NCBI RefSeq assembly: GCF_002001165.1
Contig: NZ_MUNQ01000006.1
Location: forward strand, 124,001-188,000
Length of the DNA: 64,000 nt
Origin: Rhodanobacter sp. C05
GTDB taxonomy: Bacteria > Pseudomonadota > Gammaproteobacteria > Xanthomonadales > Rhodanobacteraceae
Direction of reading: 5' to 3'
Under the pieces are notes generated by a model, which saw only the letters and a program-made list of their open reading frames with translations, did not search any database and had not been told where the DNA came from. The translations under genes and the position numbers were made by a program. The first letter of the stretch is position 1; each line of letters begins with the position of its first letter. Below, piece after piece: positions 1 through 64,000 of the stretch.

Positions 1-2
1 GC

Positions 3-158
3 CTGTCGGCCAACGACTCCGATTGCGACGTGGTGATCGCGCTGCCACTGCGGTCGCGCAGCGAACCAGCCACGATCGCCATTGCTGCGGCAAGTCCCCA
101 TGACGGGACAAGCAGTGCCGAGGACGACTACGTGCTTGGCGGATACGCCGGCATCTGA
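3..158 (+). CDS. 3' end of an unidentified gene (partial, open at window start)
   Basis: An open frame enters from the left edge and stops with TGA at 156-158. The visible 51 residues end in ...VLGGYAGI. The codons favour G or C in the third position, as in neighbouring genes, which is the only support for real coding. It does not resemble the C-terminus of KdpB, the subunit one would expect shortly before kdpC. No function is offered, and a non-coding origin is possible. Confidence 0.3.
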   Translation: MSANDSDCDVVIALPLRSRSEPATIAIAAASPHDGTSSAEDDYVLGGYAGI

Positions 159-234
159 CAGCCGCATCGTGCGGTTTTCATCAACCATCTCAATCGAAGA
201 AAGTCCGGTGTTGCCGGAGTGCAAGGAAAAAACC

Positions 235-1929
235 ATGCAGTACAAGAAAACACTGGCCGCCGCTGTTTTGTTGGCGATGATTCCGACGGGGTATGCGATG
301 GCAGCGCCGCAGTCGGCGGTCACCGCATCAGCACCGGCACAAGTACCGCTGGGGAGCAGTCATTGCGACCCCTACAAGAATTTCGACTGCCTCAATGACT
401 ACCTGGGAACGAGTTTCTGGGGGCGCCTGACGAACTACTACAAGCTTGAGTGGGGCCAGGCAGTTGCCCCCACGGACCCTAAGGCACCTGCATCGAGGCG
501 AGCAGGTTGGCCGGCGGCCGCGCAGACAACACCTCCGATGCCGTTTACCGAGTGGCCCTACGGTGGAACCACATCACTCGGTGTGACGCGCCCGAATTCG
601 GTCGACAGTCCGTTGATGACCGCACTGGGCAACACCACTTTCGGCGATTGGCTCACTCGGAACAATTTCCAGCTCTATGGCTGGGTCAATGGCGGCGGCA
701 ACCTGAGCACGAGTACGACGAAACCCGGTGGCAATGCGCCAGCGGCGTATGCGTATACGCCCAATACATTCGAATTTGACCAGTTCGTGCTGTATCTCGA
801 CCGTTTCCCCGACACGGTTCAGACCGACCACGTCGATTGGGGTATGCGCATTTCGGCGTTGTATGGCGAAAACTACCGCTACACCACGGCGTATGGGTTG
901 GCCAGCTACCAATTGCTGAAGGAAAACAAGGTCAATGGCTACGACTTCCCGATGCTGTATGGCGAACTCTACATTCCCTGGGTCGCCGACGGTCTGATGC
1001 TGCGTCTCGGACGCTTCATTTCCATACCGGATATCGAAGCGCAGCTCGCGCCAAACAACTACATGTACACGCATTCGATGGCTTACTCGTTCGATAACTA
1101 TACGAACACCGGCCTGGAAGGCACCGTAGCGCTCAACAAGAACTGGACCGTGCTACTCGGCGTGACGGATGGTACCGAGGCATTTCCGACGCACTTGAAT
1201 CAGAGGGAGAACAACCCGTATCCGAACGTCCCGGGTACCGGTCCCGGCCAGGTTGGATACAACCCGCTCTATCCGAACGCGACCTTCAAGACGGATCCGG
1301 GTGCCATGCCGTCGGTGTCGGCATGCGTTCGCTATCTCAGCGACGATGGCAAGACCGCCATCATGCCGTGCGCGGATGCCATCAATTCGGGAAGATATGG
1401 TTACAACAATCTGCAGTGGTATGGCTTCACGCTCTACCATACGTTCGATGAGCATTGGCATGTTTCTTACGAGGCCTATGACCTTTATGAGAACCGCGTT
1501 CCCAACGCACTCAATAGCGATGTGCAAACCATCTATGCCAACGGAGGCGCGCCGTTCTCGTCACGATTCATTCCGTACAACGCCCCCGATCTGGCCATCT
1601 GCCGCAACGCTACGCAGTTGACGTGCCGAGCCAGCACGCTGGCCACCGTTGCCTATCTCAACTACAGCCCAGATCCCTTGGACAACTTTTCGTTCCGGCC
1701 CGAGTACTACTGGGACAAGAATGGCCAACGTACGGGCGTGGCAACTCGTTATGTGAACTTTGCGCTTGGTTGGCAACACTGGTTCTCGCCGCAACTCGAA
1801 GTGCGGCCGGAAATCGCTACGTATCATTCTCTGAACGGCGATGCGTTCAACGGAAATTCGAACGCTGGCATTGCTCCGAACAAGTCCCGCGAGACGATTT
1901 TTTCGGGTGACATCATCTTTCATTTCTGA
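235..1929 (+). CDS. Outer-membrane beta-barrel porin (OmpL-like, kdp-linked)
   Basis: A 564-residue exported protein. I chose ATG 235 because AAGGA lies about 7 nt upstream and because it gives a classic signal peptide (MQYKKTLAAAVLLAM followed by a small-residue cleavage region). An upstream in-frame ATG at 82 would bury that signal. The mature part is rich in aromatic residues in alternating, strand-like patterns (YGWVNGGGN, FEFDQFVLYLDRF, LEVRPEIATYHS) and ends in ...SGDIIFHF, with the C-terminal Phe typical of outer-membrane barrels. It resembles the beta-barrel porin-2/OmpL-like group from memory. It lies about 70 bp before kdpC on the same strand, so it may form part of the kdp transcription unit and let K+ cross the outer membrane. 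That role is inferred from position only. Confidence 0.72.
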   Translation: MQYKKTLAAAVLLAMIPTGYAMAAPQSAVTASAPAQVPLGSSHCDPYKNFDCLNDYLGTSFWGRLTNYYKLEWGQAVAPTDPKAPASRRAGWPAAAQTTPPMPFTEWPYGGTTSLGVTRPNSVDSPLMTALGNTTFGDWLTRNNFQLYGWVNGGGNLSTSTTKPGGNAPAAYAYTPNTFEFDQFVLYLDRFPDTVQTDHVDWGMRISALYGENYRYTTAYGLASYQLLKENKVNGYDFPMLYGELYIPWVADGLMLRLGRFISIPDIEAQLAPNNYMYTHSMAYSFDNYTNTGLEGTVALNKNWTVLLGVTDGTEAFPTHLNQRENNPYPNVPGTGPGQVGYNPLYPNATFKTDPGAMPSVSACVRYLSDDGKTAIMPCADAINSGRYGYNNLQWYGFTLYHTFDEHWHVSYEAYDLYENRVPNALNSDVQTIYANGGAPFSSRFIPYNAPDLAICRNATQLTCRASTLATVAYLNYSPDPLDNFSFRPEYYWDKNGQRTGVATRYVNFALGWQHWFSPQLEVRPEIATYHSLNGDAFNGNSNAGIAPNKSRETIFSGDIIFHF

Positions 1930-2001
1930 GCGGGGTTCCGTTTGCGAAACCGTGCTGATGATCCGTTAGCTCTTTTGATTTCCCAACTTGGTGGTGCTGC
2001 C

Positions 2002-2586
2002 ATGAGCAGGTTGATACGTAATGCATTAATGATGTTGCTGCTGATGACGTTGATTACCGGCGTCGCCTATCCACTGGTGGCCACCGGGCTGGCCCAGCTG
2101 GTCTTTCCGCAGCAGGCCAACGGCAGCCTGATCGTGAAAGATGGCAAGCCGATCGGTTCCGCGCTGATCGGCCAGTCGTTCACCGATTCGAAGTACTTCT
2201 GGGGCCGGCCGTCGGCGACCACGCCGCAGGCGAACAACGGCGTCAATTCCGGTGGCTCCAACCTGGGTCCGACCAACCCGGGGCTGACCGACGCGGTGAA
2301 GCAGCGCATCGCGGCGCTGCGTGCCGCGGACCCGGGCAACACTGAGCCGGTGCCGGTGGATCTGGTCACCGCCTCGGCCAGCGGCCTCGATCCGGAGATC
2401 AGCCTGGCGGCAGCGCACTACCAGCTGGAGCGGGTCGCGAAGGCGCGCGGGCTCAGCACCTCGCAGGTGCAGACCTTGGTGAACGAATACACCAGCGGGC
2501 GCCAGCTCGGTGTGTTCGGCGAGCCGCGGGTCAATGTGCTGCAGCTCAACCTGGCGCTGGATGCACCGCAGACGCACGGCAGCTGA
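2002..2586 (+). CDS. kdpC: K+-transporting ATPase subunit KdpC
   Basis: KdpC is the small single-span subunit of the KdpFABC high-affinity K+ pump and stabilises the complex with KdpB. The 194-residue product has an N-terminal membrane helix ([20 protein letters not shown]) followed by family signatures: [18 protein letters not shown], the Gly/Asn-rich [11 protein letters not shown] stretch, and [15 protein letters not shown]. Length is normal. ATG 2002 is preferred over the upstream in-frame start at 1942 because the latter adds an unrelated N-terminal segment. It lies 41 bp upstream of kdpD on the same strand. kdpA and kdpB are not in the window. Confidence 0.95.
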
Positions 2587-2627
2587 TCGCGCTAACGTAG
2601 TGCGCCACCACCCGGACACATCAGCGC

Positions 2628-5315
2628 ATGAGTGAACCATCCCGCGAAGCGCGTGCCGATGCCCTGTTGAGCACCGAACACGACGAGCGCACCCATCGGC
2701 TGAAGATCTTTCTCGGTGCCGCGCCCGGCGTCGGCAAGACCTACGCGATGCTGTCCGCCGCACGGGAACTGAAGCGGCAAGGCGTGGACGTGGTGGTCGG
2801 CGTGGTCGAGACCCACGGCCGTGCCGAAACCGCGGCGTTGCTGGAAGGCATGGAGGTATTGCCGCGTCGTCAGGTGCGTTACAAGTCGTCCGACGGCAGC
2901 GAGCGCGATTTCACCGAGTTCGATCTTGACGCGGCGCTGGTGCGCAAGCCGGCGGTGCTGCTGGTTGACGAACTGGCGCACCGCAACCTGCCGGGTGGCC
3001 GGCATGAGCGGCGCTGGCAGGACATCGCCGAGCTGCTCGATGCCGGCATCGAGGTGTACACCGCGCTCAACGTGCAGCACCTGGAAAGCCTCAACGACCA
3101 GGTGCGGCGCATCACCGGCATCACCGTGCGCGAGACCGTGCCGGACGTCTTCCTCGATCGCGCACGCGATATCGTGCTGGTTGACCTGCCGCCGCGCGAA
3201 CTGATCGTGCGGCTGAAGCAGGGCAAGGTCTACGTACCGGAGACGGCAGCGGCGGCGCTCAATGCGTTCTTCTCGCCGACCAATCTGGCTGCGTTGCGCG
3301 AGCTGGCGGTGGACACCATCGCCGGCCACGTCGACAGCGACTTGCGCGAGCACATGCTGGCGCGCGGCAGCGCGATGACGGTGCGCCGTCGCGTGCTGGC
3401 GGCGATCGACGGTCATGCGCAGAGCGAATACCTGGTGCGCGTGGCGCGGCGCATCGCCGAGCGTCGCGGTGCGCCATGGAGCGTCGCTTTTGTCGATACC
3501 GGCGCGCGGCTGGATCCCGCACGGCGCGAACGGCGGGATGCGGCGATGCGGCTGGCGCGCCGGCTCGGTGGCGAGACGATCATCTTGCGCGGCCATGCGA
3601 TCGCCGACGAACTGCTGGCACACGCCGATCGCGAAGGTGTCGGCCAGATCATCCTCGGCCGTACCCGCGAGCGGGTGGTGGCGCGCATGTTGGGCCGCTC
3701 GCTGACCCAGTTGCTGCTGCGCCGTGGCGCGCATCTTGAGCTGACGATCATCGCGACGCCGAGCGAGCGGGCGAAGGCGCGCCGTCGCTTGCGCCTGCCC
3801 CAGCCGTCCGCGCGCGGTTCGCGCAGCGAATACATCTACGCCACGCTCACCACCCTGGTCGCGTTCGGGCTGGCGTTCATCGCCGACCGTTATCTGTCGG
3901 TGGCGAACCTGTCGCTGATCTTCCTCACCGCGGTGCTGGTGGTGGCGGTGCGCACGCGCATGTCGGTAGCCGTCTATACGGCGATCCTGTGTTTCCTCGG
4001 CTACAACTACTTTTTCGCACCACCGCGCTACACGCTTGAGATTTCCAGCTTCGACGACGTGCTGGCGGTGACCTTGTTCCTGGTGGCGGCGCTGGTCTGC
4101 AGCCGTCTCGCCACGCGGCTGGCCAGCCAGGTGGAGTCCTTGCGCGGCGCGCACGTGCAGGCACGCGCGCTGCTCACCTTGGGCCAGCAACTGACCACCA
4201 GCACCGATGCCAGCGGTATCCGCGACGTCGGCAGCAAGGCGCTGGCGCATGCGTTGCGTTGCGATGCGGCGATCCTCGCCCGCGATGCGGAGCAGGTGCT
4301 GCGCGTGGCGGCGAGTGTGCCGCCGGAGCGTACGCTGCTGGCCCAGGATCTGGCCGCGGCCGATTGGAGCGACCGCCATGGCGAGCAGGCTGGCCGCTAT
4401 ACCGACACCTTGAACGGTGCGCCATGCTGGGTGCTGCCGCTGGGCAGCGAGAGCCATCCGCTGGGGGCGGTGGCACTGCGCTTTGATCCGGCGATGGGCG
4501 AGCCCGATCCGGATCAGCGCAGCCTCGCGCTGGCGATGACGCAGGACATCGGTCAGGCACTGGAACGTGCACGGTTGTCGGATGAACTCGAAGGCGCGCG
4601 CGTGCAGGGCGAGACCGAGCGCTTGCGCAACGCACTGCTGTCGTCGGTGTCGCATGACCTGCGTTCACCCCTGGCCTCGATGATCGGCGCCGCCGGCACG
4701 TTGATCAGCTATGAACAGAAACTGCCGGTGGAAGAGCGCCACGAATTGCTCGAGGCGATCCTTGTCGAGGGGCAGCGGCTGGATCGCTACATCCAGAACC
4801 TGCTAGACATGACCCGGCTCGGTCACGGCACGCTGAAGCTCAACCGCGACTGGACCGACAGCGCGGAGATCGTCGCGGCATCCGTGACGCGGCTGCGCAA
4901 GCTGTTTCCCGATCTGCGCGTGGAAACAGTGGCGCCGAGCGAGCCCGTGCTGCTCTACGTGCATCCGGCGCTGATCGAACAGGCGCTGTTCAACATCCTG
5001 GAGAACGCCGCACGCTTCTCGCCGCCGGACGAGCCGGTGCGGGTCAGCGTGCACAGCAACGGCGAACGCCTGCTGATCGACGTCAGGGATCGCGGCCCAG
5101 GCATACCGGAAGACGAGCGGGCGCTCATCTTCGACATGTTCTACTCGGTATCACGCGGTGATCGGGCGCCGCAGGGCACCGGGCTGGGCCTGGCGATCTG
5201 CCGCGGCATGATCGGCGCGCACGGCGGCAGCGTGGAGGCCTTGCCTGGCGATGGCATCGGCACCACCATCCGTATCAGCCTGCCGTTGCCCCCGCCGCCC
5301 GACACGAGTCCATGA
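2628..5315 (+). CDS. kdpD: Osmosensitive K+ channel sensor histidine kinase KdpD
   Basis: Sensor kinase of the KdpDE system, which turns on kdp transcription when K+ is limiting. The 895-residue product has full family architecture. The N-terminal KdpD domain has a Walker-A-like GAAPGVGKT near residues 30-38 and a VLLVDELAHRN segment near 110. A universal-stress-like domain follows (GRTRERVVARMLGRS). Four membrane helices lie at about 400-495 (DUF4118), then a GAF-like region. The HisKA box SSVSHDLRSPLASM places the phospho-acceptor His near 676. ATPase motifs follow: ILENAARFSP, DRGPGIPEDE and GTGLGLAIC. Its stop overlaps the kdpE start by 4 nt, indicating translational coupling. Confidence 0.97.
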   Translation: MSEPSREARADALLSTEHDERTHRLKIFLGAAPGVGKTYAMLSAARELKRQGVDVVVGVVETHGRAETAALLEGMEVLPRRQVRYKSSDGSERDFTEFDLDAALVRKPAVLLVDELAHRNLPGGRHERRWQDIAELLDAGIEVYTALNVQHLESLNDQVRRITGITVRETVPDVFLDRARDIVLVDLPPRELIVRLKQGKVYVPETAAAALNAFFSPTNLAALRELAVDTIAGHVDSDLREHMLARGSAMTVRRRVLAAIDGHAQSEYLVRVARRIAERRGAPWSVAFVDTGARLDPARRERRDAAMRLARRLGGETIILRGHAIADELLAHADREGVGQIILGRTRERVVARMLGRSLTQLLLRRGAHLELTIIATPSERAKARRRLRLPQPSARGSRSEYIYATLTTLVAFGLAFIADRYLSVANLSLIFLTAVLVVAVRTRMSVAVYTAILCFLGYNYFFAPPRYTLEISSFDDVLAVTLFLVAALVCSRLATRLASQVESLRGAHVQARALLTLGQQLTTSTDASGIRDVGSKALAHALRCDAAILARDAEQVLRVAASVPPERTLLAQDLAAADWSDRHGEQAGRYTDTLNGAPCWVLPLGSESHPLGAVALRFDPAMGEPDPDQRSLALAMTQDIGQALERARLSDELEGARVQGETERLRNALLSSVSHDLRSPLASMIGAAGTLISYEQKLPVEERHELLEAILVEGQRLDRYIQNLLDMTRLGHGTLKLNRDWTDSAEIVAASVTRLRKLFPDLRVETVAPSEPVLLYVHPALIEQALFNILENAARFSPPDEPVRVSVHSNGERLLIDVRDRGPGIPEDERALIFDMFYSVSRGDRAPQGTGLGLAICRGMIGAHGGSVEALPGDGIGTTIRISLPLPPPPDTSP

Positions 5316-6007
5316 CCTCAGCCGCTCCACGCATCCTGGTGATCGACGACGAGGCGCAGATCCGCCGCTTCCTCGATATCGGCCTGCGTGCAGAAGGTTA
5401 TGAGGTGCTGCTGGCGGCCAACGCGGCAGATGGGCTGGCGCTGGCGGCCACGCAGTCGCCCGATCTGGTGATCCTCGATATCGGCCTGCCTGATCGCGAA
5501 GGCCACGACGTGCTGGCCGAACTGCGCCAGTGGAGCCAGGTGCCGGTGCTGATGTTGTCCGTGCGCGATGCCGAGAACGAGAAGGTGCGCGCGCTCGATC
5601 ACGGTGCCAACGACTATGTGACCAAGCCGTTCGGCATCCAGGAACTGATGGCGCGCCTGCGCGCCTTGCTGCGCAACCGCCCCGGCGAACCGGAGCTGCC
5701 GCCGCGCTATGACGACGGCCATCTGGCGGTCGACATGGCGCGCCGCGAAGTGCATCTGGATGGTGCGCTGCTGTCGCTCACCCGCAAGGAATACGCGGTG
5801 CTGGCCCTGCTGCTGCGCCACAGCGGCCGTGTGGTGACCCAGCAGCAGGTATTGCGCGAAGTCTGGGGCGCCACCCATGTGCAGGACACCCACTACCTGC
5901 GCATCGTACTCGGCAAGTTGCGACAAAAGCTTGGCGACGATCCCGTCTCGCCGCGCTGGCTGAAGACCGAGCCCGGAGTGGGCTATCGGTTCCTTGGCGG
6001 CGGTTGA
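5312..6007 (+). CDS. kdpE: Two-component response regulator KdpE
   Basis: OmpR-type response regulator of 231 residues that activates kdp when phosphorylated by KdpD. The receiver domain opens with ILVIDDEAQIRRFL, has the phospho-accepting Asp near residue 56 (VILDIGLPD) and the conserved Lys in YVTKPFG. The C-terminal winged helix (LSLTRKEYAVLALLL ... GVGYRFLG) binds DNA. Its ATG overlaps the kdpD stop (ATGA), which is the usual arrangement for this pair. It ends the kdp unit. The next 370 bp carry no gene but contain a small repeat element. Confidence 0.97.
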   Translation: MTSAAPRILVIDDEAQIRRFLDIGLRAEGYEVLLAANAADGLALAATQSPDLVILDIGLPDREGHDVLAELRQWSQVPVLMLSVRDAENEKVRALDHGANDYVTKPFGIQELMARLRALLRNRPGEPELPPRYDDGHLAVDMARREVHLDGALLSLTRKEYAVLALLLRHSGRVVTQQQVLREVWGATHVQDTHYLRIVLGKLRQKLGDDPVSPRWLKTEPGVGYRFLGGG

Positions 6008-6166
6008 AGTCGACCGCCTGCAGTCGCGCGCCAGTTCGCCCTGAGTGCCGGACTTGGCGTCCATTGCGCAGCGCCGGCTGCTAAGGTAGGTCTCGTCGGG
6101 AGCATGGGTAGCTACGGCTGCCGTACTCGCACGATGGGCACGTGGCCGCTTCAACCCGACGTCAAC

Positions 6167-6343
6167 GGGAGCCTCGAAAAACCCTCGATGACGTCATCCC
6201 CGCGGCTCTCAACAGCCGGATGGCTGGTCAAGCGAGAGGCCTTTGCAACAGCGAAGCTGGCCATCCATCTTGATCTTCCGAAACAGCAATTTGGATTCCC
6301 GCTCGCGGGAATGACGAGCGAAAAGCGGTTATTCGAGGTTCCC
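6167..6343. mobile_element. MITE-like palindromic element with 6-bp target duplication
   Basis: A 177-bp non-coding element with imperfect 17-bp terminal inverted repeats. The left end is GGGAGCCTCGAAAAACC (6167-6183). The right end, reverse-complemented, is GGGAACCTCGAATAACC (6327-6343), a 15 of 17 match. It is flanked on both sides by the same hexamer GTCAAC (6161-6166 and 6344-6349), as expected for a target-site duplication. The interior holds REP-like half sites (GACGTCATCCCCGC, and GGATTCCCGCTCGCGGGAAT near 6293). No transposase is encoded, so it would have to be moved in trans. It sits 34 bp before the start codon of the next gene, inside its likely promoter or leader. Confidence 0.62.
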
Positions 6344-6377
6344 GTCAACATGAATCTCACCGGCGAGGAGTTGACCG

Positions 6378-8297
6378 ATGTCTTCCGAGTCTGATCCGTC
6401 GCCGGTGACTTCGGCCACGAATCGTGGGATCACCATTGTTGCCAGTGCCACCGTGCTGGCGTTGCTGTACTTCGGCAGGGAAGTGCTGGTTCCGATCACC
6501 CTCGCGCTGATCCTGAGCTTGTTGATCGCCCCATTGATGCGTGGTTTGCGCCGGCTCGGGCTGGGCCACACGCCGTCCGTGCTGATCGCCGTGCTTGCAC
6601 TTGCCATGTTCCTGGTGGGGCTGGCGACGGTGATGGGCTCGCAGGTCGTGCACCTGGCCAGGAGCCTTCCGCAATACGAGGCGACGATCCACGCCAAGGC
6701 CCAGACGCTGCGCGACGTGACCATCGGTCGCATGGAGCTGATGCAGGGTGAAGCCGGCAAGGTGATGGGTCAGCTCAACGATCGCAGTACCGACGAGCCG
6801 GCGGCATCGGCCGCTGTCCAGCGAGGGCTGGTTGCTTCGACCAGGACCATCCCGGTCGAAGTGCATGCACCACCAGCGGGTCCGATGACGGTGATCACGC
6901 GGATCCTTTCATCGATCTGGGTGCCACTGCAGACGGCGGGCATCGTGCTGGTCGTCCTGCTGTTCGTCCTGCTGGAAAACGAGGCCTTGCGCGATCGCTT
7001 TATCCGCCTCGCCGGCGGCACGGATCTGCGCGCCACGACAGCGGCGATCAATGACGCCGGCGAGCGTCTGTCCCGGTTCTTCGTCTCGCAGTTCGCGGTC
7101 AATTTTGGTGTGGGGGCGGTGATCTGGCTGGGGCTGGTGATCATTGGTCTGCCCGATGCGCCGCTGTGGGCGGCGCTCACCGCCGTGCTGCGGTTCGTGC
7201 CGTATGTCGGGGTCTGGATCGCGGCGATTCTCGCCACCTTGCTCGCGGCGGCGGTCGGTCCGGGCTGGTCGCTGATGCTGATGACCGTGGGCCTGTACGC
7301 GGTGGTCGAGACGATTGCCGCGCAACTGGTGGAGCCGCAGTTGTATGGACACACCACCGGCTTGTCGCCGCTGGCAGTGGTGGTTGCCGCAATCTTCTGG
7401 AGCTGGTTGTGGGGACCGATCGGCTTGATCGTATCGACGCCACTGACCCTGTGCCTAGTGGTCGCCGGGCGCCATGTCAGGGCACTGAACCTGCTGGACA
7501 TCCTGCTCGGCGATACGCCGGCATTGACGATGCCGCAACGGTTCTACCAGCGCGTGCTCTCGGGCGATGCCGACGAGATCATTGCCGACGCGCGCATCTT
7601 CCTGAAACGCAAATCATTCGCCGCCTACTGCGATACGGTCCTGCTGCCGGCCCTGCAGCTCGCCCGCATCGACCTGAACCAGGGCGCGATCAGTCCCGTT
7701 CAGCAGATCAAGGTTCGCAGCGCGATCGTGAGGGTCATCGATGCGCTTGGCAGCGAGACGCGCAAACGATCTCGCTGGAATCGTCGCGTTTCTGTCCTCG
7801 GTGACTCCAGTCTCGGCCACCTCCTGCGGCAGCAACGCGTGGACGCCAGCGGTCGCTGGCAGGGACCGCTGGCGGTTGCCCCAGGGTCCGTGGTGCTTTG
7901 CGTGGGTCTTGGCTCCACCGTGGATGATCTGGTCACGGAAATCCTCGTCCGCATCCTGCGTGACCTCAGCATCGACGCACGCCACCTTACGGTCGAGGAC
8001 ATCGAGGCTTTTGAGGCCGAGCCGCCGCCGGAAGCCACGCCGGACGGGGTCTCGATGGTCTACATCGTCAGCGCTGTCCCGGCCGGGTATCGGGAGCGTG
8101 GCGATGCGGTGGCGATGGAAATGCGCCGCCGGTTTCCCGCGGCATGCATCATCGCCGTGCAGCTTCCGGAACTGCTGACAACGGCGGAGTCCGTCACGAT
8201 CAGCCACGATGTCAATCAACTGGCAAGCTCGTTCGAAGAAGCGGCGCAGCATGCGATTGCCCGGTTCCCGGCTGGCGACCGGCACCCTGCGCGATAA
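6378..8297 (+). CDS. AI-2E family (PerM/UPF0118) transporter with long C-terminal extension
   Basis: A 639-residue inner-membrane protein. Residues 1 to about 360 match the AI-2E/PerM exporter family: a first helix pair (ASATVLALLYFGREVLVPITLALILSLLIAPL split by a short turn), a soluble middle segment, and a helix-rich block containing the family-type GLPDAPLWAALTAVLRFVPYVG and TGLSPLAVVVAAIFWSWLWG. The following 270 residues are soluble. They include LPALQLARIDLNQGAIS and VVLCVGLGSTVDDLVTEIL, resembling the helical and Rossmann parts of B12-binding-like domains but without the DxHxxG cobalamin motif. SD GAGGAG precedes ATG 6378. Substrate unknown; the family name does not prove AI-2 transport. 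Confidence 0.8.
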   Translation: MSSESDPSPVTSATNRGITIVASATVLALLYFGREVLVPITLALILSLLIAPLMRGLRRLGLGHTPSVLIAVLALAMFLVGLATVMGSQVVHLARSLPQYEATIHAKAQTLRDVTIGRMELMQGEAGKVMGQLNDRSTDEPAASAAVQRGLVASTRTIPVEVHAPPAGPMTVITRILSSIWVPLQTAGIVLVVLLFVLLENEALRDRFIRLAGGTDLRATTAAINDAGERLSRFFVSQFAVNFGVGAVIWLGLVIIGLPDAPLWAALTAVLRFVPYVGVWIAAILATLLAAAVGPGWSLMLMTVGLYAVVETIAAQLVEPQLYGHTTGLSPLAVVVAAIFWSWLWGPIGLIVSTPLTLCLVVAGRHVRALNLLDILLGDTPALTMPQRFYQRVLSGDADEIIADARIFLKRKSFAAYCDTVLLPALQLARIDLNQGAISPVQQIKVRSAIVRVIDALGSETRKRSRWNRRVSVLGDSSLGHLLRQQRVDASGRWQGPLAVAPGSVVLCVGLGSTVDDLVTEILVRILRDLSIDARHLTVEDIEAFEAEPPPEATPDGVSMVYIVSAVPAGYRERGDAVAMEMRRRFPAACIIAVQLPELLTTAESVTISHDVNQLASSFEEAAQHAIARFPAGDRHPAR

Positions 8298-8748
8298 GGC
8301 TCATGCTTGCTGCGGCCGTCACATGGCTGCTGCCATCGTCGCAGGGTTTGCCGTATCCGGGCACAAGCGTCGGTCGCGGTGGGAGTTGCGGAAAGAGATA
8401 CGGCCGGATCCGGCCAGCGGATGCGCGGGCGATGGGCAAGTTGCACCAGAAACCGGGCAACGCTCGGGCCCATCGGTGCTGGCTGAGGACCGAACCGGGT
8501 GTTGGCATCGTTTCATAGCCGTTTGAACCGGATCGTTTGAACCGGTCTGGGACCATCGCTGACGGTGGCCAGAACCCGTACGGTGCTTGCCTTCCGCAGC
8601 AGACGGTCTGCGTCGGAGTCGACCCACGTCGGAGCGGGGTTTCCGCAGGTGGATTCGGTGGCCGGCGCGGTTATGATAGCCAGTCAGATTCACCACTCCG
8701 GCCGCAACTCATCGCATATTTGCGACCGACTCAACAGAGGACATTCCC
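8298..8748. other. Gene-free interval before ssb
   Basis: About 450 bp in which I see no credible gene; the short open frames here have no Shine-Dalgarno support or family resemblance. The only structure noted is an 11-bp direct repeat GTTTGAACCGG at 8521-8531 and 8535-8545, and a candidate ssb promoter near 8672. Confidence 0.5.
8649..8677 (+). promoter_or_regulatory. Candidate ssb promoter
   Basis: TATGAT at 8672-8677 is a good -10 match about 70 bp before the ssb start. The -35 region at 17-bp spacing (GTGGAT at 8649-8654) is weak. No LexA-type box was recognised. Assigned from position and the -10 alone. Confidence 0.3.
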
Positions 8749-9258
8749 ATGGCACGCGGCATCAACAAAGTCATCCTGGTCGGCAATCTTGGCGCGGATC
8801 CGGAAATGCGCCATACCGGTGGCGGCACGGCGGTCACCACGATCAATCTTGCTACGTCCGAGTCGTGGACCGACAAGCAGTCCGGCGAAAAACAGGAGCG
8901 CACCGAGTGGCATCGCGTGAAGCTGTTCGGCCGACTGGCCGAGATCGCCGGTGATTACCTGAAGAAGGGCCGTCAGGTCTATATCGAAGGTTCGCTGCGC
9001 ACCGACAAATACACCGGCAAGGACGGCATCGAGCGCTACTCGACCGACATCATCGCCAGCGAAATGCAGATGCTTGGTGGCAACGAGGGCGGCGGTGGCG
9101 GCGGTGGCGGCCAGCGTGAGCGCCCGCAGAGCAGCGGCGCCGGTGGCCAACGCCAGAGTGGTGGCCAGTCACGCGGTGGCGATGATTACGGCAGCCAGCA
9201 GCGCCAGGCACCACCACCGGCTGACAGCGGTTTCGCGGATGACGAGATTCCGTTCTAG
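8749..9258 (+). CDS. ssb: Single-stranded DNA-binding protein
   Basis: SSB coats single-stranded DNA during replication, recombination and repair, and recruits partner proteins through its acidic tail. The 169-residue product begins [19 protein letters not shown] and has the OB-fold signatures [20 protein letters not shown] and [16 protein letters not shown] Gly/Gln-rich flexible linker follows, and it ends with the conserved acidic tip DDEIPF. The length is normal and no residues appear to be missing. It is transcribed alone: a gene-free interval precedes it and a hairpin terminator follows about 40 bp downstream. Confidence 0.97.
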
Positions 9259-9297
9259 GATGTTAGTTAGCTTCAGTTGTACATAAATTACTTCGAT

Positions 9298-9327
9298 GGC
9301 AGGAATTCACATTCCTGTCATTTTTTT
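9298..9327 (+). terminator. Rho-independent terminator after ssb
   Basis: A 9-bp hairpin (core CAGGAAT / ATTCCTG, loop TCAC) followed by TCA and a run of seven T residues, 40 bp after the ssb stop codon. The surrounding bases are AT-rich compared with the rest of the window. Confidence 0.75.
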
Positions 9328-9358
9328 GGTCATGTTTTGTGGTAGATCACTACGTTTG

Positions 9359-9396
9359 ACTGATTGATCGTAAACGGACTGATTGATCGTAAACGG
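9359..9396. repeat. Perfect 19-bp tandem duplication
   Basis: ACTGATTGATCGTAAACGG occurs twice in immediate succession (9359-9377 and 9378-9396) between the ssb terminator and the GH27 remnant. It could be a duplicated regulatory site or simple slippage; nothing nearby decides this. Confidence 0.7.
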
Positions 9397-9473
9397 AGAT
9401 CAACAGTGGATATGGGTAAGGCAACTGGCCCTCGATTTTTCGGGGGTTTTGCTTTTCTAAGTCGGACTTTGGC

Positions 9474-9771
9474 TCACTGACCAATAAGGAAGTGATAGCC
9501 ATCGATCAGGGTCCGCTTGGCGTGCAGGCGAGCCGGGTGGCCAAGCACGGCGTGGGCCCCGCCCCTGAAAGGCGGCGGTTGCGCCGTCGTCCTGCTGAAT
9601 CGCAGCAAGGCCAGCCACCCGATCACGGTGACGTGGGAGGACTTGCACCTTCCTTCATCGTTGGGTCTGAAGATGCGCGACTTGTGGACTCACCAGGATT
9701 TGTACGGGGCCAACGGCAGCTTCTCCGTGGAGGTGCCGTCTCATGGCGTGGTGATGGTTCGGCTGGACTGA
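9474..9771 (+). pseudogene. Degraded 3' end of a GH27 alpha-galactosidase
   Basis: In one frame 9477-9540 reads LTNKEVIAIDQGPLGVQ, the hallmark GH27 strand after the catalytic barrel (usually NKEVIAVDQDPLG). A frameshift near 9540-9560 moves the reading into the next frame: PLKGGGCAVVLLNRS, MRDLWTHQDLYGANGSFSV and PSHGVVMVRLD, which is the C-terminal beta-sandwich of the same family with a proper stop at 9769-9771. The first 300 or so residues of such an enzyme are absent. What remains is therefore a 5'-deleted and frameshifted relic. It lies close to a galactose catabolic operon, which fits a former alpha-galactoside function. Confidence 0.72.
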
Positions 9772-9920
9772 TTCGTCGGGTTGTTGTCGCTGGTGCAAAA
9801 CACCAGCCGCCTGACCGCTTTCGCCACCTCGCTGCCCGCGATCGCCTTGATCGCTTACGGCTCAACTGGCAGTTATCGGCCAGAAGCGGACGGTCAGTCT
9901 CATGAAGTGTCGACGCAGGA

Positions 9921-11351
9921 TCAGGGCGAGGGATGCCTGACCTGCTGTTGGCCATGTCCATAAAACAGTAACCCGATACCGATCAGCAGTGCCGAGCCTC
10001 CCACCACCTTGAGCAGGAACAGGCTTGGATTGCTGCTGTCGGCGGGCGGAATCATCGAGGTGACGATTGCCAGCAAGGTGACCGCGAAACCGGTCAGTGC
10101 GGCCAGCCAGCAGCCGAGGGTGCCGCCGGGCGACAGGTTGACGCCTTCATTGCGGCCGGCAGCGCGGCGGCGCAGCAGCGGAAACGCCAGCAGGATGTAG
10201 AGCAGGGGCAGCAGCGACATGATGGCGGTCATGTCGACCAGGATAATGTAGGCCTCGTGGATGCTTGAGCCGGACAGCGCCGCCGCCAGTACCAGCGAAG
10301 TCAGGATGCCCTGTGTGATCAAGGCCACATGGGGCGTGCCGTATCTGGGGTGCAGACGCCCCAGCGCGACGGGCAGGTAGCGATCGACGCCCACCACGAA
10401 GGGCAGGCGGGCTGTGCCTGTGACCCACGCGGAGATGGAGCCGATCGTGCCGACCGTAACCAGTGCCGCAGTCAGCGAGCCGAACATTGGCAGGCCGATC
10501 CGTTCGCCGATCGCGGACAGCGCCTGCGGGATGCCGGCGATGATGTCGATCGTCGACGCGGGCAGCGCGACCAGCAGGGATGCCGTGCCGGCGATATAGA
10601 TGGCCGCAATGACGACGCAGGAAATCAGCGTGGCGCGCGGAATCTGCCGGCGCGGGTCCTTGATTTCTCCACCTAGGATCAGCCCGAGTTCAAGACCCTG
10701 GAAGGCAAGGGCCATCGTCGCGAAGGTGGAGAAGGTCGCGAGCTTGCTGAAGTCAGGCAGCACGTTCGCCGTGGTGATCGCAGTGGCCGGACCGAACCGG
10801 TACGCGGCCACCGCGCCGGCAACGAGGATGAGTGCCGCCGCCGACCAGGTCGCGATGCCGCCGATGTTCTGCAGCCACTTGGCGCGTTCGAGACCGAGGA
10901 TGCCGAGCCCGGTCGCGGCCCATAGCACCGTCAGGCAGTAGACGAGGTTGTAGCTGCCGTCGCCGGCATGCGCCAGCCCGCGATCGCCGCCGACATGCAG
11001 AAAGATGCCGGCGCTGAACAGCAGCGCGAACGGGAAATAGACCAGGTTGGAGACCCAGTAAGTCCAGCCGGCGATGAAGCCATGCACGTCGCCGAACGCG
11101 GTCTTCGACCACAGGTACAGGCCGCCTTGTCCGGGCACGCGCGAACTCAGTTCGAGCACCGCCAGCGCCAGGGGAATGAAGAAGCCAACGAGTCCCAGAA
11201 GCCACAGCATCAGGCTCGAAGGCCCCACCTGCGCTGCCATCGACAGCCAACGCAGCGCGACGATCGCCGCGATGTTGAACAACACAAGATCTCGAGTGCC
11301 GAGCACACGATGCAGGCCAGGTTCATGCGTTGCTGCCGGCGTGGTGGTCAT
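9921..11351 (-). CDS. APC-superfamily amino-acid permease
   Basis: A 476-residue inner-membrane protein with about twelve hydrophobic helices. The N-terminus has the APC pattern HRVLGTRDLVLFNIAAIV (a broken first helix), followed by ELSSRVPGQGGLYLWSKTAFG and GWTYWVSNLVYFP, which resemble the glutamate/GABA antiporter and related groups. AFQGLELGLILGGEIKDPRRQIPRA is also family-typical (transmembrane 6 and the following loop). Substrate cannot be read from the sequence. It is alone on its strand; a REP-like palindrome lies upstream between it and the sugar transporter gene, so it is probably a separate unit. Confidence 0.85.
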   Translation of the reverse strand: MTTTPAATHEPGLHRVLGTRDLVLFNIAAIVALRWLSMAAQVGPSSLMLWLLGLVGFFIPLALAVLELSSRVPGQGGLYLWSKTAFGDVHGFIAGWTYWVSNLVYFPFALLFSAGIFLHVGGDRGLAHAGDGSYNLVYCLTVLWAATGLGILGLERAKWLQNIGGIATWSAAALILVAGAVAAYRFGPATAITTANVLPDFSKLATFSTFATMALAFQGLELGLILGGEIKDPRRQIPRATLISCVVIAAIYIAGTASLLVALPASTIDIIAGIPQALSAIGERIGLPMFGSLTAALVTVGTIGSISAWVTGTARLPFVVGVDRYLPVALGRLHPRYGTPHVALITQGILTSLVLAAALSGSSIHEAYIILVDMTAIMSLLPLLYILLAFPLLRRRAAGRNEGVNLSPGGTLGCWLAALTGFAVTLLAIVTSMIPPADSSNPSLFLLKVVGGSALLIGIGLLFYGHGQQQVRHPSP

Positions 11352-11427
11352 CGTGCGCTTCCCTAGGTGAGCGGTGGATTCAGCAAAAAAACGCAGCGGT
11401 TAGTGGGTGCCAAGGAAGCTTTTGCCC

Positions 11428-11504
11428 GTCATTCCAGCGAAAGCTGGAATCCAGCGTCTTCGTGCCTTGCAAGGGCACTGGATCCCAGCTTTCGCTGGGA
11501 TGAC
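11428..11504. repeat. REP/BIME-like inverted repeat
   Basis: Two 27-bp arms (11428-11454 and 11478-11504) form an imperfect inverted repeat with a 23-bp spacer. Each arm contains its own small palindrome (CCAGCGAAAGCTGG and CCCAGCTTTCGCTGGG) and begins or ends with the GTCAT/ATGAC element common to REP sequences of this group. It sits between two genes on the minus strand, and may act as an mRNA-stabilising or terminating structure. Confidence 0.7.
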
Positions 11505-11616
11505 GAGCTATTCAGAACATCCCTGACGCCCAAGCTCGATACCACGATGGTGGCGAGGCTGCAGCAGGTTCCATCGTCTGCCGCGCACCCCAACCATCGC
11601 AGCACCTTCGCCCGAA

Positions 11617-13062
11617 TCAGGCGGCGGCGTCTTCCGCTGCCTGCTTGCTGAAGCCGGTCGATGCAGCTGAGGGCTTGCTGCCGATCTCGCGCAGCGGCAG
11701 GCCGGCCATCAGGTTGCGTTCGATCTGTTCCAGGGAGACATTCTTCGTTTCCGGGATCAGCACGAAGGTGATCACCAGGAAGACGAGATTCAGCGCCGCA
11801 TACAGCCAGAACGTTGCAGCGTTGCCGATGCCGTTGAGCAGGGTCAGGAAGGTGGCGCCGACGATCATGTTGGCGACCCAGTTGGTGAAGGTCGAGCAAC
11901 CGATGCCGAAATCGCGGCCCTTCAGCGGCTGCACTTCCGAACACAGCGCCCAGATCAGCGGGCCGGCGGACATCGCAAAGCCGACGATGAAGGTCAGCAG
12001 CATGGCCACCGTGAAAATCTGCTCGCCGTGCGTGGCGATGCCCAGATGCATCATCGTGCCGACCAGGCCCAGGCCCACCGCCATCACGCTGAAGCCGGTG
12101 TACAGGATCGGCTTGCGGCCCCAGCGGTCGACCAGGCCGATCGCGATGAAGGTGGCCAGCACGTTGGTCAGGCCGACCACCGCGGTGAACCACATCTGTG
12201 CCGAGGTGGCGTAGCCCATGTCCTGGAAGATGCGCGGCGCGTAGTACATCACCACGTTCATGCCGGTGAACTGCTGCATCACCTGCAGCAGCACGCCCAG
12301 GCCGACCGAGCGACGGAAGTTGCGATTCTCCAGGAACAGGTGCCAGCCGCGTTGCGGCATCTTCAGCTGCTCCTCGATGTCGGCTACTTCACGCGCGACA
12401 TGGCCGGCATCGCCGCGCAACTTCTGCAGCACGTCGGTGGCCTCCTGTTTGCGACCGCGCATCATCAACCAGCGTGGGCTGTCCGGCAGCAGGAACAGGC
12501 CGAGCAGGAACAGGATGCCGGGAATCGCGATGATGCCCAGCATCCAGCGCCAGTTGCCGCTGTAGCTGAAGGCGGTATCGGACAGGAACGCCACCAGGAT
12601 GCCGATGGTGATCATCAGCTGGTACAAAGAGATCATCGCGCCGCGGATATGTTCCTCGGCCACCTCGGCCAGGTACAGCGGTGCGGTGAAGGTGGCCACA
12701 CCGATCGCCAGACCCAGGATCAGCCGCGCCGCGACCAGTGTCTGCGGCGACCATGCCATGCCGCTGAGCAGCGAACCGGCCACGAACAGCACGCCGCCGA
12801 GGATCAGCGAACGCTTGCGCCCCAGCGTCGCGGACATCCAGCCCGCGCCCAGTGCGCCGATCGCCGCGCCGAGCATCATCGAGCTGACGATCCACTCGAT
12901 CATGTGATCGGAGATCTGGAACTCTTTCTGGATGAACTGGGTGGCGCCGGAAATCACGCCGATGTCCAGGCCGAACATCAGGCCGGCAAGCGCGGCCAGC
13001 ATGCAGGTGAACAGGGCCGTGGTGCGGGACGGACGGAGCGGGGATGTCGCGACAGTATTCAT
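11617..13062 (-). CDS. Sugar:proton symporter, MFS sugar-porter family (GalP/XylE-like)
   Basis: A 481-residue twelve-helix transporter of the MFS sugar-porter family. Diagnostic motifs are present: FGLDIGVISGA in helix 1, GRKRSLILGG in the first loop, YLAEVAEEHIRGAMISLYQL, PDSPRWLMMRGR after helix 6, QQFTGMNVVMYYAP in helix 7, and a final PETKNVSLEQIE. The gene lies directly downstream of a galactose oxidation operon on the same strand (69 bp after the lactonase stop). Galactose is therefore the likely cargo, an inference from context, since xylose or arabinose transporters look the same at this level. Confidence 0.88.
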   Translation of the reverse strand: MNTVATSPLRPSRTTALFTCMLAALAGLMFGLDIGVISGATQFIQKEFQISDHMIEWIVSSMMLGAAIGALGAGWMSATLGRKRSLILGGVLFVAGSLLSGMAWSPQTLVAARLILGLAIGVATFTAPLYLAEVAEEHIRGAMISLYQLMITIGILVAFLSDTAFSYSGNWRWMLGIIAIPGILFLLGLFLLPDSPRWLMMRGRKQEATDVLQKLRGDAGHVAREVADIEEQLKMPQRGWHLFLENRNFRRSVGLGVLLQVMQQFTGMNVVMYYAPRIFQDMGYATSAQMWFTAVVGLTNVLATFIAIGLVDRWGRKPILYTGFSVMAVGLGLVGTMMHLGIATHGEQIFTVAMLLTFIVGFAMSAGPLIWALCSEVQPLKGRDFGIGCSTFTNWVANMIVGATFLTLLNGIGNAATFWLYAALNLVFLVITFVLIPETKNVSLEQIERNLMAGLPLREIGSKPSAASTGFSKQAAEDAAA

Positions 13063-13131
13063 GAAGGAAATCCTGCAGGCCGTGGATGGCGATGGGCGGT
13101 TGGATGAGCAGCGGTTTTCATGGAGTGATTC

Positions 13132-14034
13132 TCACGCCGGCATGCCGACGAAACGTGGCTCGGGCAGGCCGCGCACATCGAGCCGCGAACGGAACAGCGC
13201 GCCGGCGTGGACGTCGGCGTCCAGCTGCGCTGCGGACAGTCCATCGCGCGCGCTGGTGACATACAACGTGTCGAGATCGGGACCGCCGAAGGCGGGGCGG
13301 GTCGGCTGGCGCGCCGGCACCGGCAGCATCTGGCGCAGCGAGCCGTCAGCGGCATAGCAGACCACGCGAGCCAGGCCCCATTGCGCGTTCCACAGCGAAC
13401 CCTCGGCGTCGACACACGAGCCATCCGGTTCACCGGCAACATCGCCCAGGTCCGCAAACAATTGCGGTGTGCCCAGCGTGTCGCCGTACTCGCAGCGCTG
13501 GATGCAGCGTGCCGGCGAGTCGCAGTAGTACATCGTGGTGCCATCGGGACTGAAGGCGATGCTGTTGCTGATGGCCACCTTAGGCAGTGCGATCTGTTCC
13601 AGACCGAGGTCGGCATTGAGCCGCCAGAAACTGCCAAGTGCCTGCTTGCTGCCCTCGGCGGGCTCGTGCATCGTGCCGAACACGAAGCGGCCCTGGCGAT
13701 CGCAGGCGCCGTCGTTGCAGCGTGTCGGCAGGTCGGGTTCGATCTCGTGCAGTGTCTGCAGCTGGCCATCGGCGAGGCGGAAAAACGCCAATCGCGTGGT
13801 CAGCGCCAGCAGCAGCCAGCCATCGTTTTCGCATAGCGCGAACGAGGCGAGTCGCTCGGGCATCGGCCAGTGTTCCAACGCACCGCTGACAGGGTGCAGG
13901 CGGTACAGCGTGGCGTGCTGGATGTCGGTCCAGTACAGCGCCTGCGCTCGTTCGCACCAGACGATGCCTTCACCCAGGGTATTGCCGGCGTCCAGCGCAA
14001 CGTCCATCGGCGCCAGTACGGTCGGCACCGTCAT
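13132..14034 (-). CDS. SMP-30/gluconolactonase-family sugar lactonase (probable galactonolactonase)
   Basis: A 300-residue six-bladed propeller enzyme expected to open galactono-lactone to galactonate with a divalent metal. Metal and active-site stretches of the family are visible: NTLGEGIVWCERAQALYWTD (conserved Glu), RCNDGACDRQGRFVFGTM, SNSIAFSPDGTTMYYCDS, and GEPDGSCVDAEGSLWNAQWG (conserved Asp). ATG 14034 is chosen because it overlaps the stop of the upstream SDR gene by 4 nt (ATGA) and begins the family N-terminus; the open frame upstream is just the SDR gene out of frame. It works between the sugar dehydrogenase and DgoD. L-arabinonolactonase is the main alternative specificity. Confidence 0.85.
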   Translation of the reverse strand: MTVPTVLAPMDVALDAGNTLGEGIVWCERAQALYWTDIQHATLYRLHPVSGALEHWPMPERLASFALCENDGWLLLALTTRLAFFRLADGQLQTLHEIEPDLPTRCNDGACDRQGRFVFGTMHEPAEGSKQALGSFWRLNADLGLEQIALPKVAISNSIAFSPDGTTMYYCDSPARCIQRCEYGDTLGTPQLFADLGDVAGEPDGSCVDAEGSLWNAQWGLARVVCYAADGSLRQMLPVPARQPTRPAFGGPDLDTLYVTSARDGLSAAQLDADVHAGALFRSRLDVRGLPEPRFVGMPA

Positions 14035-14795
14035 ACCCAGCCGCCGTCCACGATGAAATCCTGTCCGGTACACATGCGGCTGTCGTCGGCAGCGAGGAAC
14101 AGGGCGGCGCGTGCCAGATCCTCGGCCATCAGGAAGCCGGGCATGCATTGCGTGCGCGCAATCTCCTCGCGACCGGCATCGTCCAGCCACAGGCGCACCT
14201 GCTTGTCGGTGATCACCCAACCCGGCACCAGACTGTTGATACGAATCTTCTGCTGGCCGAGTTCGCGCGCCATGCCGTTGACGAAGCCGTGTACGGCGGC
14301 CTTGGCCATCGCGTACAGCGGATAGCCTGCATTCTTTTTCATCCAGCCGGTGGAGCCCAGGCAGATGATCGAGCCGCCGCCGAGCTGACGCATGTCGGGA
14401 ATCACCGCCCGGGTGGTGAAGATCTGGTGACGCAGGTTCACCGCCACGTTGCGCTCGAAGTCGGCCGCGTCGATGTCGGCCAGTGCATGGCGTGCGTCGT
14501 TGGCCGCGTTGTTGACCAGCACGGCAATCGGTCCGATCTGCGCACGTGCCGCAACGATCGCAGCATGAAGCGCGTCAAGGTCGGTGAGATCACAATGCAG
14601 ATAGTGCGGTGCATGCGGCACGTCGGCGAGCGACGTACATAGCGACGCCGCGCTGGCATCGTCCACATCGAGAAACGCCACCCGCGCACCCTGGCGCGCG
14701 AAGCCTTCGACGAAGGCCGCGCCGATGCCGCTGGCGCCGCCGGTGATCAGCACGCTGCGACCGATCAGGCTGGGATAGCTGGCGAACGAAGGCAT
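14031..14795 (-). CDS. SDR-family sugar 1-dehydrogenase (probable D-galactose dehydrogenase)
   Basis: A 254-residue classical short-chain dehydrogenase. It has a Rossmann motif TGGASGIG near residues 18-25, an acidic Asp after strand 2 (FLDVDD) that favours NAD+, NNAAND near 95-100, catalytic Ser148, and the Tyr161/Lys165 pair in YPLYAMAKAA. It ends ...FIVDGGWV as usual for the family. Start ATG 14795 begins at the fold; upstream in-frame sequence is antisense to the dgoD tail. With a lactonase, DgoD, DgoA and DgoK in the same transcription unit it probably oxidises galactose to galactono-1,5-lactone, the first De Ley-Doudoroff step. Fucose or arabinose dehydrogenase activity cannot be excluded. 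Confidence 0.85.
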   Translation of the reverse strand: MPSFASYPSLIGRSVLITGGASGIGAAFVEGFARQGARVAFLDVDDASAASLCTSLADVPHAPHYLHCDLTDLDALHAAIVAARAQIGPIAVLVNNAANDARHALADIDAADFERNVAVNLRHQIFTTRAVIPDMRQLGGGSIICLGSTGWMKKNAGYPLYAMAKAAVHGFVNGMARELGQQKIRINSLVPGWVITDKQVRLWLDDAGREEIARTQCMPGFLMAEDLARAALFLAADDSRMCTGQDFIVDGGWV

Positions 14796-14826
14796 CAGCA
14801 GACTCCGGAATCGAGGGAAGGCATGC

Positions 14827-15975
14827 TCACCATTCGGCGACACTGCCATCGTCGTGGCGCCATAGCGGATTGCGCCAGCGATGACCGGCTTCGGCACGCT
14901 CGACGACGTAGGCTTCGTTGACCTCGATGCCGAGGCCGGGGCCACCGGGAATCGTGACGTAGCCATCTGCGTAGGCGAATACATTGCGGTCGACCACATA
15001 GTCGAGCAGGTCGTTGGCGGCGTTGTAATGGATGCCCAGGCTCTGTTCCTGGATGAAGGCGTTGTGGCACACCGCATCGAGCTGCAGATTCGCCGCCAGC
15101 GCGATCGGCCCAAGCGGACAGTGCAGCGCCAGCGCCACATCGTAGGCTTCCGCCATCGCGGCGATCTTGCGGGTTTCGGTGATGCCGCCGGCGTGCGAAG
15201 GGTCGGGCTGGATGATGTCGACGCCACCCATTTGCAGCACGCGCTTGAAGTCGTAACGCGTATACAGGCGCTCGCCCAGCGCGATCGGTGCCGGCGCGAT
15301 GCTGGCGAGTTCCGGAATCGCATCCAGATGCTCGGACAGCACCGGCTCCTCGATGAACATCAGCTTGTACGGCGCCAGTTCGCGCATCAGCACCTTGGCC
15401 ATCGGCTTGTGCACGCGGCCGTGGAAGTCGATGGCCAGGCCGATGTTCGGGCCAACCGCCTCGCGCACGGCCTGCACGTTCTCCAGCACACGCTCGACCT
15501 TGGCGTGGCTGTCGACGAAGTGCATCTCCTCGGTGCCATTCATCTTGACTGCGGTGAAGCCGCGTTCGACCGCGGCCTTGGCGGCCTTGGCCGTATCCGC
15601 CGGGCGGTCGCCACCGATCCACGAGTACACGCGAATGCGCTCGCGCACCGGGCCGCCGAGCAGCTCGTGCACCGGGACACCGAGATGCTTGCCCTTGATA
15701 TCCCATAGCGCCTGGTCGACGCCGGCGATCGCGCTCATCAGGATCGGGCCGCCGCGGTAGAAGCTGCCGCGGTACATCACGTTCCACAGATCCTCGATGT
15801 GGCGCGGATCCTTGCCAATCAGGTAATCGGAAAGTTCATCGACGGCGGTGGCCACGGTATGTGCGCGACCTTCCACCACCGGTTCGCCCCAGCCGCAGAT
15901 GCCGGCATCGGTGTCAATGCGCAGGAAACACCAGCGTGGTGGCACCAGGAACGTAGTGAGTTTGGTGATCTTCAT
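14827..15975 (-). CDS. dgoD: D-galactonate dehydratase
   Basis: Enolase-superfamily enzyme converting D-galactonate to 2-keto-3-deoxy-galactonate. The 382-residue product starts [15 protein letters not shown]. Its catalytic residues fall at the positions known for E. coli DgoD: Asp183 and His185 (AIDFHGRVH), Glu209 (FIEEPVL), Glu235 ([11 protein letters not shown]) and His285 (ALHCPLGP). ATG 15975 is chosen because it overlaps the dgoA stop by 4 nt; an in-frame start at 16014 adds an extension unlike the family. The conserved numbering makes galactonate a much better substrate guess than mannonate or gluconate. Confidence 0.95.
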
Positions 15976-16616
15976 GCACGGTGTTCCTTGGATTTTGGAG
16001 AGACAGCCGCCCATGCCTGTGCAAAGGCATGGGCGCGATGGGCGACTTCATCGGCATCGAGGCCGGGCGCATAGAGCGCGGAACCGATGCCGAACCCCTG
16101 CGCGCCAGCGGCAACCCATGGCGCCATGTTGTCGGGCGCGATGCCACCGACCGGCAGCACCGGTAGCTCTTTGGGCAGGACGGCACGCCAGGCCTTGAGT
16201 GCTTCAGGCGACACCTGGTCGGCGGGAAACAGCTTCAGGCCGTCGGCGCCAGCCGCCAGCGCAGCGAACGCTTCGGTGGGCGTGGCGACACCGGGCACGC
16301 AGACCATGCCGGCTTCCTTGGCTGCGCGGATCACGACGGTGTCGGCGTGTGGCATCACGATCAACCGGCCACCGGCGACGGCGACTTCTTTTACTTGTTC
16401 CGAGGTCATCACGGTGCCGGCGCCGATGAGATAGCTGTCGCCGAGAGACTGGGCGAGCCGACGAATGCTTTCCATCGGCTGCGGCGAGTTGAGCGGCACT
16501 TCCAGCACGCGAAAGCCGACATCAGCGAGCACGTGGCCGATGCTCACGGCTTCGTCGGGACGGATACCGCGCAGGATCGCGACGAGGGGCAGGGGATTGA
16601 GCCAGGAGCTCAGCAT
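15972..16616 (-). CDS. dgoA: 2-dehydro-3-deoxy-6-phosphogalactonate aldolase
   Basis: Class I aldolase of 214 residues that splits KDPGal into pyruvate and glyceraldehyde-3-phosphate. It begins [11 protein letters not shown], has the conserved Glu39 ([10 protein letters not shown]), and the Schiff-base Lys128 in [11 protein letters not shown], followed by the phosphate-binding GGIAPDNM and GFGIGSALY. Length is typical. ATG 16616 overlaps the 3' end of dgoK by 7 nt, and its stop overlaps the dgoD start by 4 nt, so translation of dgoK, dgoA and dgoD is probably coupled. Confidence 0.94.
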
Positions 16617-17554
16617 GAAGAAGTTTCCTTGGGCGCCGCGGACGAGTCGGTGCTGACCAGGCCGATATCGCAGGCAATCTGCCACAGCCCGTGCGCGGCG
16701 GCGTCCAGCAGGGAGTCGGCGAGATCGAGGTTGAAATGGGATGCGGCCAGTCGGTAACGCGCGCACAGCGCGGCATCGCCAATCAGTTGGAGCGGTGCGT
16801 CGTGGCGGAAACGATTCGTGGCAAGGCTGGAACGCAGCTCCTCACCGATCAGCAGGCCGGAGAGATATTCGGGCACCGCGTCCGGCGCCAGCGCACCGTC
16901 GAGCATCAAGGCGCGGGCGGAGAACAGCAGGCTGAATGCTCCCGCCGTGCCGCTGTCGCGTGCCGCGATGACACCGCGCGCAAACGCGTCGGTGTCCGCC
17001 GTGGCATCACCCGAGCCGGTGCATAGGATCGAATGCTGCCGTAGCAGCGCAAACAGTTCGCCCGTCATCAGGGTACGGAAATCGGCCACGGCGCCATCGC
17101 ACACGCGGGCCCACTTGCTGTGCGTGCCTGGCAGGATCCAGGTGGAATCGGAGATCAGCACCGGGTGCAAGGTAAGCGCGCCCAACAACTGGGTTTCCTC
17201 GCCGCGCATCACGTCGGGTCCTTGCGGGTTGCGCAGGCCGGGAACGATATGGACGTCCAAACCATCCTTCGCGCGCAGGCTGCGGACGGCGCTGCCGAGC
17301 TGCGCCGTGTCGGCGGGAAGGTCCATATACGGCACTTCCAGCCAGCCCTGGTGGCTGCCGACCATGCCGCAGGCCAGTCGGGGCAGCCGGGGCCAGTCCG
17401 CGGTGATATCAGTCAACGCAGCATCGAAGCCGCCATCCGGCAGATGGCGAATACCCCAGGGACGCGCCCGCGTTTCGCGGATTTCGCCAGCCTCATCGAG
17501 CCAGTAGGCGCGCAGGCTGGACGTACCCCAGTCGAGTCCGATCAAACCGCTCAT
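16610..17554 (-). CDS. dgoK: 2-dehydro-3-deoxygalactonokinase
   Basis: Kinase of 314 residues that phosphorylates 2-keto-3-deoxygalactonate with ATP before aldol cleavage. The N-terminal phosphate loop reads LIGLDWGTSSLRAYWLD. Further family stretches are GMVGSHQGWLEVPYMDLP, GEETQLLGAL, LPGTHSKWARV and MTGELFALLRQHS. ATG 17554 is used; the ATG eight codons earlier has no better ribosome site. It lies 46 bp downstream of the truncated beta-galactosidase and overlaps dgoA, so it belongs to one long minus-strand transcription unit running from GH42 to the GalP-like transporter. Confidence 0.93.
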   Translation of the reverse strand: MSGLIGLDWGTSSLRAYWLDEAGEIRETRARPWGIRHLPDGGFDAALTDITADWPRLPRLACGMVGSHQGWLEVPYMDLPADTAQLGSAVRSLRAKDGLDVHIVPGLRNPQGPDVMRGEETQLLGALTLHPVLISDSTWILPGTHSKWARVCDGAVADFRTLMTGELFALLRQHSILCTGSGDATADTDAFARGVIAARDSGTAGAFSLLFSARALMLDGALAPDAVPEYLSGLLIGEELRSSLATNRFRHDAPLQLIGDAALCARYRLAASHFNLDLADSLLDAAAHGLWQIACDIGLVSTDSSAAPKETSSC

Positions 17555-17600
17555 GGATTCAGGCTTTCCCCATGGCACACCGACATGGATGTTATGCGCA

Positions 17601-18345
17601 TCACGGCGTGGGGTCCTTCCAGATCAGCGTCTGCGCCGGAGCGAGTGGCACCTGGCCGTGCACGATCTTCGCGCTTGCCGGAAGCACGGGGGCAAACGGT
17701 TGCGGGTTGTAGTTCACCATCAAATCAAAGCCGCCGCGCCAGTCGATGAACACGCCCTTCGGCAGATCCTCGATCGCCACGTCCGCACGTTGATAGACGC
17801 TGCGCACAATCTCGCGTTCCAGTTCGCCATCATCGGTCGACACGCCAATCATGGTGACGCTGCCCTTGCCCAGCTTGCGGGTGGTCGCCGCCGCCTTGCC
17901 GGCGTAGTAATGATCGGCATACGTGGCGAGCACCTGGGTACCAGGGCGCGGCGTGAGTATGTCGGCCCAGCGGTGCCACTCGTACGTCTTCCCACCTGCA
18001 GCGACTTTCGCGCTGGCGTTTGACGGCAGCATGTCGAAGCCGTCGACATCGTCGCCGATCAGATCGAGGATCGGCGCATACCACGGGCCTTCATGGAACT
18101 GGCCGAGCTCATTCTTCTGACCGGTGCGGCTGGTCAGGATCAGGTGACCACCCTGTTCCACATAGCGCCGCCATTTGTCCGCCAGCTGCTGGCTGACCAT
18201 CTGGTAGGCCGGTGCGATCAGGAACGGATAGCGGTTGAAGTCATCGTCTTCCGCAACGAAATCCATCGGCGCGCCGGTACTCTTTATGGCCAACGTGTAG
18301 CCGTTGCGGTAGGACCAGCTGTTCCACAGCGTGGTTTGCGCCTCG
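17601..18345 (-). pseudogene. C-terminal part of a GH42 beta-galactosidase, 5' half lost
   Basis: About 245 residues remain. They match the trimerisation and C-terminal domains of GH42 enzymes: DFNRYPFLIAPAYQMVS, YVEQGGHLILTSRTGQ (the GH42M pattern), EWHRWADILTPRPGTQVLATY, GKGSVTMIGV, and a short C-terminal beta domain ending in LIWKDPTP. The catalytic TIM barrel with both glutamates is missing. The minus-strand frame remains open beyond 18345, but there it is simply antisense to the TonB receptor. The gene would have headed the galactose operon and released galactose from beta-galactosides. As it stands it cannot be a glycosidase. The break lies near 18320-18360, exactly where the facing receptor also starts abruptly. 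Confidence 0.82.
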
Positions 18346-18347
18346 AC

Positions 18348-20423
18348 GACACCATCGATCGCGTCGAAGCCGTGCAGGGCGGCACCTCGGTGCTCTACGG
18401 CAACGGCCAGCCCGGTCTGATCGCCAATTTCATTCTGAAGGAAGGTTCCTCGACGCCTGGAGGCGACATTGGCGTGACCTACGGCTCGGAAGGCATGGAG
18501 CGGCTGGACGGCTTCTACGGCTTCCCGATCGGCGGCAAGGATAGCGGCTGGTATGGCAGCGTGGGTGGCTTCTGGCGCAAGTCCGACGGTGTGCGCGATC
18601 CGCAGTTCGCCTCGGACAAGGGCGGTCAGCTCACCGCCACGCTCAGCCACGATCTGGAACATGGTTCGCTGATGTTCTACGCGCGCGACCTGAAGGACAA
18701 GAACCAATGGGTCACCGACACGCCGATCTACAATCCGTCCGCGGGCAAGTTCTCGCCCTATCCGGGTTTCAGCCCGCTCACCGGCACCTTCGGCAGCAAC
18801 GCCGACCGCTACCAGTTCCTGCAGACCACGCCCTGCTTCACCAGCGGCTGTACGCCTGGCGGGCAAAACATCGACATGGCCAACGGCCAGGGCGGTGACA
18901 TGCACGTGGTCGGCGCCAACCTCGACCTGGATTTCGACAATGGCTGGTCGCTCTCCGACAAGGCCATCCTTGTCGGCGGCGACATGGACACCACGGCGTT
19001 TTTCAGCACCGGCGCCAACCCGACCTCGCTGGGCGAGTACATCACCAGCTCCGTCTCCGGCTTCGGCCTGCCCTCCGGCGGCACCGCCACGGCGGTCTAC
19101 ACCAACAACGGCAAGCCGGCGGACTTGAACCAGAACGTCACGGTGCAGAATCCTGAGTACATCCACAAGCGCATCCACTCGCTCAGCAACGAGTTCCGGT
19201 TGAGCAAGGAAATCTTCGACGGCAACACGCTGACCTTCGGCAACTACACCGCGGTGTACGGCATGGACCACTCCGAAGACGATGGCCTCAACATGCTGTT
19301 GCAGGCGAAGAACAACCCGACCCCGATCGCGGTGGACTACACCGTCGGCGGCAACGTCTACCAGCTCACCGACAAGCAGGGCCTGTTCTGGGCTCCGGGT
19401 CCGGCGTCGTGGATGGCGTTCAACGAGGATTGGCACGCCACCACCACGGCGTTCTACCTCGCCGACGAGTGGACGGTGGGCAAGTGGCGGTTCGACGGCG
19501 GCGTGCGCTGGCAGCACGACAATATCGGCGGCAACTTCCAGAACACCGCGTCGGGCGATCTCGACGCGAACCCGAACACCGTCTACAACAACAACGCCGA
19601 GTACCTGATCGACAGCTGGACCCATTACGGCCAGAACCGCGGTGCGGCGTCGTGGACACTGGGCGCCAACTATGCGCTGGCCGACAATATGAGCATGTAC
19701 GGCCGCGTCAACAACGGCGCGTTCCTGCCCAGCTTCGACGACATCGTGAACCTCGGCAATCCGCCGACCGAGCACATCCACAACTACGAGATAGGCTTCA
19801 AGTATCAGGCCTCGTGGATCTACGCGGATATCGGTGCGTACCATCGCCAGTTCATCGGCGTGCCGTATTCCATCCAGCTGAGCACGGGGCTGGTCAGCCT
19901 CGTCTATGGTTCGATGACCAATGGCGTCAACGCACAGGTGATGCTCAAGCCGTTCGAGCGCTTCTCCGTTGCGCTCAGCGGCAACTACATGCACGGCCAT
20001 TACAACCGCTACGCGGGCTGCGTGACGTATCAGGCGCAGGACGGCAGTTACCTATGCAGCAGCATCTCCGGCATGACGGTGGATCGCCAGCCCGAGATCC
20101 AGTACCGCGTGACGCCAGCCTACGAAGTGCCAACCAGCTGGGGCAGCCTGAAGTTCTGGGCCACCTACGAGCACATCGGCAACCGCTTCAGCGATCAGCT
20201 GATGCAGCAGCCGATGGGCAGCTATTACGACGTGAGCTTCGGTGCCAACGCCAACATCGGCGAGAACTGGATGCTGAGTCTGCGCGGCACCAATATGACC
20301 AACCAGATTGGCATCACCGAGGGCAATGCCCGCCTGTTCGGCTTTGCCAGCAGCGGCGGGGTGATTCTCGCCCGCTCGATCGAGGGGCGTGAAGTCAACT
20401 TCCAGGTCAAGTACAAGTTCTGA
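18348..20423 (+). pseudogene. TonB-dependent receptor lacking signal peptide and most of its plug domain
   Basis: The recognisable receptor starts mid-plug at TIDRVEAVQGGTSVLYGNG, the conserved end of the TonB-plug domain. It then runs through an entire 22-strand-type barrel (LIANFILKEGSSTPGG, YARDLKDKNQWVTDTP, WTLGANYALADNMSMYGRV) to a correct C-terminus VKYKF. The signal peptide, TonB box and most of the plug are missing. An in-frame ATG at 18093 exists, but the sequence between it and 18348 is antisense to GH42, so it would add an unrelated N-terminus. The partner gene downstream is a GH63 glycosidase. The intact receptor was probably an oligosaccharide importer; this copy should not reach the outer membrane. 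Confidence 0.8.
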
Positions 20424-20531
20424 AGATCTGGGCAACGATGACCGTTGTCATCCGGGAACCTGCGTCGCGTCGGCTGCATCCGTAGCCGACGCGACCTCCT
20501 CACCAGCGGTCTGCACCAAGGAACGTATGTC

Positions 20532-22556
20532 ATGCGCCAACCCGTCAAACTCCTGATCATCGCTGCGACTATCGCGGTTAGTCTTGGTGGCGTGGGCGCA
20601 TGGGCTGAGCCAGTCAACCATCAGGCCGCTACCAGCTATCTCGATGTACTCGACCTGCATGGTGCGCCGCAGACACCGACGGATCGAAGCTTCAACATCT
20701 TTTTCGACGCTGGGTCGTGGCATGGCTACAGCCTGCCGGTTGCCGGCGATCTAGCGACAGGCTTTTCAGGCCCCTTCGTGCACAGTCTTGGCGATGGCCA
20801 ATGGGTCGGCGCACGCTTCGCGCAGTTGGCACTACGCGATACCACCAACAAGCAGCGCATCACTCTGAGCCCGATCGATAGCCACGCGGCGCCGGGCTAT
20901 CTGGTACGCCAGTTTTTCGGCCCAAACCTGACCGTGCGTCAGACCTTGTTCTTTGCCGATTCCTGGCATGCCTTGGTGCGGATCGAACTCAATGCGACAA
21001 CATCGCAAGACGTGGATCTTTCCGTTGCCGGGCGCGTGATGCCCCAGCAGCAGGCGGGACTGGTCAAGGACGGCGATACAGTGGCGCAAACCTTCGCCAA
21101 CTCGAACTCGAAGCTGACCACGCGGCTTCATGCTGACGGCACTCCCATTTACCGGGTCACGCTGTCGGGAGCCGACTATCGCATCGCCCTGGACCAGCCC
21201 CTGCATCTGAAGCCGGATCAGACGGCGACAATCTTTGTCGAGCAAACCCTGGTTTACGACGTCCATGCCGACAAGCCAACGCCCGTCGATGTCGCTACGG
21301 CCTGGACGCAAAATCGCGCACGCTGGGATAACTATCTGAAGTTCGTGATATCAAGCCGCCTTGCCGGTCTTCCCGACGAGGTCGCACGACGGGTTTCCGT
21401 CAAGGCCATGCTGACCTTGCTGGGCAACTGGCGAGCGGCGCGTGGCGACCTGCATCACGACGGTGTCATCCCCTCGTATTCCAACCCCGACTTCAACGGA
21501 TTCTGGGCCTGGGATTCGTGGAAGCATGCAGCGGCGCTGGCGCAGTTCGCGCCGGAGCTCGCGCGCTATCAAATGCGCGCGATGTTCGACTATCAGGCCG
21601 CCGACGGCATGGTTCCGGATTGCATCTATCTCGACAAGGCGGGCAACAACTGGCGCGACACCAAGCCTCCGCTGGCGGTGTGGGCAGCGCTGGAAATCTA
21701 CCGAGCCACCGGCGACAAAGCCTTTCTGGCCGAGATGTACGACAAGCTGGTGCGCTATCACCGCTGGTGGTTCACGACGCGTGATCACGACCACGACGGC
21801 ATGGCCGAATATGGTTCGACCGACGGCACCAAGGTTGCCGCCAAGTGGGAAAGCGGCATGGACAACGGCGTTCGCTTTGACGCCATCACCATGCTCAAGA
21901 ACGGCAATAACGCCTGGTCGATGGATCAGGCGTCGGCCGATCTCAATGCCTACCTGTACAAGGAAAAACTTGATCTGGCGCAGGTCGCGGCCATCCTCGG
22001 CAAAACCCAGGATCATGCGCAGTGGCTGAAAGAGGCCGCGACGATGAAGACCGTCGTTCAGATACACATGTTCGACAAGACGCGCGGTTACTTCTTCGAT
22101 ACCAAACTGGGCAGCGGCGATCCCGTGCGCGTTTATGGTTCGGAAGGCTGGACGCCGCTGTGGGCTGGCGTGGCAAGCCCCGATCAGGCCAAGTCCGTGA
22201 TCCGGGTCATGCTTGATCCGAGCAAGTTCGCCACCTTCATGCCACTCCCCACACTGGCCGCCGACGACCCGCACTTTTCGCCGATCAAGGGTTATTGGCG
22301 CGGTCCGGTATGGCTCGATCAAGCCTATTTCGGTGTGGAAGCCCTCAGGAATTACGGCTATGCCCAGCAGGCCGACGAGATGGCGCGCCGTCTGGTACTC
22401 AACGCCAAGGGTCTGACGAAGCAGGCGCCCATGTATGAGAACTACGACCCGTTGACCGGTCAGGGTTATCAATCACCCAATTTCAGCTGGGCTGCCGCCA
22501 GCTATCTACTGTTGTTGCAGAAGAGGGAGCGTAACGGCCTCGATCTCACCCCCTGA
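20532..22556 (+). CDS. Exported GH63-family glycoside hydrolase
   Basis: A 674-residue protein beginning with a signal peptide (MRQPVKLLIIAATIAVSLGG, cleavage near AWAEP), so probably periplasmic. ATG 20532 has AAGGA upstream; the in-frame region before it has no support. The catalytic (alpha/alpha)6 part matches GH63 alpha-glucosidase-like enzymes: GVIPSYSNPDFNGFWAWDSWKHAAALAQF (acid-containing WDSWKH), KWESGMDNGVRFD, and near the end IKGYWRGPVWLDQAYFGVEAL with the typical NYDPLTGQG. An N-terminal beta-sandwich precedes it. It follows the truncated TonB receptor by about 110 bp on the same strand, so it was probably expressed with it. Exact glycoside specificity (glucosylglycerate, kojibiose, mannosyl-glucose types) cannot be read here. 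Confidence 0.82.
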   Translation: MRQPVKLLIIAATIAVSLGGVGAWAEPVNHQAATSYLDVLDLHGAPQTPTDRSFNIFFDAGSWHGYSLPVAGDLATGFSGPFVHSLGDGQWVGARFAQLALRDTTNKQRITLSPIDSHAAPGYLVRQFFGPNLTVRQTLFFADSWHALVRIELNATTSQDVDLSVAGRVMPQQQAGLVKDGDTVAQTFANSNSKLTTRLHADGTPIYRVTLSGADYRIALDQPLHLKPDQTATIFVEQTLVYDVHADKPTPVDVATAWTQNRARWDNYLKFVISSRLAGLPDEVARRVSVKAMLTLLGNWRAARGDLHHDGVIPSYSNPDFNGFWAWDSWKHAAALAQFAPELARYQMRAMFDYQAADGMVPDCIYLDKAGNNWRDTKPPLAVWAALEIYRATGDKAFLAEMYDKLVRYHRWWFTTRDHDHDGMAEYGSTDGTKVAAKWESGMDNGVRFDAITMLKNGNNAWSMDQASADLNAYLYKEKLDLAQVAAILGKTQDHAQWLKEAATMKTVVQIHMFDKTRGYFFDTKLGSGDPVRVYGSEGWTPLWAGVASPDQAKSVIRVMLDPSKFATFMPLPTLAADDPHFSPIKGYWRGPVWLDQAYFGVEALRNYGYAQQADEMARRLVLNAKGLTKQAPMYENYDPLTGQGYQSPNFSWAAASYLLLLQKRERNGLDLTP

Positions 22557-22662
22557 CGTCGTCCCTTTTGTACCTGTACCGGGGCCATTATCGGTTGATG
22601 TGATTGCATTTGGAGTCTTTGCGAAGCCAATTCGCAACAGTTCGACAGAATGGATCAAGCAA

Positions 22663-24147
22663 TCATCCGGAGTGTCGCCTCAAGGGCAACGATTCCATTG
22701 ACGTACAGATCATTTTTGCGTCTGTCGCATCCAGGCATGTGCCGAACAATTGGGCAGCCTCCTGCAGCTCCAGACTGGACAGTCCGCAGTAGCCAAGAAG
22801 AAGGCCAGGTGTGGCGGGTCTTGCATGGTAGTGCGGCGCTATCGGGTACAGTCCGAGTCCGCGCTCATGCGCGTAATCGATCAGAGCCTCCAGTTGTGTG
22901 TGGTCGTAATCGCGCAACCAGACCACCACATGCATGCCGGCATGCGAATCAGCAATCTGGATACGCTCACCGGCATAACGTCGCAGCCCATTGATCAGCA
23001 CTTCGCGGCGCGCCTTGAGCGTTCTCCCCATTTGCCGCAGATGTCGCTCAAAGCCTCCGCTCTCCATGAAGTGCGCCAGGGCGGCCTGCTCAATCACGGG
23101 ATTGCAAATATCAGCCAGATATTTGGCGTTGATGAAATCCTGACGCAGTGCTGCTGGCAACACCATGTAGCCCAGACGCATCGAGCCGAACAACGTCTTG
23201 GAAAACGTACCCACGTAGATCACGCGGTCGGCATCGTCGAGCGAGCGCAATGCTGCCAGAGGTTGGGAGTCGAAGCGAAACTCGCTGTCATAGTCGTCCT
23301 CCAGAATCCAGCTTTGTCTTGCTTCGGCATAGCGCAACAGCTCCAGGCGTCGTGACAACGACATGGTCGGTCCGGAAGGGAACTGATGAGAAGGCGTAAC
23401 ACAGATCAGGCGGGGTGCTTGCATCGGCAACTCGGCGCATACCAAGCCTTCGCGATCCGTGCGCACGGGTAGCAGATTGGCCCCGTGCGCAGCGAATGAT
23501 TGCCACATGCCGAAGTAATGCGGTTCCTCCATGACAGCGGCGTCTCCTTCGTTCAGCAGGACACGCGCGGTCAAGGCATAGGCTTGTTGTGCACCATTGA
23601 TGATGAGCACGTGGTTCGGATGCGCATCAACACCGCGCCGAAGCGCCAGATAGCGACAAATCTGCTCACGCAAGGCAAACAGTCCTTGCGGGTCTCCCCG
23701 TTCAAGCGGGGTGTAGACCGCAGCGTGAGCGAGTTCACGGGCCCAGATGGTACTCAACGCCGGTTGGGTCATCGGTTCGCCATATTGCATATTCAGACGC
23801 AGCCCGTGATGGCGGCGCGTAAGCAATGGATCTCTCTGCGTTCTCGCACGCTTTGCGTAGCGCGACGGTGCCGCGATGGGCTCCCCTTTCAGTAAGCGAA
23901 GTGGTGGAGAGGCTTGCAAGTTGCTGACGTAGCTGCCAGCGCCAACCCGGACATATACGAAGCCTTCGGCGCGAAGTTGTTCATAAGCCGCCAATGCGGT
24001 GATGCGCGACATGCCGACTTCCTGGGCAAGTGCGCGGGTGGACGGAAGGCGCGTATTGGCTTTCAATCGCCCGTTGAGAATGGAAGCTTTCAAGGCACGG
24101 GTAAGTTGTGCGTAAGCCGGCCCTTGGCCATCGAATTCGAGGAACAT
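22663..24147 (-). CDS. MocR/PdxR-type GntR regulator (first paralogue)
   Basis: A 494-residue chimeric regulator. The N-terminal GntR winged helix runs through LKASILNGRLKANTRLPSTR and GMSRITALAAYEQLRAEG. After a linker comes a fold-type-I aminotransferase domain that binds PLP: IINGAQQAYALTARVLLNEGD, EEPHYFG, SHQFPSGPTMS, ILEDDYDSEFR, and the PLP lysine in YVGTFSKTLFGSMRLGYMVLP. Proteins of this class are usually activators or autorepressors sensing PLP or an amino-group ligand; the target is unknown. A close paralogue lies 3.5 kb away, and a CadC-like gene and a small exported protein lie between them. Confidence 0.88.
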   Translation of the reverse strand: MFLEFDGQGPAYAQLTRALKASILNGRLKANTRLPSTRALAQEVGMSRITALAAYEQLRAEGFVYVRVGAGSYVSNLQASPPLRLLKGEPIAAPSRYAKRARTQRDPLLTRRHHGLRLNMQYGEPMTQPALSTIWARELAHAAVYTPLERGDPQGLFALREQICRYLALRRGVDAHPNHVLIINGAQQAYALTARVLLNEGDAAVMEEPHYFGMWQSFAAHGANLLPVRTDREGLVCAELPMQAPRLICVTPSHQFPSGPTMSLSRRLELLRYAEARQSWILEDDYDSEFRFDSQPLAALRSLDDADRVIYVGTFSKTLFGSMRLGYMVLPAALRQDFINAKYLADICNPVIEQAALAHFMESGGFERHLRQMGRTLKARREVLINGLRRYAGERIQIADSHAGMHVVVWLRDYDHTQLEALIDYAHERGLGLYPIAPHYHARPATPGLLLGYCGLSSLELQEAAQLFGTCLDATDAKMICTSMESLPLRRHSG

Positions 24148-24339
24148 GGAAACCTCAACAAAGGGTTGTGCCGTTCATGCGGCAGTCCGGATCGGCACGA
24201 TGCATCCGCAGCGTTCTCGATCGATATTCCTCAATAGCATTCTGCGGCGGCGAGCCGACCAGCCAGTCGCGCGCGCCGCCGGCCGACGGCGAAATTCACC
24301 GTCACTTCTGTCGATGTGCCCGGCGTCGCGTCTGTCACC

Positions 24340-24642
24340 TTATCGACCCAGCACGACCGCCACGGTGCCTGCATTGATAGCCGGTGTGGCAACGATTCGG
24401 GATGATTCGTCGATTGCCCGCGGGACTATGGTCAGCGGCCCCACGCCCAGCTGGCGCCGCGCCTCCATCATGCTGGCTTCGCGTTGTGCCTGCGCGAGCT
24501 CAGCCGGCGAATGGGCGACAATGGCCAATACCGCGAAGCCGTTGTCGAGTTCGACAATCTGCTCATCCTCGTGGGCGATGGCTGCAGTGCCGATGCAGGT
24601 CAGACCGACAGCGAGGGTTGCACCAAGAATCAGACGTTTCAT
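24340..24642 (-). CDS. Small exported protein of unknown function
   Basis: A 100-residue product with a clear signal peptide (MKRLILGATLAVGLTCIGTAAIA, cleavage before HEDEQ), leaving about 77 residues. The mature part is acidic at its start, then helical (AELAQAQREASMMEARRQLG), then ends in small hydrophobic residues (VATPAINAGTVAVVLGR). I recognise no family. It stands alone on the minus strand, 190 bp upstream of the first MocR gene. A hairpin (GGGC-GGAAT-GCCC) lies just before its start near 24656. Confidence 0.55.
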   Translation of the reverse strand: MKRLILGATLAVGLTCIGTAAIAHEDEQIVELDNGFAVLAIVAHSPAELAQAQREASMMEARRQLGVGPLTIVPRAIDESSRIVATPAINAGTVAVVLGR

Positions 24643-25078
24643 GATGTTCTCCCGACGGGCGGAATGCCCGTAGGCAGGATCCTAGGCGGGCGCTGCGGGC
24701 GCTGCCTGAGGAAATCTCGCTAAAATCGTGAGGTGTTTGCTAGGTTATCTACGGAAACGGGCGCGATTCGTTGGCGTGAGTGGCCGGGAGAGTGCTTTGT
24801 CTTTGCTCTGTCGCGTCGGGCAGCGCAGTCGACGCAGAGGGCGGTGGCGCATTCATGGCGCACCTGAGCCGATGGATCCAGGTGCTGGCAAGTTGAAATG
24901 TGCCTTTTAACCCATGACGGACATTACCGATGCTTGCAGAATCAGCGTAAAGGTGGGCAACACCCGCATCTGTTTCAGATGGCGCTGAAATGCTGTTCGG
25001 TCAACAACAAAGACCATACTTGGCCATACCGAGACTCGCGTCAGACTTGGTGTAACCTGAACGGGAGCAGGAGCGGGA
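24643..25078. other. Divergent intergenic region
   Basis: About 435 bp between the divergent small exported protein and the CadC-like gene. It should hold both promoters. Short open frames here lack coding features. No tRNA, strong palindrome or terminator was recognised beyond the small hairpin near 24656. Confidence 0.5.
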
Positions 25079-27349
25079 ATGGAGGTCGAACAAATGGCTG
25101 TAGAGTCCGCCCCTGCTGCGTGGATTGCATTCGGTAGGGTCGAGATCGACACCTTGGGCCATCGCTTGTTTGTCGATGGCGAGGAGGTCGCGCTCGAGCG
25201 CAAGGCATTCGCCGTACTCGTGCTGTTGGCGCGCGAACCCGGCCGGGTGTTGAGCCGTGACGAGATTCTCGACGTGGTGTGGGGGCATACTCATGTCACG
25301 CCTGCCGTACTCAGTCGCATCATCGCGGTGTTGCGTCATGCGCTCGGCGAAAGCGGCGAAGAAAGCCCTTATCTGCATACCGTGCATGGCATCGGCTTCC
25401 GCCTCGATGCCCAGGTGCGATCCGCCGGGTCGCGTAAGGAGTTGATTGCGGGCAGGGCATCAGCGGCCACGGAACCCGTGTTCTTGCCGGCCCTCACCAG
25501 CGATGTCGTCGCGCCACCGGCCGCAACGGCAGTGAGTCCGGTAACGCCCTTGCAACCTGACAAGACACGCCGGCTCGAAAGGCGATTCGTGGCCGTGATC
25601 ATCGGTCTGCTTGTGGTGGCGGCCGCGCTGCTCGGGTGGCACCAATTCGCACGTCATCCTGCGGACACGGCGCCGACGGTCGATCTCAAGTCCATTGCGG
25701 TGCTGCCGTTCGAGAGTCTCAGTACTGACCAGAACAACGCGTATTTCGCCAGCGGCATGCAAGACATGATCCTGACCCAGTTGGTGGGTATCGGCGGACT
25801 CAAGGTGATCGCCCGTACCTCGACCGAGAAGTACCCGAGCCATCCGGAAGACGTGAGAACCATAGCCCGACAATTGGGTGTGGCGACGCTGCTCGAAGGC
25901 ACGGTACAGAAGGCCGGCAATCAGGTATTGATCAATGTGCAGTTGATCGACGCGAACAGCGGCAACCATCTCTGGGCGAAAGCGTATACACGCACGCTGG
26001 ACAACGTTTTCAATGTGGAAGGCGAGGTCGCGCAGAACGTGGCGGAGGCGCTGAAGGTGCAGCTGACGTCCGCCGAGGCCGCGCGTATCGAGAAAATACC
26101 GACCTGGAACGCCGCAGCCTACGATCTGTACCTGCAAGCCGGCGTGCATGCCAATCGTGCCTTCGATGATCCCGAGCTGTCACAGTCCGAATTGCCCTTG
26201 GCGATCGCGCTGTATCAACAGGCACTGGCCAGGGATCCGGAGTTCGCGCTGGCCGCGGCCGCGCTGGCACGCGCCCACATGCAGATGTATTTCTTTGCGC
26301 CTGATCGCACGCCCGCGCGACTGGCGGCGGCGAAGACCGCCGCCGACCGCGCCCTGGCGCTGCAGCCGAATCTGGGCCAGGGACATTACGCGCTGGGGCT
26401 GTATGACTACTGGGGGCATCGGGACTACGCCGCCGCCAGCACCCAACTGGAGTTGGCCCGGCGTGCCTTGCCCAACAGTGCCACCGTGGAACTCATTATC
26501 GCCTCGATCGCCCGGCGGCAGGGTCACTGGGATGAGGCGGTGGCGCTGTTTCACACGGCCACCGTACTCGATCCACATAGTGAGTTTGCGTTCAACCAAC
26601 TCGCCGTGACCTATCAGAGCATGCACCGCTACGCAGATGCCGACCGGGCCTATGTCGGCGCCATCGCGGTGAGTCGGGACCCCGCCGGCAATCGCGTGGC
26701 ACAGGCCTTCAATCAGCTGATGTGGAAGGGTGATCCGGCACCGATGCGCGCCGCGCTGGCTGCGCTCGCGCCGGGCAGCGAGGCCTACGCCAGCAATATC
26801 ATGAGCATGTATTTCGAGCGCTGGTTGGCGCGCGATTATGCCGGGGCCATCAAGATAGTCGAGGCGGACAAGGCCGATGACTGGGTCGACCCTAACAATA
26901 TTGTGCTGCCCCGACGCTTGTATCTGGCGTGGGCCATGCAGGCGGCGGGAGACACGGCCAAGGCGACGGCGGCGTATGCCGAGGTTGCGGCGCGTATGCG
27001 CGCAGCCCTCGTCGATCGACCGGACGACGCGGATCTGCATCTGGCTTTGGGATTTGCGTATGCCGGCCTCGGCCGAAAACCCGAGGCCGTCGCTGAAGGC
27101 GAGCGTGCGGTCGCCTTGATGCCGGTCAGCAAGGATGCCCTCACCGGACCGGATATGCTCGCGTCGCAAGCACAGCTGTATGTGAGGGTCGGCCAACCCG
27201 ACCAGGCCATCGCCCTGATCGGGCGCGTGCTGTCCATACCAAATGGCGCCCCCCTGTCGAGCGCCTTGCTCCGGCTCGACCCGGCCTGGGATCAGCTGCG
27301 CGACGATCCACGTTTCAAGGCGCTGCTGAAGTCGTCGAACATTGACTAG
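25079..27349 (+). CDS. CadC-like membrane-anchored regulator with TolB-N-like and TPR domains
   Basis: A 756-residue protein. Residues about 15-112 are an OmpR-type winged helix (LERKAFAVLVLLAREPGRVLS, ILDVVWG, HTVHGIGFRLDAQ). A single membrane helix lies at about 170-187 (VAVIIGLLVVAAALLGW). Outside the membrane comes a TolB-N/FlgO-like domain (KSIAVLPFESLSTDQNNAYFASGMQD, GVATLLEGTVQKAGNQV, NSGNHLWAKAY), then a long TPR array to the end. The architecture is that of transmembrane one-component regulators that read periplasmic signals and bind DNA directly. Ligand and regulon are unknown. ATG 25079 follows GGAGCGGGA; ATG 25094 is a possible alternative. Confidence 0.82.
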   Translation: MEVEQMAVESAPAAWIAFGRVEIDTLGHRLFVDGEEVALERKAFAVLVLLAREPGRVLSRDEILDVVWGHTHVTPAVLSRIIAVLRHALGESGEESPYLHTVHGIGFRLDAQVRSAGSRKELIAGRASAATEPVFLPALTSDVVAPPAATAVSPVTPLQPDKTRRLERRFVAVIIGLLVVAAALLGWHQFARHPADTAPTVDLKSIAVLPFESLSTDQNNAYFASGMQDMILTQLVGIGGLKVIARTSTEKYPSHPEDVRTIARQLGVATLLEGTVQKAGNQVLINVQLIDANSGNHLWAKAYTRTLDNVFNVEGEVAQNVAEALKVQLTSAEAARIEKIPTWNAAAYDLYLQAGVHANRAFDDPELSQSELPLAIALYQQALARDPEFALAAAALARAHMQMYFFAPDRTPARLAAAKTAADRALALQPNLGQGHYALGLYDYWGHRDYAAASTQLELARRALPNSATVELIIASIARRQGHWDEAVALFHTATVLDPHSEFAFNQLAVTYQSMHRYADADRAYVGAIAVSRDPAGNRVAQAFNQLMWKGDPAPMRAALAALAPGSEAYASNIMSMYFERWLARDYAGAIKIVEADKADDWVDPNNIVLPRRLYLAWAMQAAGDTAKATAAYAEVAARMRAALVDRPDDADLHLALGFAYAGLGRKPEAVAEGERAVALMPVSKDALTGPDMLASQAQLYVRVGQPDQAIALIGRVLSIPNGAPLSSALLRLDPAWDQLRDDPRFKALLKSSNID

Positions 27350-27409
27350 TCTGCCGGCGCACTGCTCGATAACGCAGACCAGTGCGTGCTGTTGGGTATC
27401 GAGCCCCGT

Positions 27410-27496
27410 CAGATCCACCGTCGGCCGGCCCTGAAATATGTCAGGCACCAGCACCGATATGCGTCGTGCCGTCCAAGGCTTGATCTCTTCGTCCAT
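27410..27496 (-). pseudogene. Remnant of an IS3-type transposase orfA
   Basis: On the minus strand, ATG 27496 opens MDEEIKPWTARRISVLV, then PDIFQGRPTVD. This closely resembles the start of IS3-family helper proteins with a DUF1153-like N-terminus (from memory, MDEKIKRWTAKRKSALV followed by LDIIQGKTTV). Similarity ends after about 28 residues and the rest of the frame is antisense to the CadC-like gene. It looks like a small IS scar in the convergent gap between the CadC-like gene and the second MocR gene. Confidence 0.45.
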
Positions 27497-27606
27497 CGTG
27501 CTGCCATCCGTGTTTCCTTTGAAAGCCAATACTTGAGCATGGGTCTACGTCGATGCACAGTTCGCACCTTAGAGAAAAATTCAACAAGGTCTAACCAGGC
27601 GTTCGT

Positions 27607-29127
27607 TCAAAGCGACCGTGCTGAGTCGCCGCAATATTCGAGTGCCGCGCGTGGCGCGTTAAAAGCTTGCTTCGGGTTGTGCCTTCGCGCGATCGCGTCA
27701 ATCGCATCCAGGCATTCGCCAAACAATTGCGTGGCATCGCGCAGCTGTGCATTGGACAGTCCGCAATAGCCGAGCATGAGGCCCGGCACGACCGGGCGTT
27801 CGTTGTAGTGGGGTGCTATGGAATGCAGACCCAGTCCGCGTTCGCACGCAAGGGTTATCAGTGCATCGATCTGTGCATGGTTGTAGTCGGGTAGCCAGAC
27901 GACGACATGCATGCCAGCATGGGTTCCCCCGATCTCCACGCGTTCGCCGGCATGGCGGTGCAGGCCTTCGATCAGCTCCCTGCGACGTGACCGCAATTCT
28001 CTCGTTATGTATCGAAGATGGCGTTCAAATCCGCCGTCCTCCATGAAGTGTGCCAGCGCTGCCTGCTCGATCGTCGGACAGCCACGGTCGTCAAGACATT
28101 TTGCGTTGACGAAATCATCGCGAAGCGCCTGTGGCAAGACCATATAGCCAAGCCTGAGCGCGCCAAACATCACCTTGGAGAGGGTTCCGACATAGATCAC
28201 CCGGTCGCGATTATCAAGCGAATGCAGGGTCGCCAATGGCTGTGAGTCGTAGCGGAGCTCGCTGTCGTAGTCATCTTCGACAATCCAGCATGGCGCTTTA
28301 TCCGCATAACTCAGAAGCTCGATTCGGCGTGTCAATGACAGAACCGCGCCGGATGGAAATTGATGGGAGGGGGTGACAAGCACAAGACGTGGTGCCACTG
28401 CCGGCAATTCGCTGCAGAGCAACCCTTCGTTGTCGGACCGGATCGGAAGCAGGCGTGCACCATGTGCGCTGAACTGCTGCGAAGCGCCCCAGTAATGAGG
28501 CTCTTCGATGGCTACGGTATCTCCTTCGTTGATCAGCACACGTGCGGTCAACGCGATGGCTTGCTCGGTGCCGCTGACGATCAGCACACGATCAACGGAA
28601 GTCTGTATGCCGCGTCGCAATGAAAGGTAGCTGCAGACCTGTTCACGCAAGGCCAACAGTCCCTGATCAGCGCCGTAACCAAGCGGACTTTGGGTTGCGG
28701 CCCGGGACAGCTCCCGTGCCCAGATGGCACTGAGTGATGGGTTGATATGCGAGGATCCGTATTGCATGTCAAAGCGCACGCCGCGATGTCGTTCCGCAAT
28801 CGACAGACCTTGGAACTGTCGCGCTCGCTCCGCGTATCGCGATTGTGCCGTTATGCTGGTTGTGCCGACCTGAGACTGAGGCATGGTCTCGATCGGTAGT
28901 GCGTTGACGTAGCTCCCGGAGCCCACTTGACCATCGATATAGCCGTCCGTACGCAATTGCTCGTAAGCGGCGAGCGCCGTGATGCGTGAACAACCCAGTT
29001 CCAGAGCCAGCTCACGCGTGGACGGTAGCCGTGCATGCGCCGCAAGACGCCCACTGAGGATGGCTGCCCTCAAGGCACGAATCAGTTGCCTGTACTGCGG
29101 GCCCTGTCCATCAAGTTCGAGAAACAT
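27607..29127 (-). CDS. MocR/PdxR-type GntR regulator (second paralogue)
   Basis: A 506-residue protein with the same layout as the regulator ending at 22663: GntR winged helix (LSGRLAAHARLPSTRELALE, CSRITALAAYEQLRTDG) and PLP-binding aminotransferase-like domain (VSGTEQAIALTARVLINEGD, VEDDYDSELRYDSQPLATL, and the lysine in YVGTLSKVMFGALRLGYMVLP). The two share long identical blocks at the N-terminus and around the PLP site, pointing to a duplication. Its C-terminal 30 residues (after LFGECLDAIDAI) diverge. It is convergent with the CadC-like gene. Target and ligand are unknown. Confidence 0.87.
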   Translation of the reverse strand: MFLELDGQGPQYRQLIRALRAAILSGRLAAHARLPSTRELALELGCSRITALAAYEQLRTDGYIDGQVGSGSYVNALPIETMPQSQVGTTSITAQSRYAERARQFQGLSIAERHRGVRFDMQYGSSHINPSLSAIWARELSRAATQSPLGYGADQGLLALREQVCSYLSLRRGIQTSVDRVLIVSGTEQAIALTARVLINEGDTVAIEEPHYWGASQQFSAHGARLLPIRSDNEGLLCSELPAVAPRLVLVTPSHQFPSGAVLSLTRRIELLSYADKAPCWIVEDDYDSELRYDSQPLATLHSLDNRDRVIYVGTLSKVMFGALRLGYMVLPQALRDDFVNAKCLDDRGCPTIEQAALAHFMEDGGFERHLRYITRELRSRRRELIEGLHRHAGERVEIGGTHAGMHVVVWLPDYNHAQIDALITLACERGLGLHSIAPHYNERPVVPGLMLGYCGLSNAQLRDATQLFGECLDAIDAIARRHNPKQAFNAPRAALEYCGDSARSL

Positions 29128-29464
29128 TCAGGCTGTACCTCGCGCGAAAATCGACGGATCGTGAAGCCGGCCTCATTTAGCGACGAACGAAAGGCGGCTT
29201 TTTCGACAGCTCGTGCGGCATCAAGCAACGCTATCCTCGAAATGCACGGAATAATCCAACGCTGGCAAATGCGTTGCCATGTGCCGGAAGCCATCCGGCA
29301 GCACATCGGATCGATGAACCACCAGGTGCATGGCTTGGTGCAGTCGCAAGTCAGGCGAACTGCAGTGACCAGGCGAGAGGCCCCGTTTGGCCGGTGCGGG
29401 TTTGCATCTAAATCTAAGTTGTCTTTCGTGCCGCTCGGTTTTGGTTTCCCGCCGATATGGCAAT
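29128..29464. other. Gap containing the promoter of the second MocR gene
   Basis: About 337 bp between the end of the AHSA1 gene and the start of the MocR gene, both on the minus strand. No credible gene is seen. MocR binding sites (direct or inverted repeats) would be expected, but I did not identify a convincing pair. Confidence 0.4.
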
Positions 29465-29926
29465 CTATTGGGAATTGATACCGGCCAGGCACTGCACCAG
29501 CTTGTCCAGCGCCACGCTCCAACCTTGTTCGTGGCTCGGTTTGGACGCACTCGGTGTGGACGCAGCTATCAGGTTTGCATGAGTGAAGGTGAGCTCGGTC
29601 TCATCACCGATCGCCCGCAGCTCCATCTCGACACGCGAGATGTTGCCGACCTCCTCGGGAGCCCCGCCGAAGGCCCAGCGGAAGCTCATGACCACGCGCT
29701 CGGGCCTGACCATCTCTAGGTATTCCCCGCGCGCCTCGTGCTCGCTGCCATCCTGCATCCGGAAGCGGACCAGGTAGTCGCCGCCGACGCGCACATCGCT
29801 CTGCGCTGCCAGCACGGGCCCATCGTCCGGCCCCCACCAACTGGCGATGCCTTCGGCGGTGGTGAGCGCATCGAAGACGATCGAGGGGCGCGCCGCGATG
29901 CGCCGGACCAGGGTCAAGCTCGTCAT
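29465..29926 (-). CDS. SRPBCC/AHSA1-domain protein
   Basis: A 153-residue START-like fold protein. It opens LVRRIAARPSIVFDALTTAEGIASWWGP, the AHSA1 signature, then VGGDYLVRFRMQDGSEHEARGEYLEMVRPERVVMSFRW, and ends with the long C-terminal helix. Such proteins bind hydrophobic ligands or act as client partners; the specific role is unknown. It overlaps the upstream ArsR gene by 4 nt and is the last gene of a three-gene operon. The pairing of an ArsR-type repressor with an AHSA1 protein is common and usually means that the regulator controls the pair. Confidence 0.85.
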   Translation of the reverse strand: MTSLTLVRRIAARPSIVFDALTTAEGIASWWGPDDGPVLAAQSDVRVGGDYLVRFRMQDGSEHEARGEYLEMVRPERVVMSFRWAFGGAPEEVGNISRVEMELRAIGDETELTFTHANLIAASTPSASKPSHEQGWSVALDKLVQCLAGINSQ

Positions 29927-30279
29927 TTGTTCTTCCTCTGCATCTCGGCTTCCTTTTTCTCGGCAACGGCGGCGAGCCGGTCGAGGCGCGGCGACCAGAA
30001 GCGCTCGTAACGCTCAAGCCACGCCGCGGCCTGCCGCAGCGGCTTGGGGAACAGACGGACATCGACCGTGCGACCCTGCTTCGAGCGCGTTATCAGTCCG
30101 GCATCGGCCAGCACGTCGAGGTGCTTCATCACCGCAGGCAGTTTGATCGCGAAGGGCTCGGCCAACGCGCTGATCGATACTTTTTCATCGCGTTCCAGTC
30201 GCGCGAGGATCGCACGGCGCGTCGGATCGGCGAGGGCCGCAAACGTGCGGCTGAGGTTCGGAGTGGGATGATTCAGCAT
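29923..30279 (-). CDS. ArsR-family winged-helix repressor (cysteine-free, SdpR-like)
   Basis: A 118-residue regulator. The winged helix reads TFAALADPTRRAILARLERD, then VSISALAEPFAIKLPAVMKHLDVLADAGLITRSKQGRTVDVRL. No cysteine is present, so metal sensing through thiolates is unlikely, in contrast to ArsR or SmtB proper. ATG 30279 begins at MLNHPTPN, one nucleotide after the stop of the upstream gene (TAGGATG), and the stop overlaps AHSA1 by 4 nt. It is a likely autorepressor acting at the palindromic operator 711 bp upstream; that link is inferred. Confidence 0.85.
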   Translation of the reverse strand: MLNHPTPNLSRTFAALADPTRRAILARLERDEKVSISALAEPFAIKLPAVMKHLDVLADAGLITRSKQGRTVDVRLFPKPLRQAAAWLERYERFWSPRLDRLAAVAEKKEAEMQRKNK

Positions 30280-30280
30280 C

Positions 30281-30982
30281 CTAATGCTTCTCCGGGGACG
30301 CAGGACTTCCATCGGACCACTTCGATACCACGACGAAGAAAATCGTCATCTGTGGGCTGATGTCCTGGGAGAACACCGGCGCGCCAGGAGAGTTGGCACC
30401 CCAGGTCGCGCCGTCGGTATGCGGCATGAAGAACATCAGGTGGGGATGCCAGTGGCCGCTACCATCGTTGATGTAGCCTTGCTTGGACATCATGTAGGAC
30501 ATCGAGCCCGGTAGCGGATCGGGAATAGTGTGTGCCGCCATCGCCGCGTTGGTACGCTCGATCATCTTGGCCTTGGGAACGCCTGACAATACCCAACGTG
30601 TTATCTCCAGATAGCTCGGGAGCACGGAACGCACGGCGGCGGGATTCAAACAAAGGGATGTGCGGACCTTGGGATTCCAGAACTCGGGGTCGTCGAACGG
30701 GTCGCCCCAGGAACGCTGGACCAGACACACGAAGCCGTTCTTGCCCTTCACTGCAGTTTCGTAGCCTTGGCTTCCGAGCGTCAGTATCTCGGCATCGTTC
30801 GAGATCGAGGTCGGTGCGGCGCTGCGCGCCATGGCGATCTCCTCGGATGGGCTGGTAAACCGGAATTGCTCAAAGGACGCCGGGGTCGGATATGGGCCCT
30901 TCGTCTTCTCGGCGCCGGCCCGCGTGACCGCGCTCAGCAGCAGAATCAGGCTGCAGGCGCCTGCCCCGATCATTGTTCGCAC
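30281..30982 (-). CDS. Exported protein of unknown function, first gene of the ArsR-AHSA1 operon
   Basis: A 233-residue product. I chose GTG 30982 because a strong SD (GAGGGG) lies 7 nt upstream and because this start gives a signal peptide with a basic n-region (MRTMIGAGACSLILLLSAVTRAGA). ATG 30973 would lose the Arg. The mature part carries FRFTSPSEEIAMARSAAP, GKNGFVCLVQRSW, a central SYMMSKQGYINDGS segment and the histidine-rich GHWHPHLMFFMP, then a C-terminal strand pattern. I recognise the layout only as a conserved hypothetical group and give no function. It is followed after one base by the arsR gene. Confidence 0.65.
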   Translation of the reverse strand: MRTMIGAGACSLILLLSAVTRAGAEKTKGPYPTPASFEQFRFTSPSEEIAMARSAAPTSISNDAEILTLGSQGYETAVKGKNGFVCLVQRSWGDPFDDPEFWNPKVRTSLCLNPAAVRSVLPSYLEITRWVLSGVPKAKMIERTNAAMAAHTIPDPLPGSMSYMMSKQGYINDGSGHWHPHLMFFMPHTDGATWGANSPGAPVFSQDISPQMTIFFVVVSKWSDGSPASPEKH

Positions 30983-30990
30983 GGTCCGTC

Positions 30991-31032
30991 CCCTCTCATA
31001 TAGTTCACTATATGGTGAACTATATGAGAGGG
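30991..31032. promoter_or_regulatory. Perfect palindromic operator, 18-bp arms
   Basis: CCCTCTCATATAGTTCAC (30991-31008) and its exact reverse complement (31015-31032) flank a 6-bp centre TATATG. The site covers the -10 box, the likely transcription start and the Shine-Dalgarno of the minus-strand gene that begins at 30982. That is a textbook repressor position. Because transcription should start inside it (about 31012), the RNA would contain only one arm, which argues for a DNA-binding operator rather than an RNA hairpin. The ArsR protein of the same operon is the natural candidate. Confidence 0.8.
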
Positions 31033-31048
31033 TTCTCGAGGCTGTCAA
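31019..31048 (-). promoter_or_regulatory. Near-consensus sigma-70 promoter of the ArsR operon
   Basis: On the minus strand, TTGACA (31048-31043) is a perfect -35 and TATAGT (31024-31019) a five-of-six -10, separated by 18 bp. The predicted start is near 31012, about 30 nt before GTG 30982. The -10 lies within the palindromic operator. Confidence 0.75.
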
Positions 31049-31586
31049 TCCGCGTTCGGGGAAAAATTACAGACGCGCGGACACAAGATTCCGTGCAACG
31101 CCGTGCGGCAACGCTCAGATCGATGACGCCTGGCCATGCTCCGACCAGGCGCATGGCCAGGATCGTGGTGTTTCAGAACACGGGTTCAGCTGCTTCTGGG
31201 AATTTGGATCGGACCGTGATGGTCGGATTCCAGCACCACGCCATTCTCCCGCATTGGTTATATGAAAAGAGGGAAAAGTGGTTATAAAAATCTGTTTGAC
31301 CAACTGTTTCGCACTCATGCCGAACCTGTCCCGTTCAAGGATTGGTCATAAGCGCATTCAGAGAAATGGATATAAAAATTGGTCATATCAAATCATGGCC
31401 TCAGTGGATATACCAAGTTTGATTTCGTTTATATATCGTCAAAACATAGTAATCAAAAAAATCGCCGAGCTTCCTGCGTGGAGTCGAAACTCGCAGTGAC
31501 GTATTTGAATTTCACCACTTCCACTCTTTAAAGGTATGTGCGGCGCGTTATTCAAGAGGCGAGAGCTATTAACGACGGGTGCATGT
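31049..31586. other. AT-rich, gene-poor stretch with iterated TGG(T/A)(T/C)ATA motifs
   Basis: From about 31250 to 31560 the base composition shifts strongly to A and T, unlike the rest of the window, with no credible gene. A motif ATTGGTYATA, then about 15 bp, then TGGWTATA recurs three times (starting at 31253, 31341 and 31378). The first two 42-bp copies agree at about 28 positions, and the 24-25 bp internal spacing is kept in all three. This suggests transferred DNA or a binding-site array. Confidence 0.5.
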
Positions 31587-31850
31587 ATGCGTGCAAAATT
31601 TTATTCGAATGAGTTGAAGGCCGAAGCCGTGCGATTGGTTGTAGAGCGCCGTTTAACGGCGGGTGAGGCTGCGGCGCGTCTTAATATTCAGTGTGAGGCA
31701 GTACGAGTGTGGGTGCGGCGATTCCGCTGCGGAAACAGGGCTGTGGCACCGCCTGAGGTCGGGCGATTGAAGACGGAGCTCCTTGAGGCATCCGTCGAGC
31801 GCGATGTCTTGCTGAAATTGGCCACTCGCCTTCTTGCCAGAACGGGTTAG
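31587..31850 (+). CDS. Orphan IS3-family orfA-like HTH protein
   Basis: An 87-residue product starting MRAKFYSNELKAEAVRLVVE, followed by LTAGEAAARLNIQCEAVRVWVRRF and a C-terminal coiled segment (LKTELLEASVERDVLLKLATR). This is the helix-turn-helix plus leucine-zipper layout of IS3/IS911 OrfA proteins. No orfB integrase with DDE residues follows, no terminal repeats were found, and the next gene is a TonB receptor. It is therefore an IS remnant, or a HTH protein derived from one. The lower GC content of its surroundings supports foreign origin. Confidence 0.6.
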   Translation: MRAKFYSNELKAEAVRLVVERRLTAGEAAARLNIQCEAVRVWVRRFRCGNRAVAPPEVGRLKTELLEASVERDVLLKLATRLLARTG

Positions 31851-32017
31851 CGCATAGCCATTAAAGGATCACCACCAAATAGGGTGATCGGGCCGGTTCA
31901 AGATTTTATGGCCACGAAAGCATTACGTGACTGTTGCAATACATGGCTCCAACAAGGGGTCAATAAACGACTTGGGCGGAAATGTTTCCCAGCCCATGAA
32001 TTTAACCGGAGGGTGCC

Positions 32018-35000
32018 ATGAAACTTGGGGTCAGGAAACTTTCTTCGGCAGTTCGGATCGCGCTTTCTCTCGGCGCGGTTACTGCCATGAGTATCACTAC
32101 CAGCGCATTTGCCCAGACCGACGGCAATCAGCCTGCAGCGCAGAATTCCAGCAATGCGCAAACGTCGGATCAAGCCAGTCCTCCAAAAAAAGTAGCTACC
32201 TTGAAGACCGTCGTGGTCACCGGCTCGCTGATCCGTCGCGTGGATCTGGAAACCTCCAATCCGGTGGTCACGATTGACCGCGCGCAGATCGAGGCGACCG
32301 GCAAGATGACACTGGGCGACCTGGTACAGGATCTGCCGGCGATGACGGGCGGCAACACCAATCCGCAGGTCAACAACGGCGGCGGTACTGGCGCTTCCAC
32401 CATCAACCTGCGCGGTCTTGGTGCAAAACGCACCCTGATCCTGGTCGACGGTCAGCGTGTGATCAGTTCGATCGGCACGGTCACTTCAACTGAAGGTGAA
32501 TCGCCGGATGTGAACGCCATTCCGGCTGCCATGATCGAGCGCATCGAAGTATTGACCGATGGCGCGTCCGCGACCTACGGCTCCGATGCGATCGGCGGCG
32601 TGGTGAACTTCATCTTGAAAAAGAATTACCAGGGGGCGCAGTTCACGGCCAACGTCGGTGAATCCGACCACAACGACGGCGACCAGTCGGGCTACAGCTT
32701 CACTTTCGGACAGACGTCCGACAAGGGAAGCATCATGGGCGGCATCGAATACAACAAGCAAGATGGCGTGGAGGCGGGCAACCGCAGTTTCTCCAAGAAC
32801 GCGGTGTCGATCTATGGCACCAATGGCACGGGCCCGAGCGCGCCGCATCCGGTGACCGCCAGCGTCGGTGGATCGTCGTCTTCACCCTACGGTCATATCC
32901 AGATCACCGGCACCCCCGTGCAGGGACTTTTTGGTTGCAGCTTCGTGGCGCTGAACCCGGGTGGCAACAGCCAACTGGTCAACACCTCCAATTACCACTG
33001 CTACCAGAACAACGGCCCGACCAGCGACAAGTACAACTACGCGGCGCTCAACCTGATCCTGACCCCGCAGGAGCGCACCAATGCGTTCGTGATGGGCACC
33101 TACAACCTGTCCGACAACGTGTCGGCCTACATGAACGCCTATTTCAACAAGACCTCGTCGGATTTCCAGCTGGCCCCTGGCGTCTATGGCGACCAGCCTT
33201 ATGTCGCCGCCAACACGATCATCGATGTCAACAATTACTTCAACCACTTCGGTGCCACGTTCAGCAGCGCCGGCCCGACCTACAATGCCCGCCTGGCCTC
33301 CCTCGGCAACCGTGAGGCGACGTTTGGCGCCAACACCGGTCAGGTCAATCTCGGCTTGAAGGGTACTTTCTCGCTGTTCAGCCAGGACTGGAACTGGGAC
33401 ACCGGCCTAGACTATGGTCATTCCGGCGCGGTCACCACGACCTTGAATCTGCCGAATGCGGGCAAGTTGTACACGGGTCCCTCCTACATGTCAGCCACGG
33501 GCCTGGCGTGCGGAACGGCGGCGGCTCCTGTCGCCTGCCCGGCTGGAATCACTTCGACGGCTTTGGGGTTCAATCCGTTCGACCTGTACTCCCCGGGTTC
33601 GGTCGCTGCGCTGAAGGCCGCCGCGGCACCGGCCGTCACCAATGAATATTCGAGCCTCAAGGAGTGGCACGCGGGCATCAACGGTGGCCTGTTCAACCTG
33701 CCCGCGGGCACGGTGCAATTGGCGGCTGGTGTCGACTACCGCCAGGAATTCCTCAACTCGAACGTTGATCCGCTGCTGGCATTCGACCCGGTCGCGGGTA
33801 CCTGTGTGCTGGGCAGCCAGTGTGTCTCGGCCACGCGGGGCGGCTATAACGTAAAGGAGGTCTTTGCCGAAACCTTCATTCCCATTCTCAGCGAGCTGCC
33901 GCTTGTCAAGTCGCTGAACGCAACCATCGGCGATCGCTACTCGCGTTACGACAATGGCTACGGCAGCACCAACAACTTCAAGTTCGCGGTGGAGTACAAG
34001 CCGATCGACGATCTGCTGCTGCGTGGCACCCTGGCGAACGTGTTCCGTGCCCCCAACCTCGCGGAGGCATTCAATGGGGCGGCGGCCGACGCACCGAAGC
34101 TGTCAAACGATCCCTGCAATGGCTATACCGGTACGCCGGTCAACCCCGCCTGCGTGAATGTGCCGACGAATGGCACTTTCATCAACCAGGCCGTCGCCGC
34201 CAACAACCAGATCACCGGCATTCTGTCAGGCGCCCAATTCGCCGGTATCCAGCTCAAGCCTGAGCAGGGCAAGTCGTTCGACTTCGGCGCGGTCTACAGC
34301 CCATCGTGGGCACCAGGCCTGTCAACCACGGTTGATTTCTGGCATGTGTATCTCAACAACACCATCACCACGGTGAATGCGCAGAGCGTCCTCGACGTCT
34401 GCGCCGCTGGCAACCTGGCGTTCTGCTCGCAGATTCATCGCAATCCGGTCGTCGGACCCAACCAGGGCCAGATCCTGACCATCGGCGAGCCGACCGCGAA
34501 CCTGGGTACGCTGAACACCGGCGGCGTCGACTGGTCGGCGTCCTACAAGTTGCCCGAATTCTCCTTCGGTAAATTCACGCTCGGCATCAACGCCACCTAT
34601 CTGAAGTATTACAACCTGCAGACCGCCCCGGGTACGGCGGGCAACACGACCTATACCGATGCCGGCCATTTCCTGTCCTACGGTTCGGCGCAACAAGCGG
34701 CCTGCCCGGGCGAGGGTACCTGCCTGTTCCCGCGTTGGCGTGCACAGGGTTTCGTGGACTGGCAGCTGGGCAACTGGAGTGCCGAATGGCGCATGCGCTA
34801 CATCGGCCGCTTCCAGATGGGTTCGAAGAGCCCGTCGCAGGATGTGTTTCCGGACGGCACGTGTTACTACCAGGGCAAGCCGAATCCGGCGGGCGGCGTT
34901 TATCACTGCTCCATCACCGGTGCGGAGTTCAAGTACGGCGCCATCGTCTACAACGACGTGTCGTTTGGCTACAACATCGAACCGATCAACACGCGCATCG

Positions 35001-35137
35001 ACTTCGGCGTGAACAACGTCTTCGACAAGCAGCCGCCCGTGCTGTACGCGAACAACTCGCTCAACGCCGACACGGATCCCAGCGATTTCGATCTGATGGG
35101 TCGTTACTTCTGGGCCCGCGTGACGGTCAAGTTCTGA
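32018..35137 (+). CDS. TonB-dependent receptor
   Basis: A full-length 1039-residue outer-membrane receptor. ATG 32018 follows a strong GGAGG. It starts with a signal peptide (RIALSLGAVTAMSITTSAFAQ), a TonB-box-like KTVVVTGSLIRRVD, and a complete plug (QIEATGKMTLGDLVQDLP, TINLRGLGAKRTLILVDGQR, IERIEVLTDGASATYGSDAIGG split over strands). The large barrel ends ...GRYFWARVTVKF. The plug style is that of the big receptor group of Xanthomonadales and sphingomonads, commonly tied to peptide or oligomer uptake; the substrate is not identifiable. A terminator and a TPR-sulfotransferase gene follow immediately. Confidence 0.92.
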   Translation: MKLGVRKLSSAVRIALSLGAVTAMSITTSAFAQTDGNQPAAQNSSNAQTSDQASPPKKVATLKTVVVTGSLIRRVDLETSNPVVTIDRAQIEATGKMTLGDLVQDLPAMTGGNTNPQVNNGGGTGASTINLRGLGAKRTLILVDGQRVISSIGTVTSTEGESPDVNAIPAAMIERIEVLTDGASATYGSDAIGGVVNFILKKNYQGAQFTANVGESDHNDGDQSGYSFTFGQTSDKGSIMGGIEYNKQDGVEAGNRSFSKNAVSIYGTNGTGPSAPHPVTASVGGSSSSPYGHIQITGTPVQGLFGCSFVALNPGGNSQLVNTSNYHCYQNNGPTSDKYNYAALNLILTPQERTNAFVMGTYNLSDNVSAYMNAYFNKTSSDFQLAPGVYGDQPYVAANTIIDVNNYFNHFGATFSSAGPTYNARLASLGNREATFGANTGQVNLGLKGTFSLFSQDWNWDTGLDYGHSGAVTTTLNLPNAGKLYTGPSYMSATGLACGTAAAPVACPAGITSTALGFNPFDLYSPGSVAALKAAAAPAVTNEYSSLKEWHAGINGGLFNLPAGTVQLAAGVDYRQEFLNSNVDPLLAFDPVAGTCVLGSQCVSATRGGYNVKEVFAETFIPILSELPLVKSLNATIGDRYSRYDNGYGSTNNFKFAVEYKPIDDLLLRGTLANVFRAPNLAEAFNGAAADAPKLSNDPCNGYTGTPVNPACVNVPTNGTFINQAVAANNQITGILSGAQFAGIQLKPEQGKSFDFGAVYSPSWAPGLSTTVDFWHVYLNNTITTVNAQSVLDVCAAGNLAFCSQIHRNPVVGPNQGQILTIGEPTANLGTLNTGGVDWSASYKLPEFSFGKFTLGINATYLKYYNLQTAPGTAGNTTYTDAGHFLSYGSAQQAACPGEGTCLFPRWRAQGFVDWQLGNWSAEWRMRYIGRFQMGSKSPSQDVFPDGTCYYQGKPNPAGGVYHCSITGAEFKYGAIVYNDVSFGYNIEPINTRIDFGVNNVFDKQPPVLYANNSLNADTDPSDFDLMGRYFWARVTVKF

Positions 35138-35164
35138 GCATCAAGCGAGTGCGTTAACCTTGAT

Positions 35165-35196
35165 GGGCCGCGTGAGTCGATCACGCGGCCCTTTTT
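35165..35196 (+). terminator. Strong Rho-independent terminator between receptor and sulfotransferase
   Basis: Perfect 11-bp stem GGGCCGCGTGA / TCACGCGGCCC with loop GTCGA, followed by five T residues. It ends 28 bp after the receptor stop region's leader and only 9 nt before the ATG of the sulfotransferase gene at 35206. Confidence 0.85.
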
Positions 35197-35205
35197 GTTG
35201 ATGCC

Positions 35206-37038
35206 ATGACTACCGAAACTGCCACCCTGATCGTCCAAGCCCTGCAGGCAGCGAGACCAGCCGATGCGGAGCGACTCTGTCGTGCGCAATTGGCCGATAA
35301 CCCCAATGACGAGCAGGTAATGCAGTTGCTCGCCCTCAGTCTGCATTTTCAAGGTCGTCTTGCCGAAGCGCTTGCGGCTTACGCCCGTTTGACCGAGTTG
35401 CAGCCCGAGTGCAGTGCCTATTGGTGCAACTACGGCACCGCATTGCTGGAAAGTGGCGTGACACCGGAAGCGGAGCGCGCCTACGCGACCGCGATCAGGC
35501 TGGATCGGGACAATCTCATGCCCAAGGTCCAGCTGGGTTTGCTGTTGCTTGCACGCAAGGACTACCTGGCCGCGCGCGAGACATTGCTTGACGCGTTCGA
35601 ACTCGACAAGAGTTCACCGCTGACGCGAATCCATGCAGCAAACGCCTGTTGCCTGTGCCAGGATTTTCATGGCGCCATGGACTTGCTGAAGCCTTGGCGG
35701 ACATGGTTGCCGCTGGAAAGCGAACCACTGCAGCTGGAGCTGGCCAAACTGCTGCAGCTGATGGGCGACACGCCGTCCTCCGTCGTACTTCTCGAGAATC
35801 TCATTGCCCGCAACCCGTCCCATCTGGAGGCACGATTGCTACTGGCAAAGGTGTACGAAAGAACGAACGAACTCGCCCGAAGCGAAATCATGGCGCGCGA
35901 CCTGCTTGAGGATCCCATGGTGTCGACCGAGGCGGCGCGGAGCGACGTCCAACACCTGTTCGCTACATTGGCACTGAGGAACGGCGACTACGCAAACGCG
36001 CGATCCGTGCTGGAACAAAGCGGACCGCGGCACACCAGCGATTACGCGCACTATTTCGAGTTGGCGGAGACATACGACAAGCTCGGCGCGCCGGGCCACG
36101 CAATGCAGGCCTTGCGGACGGCGCACGAATGGCAGGTGCAGGAGCTGCGGATAGCGTCGCCTGAGTTCTTCCTGCCGGAGTGCCCGGCGCTGCCGGCAGC
36201 GCTTCCACTGGTGACCCCCGACGCCTATCGCCGCTGGCCAGCAACGACAGCGCCCGAGGCAACGGATTCGCCAGTCTTCATCGTAGGCTTCCCCCGTTCC
36301 GGAACGACCCTGCTCGAACAGATGCTGGACGCACATCCGGGTCTGCAATCGATGGATGAGAACCCTTTCTTCAACCGGCTCGCCGACAGGCTGAAGAGTC
36401 ATGGCGAGGGAATCATGGACAGGCTGGAACTGCTCCAGCAGCGCGATTGCGACGAACTACGCAAGCTCTATCTGATCATGGTTTCCGAGAAGATCCCGCG
36501 GCGCTGGGATGCGCAACTGGTCGACAAGAACCCGCTGAACATGCTCTGGCTGCCGCTTATCTATCGGCTGTTTCCCAGGGCGAAGTTCATTCTTGCAGTG
36601 CGTCATCCGTGCGACGTGATCCTGAGCTGCTATATGCAGAACTTCCGTTCCAGCATCCTGGGTGCCGCATGCGCCAACCTGCCGCGGCTGGCTTCCGCTT
36701 ACGTGAGCGCGATGGATTACTGGCTGCAGAATGTGAGTATCTTTCAGCCTGATGTGCTGGTGTCACGCTATGAGGATCTGGTGGAAGATTTTTCCGGGCA
36801 TACAGCGCGTATTGCCCAATTTCTTGAGCTGGATGATTCGACGCCGATGCTGCGGTTCCACCAGCACGCCCGCGACAAGGGATATATCGCCACGCCGAGT
36901 TACGACCAGGTCATCGAGCCAGTCAACAGAAAAGGCATGAATCGCTGGATGCGGTATCAGCAGGAGTTCGAGTTGGTGCTTCCCACGCTCGAACCCATGC
37001 TTCGACACTGGGGCTATTCGAGCCATCCTGGCGAGTGA
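35206..37038 (+). CDS. TPR-repeat sulfotransferase
   Basis: A 610-residue protein with an N-terminal TPR array (about residues 1-300: EALAAYARLTELQPECSAYW, EAERAYATAIRLD, and repeats) fused to a PAPS-dependent sulfotransferase domain. The 5'-phosphosulfate loop is FIVGFPRSGTTLLEQML near residue 360. The 3'-phosphate-binding region is LAVRHPCDVILSCYMQNF, and LVSRYEDLVEDF is typical of the family. No signal peptide is present. It sits directly after a TonB receptor, an arrangement I recall as recurrent in Xanthomonadales and sphingomonads, so it may modify the receptor, its ligand or a secreted peptide; this is unproven. The start lacks a clear SD and lies just past a terminator. Confidence 0.87.
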   Translation: MTTETATLIVQALQAARPADAERLCRAQLADNPNDEQVMQLLALSLHFQGRLAEALAAYARLTELQPECSAYWCNYGTALLESGVTPEAERAYATAIRLDRDNLMPKVQLGLLLLARKDYLAARETLLDAFELDKSSPLTRIHAANACCLCQDFHGAMDLLKPWRTWLPLESEPLQLELAKLLQLMGDTPSSVVLLENLIARNPSHLEARLLLAKVYERTNELARSEIMARDLLEDPMVSTEAARSDVQHLFATLALRNGDYANARSVLEQSGPRHTSDYAHYFELAETYDKLGAPGHAMQALRTAHEWQVQELRIASPEFFLPECPALPAALPLVTPDAYRRWPATTAPEATDSPVFIVGFPRSGTTLLEQMLDAHPGLQSMDENPFFNRLADRLKSHGEGIMDRLELLQQRDCDELRKLYLIMVSEKIPRRWDAQLVDKNPLNMLWLPLIYRLFPRAKFILAVRHPCDVILSCYMQNFRSSILGAACANLPRLASAYVSAMDYWLQNVSIFQPDVLVSRYEDLVEDFSGHTARIAQFLELDDSTPMLRFHQHARDKGYIATPSYDQVIEPVNRKGMNRWMRYQQEFELVLPTLEPMLRHWGYSSHPGE

Positions 37039-37107
37039 CGAGTTTTCAACTCGCGGGAATTCAAAGCAGTTCCGGCAGGTTGAAGCGTCCAGCGGATGCC
37101 CATCGAT

Positions 37108-39090
37108 TCACGGCATGGTGAACGTGTCGTTGCGGCGATCGGCATCCGGCAGTGAATGCGCAGGGTCGATACTGACGGACGTCACCTTGTGCGTGCCATC
37201 CACATGGATCACGTAGCTGCGGTGCTGCTGCCAGGTTTCCCACGGCACGCGCACGTCCTGCTTGCTGCCGTCGTCGTAAAGCACCTCGATTGTGGCGGGC
37301 AGCACCAGCTGGTCAAGATTGGCCACCGTAACGTCGACACCTTTGTGGTAATCGCCGTCGGTGTACGCAGCTTTCTGCAACGCCAGGTCGAGTTGCCAGT
37401 TGTGCTGGTACCAGCCGCGCCAGAACCAGCCCAGGTCTTCGCCGGTTTCGCTTTCCATGAAGCGGAAGAAGTCTGACGGGCTGGGATGCTTGTATGCCCA
37501 GGTAGCTATGAAGCGGCGGAATGCCGGATCGAAGCGTTCCGGGCCAATGATCTGCTCGCGCAGCAGCACCAGGCCGTAGGCGCTCTTGAAGTAGGTAACC
37601 GGATGACGGTATTTCTCCGGCACCATGTCGGCACCGATCAGCATCGACGGTGCGGCGGCATCTGCCAGCACCTTGGCCATCTGGTCGCCGGGGCTGCCAC
37701 TGGCAGGCGCATATTCGCTGTCGCGCTTGGGCGCGTATTCGCCGTGGTTGAAGTGGTCGGCTTCGTAGATGTCGATGAAGGTGTTGAAGCCCTCATCGAT
37801 CCAGGCATCGCGGCGCTCGTTGCTGCCCACGATCATCGGGAACCAGCTGTGGCCGATCTCGTGCGCGATCAGCGCATGCAGCTCCGAGCCGTGGGATGTC
37901 TTGTCATCGAAGGTGATGGCCGGATATTCCATGCCGCCAGCGGTGCCGGCTTCGTTGATCGCCACTGGCCACGGGTAGGGGTACCACTGCTTCGAGAAAT
38001 ACTCGGTCGAAGCCTTGAGGTATTCGGTGGCACGATTCCACGCATCCTTGCCAGCGCTTTCGACCGGATAGGCCGACATCGCCAGCGCGGTTTTGCCGGC
38101 CGGCAGATTCATCCGCGCGGCGTCCCACACGAATGCTTTGGAAGCGCCGAAGGCAACGTCGCGACTGTTCTGGATGCGGAAGTGCCAGGTCAACGTACCG
38201 CCCTGTTTCGGACGGCTGGATGGCTGGGTGACTTCCTCCGCCGTGCGGATCATCACGGTGGTGTCGCTGTGGCGTGCCTGCTCCAGCCGTTGTTGCTCGG
38301 TTTTCGTCAGGACTTCGGCGGGATTCAGCAGTTCGCCGGATCCGACCACGATCATGTCCGAGGGCACGGTGATTGAATAATCGAAATCACCGTATTCGAG
38401 ATAGAACTCGCTGTTGAGATACGGCGCCGTGTCCCAACCGCGCAGGTCGTCATAGACACACATGCGCGGGTACCACTGCGCGATCTCGAAGATCTCGCCG
38501 TTCTTGCTTGGGTTCACGTCGGTACGGCCACCGAATTCGCCGGGCACCGTATAGCTCCACGCGATATGCACGCGCAGGCTGCCGCCGTTGCCCTTCAGTG
38601 CCTCCGGCAGCTGTATCTGCATGCGGGTATCGGAGATCACCCAGGTCGCTGCCTGTGTGTGGCCATGCGTGTCTTCGATTTCGACCGAGGCGATGGTGTA
38701 GCCATCGGTGAATTCCTTCGGGAAGCTGTCAGAGAATGCGCCGCGCGCATCCTTGCGATAGCGGTTCTGATCCAGCTGCAGCCACAGCACGTCGAGCGCG
38801 TCAGGGCTGTGGTTGGTGTAGTTGATCACTTCGCTGCCGCCGAGCTTGCGGCTGACCGGATCGAGCGTGGCCTTGATCTGGTAATCGGCGTGGTTCTGCC
38901 AGAACAGCGGCCCGGGCTTGCCGCTGGCCGAGCGGTAGGCAGTCGCTGGCTGCGGGTAGGCGAATGGGGCGAACGTCTGCCGCGGATCGAAACGCGCAGA
39001 GGTGCCGGTGTCCGTCGCATGGGACGGCAGCGCCGCTGCACACAGCAACGACAGGCAGGCGGCGAGGCATGGGAGCGTGAGGTTTTTCAT
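37108..39090 (-). CDS. M1-family zinc metallopeptidase (exported)
   Basis: A 660-residue exported aminopeptidase-like enzyme. A signal peptide opens it (MKNLTLPCLAACLSLLCAAA). An N-terminal beta domain has ATLDPVSRKLGGSEVINYTN. The catalytic domain has the exopeptidase-type loop AGGMEYPAITF and the zinc site HEIGHSWFPMIVG around residue 410, with the third ligand in WIDEGFNTFID. A typical C-terminal part follows (SDFFRFMESETGEDLGWFWRGWY). The usual ERAP-like C-domain is absent, as in the shorter bacterial M1 group. It lies 77 bp after the sugar isomerase gene on the same strand and converges with the sulfotransferase; whether it belongs to the mannoside operon is unclear. Confidence 0.9.
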   Translation of the reverse strand: MKNLTLPCLAACLSLLCAAALPSHATDTGTSARFDPRQTFAPFAYPQPATAYRSASGKPGPLFWQNHADYQIKATLDPVSRKLGGSEVINYTNHSPDALDVLWLQLDQNRYRKDARGAFSDSFPKEFTDGYTIASVEIEDTHGHTQAATWVISDTRMQIQLPEALKGNGGSLRVHIAWSYTVPGEFGGRTDVNPSKNGEIFEIAQWYPRMCVYDDLRGWDTAPYLNSEFYLEYGDFDYSITVPSDMIVVGSGELLNPAEVLTKTEQQRLEQARHSDTTVMIRTAEEVTQPSSRPKQGGTLTWHFRIQNSRDVAFGASKAFVWDAARMNLPAGKTALAMSAYPVESAGKDAWNRATEYLKASTEYFSKQWYPYPWPVAINEAGTAGGMEYPAITFDDKTSHGSELHALIAHEIGHSWFPMIVGSNERRDAWIDEGFNTFIDIYEADHFNHGEYAPKRDSEYAPASGSPGDQMAKVLADAAAPSMLIGADMVPEKYRHPVTYFKSAYGLVLLREQIIGPERFDPAFRRFIATWAYKHPSPSDFFRFMESETGEDLGWFWRGWYQHNWQLDLALQKAAYTDGDYHKGVDVTVANLDQLVLPATIEVLYDDGSKQDVRVPWETWQQHRSYVIHVDGTHKVTSVSIDPAHSLPDADRRNDTFTMP

Positions 39091-39167
39091 GCATCAGTTC
39101 CAGGGGATGGGGCTTGCGGCATCAGGTGCGTGATGGGGGAACGATGGCAGCACACCCGCCGACAGTA

Positions 39168-40394
39168 TCAGTACGGTGGAAGCACATGCAGCAGCTCGTA
39201 GCACGCACCCATGGTGTGGTAGTCGGTCTTGCCGGCCGGACTTTTCTCGTCGTCGATCTTGCGATTGTCGCGGGTGAGGATGCGGTACCACGCGCCGTAC
39301 TGGTGATCGACGAAATGCTGCCACGAGTACGCCCAAAGTTTCCCGTACCAGTCGTCATAGACCGGCAGGCCGGTGCGCGCGTGCAGCAGGGCAGCAGCGA
39401 CCAGCGATTCGGCCTGCACCCAGAAATACTTGTCGCCGTCGCACACGCTGCCATCCGGCGCGAAGCCGTAGCAGATGCCGCCGTATTCCTTGTCCCAGGC
39501 GCGTGCCAGCGCGGTGTCGAACAACCGCTTCGCGGTCGGCAGCAGCCAGTGTTCCTCGCGGCCGCGTTCGAGCAGCAGCGGCTCCAGGATCAGCAGCAGC
39601 TTGGCCCATTCGGTCTGGTGGCCCGGCTGGAAACCCCATGGTCGAAACAGGTGTCTGGGATCGTCGCGGTGATAGTCCCAGTCGATGTGCCAGTCGCGGT
39701 TGTAGTGCTCCCACACCAGTCCGCCAGTCTGGGTGGTCTGGCGGCGGGTCATGTGATCGGCAAGCGTGAGTGCACGCTCCAGATAACGTGGTTCGTCGCT
39801 GGCCTGGTAGGCTGCCAGCATCGCCTCGCACATGTGCATGTTCGCGTTCTGTCCGCGGTAGTCGCTGAACTGCCAGTCGGCATCGGCCTCGTCGCGGTAC
39901 AGCCCGGCTGCGGCATCCCAGTAGCGCTGTTCCAGCAGACGCCAGGTTTCGTCCATCCAGGCCGCGGCCTCGACGATGCCGGCCTGATAGGCGGTGGCGT
40001 AAGCAAGCAGCACGAAGGCCACGCCGTACGCGTGGTTGGTACGATCCTCCGGCCGGTTATCCATAAGTGTCCAGGCATAGCCGCCGCTGCGCGGATCCCG
40101 ATGCACCTCGCGCAGGTAGCGCAGGCCATGCCGTGCAGCATCGAGGTACTCGCTGTGGAGGGTGGCTGACGTATCAAGTTCGATCGCTGCCATGGCGTAG
40201 TTGAAGACGAAGCGCGTGCTGCTGACCAGGTGACGATGGCGGCGGTTGTAGATCGTGCCGTCGTCCTTGAAATAGTGGTAGAAACCACCGGTCGGATCGA
40301 TCGCGCGCGGGTGATAGAACGCCATGGTCTGCACCACATGGCTGCGCAGGAATGCAGCAGAGCGGAAGTCCGGCATGGCCGCAAGCATGCTCAT
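39168..40394 (-). CDS. AGE-family sugar isomerase/epimerase (probable mannose isomerase)
   Basis: A 408-residue (alpha/alpha)6-barrel enzyme of the N-acylglucosamine 2-epimerase family. Conserved stretches include NRRHRHLVSSTRFVFNYAMA, the histidine-bearing RTNHAYGVAFVLLAYA, GQNANMHMCEAMLAAYQ, RPWGFQPGHQTEWAKLLL and KYFWVQAESLVAAALL, ending with KTDYHTMGACYELLHVL. Family members interconvert mannose and fructose, epimerise cellobiose or act on GlcNAc. With a fructokinase overlapping upstream and a divergent GH92 mannosidase, mannose-to-fructose isomerisation is the best reading. It overlaps the fructokinase stop by 4 nt. Confidence 0.85.
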   Translation of the reverse strand: MSMLAAMPDFRSAAFLRSHVVQTMAFYHPRAIDPTGGFYHYFKDDGTIYNRRHRHLVSSTRFVFNYAMAAIELDTSATLHSEYLDAARHGLRYLREVHRDPRSGGYAWTLMDNRPEDRTNHAYGVAFVLLAYATAYQAGIVEAAAWMDETWRLLEQRYWDAAAGLYRDEADADWQFSDYRGQNANMHMCEAMLAAYQASDEPRYLERALTLADHMTRRQTTQTGGLVWEHYNRDWHIDWDYHRDDPRHLFRPWGFQPGHQTEWAKLLLILEPLLLERGREEHWLLPTAKRLFDTALARAWDKEYGGICYGFAPDGSVCDGDKYFWVQAESLVAAALLHARTGLPVYDDWYGKLWAYSWQHFVDHQYGAWYRILTRDNRKIDDEKSPAGKTDYHTMGACYELLHVLPPY

Positions 40395-41371
40395 GCCTGC
40401 TGCTCCATGAAGGCCAGCACTTCGTCGCCACGCGGCATGGCGGCGAACGAACCCTGGCGAGTCACGGTCAGCGCACCACAGGCAGCAGCAAAACGCAGCA
40501 TGGCGTGCAGGCGCGGCAGTTCGGTCACCAGTCGCTCGATCCGGTCAGGGGCGGCCGCAAGCTCGGCCAGACAGCACAGCAGGCCACCAACGAACGCGTC
40601 GCCGGCGGCCGTGGTGTCGACGACTTCGGCCGGATAACACGGCAACTCGCCCTCGGCATCGGGATGGAACCAGCGCAGCGGCTTCGCGCCGTCGGTCACC
40701 ACCACCAGTCTGGTGCGGCCCAGCCATAGCCGGTCGAGCGCCGCCTGTTCGCCATCCACCGCGAGCCACGCGAATTCTTCGGCGCACATTTTCACCACGT
40801 CGGCCAGATGCAGGGCCGGCCACAGCAGCGGCCGCGGATCGACTTCGGCAGGCCACAGCGCCGGGCGCAGGTTGACGTCGAAGCTGACCAGCGCACCGCT
40901 GCCATGCGCGCGTTGCATGCCTTCACGGGTGGTCGCGGCCAGCGTCGGGTCGGTCATGCTGTTGGAGCAGACGTGGAATACCGCGATATCGCGGAACGTA
41001 TCGGCACGAAAATGCGCCGGCCGGAACAGCAGGTCGGCCGTATGCTCCCGGTAGAAACTGAAGCTGCGCTCGCCATGCGCATCCAGCGTGACGAAGGCAA
41101 GCGCAGTATTCGCCGCTTCGGCACGTGCGATGTCGTCGGTACCGACGCCGGCCTGCTGCAGGCTGTGCAGCAGGAAGTCGCCAAAGCGGTCACGAGACAA
41201 CATGCCGGCGAAACGCGCCGTACCGCCGAGTCGCGCCGCCGCCACCGCGACGTTTGCAGGGGCGCCGCCGGCAAACGGCACGAAGCGCTGCGCAAAGCCG
41301 GAAACGTCGCCGCCCTCGGCATGAAAATCGATCAGTGCTTCACCGAAGCACAGGATGGGTCGCGTGGACAT
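40391..41371 (-). CDS. PfkB-family carbohydrate kinase (probable fructokinase)
   Basis: A 326-residue ribokinase-fold kinase. N-terminal CFGEALIDFHAEG, the sugar-binding FVPFAGGAPANVAVAAARLG and the C-terminal anion-hole/catalytic motif DTTAAGDAFVGGLL are all intact. ATG 41371 (MSTRPILCFG) is used; the open frame upstream lacks family sequence. It sits between the FucP-type transporter and the AGE isomerase with ATGA overlap to the latter. It should phosphorylate the fructose made from mannose to fructose-6-phosphate. A 2-keto-3-deoxygluconate kinase is the main alternative within this family. Confidence 0.87.
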   Translation of the reverse strand: MSTRPILCFGEALIDFHAEGGDVSGFAQRFVPFAGGAPANVAVAAARLGGTARFAGMLSRDRFGDFLLHSLQQAGVGTDDIARAEAANTALAFVTLDAHGERSFSFYREHTADLLFRPAHFRADTFRDIAVFHVCSNSMTDPTLAATTREGMQRAHGSGALVSFDVNLRPALWPAEVDPRPLLWPALHLADVVKMCAEEFAWLAVDGEQAALDRLWLGRTRLVVVTDGAKPLRWFHPDAEGELPCYPAEVVDTTAAGDAFVGGLLCCLAELAAAPDRIERLVTELPRLHAMLRFAAACGALTVTRQGSFAAMPRGDEVLAFMEQQA

Positions 41372-41427
41372 GGTCAGGATTTCTTGGATGAGGAGTGAAT
41401 CGCAGCAGCAACGCCTTCGATGGCGAC

Positions 41428-42738
41428 TTACGGAATGGTGCGAACGCGGGAGCCGCTGATGCCGTAGAACAGGATGTACAGGTAGCACAGCAGCGGCAGG
41501 AAGAAGGCATGCTGAAGGCCGATGTGGTCGGCGAACTTGCCTTCAGCCCAGGGAATCAGTGCACCACCAACGATCGCCATGATCAGCAGGCTGGAGGCCT
41601 TGCTGGTCATCGGCCCCAGCCGCTCGATGCCGAGCGCGAAGATGGTCGGGAACATGATCGAGTTGAACAGGCCGATCGCGATGATGCTGTACATCGCTAC
41701 ATCACCGCTGCTGAGCATGGTGGTGAGTACCAGCAGTGCATTGATCGCGGCGAAGGTGGCCAGCAGCTTGCGCGGCGAAAATTTCGCCATCAGCGCGGAG
41801 CCGAGGAAGCGGCCGACCATGGCGCCACCCCAGTAAAAGGAAACGTAGTGCGCAGCCTCCTGCTCGCTCATGTGACCGATGTCGGGCATCGACAGGTAGT
41901 TGACCATGAAGCTGCCGATCGACACTTCCGCGCCGACATAGAAGAAGATGCCCAGCACGCCGAACAGCACATGCGGATGACGCAGCACTTCGATGAAACC
42001 ATGCCTGTCGTGGTCGTCCTGATCGGTGGTCCCGGTCAAGGCGGGCAGGCGGAACAGCCACACGAAGGCCGCCAGCAGGAACAACACCACGGCCAGTCCG
42101 ATGTACGGGAATTGCACGGCCTGCGCCTGCTGGGTGTCATAGAGCAGTCGTTGGGCCGGCGCCAGCGCGGCTAGGTCAGTTGGATCCTTGACCACGTTGG
42201 ACAGGATCAGCAGGCCGCCGAAGAGGGGAGCAAGCGTGGTGCCGAGTGAGTTCAATGCCTGCGCGAGGGTCAATCGACTGGAGCTGGTTTTCTCAGGGCC
42301 CAGCAACGCCACATAGGGATTGGCGGCCACCTGCAGCACGGTGATGCCGGTGGCCAGTACAAACAAGGCGCCGAGGAAGGCCGGGTACAGGTGCAGGCTT
42401 GCCGCTGGCCAGAAGCCCAGCGCACCCAGTCCGGCAATCGCAAGCCCGGCGACGATGCCCTTCTTGTAGCCGAGAGTTGCGATCAGCCGGCCTGCCGGCA
42501 TCCCCATCAGGAAGTACGCGCCGAAGAAAGTGAACTGCACCAGGATCGCCTGGGCGTAATTGAGCTGGAAGATCGACTTCAGATGCGGGATCAGGATGTC
42601 GTTCAGGCAGGTCAGGAAGCCCCACATGAAGAAGATCGTGGTGAGCACGCCCATCGCCATCGGGTAATCGGTGTAGCGCTCCTTGCCACCGCCGGAGGTG
42701 GTCGCGAGAGGTGATTGCGGTGGAGTGGCAAAGGCCAT
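41428..42738 (-). CDS. FucP-type MFS sugar:proton symporter
   Basis: A 436-residue twelve-helix transporter of the FHS/FucP group. Start ATG 42738 begins MAFATPPQSP, followed by the diagnostic first helix MGVLTTIFFMWGFLTCLNDIL. Also present are the loop GRLIATLGYKKGI, VLATGITVLQVAANPYVALLGP in helix 4-5, and FYWGGAMVGRFLGSALM in the second half. The longer open frame upstream reads antisense to lacI and is not part of it. Gene order after the LacI regulator and before fructokinase suggests mannose or a manno-oligosaccharide as cargo; related proteins take fucose, glucose, galactose or GlcNAc. Confidence 0.88.
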   Translation of the reverse strand: MAFATPPQSPLATTSGGGKERYTDYPMAMGVLTTIFFMWGFLTCLNDILIPHLKSIFQLNYAQAILVQFTFFGAYFLMGMPAGRLIATLGYKKGIVAGLAIAGLGALGFWPAASLHLYPAFLGALFVLATGITVLQVAANPYVALLGPEKTSSSRLTLAQALNSLGTTLAPLFGGLLILSNVVKDPTDLAALAPAQRLLYDTQQAQAVQFPYIGLAVVLFLLAAFVWLFRLPALTGTTDQDDHDRHGFIEVLRHPHVLFGVLGIFFYVGAEVSIGSFMVNYLSMPDIGHMSEQEAAHYVSFYWGGAMVGRFLGSALMAKFSPRKLLATFAAINALLVLTTMLSSGDVAMYSIIAIGLFNSIMFPTIFALGIERLGPMTSKASSLLIMAIVGGALIPWAEGKFADHIGLQHAFFLPLLCYLYILFYGISGSRVRTIP

Positions 42739-42758
42739 GTGGATTCCCCTGAGGGTGC

Positions 42759-43811
42759 TCAGACGGTGGGTGGAGGACAGCTGCTTGCGCGCACCACCAG
42801 TTGCACCGGTGCAATGGTATGCCGGGTCAAGGCGGTGGGATCGCGCAGGCGTTGCAGCAGCAATTCGGCCGCCTGACGACCGCGTGCGAGCGGTGCGGTG
42901 GTAAGTGTGGTCAGTGGCGGCATGCTCATCGATGCCTCGGCGATGTCGTCGAAGCCGGTCAGGGCGAAGTCGCGGCCTGGCTGCAGCCCGCGCTGGCTGA
43001 GGCCGAGCATCAGGCCAAGTGCCACCGCGTCGTTGTAGCAGACAGCCGCAGTCGGCATCGGCGCAGCTGCGAAAAGTGCGGCGGTCTGGCTGGCGGCATC
43101 GAGTCGGGTCGGCGCACATTCCAGCTGCCAGTGCGGCTCGATGCGCAGACCTGCCGCCTGCATCGCTTCGGTATATCCGGCATGGCGTTGCCGGCAGGAA
43201 CTGGCAGCGCGATGGCCGCCGAAGAAGGCAATGCGCCGATGGCCTTGCGCGATCAGGTGCTCGGTGGCGAGTCGTGTGCCGCGCTGGTTGTCCAGCGCCA
43301 GCAGATCCCAGTGCGCGTATTCGGGCAGGTTGCCACCCAGTTCGCGATTGAACAGCAGCAGCGGTGTCTGCGCACCCATGGCGGCGAGTACCTGCTGTGC
43401 GCTGCTGCCTTCGGCCGGCGACAGAATGATGCCGGCCGGACCATGCTCGATCAACGAGCCGAGCACGGCCTGCTCGCGCGTCGAGGACTCGCTGGTGCAG
43501 CCGAGCAGGGTGACGAAGCCGGCCTCGCCCACCACAGCGTCGACGCCGGCGGCGAATTCGGCAAAGAACGGATTGGCCAGGTCGTTCAGCACCAGGGCGA
43601 TGCTGGAGGAGGTGCGCCGGCGCAGGTTGGCGGCGGCGCGGTTGTAGACGTAACCCTGCCGTCGCAGTTCTTCCTCGACGCGGGCACGGGTGTGCTTGTT
43701 CACCAGCGGGCTGCCGCGCAGCACCAATGACACCGTGGCGCGCGAGACGCCGCACCCGGCTGCTACGTCGCTGAGGGTGATCTTGTGCCGGACCGGGGTG
43801 ATGCTCTGCAT
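42759..43811 (-). CDS. LacI-family repressor of the mannoside locus
   Basis: A 350-residue repressor. The helix-turn-helix and hinge read ITLSDVAAGCGVSRATVSLVLRG and continue to NRAAANLRRRTSSSIALVLND. A periplasmic-binding-protein-like effector domain follows (LANPFFAEFAAGVDAVV, AFFGGHRAAS, VCYNDAVALGLMLGL, LTGFDDIAEASMS). ATG 43811 starts MQSITPVRHK; the upstream extension would cross its own operator. It is divergent from GH92 and heads the minus-strand genes for the transporter, fructokinase and isomerase, so it probably represses both arms through the two identical operators between 43825 and 43931. The inducer is unknown; mannose or a phosphorylated derivative is plausible. Confidence 0.9.
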   Translation of the reverse strand: MQSITPVRHKITLSDVAAGCGVSRATVSLVLRGSPLVNKHTRARVEEELRRQGYVYNRAAANLRRRTSSSIALVLNDLANPFFAEFAAGVDAVVGEAGFVTLLGCTSESSTREQAVLGSLIEHGPAGIILSPAEGSSAQQVLAAMGAQTPLLLFNRELGGNLPEYAHWDLLALDNQRGTRLATEHLIAQGHRRIAFFGGHRAASSCRQRHAGYTEAMQAAGLRIEPHWQLECAPTRLDAASQTAALFAAAPMPTAAVCYNDAVALGLMLGLSQRGLQPGRDFALTGFDDIAEASMSMPPLTTLTTAPLARGRQAAELLLQRLRDPTALTRHTIAPVQLVVRASSCPPPTV

Positions 43812-43824
43812 CGTTATTTCCAGA

Positions 43825-43838
43825 TTGGAACGATCCAA
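43825..43838. promoter_or_regulatory. LacI-type operator, copy 1
   Basis: TTGGAACGATCCAA, an imperfect dyad with the central CG typical of LacI-family operators. It lies 13 bp upstream of the lacI start codon and is repeated exactly at 43918. Confidence 0.8.
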
Positions 43839-43917
43839 ATGTAACCATGTCGGCACAACGCCGTCGATCTCGCAGCGCAACATGCGATGCGCCGACGGCA
43901 GTGCTAGCGTGCCGCAT

Positions 43918-43931
43918 TTGGAACGATCCAA
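43918..43931. promoter_or_regulatory. LacI-type operator, copy 2
   Basis: Second exact copy of TTGGAACGATCCAA, ending 17 bp before the GH92 start codon. The two copies are 93 bp apart (start to start), roughly nine helical turns, which would suit looping by a tetrameric or paired repressor. Confidence 0.8.
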
Positions 43932-43948
43932 GTATGGAGAATCGCGCG

Positions 43949-46270
43949 ATGGCCAGCCCCTGGTTCCGCCTGTTGATGATCGCCCTCAGCCTGGGCCCGG
44001 TATCCGCGCTAGCCGTTTCCGACCACGCCTCCGCGGTCGATCCGCGTATAGGTACCGGTGGCGATGGCCATACCTTTCCCGGCGCAACGGTGCCGTTCGG
44101 GATGATCCAGCTGTCGCCCGATACCGCGGTGCCGGACTTCAAGCACGCCTACAAGTGGGCGGCCGGCTACCAGTACAACGACCCCACGATCATGGGCTTT
44201 TCGCATACGCACTTCTCCGGTTCGGGCCATTCGGACCTGGGTGATGTGCTGGTGATGCCGATCGCAGGCGACGTGCGACTGGAGCCGGGTGACGCGACAC
44301 AACCTGGCAGCGGCTACCGCTCGCGCTTCAGTCACGACAGCGAGGTGGTGCAGGCCGGCTATTACGCGGTGACGTTGAGTGATTACGGCGTACGCGCCGA
44401 ACTCACCACCGGGCGTCGGGTGGGCTGGCATCGCTATACCTTCCCGACCGGCAAGCCGGCCCACGTGCTGCTCGACCTGCGTCCCAGCATCTACGACTAC
44501 CCCGGCAAGGTGCTGTGGGCCAACCTGCGCGTGCATCCGGATGGCACCGTCACCGGCTGCCGCACTATCCGTGGCTGGGCGCCGGGGCGCGAGCTGTGTT
44601 TCGCGATGCGCTTCTCGCAGCCGATGACGTCGCGCGAGCTGTACAACCGCGAGACGGACGTCGTCTACAAGGGGTTCGCGGGGCCGGGCAACCAGCCGGA
44701 AGATCACAACGCACAGAACGGGCGCGCGCTGGTCGGCGTGTTCGATTTCGGTGCGCTGAAGCAGCCGTTGGAAGTGAAGGTGGCGATTTCGTCGGTGAAC
44801 CAGGCGAACGCGATCGCCAACCTCGATCAGGACGGCGCTGGCTGGGATTTCGATGCCCATCATGCCGAGGCGACCGCTGCCTGGAACAAGGCGTTGTCGG
44901 TGATCGACGTGGACGGCACGGCGACGCAACGTACCGGTTTCTATACCTCGCTGTATCACGCGATGCTGGCGCCGACGTTGAGCATGGACGTCAATGGCGA
45001 GTACCGCGGGCCGGATCATCAGGTGCACCACGCGGATGGCTTCGAGTTCTATTCCAGCTGGTCGATGTGGGACGTCTACCGTGCCGAGGAGCCGCTGATG
45101 GTGCTGCTGCGTCCCGACCTCAGCACGCAGTTCGTCCGTTCGCTGATCGCCGCCCAGCAGGCCAGCCCGTTCGGCATGTTGCCGGTGTGGAGCTATCAGG
45201 GACTGGAGACCTGGTGCATGACCGGCTATCACGCGGTGGCGGTCATTGCCGATGCCTACGTCAAGGGCGTACGCGGATTTGACGCCGACCAGGCGATGAA
45301 GGCGATGGTGTCTACCGCGACCTACGGCGATTACGGCGACCTTGCCGATTACATGAAGCTCGGCTATGTGCCGATCGACAAGGAAGTGGAGGGTGGCTCC
45401 AAGACCCAGGAATACGCCTATGACGACTGGGCGATCGCGCAGATGGCCAGGGGAATGGGCAAGAGCGACATCGCTGCGACGTTCGAGAAGCGCGCCGGCA
45501 ACTGGCGCAACGTGTGGGATCCGAAGACCGGCTTCATGCGCGCGAAGCTGAGCAATGGCCAGTTCCGCGAGCCGTTCGACCCGGCCTCGGCCGCGTACGG
45601 CAGCGATTACACCGAGGCGAATGCCTGGCAGTACTCCTGGTACGTGCCGCAGGATGTGGCCGGACTGATTGCTGCTTTTGGCGGTGATGCGAAGTTCGTC
45701 AGCAAGCTCGATCGGCTGTTCGATGCCAAGGTCGATCCGGCCATCTTCAAGAACGTGGAGGACATCACCGGCCTGATCGGCTGGTATGCACATGGCAATG
45801 AGCCCAGCCACCACATCGCCTACCTGTACGACTATGCAGGCGCGGCGTGGAAGACGCAGCAGCGGCTGAAGCAGATCATGGACAGCCAGTACGCCACGCG
45901 ACCGGACGGTCTGGTCGGCAACGATGACCTCGGCCAGATGTCGGCGTGGTACGTGTTCACCGCGCTCGGTTTCTATCCGGTGACGCCGGCCAGCGACGAG
46001 TACGCGATCGGCCGGCCATTCGTGCCGAAGGCGGCGATCCATCTTCCCAATGGGCACACGTTCACCGTGGTGGCCGATCAGCTGGATGACGCGCACCCGT
46101 ATGTCGGCGCGGTCACGCTGAATGGCAAACCGCTAGACCACGTCTATCTTCGTCATGCCGACATCCTCGCCGGCGGCGAGCTGCATTTCACCATGCAGGC
46201 CGCACCGAACAAGCGGTGGGGAGAAGCTGATGCGGCACGGCCGATGGCGATGAGTCGCTACCGTCAGTGA
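43949..46270 (+). CDS. GH92-family alpha-mannosidase (exported)
   Basis: A 773-residue exported exo-alpha-mannosidase. ATG 43949 is chosen because GGAGA lies about 7 nt upstream and it gives a signal peptide (MASPWFRLLMIALSLGPVSALA). ATG 43934 would include the SD as coding. GH92 signatures are clear: PRIGTGGDGHTFPGATVPFGMIQLSPDT split across the first strand region, GFSHTHFSGSGHSDLGDV, the catalytic-domain EFYSSWSMWDVYRAEEP, AYDDWAIAQMARGMG, and GNEPSHHIAYLYDYAG with the calcium/acid-containing GNDDLGQMSAWYVFTALGFYPV. The family acts on N-glycan and yeast mannans. It is divergent from its LacI regulator. Confidence 0.93.
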   Translation: MASPWFRLLMIALSLGPVSALAVSDHASAVDPRIGTGGDGHTFPGATVPFGMIQLSPDTAVPDFKHAYKWAAGYQYNDPTIMGFSHTHFSGSGHSDLGDVLVMPIAGDVRLEPGDATQPGSGYRSRFSHDSEVVQAGYYAVTLSDYGVRAELTTGRRVGWHRYTFPTGKPAHVLLDLRPSIYDYPGKVLWANLRVHPDGTVTGCRTIRGWAPGRELCFAMRFSQPMTSRELYNRETDVVYKGFAGPGNQPEDHNAQNGRALVGVFDFGALKQPLEVKVAISSVNQANAIANLDQDGAGWDFDAHHAEATAAWNKALSVIDVDGTATQRTGFYTSLYHAMLAPTLSMDVNGEYRGPDHQVHHADGFEFYSSWSMWDVYRAEEPLMVLLRPDLSTQFVRSLIAAQQASPFGMLPVWSYQGLETWCMTGYHAVAVIADAYVKGVRGFDADQAMKAMVSTATYGDYGDLADYMKLGYVPIDKEVEGGSKTQEYAYDDWAIAQMARGMGKSDIAATFEKRAGNWRNVWDPKTGFMRAKLSNGQFREPFDPASAAYGSDYTEANAWQYSWYVPQDVAGLIAAFGGDAKFVSKLDRLFDAKVDPAIFKNVEDITGLIGWYAHGNEPSHHIAYLYDYAGAAWKTQQRLKQIMDSQYATRPDGLVGNDDLGQMSAWYVFTALGFYPVTPASDEYAIGRPFVPKAAIHLPNGHTFTVVADQLDDAHPYVGAVTLNGKPLDHVYLRHADILAGGELHFTMQAAPNKRWGEADAARPMAMSRYRQ

Positions 46271-46428
46271 AAAGTTGCCAATGGAGGCTGGGTTGCAGAA
46301 AATCGTGCTTCTGCGATGAGTCCGATGATCCATTCGAAGCCCCGTCACCAGGCTGACTGGCGACCCGTCAAAACATGCCAGAATGCGACGGTGCTTCACC
46401 CATCAGGTTCGCCGATGCGTTTTCTCAC

Positions 46429-48210
46429 ATGAAAGTCGGGGCCGTCACGAACTGGCGCGTAGCCGGTCTTTTGCTTGCGATGCTGATCATCGTCGGCTTG
46501 CCGTATCTGGTCACCCTCAACAATGCCCGCGATACGCAACGGGCCACCACGTGGGTGGCCCATTCGAACTCTGTCAAAGCGGTGACCTATCAGGTCGCTT
46601 ACGTGATGCGAGACAGTGAAGCAGCCAGCTATCGGTTGCTGGCCGGCGATGGCAATGAGCAGACCCGCAAGCGTGCGAGTCGTGCCGGCAGCGAAGCGCC
46701 GACGTTGCTGCAGGAGTTGCGTCTCATGACGCGTGACAATCCCGATCAGCAGATCCAGATCGGCGCGCTGGAGAGCGACATCAATGGGCGCCTGACCATG
46801 ATGAACCAGGCATTGTCACGCTTGCAGCAAGCTGATTCGGCTGGTGCCCGGCAGTCGCTGCGGGATGCCGGCGACTTGTTCAAGATGAATACGCAGATCG
46901 CGGCCATCGTGCAGAACGAGGACAAGCTGCTGCAAGGTCGCCAGGAGGCGGCATCACGGCAGGCGCTGAATGGCCGTATCGTGCTGAGCATTACCGCGCT
47001 GGCGCAGTTGCTGCTGCTGACGATCATCGTGATCACCTCCGAGCGGCAGATCGGCCGGCGCGAGGTGGCCGAGACCCGCGAGAGCCGCGCGGTGCAGCGT
47101 TCGCAACTGATCCTGCAGGCGGTGCGCGAACCGATTGCGCTGTTCGACGAGAACCTTCGCGGGCTGCTGGTGAATACGGCCTTCAGCGAGCTGTACGGGC
47201 TGGATCAGCAACAGCGTTCGCAGCCGCTGGCGCAGATGGGTGAAGGTGCCTGGAGCGACAGCGTGTTGCTGCAGAAGCTTACCGATGTGTTGCTGCGCGA
47301 CCGCGAATTGTGGGACTACGACATGATCCAGCGCACGGTCGACGGGGTCGATCGCCACGTGGTGATCAATGCGCGCCGTCTGCAGCAAAGGGAATCGGAT
47401 GCGCCGGCATTGTTGCTGACGGTGAGCGATGTCACCGTGCGCGCGCTGGCCGAGCAGAAGGTGAATGAGCTCAATCGCCAGCTCGAGGGCAAGGTGACCC
47501 AGATTTCCGATGTCAATCGCGAGCTGGAGGCGTTCAGTTATTCGGTGTCGCACGATCTGCGTGCGCCGCTGCGCCATATCGCAGGATTTTCGCGCAAGCT
47601 CGAGCATCATCTGGGTGAGCGCGTCGATGACAAGGCGACTCACTATCTCGAGGTGATCTCGGGTTCCGCGCAGCGCATGGCCTTGCTGATCGATGATCTG
47701 CTGGTGTTCTCGCGACTCGGTCGTGGCGCGCTGCGCCTGCAGGCGGTTGACATGCAGTCGCTGGTCGACGAAGCGCGTGCCTTGGCCGAATCGGGGTTGC
47801 AGGAACGACGCATCGTGTGGACTGTTGCGCCGTTGCCGATGGTGATCGGCGACGAGAACATGCTGCGCACGGTATGGCAAAACCTGCTCGGCAATGCGGT
47901 CAAGTACACCGGCCACTGCGAGGTGGCCCGCATCGAAGTGAGCACGCAGCAGGGCCGCAATGGCGATTACGAATTCACCGTGGCCGACAATGGTGCGGGC
48001 TTCGACATGCAATATGCCGACAAATTGTTCGGTGTATTCCAGCGGCTGCATCGGGCCTCGGAGTTTCCCGGCAACGGCATCGGTCTGGCCAATGTGAGGC
48101 GAATCGTAGTGCGTCACGGTGGGCGCGTCTGGGCCGATGCCGAGCTTGGGAAGGGCGCCCGTTTCCATTTTTCGCTGCCGGCCACCGATCTGGCCGGGGC
48201 ACGTACCTGA
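46429..48210 (+). CDS. Membrane sensor histidine kinase (CHASE3-like, PAS)
   Basis: A 593-residue kinase. Helix 1 lies at about 12-30, a periplasmic four-helix CHASE3-like region runs from about 31 to 180 (KAVTYQVAYVMRDSEAASYRLL), and helix 2 lies at about 184-203. A PAS-like domain follows from 225 to 340 (LILQAVREPIALFDENLRGLL). The kinase core has the acceptor His375 in SYSVSHDLRAPLRHIAGF, and ATPase motifs VWQNLLGNAVKYTG, VADNGAGFDMQYADKLFGVF and GNGIGLANVRRIV, of the type often paired with Rcp1-like regulators. ATG 46429 lacks a good SD; an in-frame ATG at 46375 exists but adds sequence unlike a signal anchor. Confidence 0.88.
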   Translation: MKVGAVTNWRVAGLLLAMLIIVGLPYLVTLNNARDTQRATTWVAHSNSVKAVTYQVAYVMRDSEAASYRLLAGDGNEQTRKRASRAGSEAPTLLQELRLMTRDNPDQQIQIGALESDINGRLTMMNQALSRLQQADSAGARQSLRDAGDLFKMNTQIAAIVQNEDKLLQGRQEAASRQALNGRIVLSITALAQLLLLTIIVITSERQIGRREVAETRESRAVQRSQLILQAVREPIALFDENLRGLLVNTAFSELYGLDQQQRSQPLAQMGEGAWSDSVLLQKLTDVLLRDRELWDYDMIQRTVDGVDRHVVINARRLQQRESDAPALLLTVSDVTVRALAEQKVNELNRQLEGKVTQISDVNRELEAFSYSVSHDLRAPLRHIAGFSRKLEHHLGERVDDKATHYLEVISGSAQRMALLIDDLLVFSRLGRGALRLQAVDMQSLVDEARALAESGLQERRIVWTVAPLPMVIGDENMLRTVWQNLLGNAVKYTGHCEVARIEVSTQQGRNGDYEFTVADNGAGFDMQYADKLFGVFQRLHRASEFPGNGIGLANVRRIVVRHGGRVWADAELGKGARFHFSLPATDLAGART

Positions 48211-48217
48211 GACCGAT

Positions 48218-48664
48218 ATGATCAAGAAAGAGCTGCGCACCATCCTGCTGGTTGAAGACAGCCGTGCCGATGCCGAGATGGCGATCGACGCGCTGAACGA
48301 AGCTCACCTGGCCAATCCGGTCGTGCACGTGGAAGACGGCGTGGAATGTCTGGACTATCTTTACTCGCGTGGGACGTGGGCCACGCGCGAGCCCGGCGAT
48401 CCGGCCGTGGTATTGCTGGACATCAAGATGCCGCGCATGAACGGGCTGGACGTGTTGACCCACATGCGCGAAGACGAGCGGATGCGACGGATTCCGGTGG
48501 TGATCCTGTCGTCCTCGCGCGAGGAAAGCGATCTGGCGCGCAGCTGGGATCTGGGTGCCAATGCGTATGTGATCAAGCCGGTTGACGTGGATCAGTTCTT
48601 CGAGGCGGTACGCACATTGGGGCAGTTCTGGGCGGTGTTGAATCAGGCACCCGAACAGGAGTGA
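48218..48664 (+). CDS. Single-domain response regulator (Rcp1/CheY-like)
   Basis: A 148-residue stand-alone receiver without an output domain. It shows TILLVEDSRADAEMAIDAL, acceptor Asp68 in VVLLDIKMPRMNGLDVL, the switch Ser in VVILSSSREESD, and Lys120 in YVIKPVD, followed by the family's FFEAVRTLGQFW tail. It lies 7 bp downstream of the kinase gene and is almost certainly phosphorylated by it. Regulators of this type pass phosphate on or act by protein contact rather than by DNA binding. ATG 48218 begins MIKKELRT. Confidence 0.92.
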   Translation: MIKKELRTILLVEDSRADAEMAIDALNEAHLANPVVHVEDGVECLDYLYSRGTWATREPGDPAVVLLDIKMPRMNGLDVLTHMREDERMRRIPVVILSSSREESDLARSWDLGANAYVIKPVDVDQFFEAVRTLGQFWAVLNQAPEQE

Positions 48665-48760
48665 AAAGGTTGCGAAGTTACAGGGGACGCGAGCGGCACA
48701 GGTGCAGCTCGCGACAGGCGCACAGCGCCGATGCAGGCAACTGAAGTCGTGAGAATTACC

Positions 48761-50323
48761 ATGCCAAACCAGCAGCTTCGTACCATGCCGACTATTCGTG
48801 TGCTGCAGGTCGAGGACAGTCAGCTTGATGCCGAGCTTGTGCTGGCCGAGCTCGATAACGATGGCATCGCCTACGAGGTGCAGCTTGTCGATGATCAGGC
48901 GCATTTCGTCGCGGCGCTGGATGTGTTCAAGCCGCACATCGTGCTGTCCGATCTAAGCATGCCCGGCTTTTCCGGTGAGCACGCACTCGAGCTGCTGCGC
49001 CAACGTGACGAGGAACTGCCGTTCATCTTCGTCTCCGCCACGCTGGGCGAAGAGGCGGCGATCGAAGCATTGCGCAAGGGTGCTACCGATTACATCCTCA
49101 AGCAGAACCCGGCCCGGCTGGCTAGTGCTGTGCGCCGTGCTCTGGCTGAAGTCGAAGCGCGCAAGGCGAGCCGCCGCGCCGAGTCGGAGCTGATCCGCGC
49201 ACAGCGTTTCGAGAGCCTGGCGATGCTGGCCGGCGGCCTCAGCCACGATTTGCGCAACCTGCTGCAGCCGTTGCTGCTGGCCGGCGACAGCCTGCAGGAC
49301 TACCAGGACGATCCGCGCCTGGCACGACTGGGCAAGCTGGTGCGCGACTGCGGCAAGCGCGGCTTGGACATGGTGCACTCGATGCTGTCGTTCGCGCGCG
49401 GCGCGCGGCGCGCGGAGCAAGTGCGGCTGGGCGCGTTGTTCAGTGCATTCGATCTGCTGATGCAAGGCAGCGTGCCGCGCACGGTCGCGATGGAACTGGT
49501 GATCGACGATCCGGAACTGTCGTTCGAGGGTAACCATACCGAGCTGCAGCAATGCCTGCTCAACCTGTGCCTGAACGCGATCCAGGCGATGCCGGATGGC
49601 GGCAATCTGCGCATCGAGGCCGCGCAGACGCAACTGGCAGCGGACTTCTTTCTGCCGGAGGAGCAGCCGCGGCTGGGTCATTACCTGCGGATCAGCGTGG
49701 TCGACAGCGGCCCAGGCATGGATCAGTCCGTGCTGGAGCATCTGTTCGAGCCGTTCTTCACCACCAAGGAGGCCGGCACCGGGCTTGGTCTGCTGTCATG
49801 CAAGCGCATAGTCAGCAGCCACGGCGGCGTGATGCGTGTGGATAGCGCACCGGGCCGTGGCACCCGTTTCGACCTGTATATCCCGCTGGAGGAGCTGGCC
49901 GCCGACGCCGATCAGCTGGATGAACAGGACAGTCTGGAAGGTGCAGCCGAGCGCGTGCTGGTCGTGGTTGAAGAGGCCGGTCAGCTGTCCCTGCTGGCCG
50001 ACATGCTGGATGCCTACGGCTATCAGGCGCACGCCAGCCAGAGCGGTACTGCGGCGCTGCAATGGATCGAGGCTGGTGGCCTGCCCGATCTGGTCCTGCT
50101 GGATGCGGACATGAACCTGTTCACAGGTGTGCGTACGCTGGCCGCGCTGATCGAGCAGGGTTATACCGGCGCCGTGATCCTGCTGGCGCGTCCAGGCGAG
50201 ACACCCGATCTGCATGAACTGCCACCGCTGGAACATCTCTATGTAATGGACAAACCGGTCACCACCCTGGTGTTGTTGCGTACACTGCGCAAGGCGCTGC
50301 GGGCGGCCGACAGCGGCAGCTAG
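48761..50323 (+). CDS. Hybrid REC-histidine kinase-REC protein
   Basis: A soluble protein of 520 residues from ATG 48761 (in-frame ATGs at 48731 and 48785 are possible; 48761 has GTGAGA upstream). Domains: receiver 1 (VLQVEDSQLDAELVLAEL, Asp64 in IVLSDLSMPGFSG, Lys in ILKQNP), linker helix, kinase core with His163 in GGLSHDLRNLLQPLLLAG, ATPase motifs CLLNLCLNAIQAMPDGG, VVDSGPGMDQS and GTGLGLLSCKRIV, then receiver 2 (VLVVVEEAGQLSLLADML, acceptor Asp in LVLLDADMN, MDKPVTT). No membrane helix. With the two preceding genes it forms a three-gene phosphorelay cluster; the kinase type resembles chemotaxis-unrelated hybrid kinases. Confidence 0.88.
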   Translation: MPNQQLRTMPTIRVLQVEDSQLDAELVLAELDNDGIAYEVQLVDDQAHFVAALDVFKPHIVLSDLSMPGFSGEHALELLRQRDEELPFIFVSATLGEEAAIEALRKGATDYILKQNPARLASAVRRALAEVEARKASRRAESELIRAQRFESLAMLAGGLSHDLRNLLQPLLLAGDSLQDYQDDPRLARLGKLVRDCGKRGLDMVHSMLSFARGARRAEQVRLGALFSAFDLLMQGSVPRTVAMELVIDDPELSFEGNHTELQQCLLNLCLNAIQAMPDGGNLRIEAAQTQLAADFFLPEEQPRLGHYLRISVVDSGPGMDQSVLEHLFEPFFTTKEAGTGLGLLSCKRIVSSHGGVMRVDSAPGRGTRFDLYIPLEELAADADQLDEQDSLEGAAERVLVVVEEAGQLSLLADMLDAYGYQAHASQSGTAALQWIEAGGLPDLVLLDADMNLFTGVRTLAALIEQGYTGAVILLARPGETPDLHELPPLEHLYVMDKPVTTLVLLRTLRKALRAADSGS

Positions 50324-50363
50324 GCCAGCCGTTTCGTGCGCATGCGGGCGCGTCATCCGGGGG

Positions 50364-51701
50364 GTGTTCTTGCTGGCGTATTACTTCGACCTGGCCCTGC
50401 GCAGCTGTCGGCGCAGCAAGGCCTTGACGGCACTCGTGGTGCTGCTGATGGGCTGCGGTGTAGCCACCTGCATGATCACCTTCGCGGTGTTTCGCGTCAC
50501 CGCGGCCGATCCGATCCCGTGGAAATCGAACCAGCTGTTCGTGCCGCAGATCGACAACTTCGGGCCGGTGCACGACTGGCAGGGCGAGCCACCGATCCTG
50601 CTCAGCTACACGGATGCCGAGGCGTTCCTGCACGCGCGGCAGGCGCGACGACAGACGCTGATCTACGGGAGCAAGTGGACCGTGCTGCCGGACGACGCGC
50701 GGCGGCAGCCGTTCTCGCAGGAAGGTGACGCGGTCGGTCGCGATTTCTTTGCGATGTTCGACGCGCCGTTCCGTTACGGCGGCGGCTGGTCGGCCAGCGA
50801 TGACGATCAACGCGCGGCCGTGGTGGTGATCAGCAGTGCACTCAATCAGAAACTGTTCGGCGGCGCCAACAGCGTGGATCGCGAGATCAACCTGGACACG
50901 CACACCTATCGCATTGTCGGCGTGCTGGACGACTGGAATCCCAGCCCGCGCTTCTTCGATGTGAGCAGCACGTTCCATCCCTTCAGCCATCCGCGGCAGC
51001 TCTACCTCCCGTTCAGTCGCGCCATCGACTTGCAGAAGGCCACCAGCGGCAGCTTCTATTGCAGCGCGGACGCGCCCAACCCCGACCTGCCGAACTGGGA
51101 CAGCGTGTTGCACAGCGAATGTGCATGGATCGATGCGTGGGTGGACCTGCCCACGCGCGCCGACGTCGAGAACTACCGCGAGTATCTGCACAACTATGCG
51201 GCCGAGCAGCAGCGTCTCGGTCGTTTCACGTGGCCGCCCAACGTGCGCTTGCCGAATGTCAGGCAGTGGCTTGGCTTGCACGACAACCATGTGGTGCCGA
51301 AGGCATCGGCGCTGTCCATGATTGTCTCGGTCAGTTTTCTGCTGATCTGCCTCGTCAACGTGGTGGGGCTGATGCTGGCCCGCTTCATGCGCCGCGCGCC
51401 GGAGATCGGCGTGCGCCGTGCACTGGGTGCGTCGCGCGGAGCGATCTATGGCCAGTTCCTGACCGAGGCGGCGGCCATCGGGCTGGCCGGTGGCGTGCTG
51501 GGACTGCTGCTGACGACGCTGGGCATGGCCGGCATCGGTTCGGTATTCGAGCCGGAGGTTGCCCGGCTGGCGCGACTGGATGCGTCGCTGTTGCTGCTGA
51601 CGGTGCTGGTCGCGGTGGCTGCCACCTTGATTGCCGCGCTCTATCCCACCTGGCGCGCAGCCCAGGTGCAGCCGGCGTGGCAGCTGAAGTCGAACGGATG
51701 A
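50364..51701 (+). CDS. MacB/FtsX-type ABC transporter permease (first)
   Basis: A 445-residue permease with the MacB layout: N-terminal helix (ALTALVVLLMGCGVATCMITF), a large periplasmic domain (about 50-300; DDDQRAAVVVISSALNQKLFGG, RIVGVLDDW), then three helices with the conserved loop FMRRAPEIGVRRALGASRGAIYGQFL and the C-terminal YPTWRAAQVQPAWQLKS. The start is uncertain: GTG 50364 abuts a G-run, and TTG 50370 would have that run as its SD. No ATPase or membrane-fusion gene is adjacent, although this class needs both. It lies 40 bp after the hybrid kinase and 10 bp before the second permease. Confidence 0.82.
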   Translation: MFLLAYYFDLALRSCRRSKALTALVVLLMGCGVATCMITFAVFRVTAADPIPWKSNQLFVPQIDNFGPVHDWQGEPPILLSYTDAEAFLHARQARRQTLIYGSKWTVLPDDARRQPFSQEGDAVGRDFFAMFDAPFRYGGGWSASDDDQRAAVVVISSALNQKLFGGANSVDREINLDTHTYRIVGVLDDWNPSPRFFDVSSTFHPFSHPRQLYLPFSRAIDLQKATSGSFYCSADAPNPDLPNWDSVLHSECAWIDAWVDLPTRADVENYREYLHNYAAEQQRLGRFTWPPNVRLPNVRQWLGLHDNHVVPKASALSMIVSVSFLLICLVNVVGLMLARFMRRAPEIGVRRALGASRGAIYGQFLTEAAAIGLAGGVLGLLLTTLGMAGIGSVFEPEVARLARLDASLLLLTVLVAVAATLIAALYPTWRAAQVQPAWQLKSNG

Positions 51702-51711
51702 GGGCATCCCG

Positions 51712-52956
51712 ATGAATTCGTTTCGACAGATCCGACCGATCCTCGCCGCGCTGCGTCGGCACAAGACGGCCACGCTGCTCATCGTGCTGCAGATCGCGCT
51801 GACCCTGGCGGTGGTCAGCAACGCATTGTTCATCGTCCAGACGCGGATCGTGCATCTGTCGCGACCGACCGGTACGGACGAGGCGCATCTGTTCGTGATC
51901 AGGAACGAATGGATCGGGCAGCCGGATCTGCCGCATATCGATGCGCAGATGCGCGCCGACCTGACGACGTTGCGCAATCTGCCGGGCGTGCGCAATGCGT
52001 TTGCCAGCCAGGCTTATCCGTTCGGTGGCTGGGGCGGATTGGCCCGCATCAAGCTTCGAGTCGAGCAGACGGTGAAGCCGCAATTGGCGATCACCTATTT
52101 TGCCGATCAACACGCACTCGACACGTTCGGCCTCGCGCTGGTGGCCGGCCGCAACTTCCGCGCCGACGAGATCGGCAGCCTCGGCCCGTACGACAAGTCG
52201 ATGCCGGCGGTGGTCATCATCACGCGCGATCTGGCTCACAAGCTTTTTCCCGACGGCACGGCCGTGGGCAAGGCGATCTATCTGACCGATGACGGCCCGA
52301 GCACGGTCATCGGCGTCGTCGATCGCCTGGAAGGTGCTTACATCGGCAGCACGACGCGCTCGATCGACGAGGACACCATCCTGGTGCCTGCGCGCTACGC
52401 GAATCCTGAAGGCGTGGTCTATCTGGTGCGCACGCAACCGGGCGAGCTGGCCGCCGTATTGCACGCGGCGCCGGCCGCATTGTCGGCGCAGAATCGCCTG
52501 CACCTGATCAGTCCGGAGGATGGTGTGATCACGCTGGGGCAGGCACGTGCGCAGGGTTATGCCACCGATCGCGGGGTGGCGATCATGATGGCCGTGGTCT
52601 GCGTGCTGCTGTTGCTGGCGACCGCTGGCGGCATTGTCGGCTTGAGCAGCTTCTGGGTCAGCCAGCGCCGTCGGCAGATCGGTATCCGACGGGCGCTTGG
52701 CGCGACGCAGGACGATATCCTGCGCTATTTCCAGGTCGAGAATTTCCTGATCGTCGGTATCGGCGTCGCATGCGGTGCCATGCTTGGCATCGTGTCCAAC
52801 CTGCAGCTGATGAAGCGCTACGAATTGCCGCGGATGCCGGTGTGGATGCTGATGCTTGGTGCCGTGCTGCTCTGGCTGCTCGGACAACTGGCCGTGCTCG
52901 GGCCGGCGCGGCGTGCTGCTGCCGTGTCGCCGGTGGAGGCGACACGGCAGCTGTGA
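51712..52956 (+). CDS. MacB/FtsX-type ABC transporter permease (second)
   Basis: A 414-residue permease related to the gene before it. It has an N-terminal helix (ATLLIVLQIALTLAVVSNALF), a periplasmic domain with NLPGVRNAFASQAYPFGG and MPAVVIITRDLAHKLFPDG, and a C-terminal block with SFWVSQRRRQIGIRRALGATQDDILRYF and VSPVEATRQL, the FtsX/MacB signature. GAGGG precedes ATG 51712. The two permeases probably form a heterodimer for export of a peptide, lipid or drug. The partner ATPase and adaptor must be encoded elsewhere or have been lost. It converges with pilR. Confidence 0.85.
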   Translation: MNSFRQIRPILAALRRHKTATLLIVLQIALTLAVVSNALFIVQTRIVHLSRPTGTDEAHLFVIRNEWIGQPDLPHIDAQMRADLTTLRNLPGVRNAFASQAYPFGGWGGLARIKLRVEQTVKPQLAITYFADQHALDTFGLALVAGRNFRADEIGSLGPYDKSMPAVVIITRDLAHKLFPDGTAVGKAIYLTDDGPSTVIGVVDRLEGAYIGSTTRSIDEDTILVPARYANPEGVVYLVRTQPGELAAVLHAAPAALSAQNRLHLISPEDGVITLGQARAQGYATDRGVAIMMAVVCVLLLLATAGGIVGLSSFWVSQRRRQIGIRRALGATQDDILRYFQVENFLIVGIGVACGAMLGIVSNLQLMKRYELPRMPVWMLMLGAVLLWLLGQLAVLGPARRAAAVSPVEATRQL

Positions 52957-52988
52957 CGAAGTCGTCGCGCGCAGCTCACTGCCGCGCG

Positions 52989-54386
52989 TCAGTCGATGCC
53001 GAGCTTCTTCAGCTTGTAGCGCAGCGCGCGGAACGTGATACCGAGTTTCCGGGCGGCGGCGGTCTTGTTGTAGCGCGATTCTTCCAGCGCCTTGACGATG
53101 GCGGTGCGCTCGATATTGCTGATGTAGTCGTCGAGGCCGCCATCGGCGCCGGCGGCTGCGGGCTGCGGCGCAGCCGGGGCTTCGCGGCCTGGTACCGGCA
53201 GGTCCGGACTGGCTGCGCGCGCGTTGCGTTGCGGGAGCATCAGGTCCGGTGCATCGATGCTGTTGCCGTCGCACATGGCCATGGCGCGTTCGAGGATGTT
53301 TTCGAGTTCGCGCACGTTGCCCGGGAAGTCATACCCTTCCAGTGCATCGCGTGCGGCCTGCGACAGCTGGCCGACGCTGTCGCCGCTCTTGCCGGCCAGT
53401 GCCTTGAGAATGAAGCTGGACAACAGCGGCACATCGCCACGGCGCTCGCGCAGCGGCGGCACGCGCAGCTCGATCACGTTGATCCGGTAGAAAAGGTCCT
53501 GGCGGAACTGGCCTTGTTCGACCAGCGCGCCGAGGTTCTTGTGGGTGGCGGATAGAATGCGCACGTCGACCGGAATCTCCTCGCGTCCACCAATCGGGCG
53601 CACGGCTTTTTCCTGGATCGCGCGCAGCAGTTTCACCTGCATGTGCAGCGGCAGTTCGGCCACTTCGTCAAGAAACAGCGTGCCGCCCTGAGCGGATTGA
53701 AACAGGCCTTCCTTGTCGGCGCTGGCGCCCGTGAAGCTGCCCTTGCGATGGCCGAAGAACTCGCTTTCCATCAACTCGGAGGGAATCGCGCCGCAGTTGA
53801 CCGGCACGAACGGGCCGCTCGCGCGCGGGCCCTGCTCGTGGATCAGTCGCGCCACCAGCTCCTTGCCCACGCCGGACTCACCAGCAATGTAGACCGGCGC
53901 CTGATTGCGGGCGAGTTTGCTGATCGTGGCGCGAACCTGCTGCATCGCGGTTGAGTCGCCGATCAAACGCTCGCCGGAACCACCTGCCTTGGCTGCGCCA
54001 CCGCCATTGCGCTTTTCCTCGGCCAGCCGCAGTGCGGTGCGTACCAGGCCGCGCAGCATCTGGATGTCGACCGGTTTGGAGACGAAATCGAACGCGCCGG
54101 CCTTCAGCGCATTGACTGCCGCATCGACATTGCCATATGCAGTGATCATTGCGACCGGGGTGTCCGGGCAGGTTTCGGCAATCAGTTCGATGATCTCCTG
54201 ACCATTGCCGTCGGGCAGCCGCATGTCGGTGAAGCACAAGTCGTAGCTGCGATCGGTCAGCGCGCGGCGCGCTTCGGCCACGGTGCCCACGGCGTCGACC
54301 TGCAGATCCATCCGGCCCAGCGTGATGGTCAGCAGCTCACGGATATCGCGTTCGTCGTCGATGACCAGGACGGTCTGTGCAGTCAT
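52989..54386 (-). CDS. pilR: Sigma-54-dependent response regulator PilR
   Basis: NtrC-type regulator of 465 residues that activates pilin transcription with sigma-54. The receiver has acceptor Asp54 (LCFTDMRLPDGNG) and Lys104 (FVSKPVD). The AAA+ domain shows Walker A GESGVGKE at 169-176, the sigma-54 contact loop KGSFTGA, Walker B GGTLFLDEV, and ELRVPPLRERRGDVPLL. The C-terminal Fis-type helix-turn-helix is YNKTAAARKLGITFRALRYKLKKLGI. Both the length and this ending fit PilR well. The partner kinase gene lies 57 bp upstream on the same strand. No pilA is in the window, so its target is elsewhere. Confidence 0.9.
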   Translation of the reverse strand: MTAQTVLVIDDERDIRELLTITLGRMDLQVDAVGTVAEARRALTDRSYDLCFTDMRLPDGNGQEIIELIAETCPDTPVAMITAYGNVDAAVNALKAGAFDFVSKPVDIQMLRGLVRTALRLAEEKRNGGGAAKAGGSGERLIGDSTAMQQVRATISKLARNQAPVYIAGESGVGKELVARLIHEQGPRASGPFVPVNCGAIPSELMESEFFGHRKGSFTGASADKEGLFQSAQGGTLFLDEVAELPLHMQVKLLRAIQEKAVRPIGGREEIPVDVRILSATHKNLGALVEQGQFRQDLFYRINVIELRVPPLRERRGDVPLLSSFILKALAGKSGDSVGQLSQAARDALEGYDFPGNVRELENILERAMAMCDGNSIDAPDLMLPQRNARAASPDLPVPGREAPAAPQPAAAGADGGLDDYISNIERTAIVKALEESRYNKTAAARKLGITFRALRYKLKKLGID

Positions 54387-54443
54387 GAGGGGTCTTTGAT
54401 CCGCAGGTAATTCAGCTGAAGGTTACTAGGGCAGGCCGAAACG

Positions 54444-56093
54444 TCAACGCGTGGCGACCTGGTCGGTTTCGGCTGCCTCGGCGGGGCTGCGTGCCGGCGG
54501 CGTCAGCACCAGCCGGAAACAGCTGCCGCCGCCGGCCACGCGGACATATTCCAGCGCGGCCTGGTTGGCCTCGCTCATCTGCCGGGCCAGGTACAGACCC
54601 AGCCCGGTGCCGTATTCGTGGGTGGTGTAGAACGGCTCGAAGATCTGTGCGGCCACTTTCGGCGCGATGCCGGGGCCTCGGTCGATCACTTCGAGGATCG
54701 GCACGCCGTGCTCGCCCTGCCGGGTCACCACCATCACCCGCGCCGGCTCACCCGGCAGGCGGCCGTAGCGCAGGGCATTCTGCACCAGGTTCCACACCAC
54801 CTGCTGCAGCTGCTGCGGATCGGCGACCGCTGCCACCGGCGCGCCATTGCTGGCGATGGCACGCAGCGAATCGATGCCGAGGTCATTGCCCTGGGAGTAT
54901 TCCTCGACGAAGGCCTGCGCCCAGTGGCCGAGATCCAGCGTTTCCGGCCGCGAACGCTCACGCCGGGAGAGCTGCAGGATGTTTTCGATGATCTCGTTGA
55001 GCCGGATGCAATGGTTGTTGATGATCTCGACCATGCGCTGGTCGGTGCTGTCCATGCTCTTCGACTCGGCCAGCAGCTGGGCCGAGTAGCGGATCGCTGC
55101 CAGCGGATTGCGGATCTCATGGGCGATCGAGGCAGACAGCCGACCCAACGAGCTGAGCGTGAGCTCCTCCGCGCGGCGCGACAGCAGCGAGGTGTCGTCC
55201 AGGAAGATCAGCACGTGTGAATCGTCGTTCGGCGCCAGCCGGCTGAAGCGTGGCACCACCTCGGGCACGCCGTCGGCGAGCTGGGTGGCGGTTTCGTCCA
55301 GCTTTCCCGAGGTCATCCAGTGGTACAGCCGGCGCGACAGCTCCGGTGCCAGCTGGCCCAGGTCGCGCTGGTCGGCACGGGGGTTGCCCAGCAGCATCCA
55401 GGCCGACTCGTTGATCTGTTGAATGCGGTTGGCGTCGTCCACCAGCAGCACGCCGGTCTTCATGCGACGGATGATCAGTTCGTTGACCTGCGCGAGGTTG
55501 GCCAGGTCGGTGCTGCGCTGCTCGGCCAGTGCCTCGGTGGCGCGCAGCTGGCGGCCCAGCACATGGCACAGCGTGCTGCTGGCGAAATAGGCCAGGCCGA
55601 ACAGTGCCGCTTCCAGCAGGTCGCGGTCGGCGGGATTGCTCGCCGATGAGCCGATCAGGGTGTGGCCGAGGATGCCGAGGGTGGCCAGCGAGGCAAAGAA
55701 GCTCGACAGCCGCAGAGGCAGGATCAGCGCGCCCGCACTCAGGTTCACCGCCAGCATCATGGCGATGCCGATGCGCGCATCGTGCATTGCACCGATCGCC
55801 AGCACGGCGGCGATGATGTCCACTGCCAGGGTCACCGAGACGGCGGTGCTGACGTAGGCCATGCTGCGCCGGTTGAACAGCAGTGCGATCAGCGCGAACA
55901 GCAGATAGGCCGAGGTCACGCCGCGGGCAAGCCCGGGTTTGGCCAGTTCCGGCCAGCCCATCCCGCCCGGACTGAAGGCCAGCCCGGCGTAGACCAGCGC
56001 CTGCACCAGCCGGAACGCATTGAGGAAGGTCAACTCGTGGCGAATCGTCGCGGTACCCGCGCGGGTGGCGATGAAGGGCGGTGTGCTGGACAC
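54444..56093 (-). CDS. pilS: Sensor histidine kinase PilS
   Basis: A 549-residue kinase partner of PilR. I chose GTG 56093 (VSSTPPFIATRAG), which has AGGGAG about 10 nt upstream; the longer open frame upstream is unlike the family. Six membrane helices lie at about 25-190 (AYLLFALIALLFNRR, VSVTLAVDIIAAVLAIGA, IAMMLAVNLSAGALILPLRL). A PAS domain follows (LIIRRMKTGVLLVDDANRIQQINESA), then the acceptor His in LSASIAHEIRNPLAAIRYSA and ATPase motifs VVWNLVQNALRYG, VIDRGPGIAP and EYGTGLGLYLARQM. It stands immediately upstream of pilR and is divergent from sucC. Confidence 0.9.
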   Translation of the reverse strand: MSSTPPFIATRAGTATIRHELTFLNAFRLVQALVYAGLAFSPGGMGWPELAKPGLARGVTSAYLLFALIALLFNRRSMAYVSTAVSVTLAVDIIAAVLAIGAMHDARIGIAMMLAVNLSAGALILPLRLSSFFASLATLGILGHTLIGSSASNPADRDLLEAALFGLAYFASSTLCHVLGRQLRATEALAEQRSTDLANLAQVNELIIRRMKTGVLLVDDANRIQQINESAWMLLGNPRADQRDLGQLAPELSRRLYHWMTSGKLDETATQLADGVPEVVPRFSRLAPNDDSHVLIFLDDTSLLSRRAEELTLSSLGRLSASIAHEIRNPLAAIRYSAQLLAESKSMDSTDQRMVEIINNHCIRLNEIIENILQLSRRERSRPETLDLGHWAQAFVEEYSQGNDLGIDSLRAIASNGAPVAAVADPQQLQQVVWNLVQNALRYGRLPGEPARVMVVTRQGEHGVPILEVIDRGPGIAPKVAAQIFEPFYTTHEYGTGLGLYLARQMSEANQAALEYVRVAGGGSCFRLVLTPPARSPAEAAETDQVATR

Positions 56094-56377
56094 GTGGCGG
56101 GCACTCCCTGGCGGTTCCGGTCGAGTATAGACGGGCTGATCGGTGTTGGAACGGGATCGCAAGGCGCATGAAACCGCGCTGCCAGGCGGTCCGGGCACGC
56201 CGCTCTTTCCATTACTGCCCGCTTCCGTGAAAATAGGCGGCCGTATTGCACGGTTTTGCCGGTTCACTGGCATGCGCACTGCATTCGGCAGCGCGTCACT
56301 CCGCCGTCCGACCTTCCTGACCCACGTCGTGTTCAAGCGTGCGGCCGCCATGTTTTCCCGTTCGCTCGAGGTATCGA

Positions 56378-57541
<1,164 letters not shown>

Positions 57542-57552
57542 GGAGCAAACGA

Positions 57553-58425
57553 ATGAGCGTTCTCGTCAACAAGAACACCAAGGTGATCGTGCAGGGCTTC
57601 ACCGGCCAGCAGGGCACCTTCCATGCACAGCAGTGCCTCGACTACGGCACCAAAGTGGTCGGCGGTGTGACCCCGGGCAAGGGCGGTTCCGAGCATATCG
57701 GGCTGCCAGTCTTCAACTCGGTCGATGAAGCCGTGCTCGAAACCGGCGCCGACGCGTCGGTGATCTTCGTGCCGCCGCCGTTCGCGGCCGACTCGATCCT
57801 CGAAGCGATCGATGCCGGCATCAAGGTGATCGTGGCGATCACCGAAGGCATCCCGGTGCTCGACATGCTGCGCGTGAAGAACGTGCTGCAGCAGCATCCG
57901 GAGATCGTGCTGATCGGGCCGAACTGCCCCGGCATCATCACCCCGGACGAGTGCAAGATCGGCATCATGCCGGGTCACATCCACAAGAAGGGCAAGGTCG
58001 GCATCGTCTCGCGTTCCGGCACGCTGACCTATGAGGCCGTGTTCCAGACCACCAACGAAGGCCTGGGCCAGTCCACCTGCATCGGCATCGGCGGCGATCC
58101 GATCAATGGCCTGAGCTTCATCGATTGCCTGAAGCTGTTCCAGGATGATCCGCAGACCGAAGGCATCATCATGGTTGGCGAGATCGGCGGCAGCGCCGAG
58201 GAAGACGCCGCCGAGTTCATCGGCGAATACGTCAAGAAACCGGTGGTCTCGTTCATCGCCGGCGCCTCGGCGCCGGCCGGCAAGCGCATGGGCCATGCCG
58301 GCGCGATCATCTCCGGCGGCAAGGGCACGGCGGCAGCGAAGTTCGCTGCGCTGGAGAAGGCGGGCGTCACCACGGTGAAGTCGCCGGCCGATCTGGGCAA
58401 GACGCTCGCGAAGCTGATGAAGTAA
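57553..58425 (+). CDS. sucD: Succinyl-CoA synthetase alpha subunit
   Basis: A 290-residue CoA-binding subunit carrying the phospho-histidine. It has [17 protein letters not shown] (CoA-binding Rossmann fold), GGVTPGKGG, the [15 protein letters not shown] strand, [10 protein letters not shown], and the active-site His in [18 protein letters not shown], flanked by [23 protein letters not shown] lies upstream of ATG 57553. A 20-bp-stem hairpin follows the gene. Confidence 0.97.
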
Positions 58426-58442
58426 GTCGGCTGCAGCGCGTA

Positions 58443-58488
58443 AAATACGAAGGCCGCGACCCCTCTCAGGGTCGCGGCCTTCGTATTT
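58443..58488. terminator. Perfect 20-bp hairpin after sucD
   Basis: Arms 58443-58462 and 58469-58488 are exact reverse complements, with loop CTCTCA. The outer four positions are A/T, so on either strand the stem ends in a short T-run. It resembles a bidirectional terminator, but it lies only 13 nt before the nadE start codon. Confidence 0.75.
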
Positions 58489-58501
58489 CTGGAGCATGAC
58501 C

Positions 58502-60133
58502 ATGGCAAGGCTGCGGCTGGCACTGGCCCAACACGATTTCCCGGTGGGTGCGGTGGCGGCGAATGCCGCGAAGACCGGCGACCTGATTGCACAGGCACGT
58601 ACCGGCGGTGCCGGACTGGTGGTGTTTCCCGAACTCACCCTGAGCGGCTATCCGCCTGAGGATCTGCTGCTGCGGCCGAGTTTCCTGGCGGCCTGCGAGA
58701 GTGAGCTCAATGCGCTGGCGCAGGCCACCCATGGCGTTGCCGCACTGGTTGGCCATCCGCAGAGCGAGGGCGAGGTGTACAACGCCGCCAGCCTGCTGCG
58801 CGCTGGTCGCATCGAGGCTACGGCACACAAGCAGGCGTTGCCGAACTACGGCGTGTTTGACGACAAGCGCTATTTCCGTCCAGGTCATGCGACGGTCACC
58901 ACGATGATCGACAGCGTCTGTATCGGGCTGTTGATCTGCGAGGACATCTGGCAGCCCGAGCCTGCGGCGCAGGCGGCGGCGGCAGGTGCCGAACTGATCG
59001 TGGTAGTCAATGCCTCGCCATGGGATGACGCCAAGCAGGCTGAACGTGAAGCCGTGCTGATCGAGCGTGCGCGTGAAACCGGGTGTGCGATTGTCTATCT
59101 CAACCTGGTCGGCGGTCAGGACGAGGTGGTCTACGACGGTGCTTCGTTGCTGGTCAACGGCGACAGTTCGATCGCCGCGCGTGCGCCGGCCTTTGTCGAC
59201 GCACTGCTGTGGGCCGAGTTCGATCCGACGACGCGCACGCTGCACGCCGAGGACTGGCCGGTGTCCGCCGATGCCTGCGTCGAGGCTACGCTGTACGCCG
59301 CTTTGGTGCGCGGCACCCGCGACTACATCGACAAGAACGGTTTCGGCGGTGTGCTGCTCGGGTTATCCGGCGGCATCGACTCGGCCCTGACCCTGGCGTT
59401 GGCCGTCGACGCACTGGGCGCTGACCGCGTCACCGCGGTCATGATGCCCACGCGCTACACCTCGCAGCTGTCGCTGGATGGCGCTCGCGCGCAGGCCGAA
59501 AAGCTCGGCGTGGATTACCACGTGATCTCGATCGAGGCGACCTATGAGTCGTTCATCGGTGCGTTGACGCCGGCGTTCGCCGGCAAGGGCGCCGATACCA
59601 CCGAGGAGAACCTGCAATCCCGCACTCGCGGCGTGATGCTGATGGCGCTCAGCAACAAGCATGGCCGCCTGCTGCTGGCAACCGGCAACAAGAGCGAGAT
59701 GGCGGTTGGTTACGCCACCCTCTACGGCGACATGTGCGGCGCCTACGCGCCGTTGAAGGATGTCTACAAGACCGTGGTCTACAAGCTGTCGCGTTGGCGC
59801 AACGCGCAGGCAGCACGTGCAGGTGAGGGCGACATGATTCCCGCCGCGGTGATCGAGCGTCCTCCGTCGGCCGAGCTGCGCGACAACCAGACCGACCAGG
59901 ATTCACTGCCACCGTACGATGAGCTGGACGCAATCCTTGCGCGCTTCATCGAGGGTGAACAGTCGCAGGCAGAGATTGCCGAGCAGGGTTTTCACGCCGA
60001 CACCGTGCGCAGGGTGGTGCGGCTGGTGCTGCTGAACGAGTTCAAACGCCGGCAGTCGGCGCCGGGGCCGCGCGTGACCACGCGTGCGTTTGGCCGCGAG
60101 CGGCGTTATCCGATCACGTCCGGCTGGCGTTGA
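58502..60133 (+). CDS. nadE: Glutamine-dependent NAD+ synthetase
   Basis: Two-domain enzyme (543 residues) that makes NAD+ from nicotinate adenine dinucleotide using glutamine. The N-terminal nitrilase-type glutaminase has the Glu in VVFPELTLSGYPPEDLLL, Lys in HKQALPNYGVFDDKRYF and Cys in IGLLICEDIW. The C-terminal synthetase has the PP-loop LGLSGGIDSALTLALAV, VMMPTRYTS, and the conserved TGNKSEMAVGYATLYGDMCG. ATG 58502 has GGAG seven bases upstream; ATG 58496 has it only one base away. The gene starts just beyond the sucCD hairpin, leaving no space for its own promoter after that structure. Confidence 0.95.
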   Translation: MARLRLALAQHDFPVGAVAANAAKTGDLIAQARTGGAGLVVFPELTLSGYPPEDLLLRPSFLAACESELNALAQATHGVAALVGHPQSEGEVYNAASLLRAGRIEATAHKQALPNYGVFDDKRYFRPGHATVTTMIDSVCIGLLICEDIWQPEPAAQAAAAGAELIVVVNASPWDDAKQAEREAVLIERARETGCAIVYLNLVGGQDEVVYDGASLLVNGDSSIAARAPAFVDALLWAEFDPTTRTLHAEDWPVSADACVEATLYAALVRGTRDYIDKNGFGGVLLGLSGGIDSALTLALAVDALGADRVTAVMMPTRYTSQLSLDGARAQAEKLGVDYHVISIEATYESFIGALTPAFAGKGADTTEENLQSRTRGVMLMALSNKHGRLLLATGNKSEMAVGYATLYGDMCGAYAPLKDVYKTVVYKLSRWRNAQAARAGEGDMIPAAVIERPPSAELRDNQTDQDSLPPYDELDAILARFIEGEQSQAEIAEQGFHADTVRRVVRLVLLNEFKRRQSAPGPRVTTRAFGRERRYPITSGWR

Positions 60134-60164
60134 GGCAATGCCTTCGTGAATCGACGGGCTGGCA

Positions 60165-61073
60165 TCAGTGCGCCCGTTTCTGCTTCGCCAACGTGATCAC
60201 CACCACACCGAGCAGGATGATGGCCATGCCGGCGAGGTCATAGGGACCGACGTGCTCACCAGCCAGCAGCAGGCCGAACAACACGGCCACCGGCGGATTC
60301 ACATACGCATAGCTGGTGCTCAGTGCCGGTCGCGCATGTTTCAGTACATACAGGTAGGCGCTGAACGCGATAAGCGAACCGAACACTGCCAGATAGACCA
60401 CCGCCAGAGTGGCGCGCGTGGTGGGATGCGCCGGAAGATGTTCACCGCTGGCAAAGCCGAAGGTCAGCAAGGCAACGCTGGCGCAGAGCATCTGTGCGGC
60501 AGTGTTCATCGGCCCTGGCGGCATTTCGCGGCGGCGGCTCCAGGCCGAACCGAACGCCCAGCACATCGCGGCCACCAGCAGCGCCATCGCGCCAAACCGT
60601 GACCCGGACAGGCTGCTGCCGAGATTCAGCACGATCACACCGGCGAAGCCGATCGCCAGGCCGATGCTTTCGCGCCGGTTGGGCCATTCGCCATACATGC
60701 CGGAGAACAGCGCGGCGAACAGCGGCATGCTGGCCACCGCCACGGCGGCGATGCCGGAGCTCACCCGCTCCTCGGCAAAACAGACCAGGCCGTTGCCGAA
60801 ACCGAGCAGCAATAAGCCGGTGAATCCGGCATTGCGCCATTGCAGGCGTGTTGGCGGCGCCATGCCGCGCAGGCGCAAGACGCCATACAACGCCATGCCG
60901 GCGCACAGGAAGCGGACGCCAGCGAGCAGGAACGGCGGATAGCTTTCCAGCGCGTAGCGGATACCCAGATAGGTCGAACCCCAGATCACGTACAACGCGA
61001 ACAGCGCCAGCGGTATCAGGATGCGAGGGTCACGGAAGTGATGCGGCGCGGTGGCCACAGAATGGTCGGACAT
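60165..61073 (-). CDS. EamA/DMT-family exporter (YedA-like)
   Basis: A 302-residue inner-membrane protein of ten helices built from two EamA repeats. The start region LFALYVIWGSTYLGIRYALES, FLLAGVRFLCAGMAL, AEERVSSGIAAVAVASMPLFAALFSG and PALSTSYAYVNPPVAVLFGLLLAGEHVGPYDLAGMAIILLGV are typical of the YedA group of drug/metabolite exporters. Substrate unknown. It converges with nadE and is on its own on the minus strand; the small membrane-protein gene upstream is about 110 bp away. Confidence 0.87.
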   Translation of the reverse strand: MSDHSVATAPHHFRDPRILIPLALFALYVIWGSTYLGIRYALESYPPFLLAGVRFLCAGMALYGVLRLRGMAPPTRLQWRNAGFTGLLLLGFGNGLVCFAEERVSSGIAAVAVASMPLFAALFSGMYGEWPNRRESIGLAIGFAGVIVLNLGSSLSGSRFGAMALLVAAMCWAFGSAWSRRREMPPGPMNTAAQMLCASVALLTFGFASGEHLPAHPTTRATLAVVYLAVFGSLIAFSAYLYVLKHARPALSTSYAYVNPPVAVLFGLLLAGEHVGPYDLAGMAIILLGVVVITLAKQKRAH

Positions 61074-61182
61074 GGAGGCAGATCGTGAGGGGACGGCGCA
61101 TTATCCGCGAGCTTGGCGGATTTGGTGAGCACGATCTGTGGCGTAATGCGGCGCTGGCCGTGGCGGCCTGCGTGTCGTGCGT

Positions 61183-61458
61183 TCAGTGCGTGACGGGGCG
61201 ACCCTGCTGGATCACCACGAACTCGCCTTCCAGCACGTCAGGCTGGTGCGTGGCGCGCGCTGCAGCTGGGCTGGCAGGAGACTTCGCGTGGTGCCATCGA
61301 CGCCAGGCCAGCAGCAGGCTGCCGCCCACTAGCAAGACGCCGGCGACCATCAGACCGAACACGAGCAGCACGCCGATCAACGCCACGCCGACCAGCAGCG
61401 ACAGGACGCGAACCAGTGGATGGCGGGAGCGACGGAGGGAAGGCATGGTGACGTACAT
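61183..61458 (-). CDS. Small membrane protein of unknown function
   Basis: A 91-residue protein with a basic N-terminus (MPSLRRSRHPLVRV from the second Met at 61446; the annotated ATG adds MYVT) and one long or two short hydrophobic helices (LSLLVGVALIGVLLVFGLMVAGVLLVGGSLLLAW split by a Gly-rich turn), then a soluble tail ending LEGEFVVIQQGRPVTH. The EGEFxVI tail resembles a small conserved group in Xanthomonadales from memory. It is divergent from the Rieske gene. Confidence 0.6.
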   Translation of the reverse strand: MYVTMPSLRRSRHPLVRVLSLLVGVALIGVLLVFGLMVAGVLLVGGSLLLAWRRWHHAKSPASPAAARATHQPDVLEGEFVVIQQGRPVTH

Positions 61459-61548
61459 GTGTTAAAAATCCGTGTGGTAAAATCAACGACTTACGCTTGA
61501 AATCGTGCGTACAACCATGGGGCCATCCAGCCCGCGAGGCAAGTGCCG

Positions 61549-61899
61549 ATGGATACAGTGACCTCCGTCCAGTTGTTGTGCCGACTGGACGATATTCCGG
61601 ACGGCGGAGCCATCGCCGTCGATGCGCTGCTGCCCGGTGGCGAGGAGAGCCTGATCCTGTTGCGGCAGGGTGACCAGGTGCGTGGTTATCTCAATGTCTG
61701 CCCGCACACGGGTCGCCGGCTGGACTACGCACCTGGCAAGTTCCTGTTGAAGAACGACACGCTGATCTGCGCCGTGCACGGCGCCACCTTCAATCAAGGC
61801 GATGGATTGTGCATCGCTGGTCCGTGCCGGGGCGAGCACCTGCGCGAAGTGAGCATGCGGGTGGAGGGCGGCACCGTTCACCTGACTGCCGGCGCGTAG
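61549..61899 (+). CDS. Rieske [2Fe-2S] ferredoxin-like protein
   Basis: A 116-residue soluble Rieske protein. Cluster ligands are in [14 protein letters not shown] (Cys-x-His) and [15 protein letters not shown] (Cys-x-x-His). The rest is a compact beta fold ([12 protein letters not shown] at the end). No oxygenase catalytic domain follows, so it is probably an electron-transfer component or a small stand-alone Rieske. Start ATG 61549 (GTG 61543 is possible). It lies 130 bp before cysD on the same strand; any link to sulfate assimilation is only positional. Confidence 0.85.
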
Positions 61900-61974
61900 C
61901 CACCTCCGTCATCGGCATGCGGGAAGCATGGGCGTGTCCTGCCGGCTGCCGCATATGGATAAATCCGCTGGTCA

Positions 61975-62004
61975 TTACGCAAACGGTGCGGCCCCGACTA
62001 GAAT
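61975..62004 (+). promoter_or_regulatory. Weak candidate cysD promoter
   Basis: TAGAAT at 61999-62004 is a fair -10, 26 bp before the cysD start codon. TTACGC at 61975-61980 is a poor -35 at 18 bp. No CysB-type site was recognised. Confidence 0.25.
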
Positions 62005-62029
62005 CCGGACGGATATCAACGGCAGCAAC

Positions 62030-62950
62030 ATGACAAACTTCGACGCTCTTGCGCACGCCTCGCACCTGAAGCACCTGGAATCGGAAAGCATCCACATCCT
62101 GCGCGAGGTGGCGGCGGAGTTCCGCAACCCGGTGATGATGTATTCCATCGGCAAGGACTCCTCGGTGCTGCTGCACCTGCTGCAGAAGGCGTTTTATCCG
62201 GCGCCGCCACCGATCCCGCTGCTGCACGTGGACACCACGTGGAAATTCCGCGAGATGATCGCGTTCCGCGATCGCCGTGCGCAGGAAACCGGCTGCCGCC
62301 TGATCGTGCATATCAATCAGGACGGCGTGGCGCAGGGCATCGGCCCGTTCGCTCACGGCGCCACCGTGCATACCGACGTGATGAAGACCCAGGCGCTGAA
62401 GCAGGCGCTGGACAAGTACAAGTTCGACGCCGCGATCGGCGGCGCACGGCGCGACGAGGAGAAGTCGCGTGCCAAGGAACGTGTGTTCTCGTTCCGAAAC
62501 GCACAGCACCGCTGGGATCCGAAGAGTCAGCGGCCGGAGTTGTGGAACCTCTACAACGCGCGTATTGCCAAGGGCGAAAGCGTGCGCGTGTTTCCGTTGT
62601 CGAACTGGACCGAGCTGGATATCTGGCTGTACATCTATCGCGAGAAGATCGAAGTGCCGTCGCTGTACCTCGCCGCCGAGCGGCCGGTGGTCGAGCGTGA
62701 TGGCGCGTTGATCATGGTCGACGACGAGCGCATGCCGCTGCGGCCGGGCGAGATCCCGCAAATGCGCAAGGTGCGTTTCCGCACGCTGGGGTGTTATCCG
62801 CTGACCGGTGCGATCGAGTCCGAGGCCGATACCTTGCCGGCAGTCATCCAGGAAATGCTGGTGGCCCGCACCTCCGAGCGCCAGGGCCGGGTGATCGACC
62901 ATGATCCGTCCGCATCGATGGAGAAGAAGAAGCAGGAGGGTTATTTCTGA
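62030..62950 (+). CDS. cysD: Sulfate adenylyltransferase subunit 2
   Basis: ATP sulfurylase catalytic subunit (306 residues), which makes adenosine phosphosulfate from sulfate and ATP. The PP-loop is [13 protein letters not shown], followed by the [14 protein letters not shown] stretch, [23 protein letters not shown] and [20 protein letters not shown]. It ends with KKKQEGYF, as usual for CysD. ATG 62030 begins [17 protein letters not shown]; a longer open frame upstream lacks support. Its stop TGA shares one base with the cysN ATG (TGATG), so the two subunits are translationally coupled. Confidence 0.96.
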
Positions 62951-64000
62951 TGCGCACGGAGCATGACGCGAGCACGGCAATCGATACCTACCTGCAGCAG
63001 CACGAAACCAAGAGCCTGCTGCGTTTCATCACCTGCGGCAGCGTGGACGACGGCAAGAGCACCTTGCTTGGACGCCTGCTGTACGACAGCAAGCTGCTGT
63101 TCGACGACCAGCTGGCGGCGCTGAAAGGCGACAGCCTGCGCCATGGCACACAGAACGGCGAGCTGGATTTCGCCTTGCTGGTCGACGGACTCTCGGCCGA
63201 GCGCGAGCAGGGCATCACCATCGATGTCGCCTACCGCTTCTTCAGCACGGAGCGGCGCAAGTTCATCGTGGCCGATTGCCCCGGCCATGAGCAGTACACA
63301 CGCAACATGGCCACCGGTGCTTCCACTGCAGATCTCGCCGTGGTGCTGGTCGATGCGCGCAAGGGCTTGCTGACGCAGACGCGTCGGCATACCTATATCT
63401 GTGGATTGCTCGGCATCCGTCATGTGTTGCTGGCGGTGAACAAGATGGACCTGGTCGATTATTCCGAGGACGTGTTCCACGCGATCGAGGCGGATTATCG
63501 CGAGCTGGCTGACTCGATGGGTATCGCGCAGGTCAGCGCGGTGCCGCTGTCGGCGCTGCGTGGCGAGAATGTCAGCAGCCGTTCGGACTGCATCGACTGG
63601 TACGACGGCCCCAGCCTGCTGGAACATCTGGAGACGGTACAGGTCGCGCATGTAGCCGATGACGTCGGCTTCCGTTTGCCGGTGCAGTGGGTGTGCCGAC
63701 CCGATCAGAACTTCCGCGGCTACGCGGGCCATGTCGTCGCCGGTTCAATTGCGCCGGGCGACGAAGTGGTGGTGTTGCCGAGTGGCGCCCGTTCACGGGT
63801 GGCGCGCATCGTCACCGCCGCCGGCGACTTGCCGCGTGCCGGCCTTGGCGACCCAGTCACCCTGACGCTGACCGACGAGCGCGACATCAGCCGTGGCGAT
63901 GTCATTGCCGCGGCCGCACAGCCGCCGCAGGCGGCCGACCAATTCGCCGCGCACCTGCTGTGGATGGACGAGGCGCCGCTGCTGCCGGGGCGATCCTACG
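62950..64000 (+). CDS. cysN: Sulfate adenylyltransferase subunit 1 (GTPase), open at the right edge
   Basis: The first 350 residues of the EF-Tu-like GTPase that drives APS synthesis. GTPase motifs are complete: G1 [17 protein letters not shown]2 region [12 protein letters not shown]3 [20 protein letters not shown]4 NKMDLVDY. The second domain has begun by the window end ([25 protein letters not shown] split). ATG 62950 overlaps the cysD stop by one base. The 3' end is outside the window, so it is not possible to tell CysN from the bifunctional CysNC with a fused APS kinase, which is common in Xanthomonadales. Confidence 0.95.

What the first reader, a model, noticed from the sequence alone, without database searches (positions are those of the whole stretch)
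17601..20423. One deletion appears to have decapitated two divergent genes (GH42 and a TonB receptor)
On the minus strand only the C-terminal third of a GH42 beta-galactosidase remains. On the plus strand only a receptor lacking its signal peptide and most of its plug remains. Both families break at about 18320-18360, head to head. A single deletion of roughly 2-3 kb in a divergent gene pair, removing both 5' ends and the shared promoter, explains this simply. It would cut the outer-membrane uptake and first hydrolysis step from an otherwise intact galactose operon (11617-17554) and also remove that operon's promoter. An assembly collapse is the main alternative.
Basis: partly seen in the sequence, partly recalled or inferred. 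Interest (0 to 1): 0.62.

Follow-up and report, generated by a model that had tools for sequence, protein, structure and literature searches.

The report
Deletion in a collagen-sugar digestion cluster
One deletion of about 5.7 thousand bases cut the front off two genes and removed three more from a gene cluster that soil bacteria may use to eat the sugar-decorated hydroxylysine of collagen; the cluster, apparently undescribed, is the more interesting find.

Summary
At window 18339-18340 a GH42 beta-galactosidase gene and a TonB receptor gene, both without 5' ends, are joined directly. In 23 named Rhodanobacteraceae loci GH42 is full or nearly full length, and the receptor's N-terminus is present in all 22 that reach it. 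The deletion is 5.5-7.9 kb by reference (5672 bases against G016), not 2-3 kb, and the two genes are not a divergent pair: a GntR/FCD regulator, a class III PLP enzyme and an APH-type kinase lay between them. That segment was not found elsewhere in the genome. Neither fragment shows relaxed selection, so the event is recent.

The PLP enzyme is nearest to human ethanolamine-phosphate phospho-lyase. Its neighbours are a YgjK-type alpha-glucosidase, the beta-galactosidase, often an amino-acid permease and a galactose operon. In Flavobacteriaceae, three-domain kinase-lyase genes have YgjK, GH2 or hydroxyproline-type neighbours in 42 of 63 loci, against 0 of 37 for a two-domain type. Best reading: a pathway for collagen's glucosyl-galactosyl-hydroxylysine, disabled in this strain. 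No function was tested, and within the window's own genus hydroxyproline-type genes do not co-occur with the locus.

The parts
17601..18340 (-). GH42 beta-galactosidase, 3' fragment (residues 474-718 of 718; trimerisation domain only)
   Evidence: PF08532 1.8e-43; 89-93% identity to the C-terminus of the gene in 5 other same-genus genomes
18339..18340 (.). Deletion joint; 2 bases shared by both ancestral sides
18339..20423 (+). TonB-dependent receptor, 3' fragment (about residues 164-855 of 855); signal peptide and most of the plug missing
   Evidence: PF00593 9.7e-18; the intact homologue also has PF07715; 98% identity to G016 and G007
20532..22556 (+). YgjK-type (GH63) alpha-glucosidase, intact frame, downstream of the receptor
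16610..17554 (-). dgoK, 2-keto-3-deoxygalactonokinase
   Evidence: PF05035 2.9e-88
15972..16616 (-). dgoA, 2-dehydro-3-deoxy-6-phosphogalactonate aldolase
   Evidence: NF006600 297.5 bits, over cut-off 207
14827..15975 (-). dgoD, galactonate dehydratase
   Evidence: NF010624 689.1 bits, over cut-off 311
14031..14795 (-). SDR oxidoreductase (inferred galactose dehydrogenase; no family search was run on this ORF)
   Evidence: ORF; conserved in order in the dgo-bearing relatives
13132..14034 (-). SMP-30-type lactonase
   Evidence: PF08450 2.5e-73
11617..13062 (-). MFS sugar porter
   Evidence: TIGR00879 439.7 bits, over cut-off 237.8
9921..11351 (-). Amino-acid permease at the end of the cluster
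   Evidence: PF13520 7.4e-48; found at 17 of 23 related loci

Best explanation
SHOWN: the sequence of a single recent deletion of about 5.7 kb, with only 2 shared bases at the joint. It removed the receptor's signal peptide and most of its plug, a GntR/FCD regulator, a class III PLP phospho-lyase homologue, an APH-type kinase and the whole GH42 catalytic domain.
INFERRED: the intact locus takes up and dismantles glucosyl-galactosyl-hydroxylysine (Glc-alpha1,2-Gal-beta-O-Hyl) from collagen. The TonB receptor would bring the glycosyl-amino acid or glycopeptide into the periplasm. The YgjK-type enzyme would release glucose and GH42 galactose. The permease and MFS porter would carry hydroxylysine and galactose inwards. 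The kinase would phosphorylate the hydroxylysine 5-OH. The PLP enzyme would eliminate phosphate and ammonia to give 2-aminoadipate semialdehyde. The SDR, lactonase, DgoD, DgoK and DgoA would burn the galactose.
In this strain the pathway would be blocked at uptake, galactose release and hydroxylysine breakdown. The orphaned dgo operon and YgjK gene have lost their normal upstream sequences. Confidence is about 0.92 for a real deletion and about 0.6 for the collagen substrate; the figure given is for the whole statement.
For: Deletion: two main blocks of synteny in 5 of 5 same-genus relatives. GH42 covers at least residues 39-714 of 718 in 23 of 23 Rhodanobacteraceae loci, and receptor residue 1 is present in 22 of 22 that reach it (five of these loci are the same contigs as the five genomes). 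The segment was not found in G000, while the same query rings in 4 of 4 relatives. The lyase is at 87-94% identity in 4 relatives, but G000 has only paralogues at 29-33%. Recency: window-only changes are N=1, S=8 in GH42 and N=0, S=7 in the receptor.
Pathway: the lyase's best solved relative is human ethanolamine-phosphate phospho-lyase, 7e-144, then a bacterial phospholyase, 1e-98; the next is 3e-54. The glucosidase is YgjK-like, 4e-88, and PDB 3w7w is a YgjK mutant holding the free disaccharide 2-O-alpha-glucosyl-galactose, the linkage of the collagen glycan (PMC8537180 table passage). Kinase, lyase and GH42 are together in 23 of 23 loci and YgjK in 18 of 23, the other five ending before or close to its expected place; an amino-acid permease is in 17 of 23. 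Flavobacterium laiguense has YgjK, GH42 and fused kinase-lyase between 4-hydroxyproline epimerase (590.9 bits, cut-off 376) and pyrroline-2-carboxylate reductase (379.2, cut-off 322), with M24 and DPPIV-type peptidases. Three-domain genes of that family: YgjK 23/63, GH2 24/63, proline-racemase family 21/63, galK 7/63, against 0/37 two-domain genes for each. With L185, L188 (marker source) and one uninformative control removed, 40/61 against 0/36 carry any marker.
Against: No enzyme or substrate was tested. The phospho-lyase family also includes phosphoethanolamine enzymes, and no hydroxylysine-specific homologue was available for comparison. In Gammaproteobacteria the lyase occurs without GH42 or YgjK at 18 of 18 loci. 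In the genus, proline-racemase-family genes (E <= 1e-90) are in 2 of 6 locus-bearing genomes and 9 of 30 others, so there is no co-occurrence with hydroxyproline use there. The tree puts the Rhodanobacteraceae lyase with the collagen-linked clade at only 82% SH-aLRT, and three Gammaproteobacterial lyases without GH42 or YgjK neighbours fall in the same group. 21 of 63 three-domain loci have no marker neighbour, and relatedness was not corrected for. GH42 enzymes act on many beta-galactosides (recalled). No reads confirm the joint.
Confidence: 0.56

Rival explanations
1. The deletion is real, but the locus serves a different galactoside: a plant or microbial beta-galactoside, or another galactosylated amino-alcohol such as an ethanolamine conjugate. 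The kinase and lyase would then act on phosphoethanolamine or an unknown amine.
For: The lyase's closest solved relative is the ethanolamine-phosphate enzyme. The same lyase occurs without GH42 or YgjK at 18 of 18 Gammaproteobacterial loci. There is no co-occurrence with proline-racemase-family genes in the genus. GH42 family membership does not fix the substrate.
Against: The three-domain kinase-lyase is near proline-racemase-family (21/63), YgjK (23/63) and GH2 (24/63) genes in Flavobacteriaceae, and 0/37 of the two-domain controls are. A YgjK mutant has been crystallised with the free disaccharide of the collagen linkage. An amino-acid permease is part of 17 of 23 loci.
Confidence: 0.33
2. 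The joint is an assembly artefact: sequence between the two genes was dropped or misjoined in a draft genome and the strain has the intact locus.
For: The genome is a 30-contig draft. Neither fragment shows decay. No reads are available.
Against: The joint is inside a 459-kb contig, with 2 shared bases. The 5.7-kb segment was found on no contig of a 99.97% complete assembly. Assemblers do not normally join on 2 bases (recalled).
Confidence: 0.08
3. The deletion made useful hybrid genes: the 776-residue plus-strand frame (18093-20423) and the 799-residue minus-strand frame (17601-20000) that cross the joint are new proteins.
For: Both frames are open across the joint.
Against: Each hybrid front is the antisense of the other gene. 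Long antisense frames already exist in the intact relative: 574 residues opposite GH42 and 460 opposite the receptor. The plus-strand hybrid lacks the plug and the minus-strand one the catalytic domain. No promoter-like site was found in 17400-18800 (weak test).
Confidence: 0.02
4. One reading: a 2-3 kb deletion in an adjacent divergent GH42-receptor pair that shared a promoter.
For: The two genes are transcribed away from the joint.
Against: 5540-7940 bases are missing against 12 fetched regions of 7 distinct relatives, and other genes lie between the two at every locus that covers both.
Confidence: 0.01

Closest known systems
Mammalian hydroxylysine kinase and 5-phosphohydroxylysine / phosphoethanolamine ammonio-phospholyases (Veiga-da-Cunha et al. 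2012; only its title was seen, in the reference list of PMC8154272; not held; content recalled)
   Same: Kinase of the APH fold plus class III PLP phospho-lyase; bacterial fused forms were noted there (recalled).
   Different: Here the pair sits in a TonB/alpha-glucosidase/beta-galactosidase cluster that would supply the amino acid from a glycoside.
E. coli YgjK, GH63 alpha-glucosidase (PDB 3w7w and others)
   Same: Match over nearly the whole length: Foldseek E about 1e-36, VIA Z 27-28 over 583-589 residues.
   Different: 26-29% identity only; the E. coli gene's surroundings were not examined here.
Collagen glucosidase PGGHG (GH65, EC 3.2.1.107; passages of PMC8537180 and PMC11012932)
   Same: Acts on Glc-alpha1,2-Gal-Hyl.
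   Different: Different glycoside hydrolase family (GH65 against GH63), animal enzyme.
De Ley-Doudoroff galactose operons (dgoDKA; pathway recalled)
   Same: dgoD and dgoA pass curated cut-offs and DGOK matches Pfam.
   Different: An optional attachment downstream of GH42: dgoK in 15 of 23 loci.
Glycan utilisation loci with TonB receptors (recalled)
   Same: Receptor, glycosidases, transporter and regulator together.
   Different: Adds an amino-acid permease and an amino-alcohol kinase-lyase, as expected for a glycosyl-amino acid.
5-hydroxylysine breakdown through lysine pathways in Pseudomonas fluorescens (Friede and Henderson 1976, cited in PMC12930750, passage)
   Same: Bacterial use of hydroxylysine.
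   Different: Monooxygenase and racemase routes, no kinase-lyase.

Membership tests
GH42 beta-galactosidase (functional) | Catalytic domain PF02449 with acid/base and nucleophile Glu | tested here: not met
   Window fragment: PF08532 and no PF02449; the genome's one PF02449 hit is elsewhere. Met in the intact relative.
TonB-dependent receptor (functional) | Signal peptide and complete plug domain before the barrel | tested here: not met
   Window fragment: no PF07715, starts at about residue 164; plug met in the relative. Signal peptide judged by eye.
AGXT2L-type ammonio-phospholyase (deleted gene, read in relatives) | Closer to phospho-lyases than to transaminases | tested here: met
   6tor 483 bits and 5g4i 334 bits, best other 188 bits.
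AGXT2L-type ammonio-phospholyase | Acts on 5-phosphohydroxylysine rather than phosphoethanolamine | not testable with these tools
   No hydroxylysine-specific homologue was among the solved relatives shown (best 60 of 131); enzyme assay needed.
Hydroxylysine kinase (deleted gene, read in relatives) | APH/choline-kinase fold | tested here: met
   PF01636 9.1e-28; model pLDDT 88, top match homoserine kinase 2ppq; aminopropanol kinase 6ef6 at rank 13.
Hydroxylysine kinase | Phosphorylates the 5-OH of hydroxylysine | not testable with these tools
   No sequence-close solved relative (0 hits; profile: 2ppq only).
YgjK-type GH63 | Match to YgjK over N-domain and barrel | tested here: met
   the model barrel is of low confidence (mean pLDDT 66).
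Collagen-glycan catabolic locus (proposed) | alpha-glucosidase + beta-galactosidase + kinase + phospho-lyase together | tested here: met
   Kinase, lyase and GH42 in 23 of 23 loci, YgjK in 18 of 23; the other five loci end before or close to its expected place. Flavobacteriaceae loci with GH2.
Collagen-glycan catabolic locus (proposed) | Linkage to hydroxyproline or collagen-peptide genes | tested here: inconclusive
   Seen in Flavobacteriaceae: 21/63 proline-racemase family. Not seen in the genus of the window: 2 of 6 against 9 of 30 genomes.
De Ley-Doudoroff operon | dgoD, dgoK, dgoA present and intact | tested here: met
   frames open and dN/dS near the range among relatives, one dgoK pair slightly above it (0.283 against 0.256).

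The most novel reading that the evidence does not exclude
Soil Rhodanobacteraceae and many Flavobacteriaceae carry a dedicated pathway for glucosyl-galactosyl-hydroxylysine, the unusual O-glycan of collagen. It consists of a GH63 alpha-glucosidase, a beta-galactosidase (GH42 or GH2), a hydroxylysine kinase and a 5-phosphohydroxylysine lyase, with galactose burnt by De Ley-Doudoroff genes in many Rhodanobacteraceae and by Leloir genes in some Flavobacteriaceae: different parts assembled to the same end. The window strain is a natural null mutant of it.
Probability: 0.57. Interest if true: 0.72.

Novelty: new variant of a known kind. Interest (0 to 1): 0.52.

Why it matters
The deletion alone is ordinary strain-level gene loss. 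Its value is that it points at a locus whose parts fit together best if a glycosylated amino acid is the substrate. [quoted passage not shown] No bacterial catabolic locus for their hydroxylysine glycans appeared in the listings of 10 full-text searches (open-licence PMC papers only; one search was about YgjK). [quoted passage not shown] The hypothesis can be tested with four enzymes, and it would give a function to part of a protein family whose NCBI models are named 'hypothetical protein' and 'aminotransferase' (PRK06148, PRK06149).

Tried and rejected
Assembly collapse: rejected as main explanation. Homology-driven deletion: the 11-base near-match at the joint (8 of 11, counted) scores P = 0.028 in one ad hoc +1/-1 test; I do not treat this as evidence. 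Decay of the fragments as a clock: no relaxation found, which gives only 'recent'. The regulator as a galactonate regulator (DgoR): not supported; its NCBIfam matches are all below cut-off, and it is also present at loci where no dgo genes were found, L062, L064, L069 and L075. A second GH42 in the genome: the only PF02449 hit is a GH35 enzyme. Two partial GH2-family matches (29.3 and 24.9 bits, over the cut-off of 21) also exist elsewhere, so other galactosidases may be present. A YgjK structure model was made but its barrel is poor, so I use it only for the match list. Promoter and terminator scan: 0 promoter-like sites (0.4 expected) and 1 terminator-like site (0.8 expected) in 17400-18800, uninformative. 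Hydroxyproline-type co-occurrence in the genus was looked for and not found.

Limits of counts: two searches scored 40 of the candidate places per genome; one search scored at most 4 and search 52 at most 3 per genome. Rows dropped: the lyase tree kept 8 of 23 Rhodanobacteraceae rows and 127 of 142 in all. Neighbourhood counts use 63 of 70 three-domain hits (7 not fetched) and all 37 two-domain hits other than L076 itself; some stretches are shorter than 20 kb because contigs end. L116 is in the two-domain count although it lies on a 4-kb contig and is sister to L076; without it the control is 36. 'Three-domain' was assigned from frame length and match range; the M23 domain was seen by Pfam in the 2 proteins scanned. 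Some markers came from L188; one search leaves out L188 and L185. The glucosidase alignment used 11 sequences after L066 (internal stop), L067 and L075 were left out. Loci L046 to L052 were fetched and not analysed; L047 to L052 hold more distant receptor homologues from genomes without a GH42 match.
Full report
WHAT WAS CLAIMED.

WHAT IS THERE. The window is bases 124001-188000 of contig 24 (459,248 bases) in a 30-contig, 4.25-Mb draft of 99.97% completeness. The minus-strand fragment matches the GH42 trimerisation domain and not the catalytic domain; the plus-strand fragment matches only the TonB barrel. The window keeps GH42 residues 474-718 and receptor residues from about 164.

THE JOINT. 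Window 11-24.5 kb maps to each of five same-genus genomes in two main blocks which meet at window 18336-18346. Base by base, the left block follows GH42 to 18340 and the right block follows the receptor from 18339; the two bases are shared. The missing stretch is 5672 bases against G016, 5878 against G007, 5649 against Rhodanobacter sp. C01, and 5540 to 7940 over the 7 distinct relatives measured.

WHAT WAS LOST. Between the two breakpoints G016 carries a GntR/FCD regulator, a class III PLP enzyme and an APH-type kinase, besides the two gene fronts. A search of the window's genome with the 5675-base segment gives nothing; the same query matches 4 of 4 other genomes. The PLP enzyme has relatives at 87-94% identity in 4 genomes besides its source but only paralogues at 29-33%, five in all, in the window's genome.

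CONSERVATION. A scan of named genomes gave 24 loci, 23 of them in Rhodanobacteraceae by their names (records of the window's own genome may be left out there, and five loci repeat the five genomes above). In these 23, GH42 is covered from residue 39 or earlier to 714 or later; kinase and PLP enzyme are present in 23 of 23; the receptor's first residue in 22 of 22 that reach that far; the regulator in 19 of 22; YgjK in 18 of 23, the rest ending before or close to its expected place; dgoK follows GH42 in 15 of 23. An amino-acid permease is at the far end in 17 of 23, directly after GH42 in L062, L065 and L075, where no dgo genes were found (L065 is a 6.7-kb contig). So the core is receptor, YgjK, PLP enzyme, kinase and GH42, usually with regulator and permease; the galactose operon is optional.

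AGE. Against seven relatives, changes unique to the window are 1 nonsynonymous to 8 synonymous in the GH42 fragment and 0 to 7 in the receptor fragment. Pairwise dN/dS of 0.09-0.19 and 0.07-0.25 lies in, or for GH42 just above, the range among the intact genes (0.03-0.17 and 0.06-0.29). The dgo genes also look constrained, though dgoK has 3 to 5 and one pair slightly above the range. The deletion is therefore recent relative to the divergence of these species.

WHAT THE LOCUS PROBABLY DOES. The PLP enzyme's best solved relative is human ethanolamine-phosphate phospho-lyase (E 7e-144), next a bacterial phospholyase (1e-98), then 3e-54 or weaker. The kinase has the APH fold. This pair in animals degrades hydroxylysine or phosphoethanolamine (recalled; only the paper's title was seen). 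The glucosidase is YgjK-like, and a solved YgjK mutant complex holds 2-O-alpha-D-glucopyranosyl-alpha-D-galactopyranose, the free sugar of the Glc-alpha1,2-Gal linkage of collagen hydroxylysine (PMC8537180, table passage; the review PMC11012932 prints beta-Glc in its abstract and alpha in its section 6.5). Glucosidase, galactosidase, galactose genes, amino-acid permease and phospho-amine lyase together fit Glc-Gal-Hyl.

INDEPENDENT TEST. The one non-Rhodanobacteraceae locus, in Flavobacterium laiguense (L076), has YgjK, GH42 and a fused kinase-lyase flanked by 4-hydroxyproline epimerase and pyrroline-2-carboxylate reductase (both over curated cut-offs), a trans-3-hydroxyproline-dehydratase-like and a D-amino-acid-dehydrogenase-like protein (both below cut-off), two M24 peptidases and a DPPIV-type peptidase. 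In 299 genomes of that family the fused gene is found in 108, as a two-domain type of about 760 residues (38, L076 included) and a three-domain type of about 1010 residues (70, some frames incomplete). With markers taken only from L076 and the Rhodanobacteraceae, YgjK lies near 10 of 23 three-domain genes and 0 of 37 two-domain genes (Fisher 1.5e-5). With 63 three-domain loci: YgjK 23, GH2 24, proline-racemase family 21, D-amino-acid-dehydrogenase type 21, P2C reductase type 10, M24 9, galM 9, galK 7, galT 5, DPPIV 4, GH42 0; all 0 of 37 in the two-domain type. One locus, L188, runs galM, YgjK, GH2, GH27, kinase-M23-lyase, GH2, galK, galT, M24, M24. The same logic thus appears with different galactosidase and galactose-pathway families; that L076 has GH42 leaves room for transfer as well as convergence.

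RESULTS AGAINST. Of 369 Gammaproteobacterial genomes, 15 have the lyase at E <= 1e-90 and none of 18 loci has GH42 or YgjK near. Proline-racemase-family genes at E <= 1e-90 are in 2 of 6 locus-bearing and 9 of 30 other genomes of the genus. The Rhodanobacteraceae lyases group with L076, L116 and the three-domain clade, apart from 36 two-domain rows, at only 82% SH-aLRT, together with three Gammaproteobacterial rows that lack GH42 or YgjK neighbours. 21 of 63 three-domain loci have no marker. Relatedness of the Flavobacteriaceae genomes was not corrected for in the Fisher tests. No enzyme was tested.

CONSEQUENCE IN THIS STRAIN. Inferred: uptake, galactose release and hydroxylysine breakdown are lost; glucosidase, permease and galactose genes remain, but the galactose operon and the glucosidase gene have lost the upstream regions that relatives have. 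The genome keeps a GH35 beta-galactosidase elsewhere and two partial GH2-family matches, so galactoside use in general need not be lost.

VERDICT. Observation confirmed; mechanism (one deletion) supported; size and layout corrected; the biological setting reinterpreted as a probable collagen-glycan locus, with the chemistry unproven.

Noticed in passing
window 18093-20423 (+) and 17601-20000 (-): Both strands are open across the joint (776 and 799 codons) because long antisense frames already lie opposite each gene; automatic annotation could report either hybrid as a gene.
   Followed up: yes
window 18363-20420 against L053, L054, L058, L059: The receptor barrel is less diverged from the window (dS 0.12-0.17) than most other cluster genes measured in the same species (0.17-0.58), and dS is 0.69-0.78 against L055-L057: exchange of receptor alleles between species is likely.
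   Followed up: partly
L053 MFS gene; L057 SDR and SMP-30 genes: Parts of the galactose operon are divergent in single species (74% MFS in L053; 75% SDR and 65% SMP-30 in L057).
   Followed up: no
L116, L145-L180: A two-domain kinase-lyase fusion of about 760 residues in Flavobacteriaceae has none of the sugar or hydroxyproline-type neighbours (0 of 37); its substrate is unknown.
   Followed up: partly
L188 8034-11063, L185 9537-12602: An M23 (murein-type) peptidase domain sits between kinase and lyase in the three-domain protein; its role in amino-acid breakdown is unexplained.
   Followed up: no
G003 contig 17, 127556-138547 (L009, L010): One intact relative has two further, distant proteins matching the GH42 C-terminal part about 62-70 kb from the locus (34% and 27% identity).
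   Followed up: no
window 22663-24147 and 27607-29127: Two similar ORFs of the MocR type lie close together; the first matches PdxR over its cut-off, the second was judged only by its similar start.
   Followed up: no
L041 75-1646: An ORF with a metallopeptidase-like HEIGHSW motif (recalled motif, no family search) lies beyond the YgjK gene in the relative; possibly part of peptide supply.
   Followed up: no
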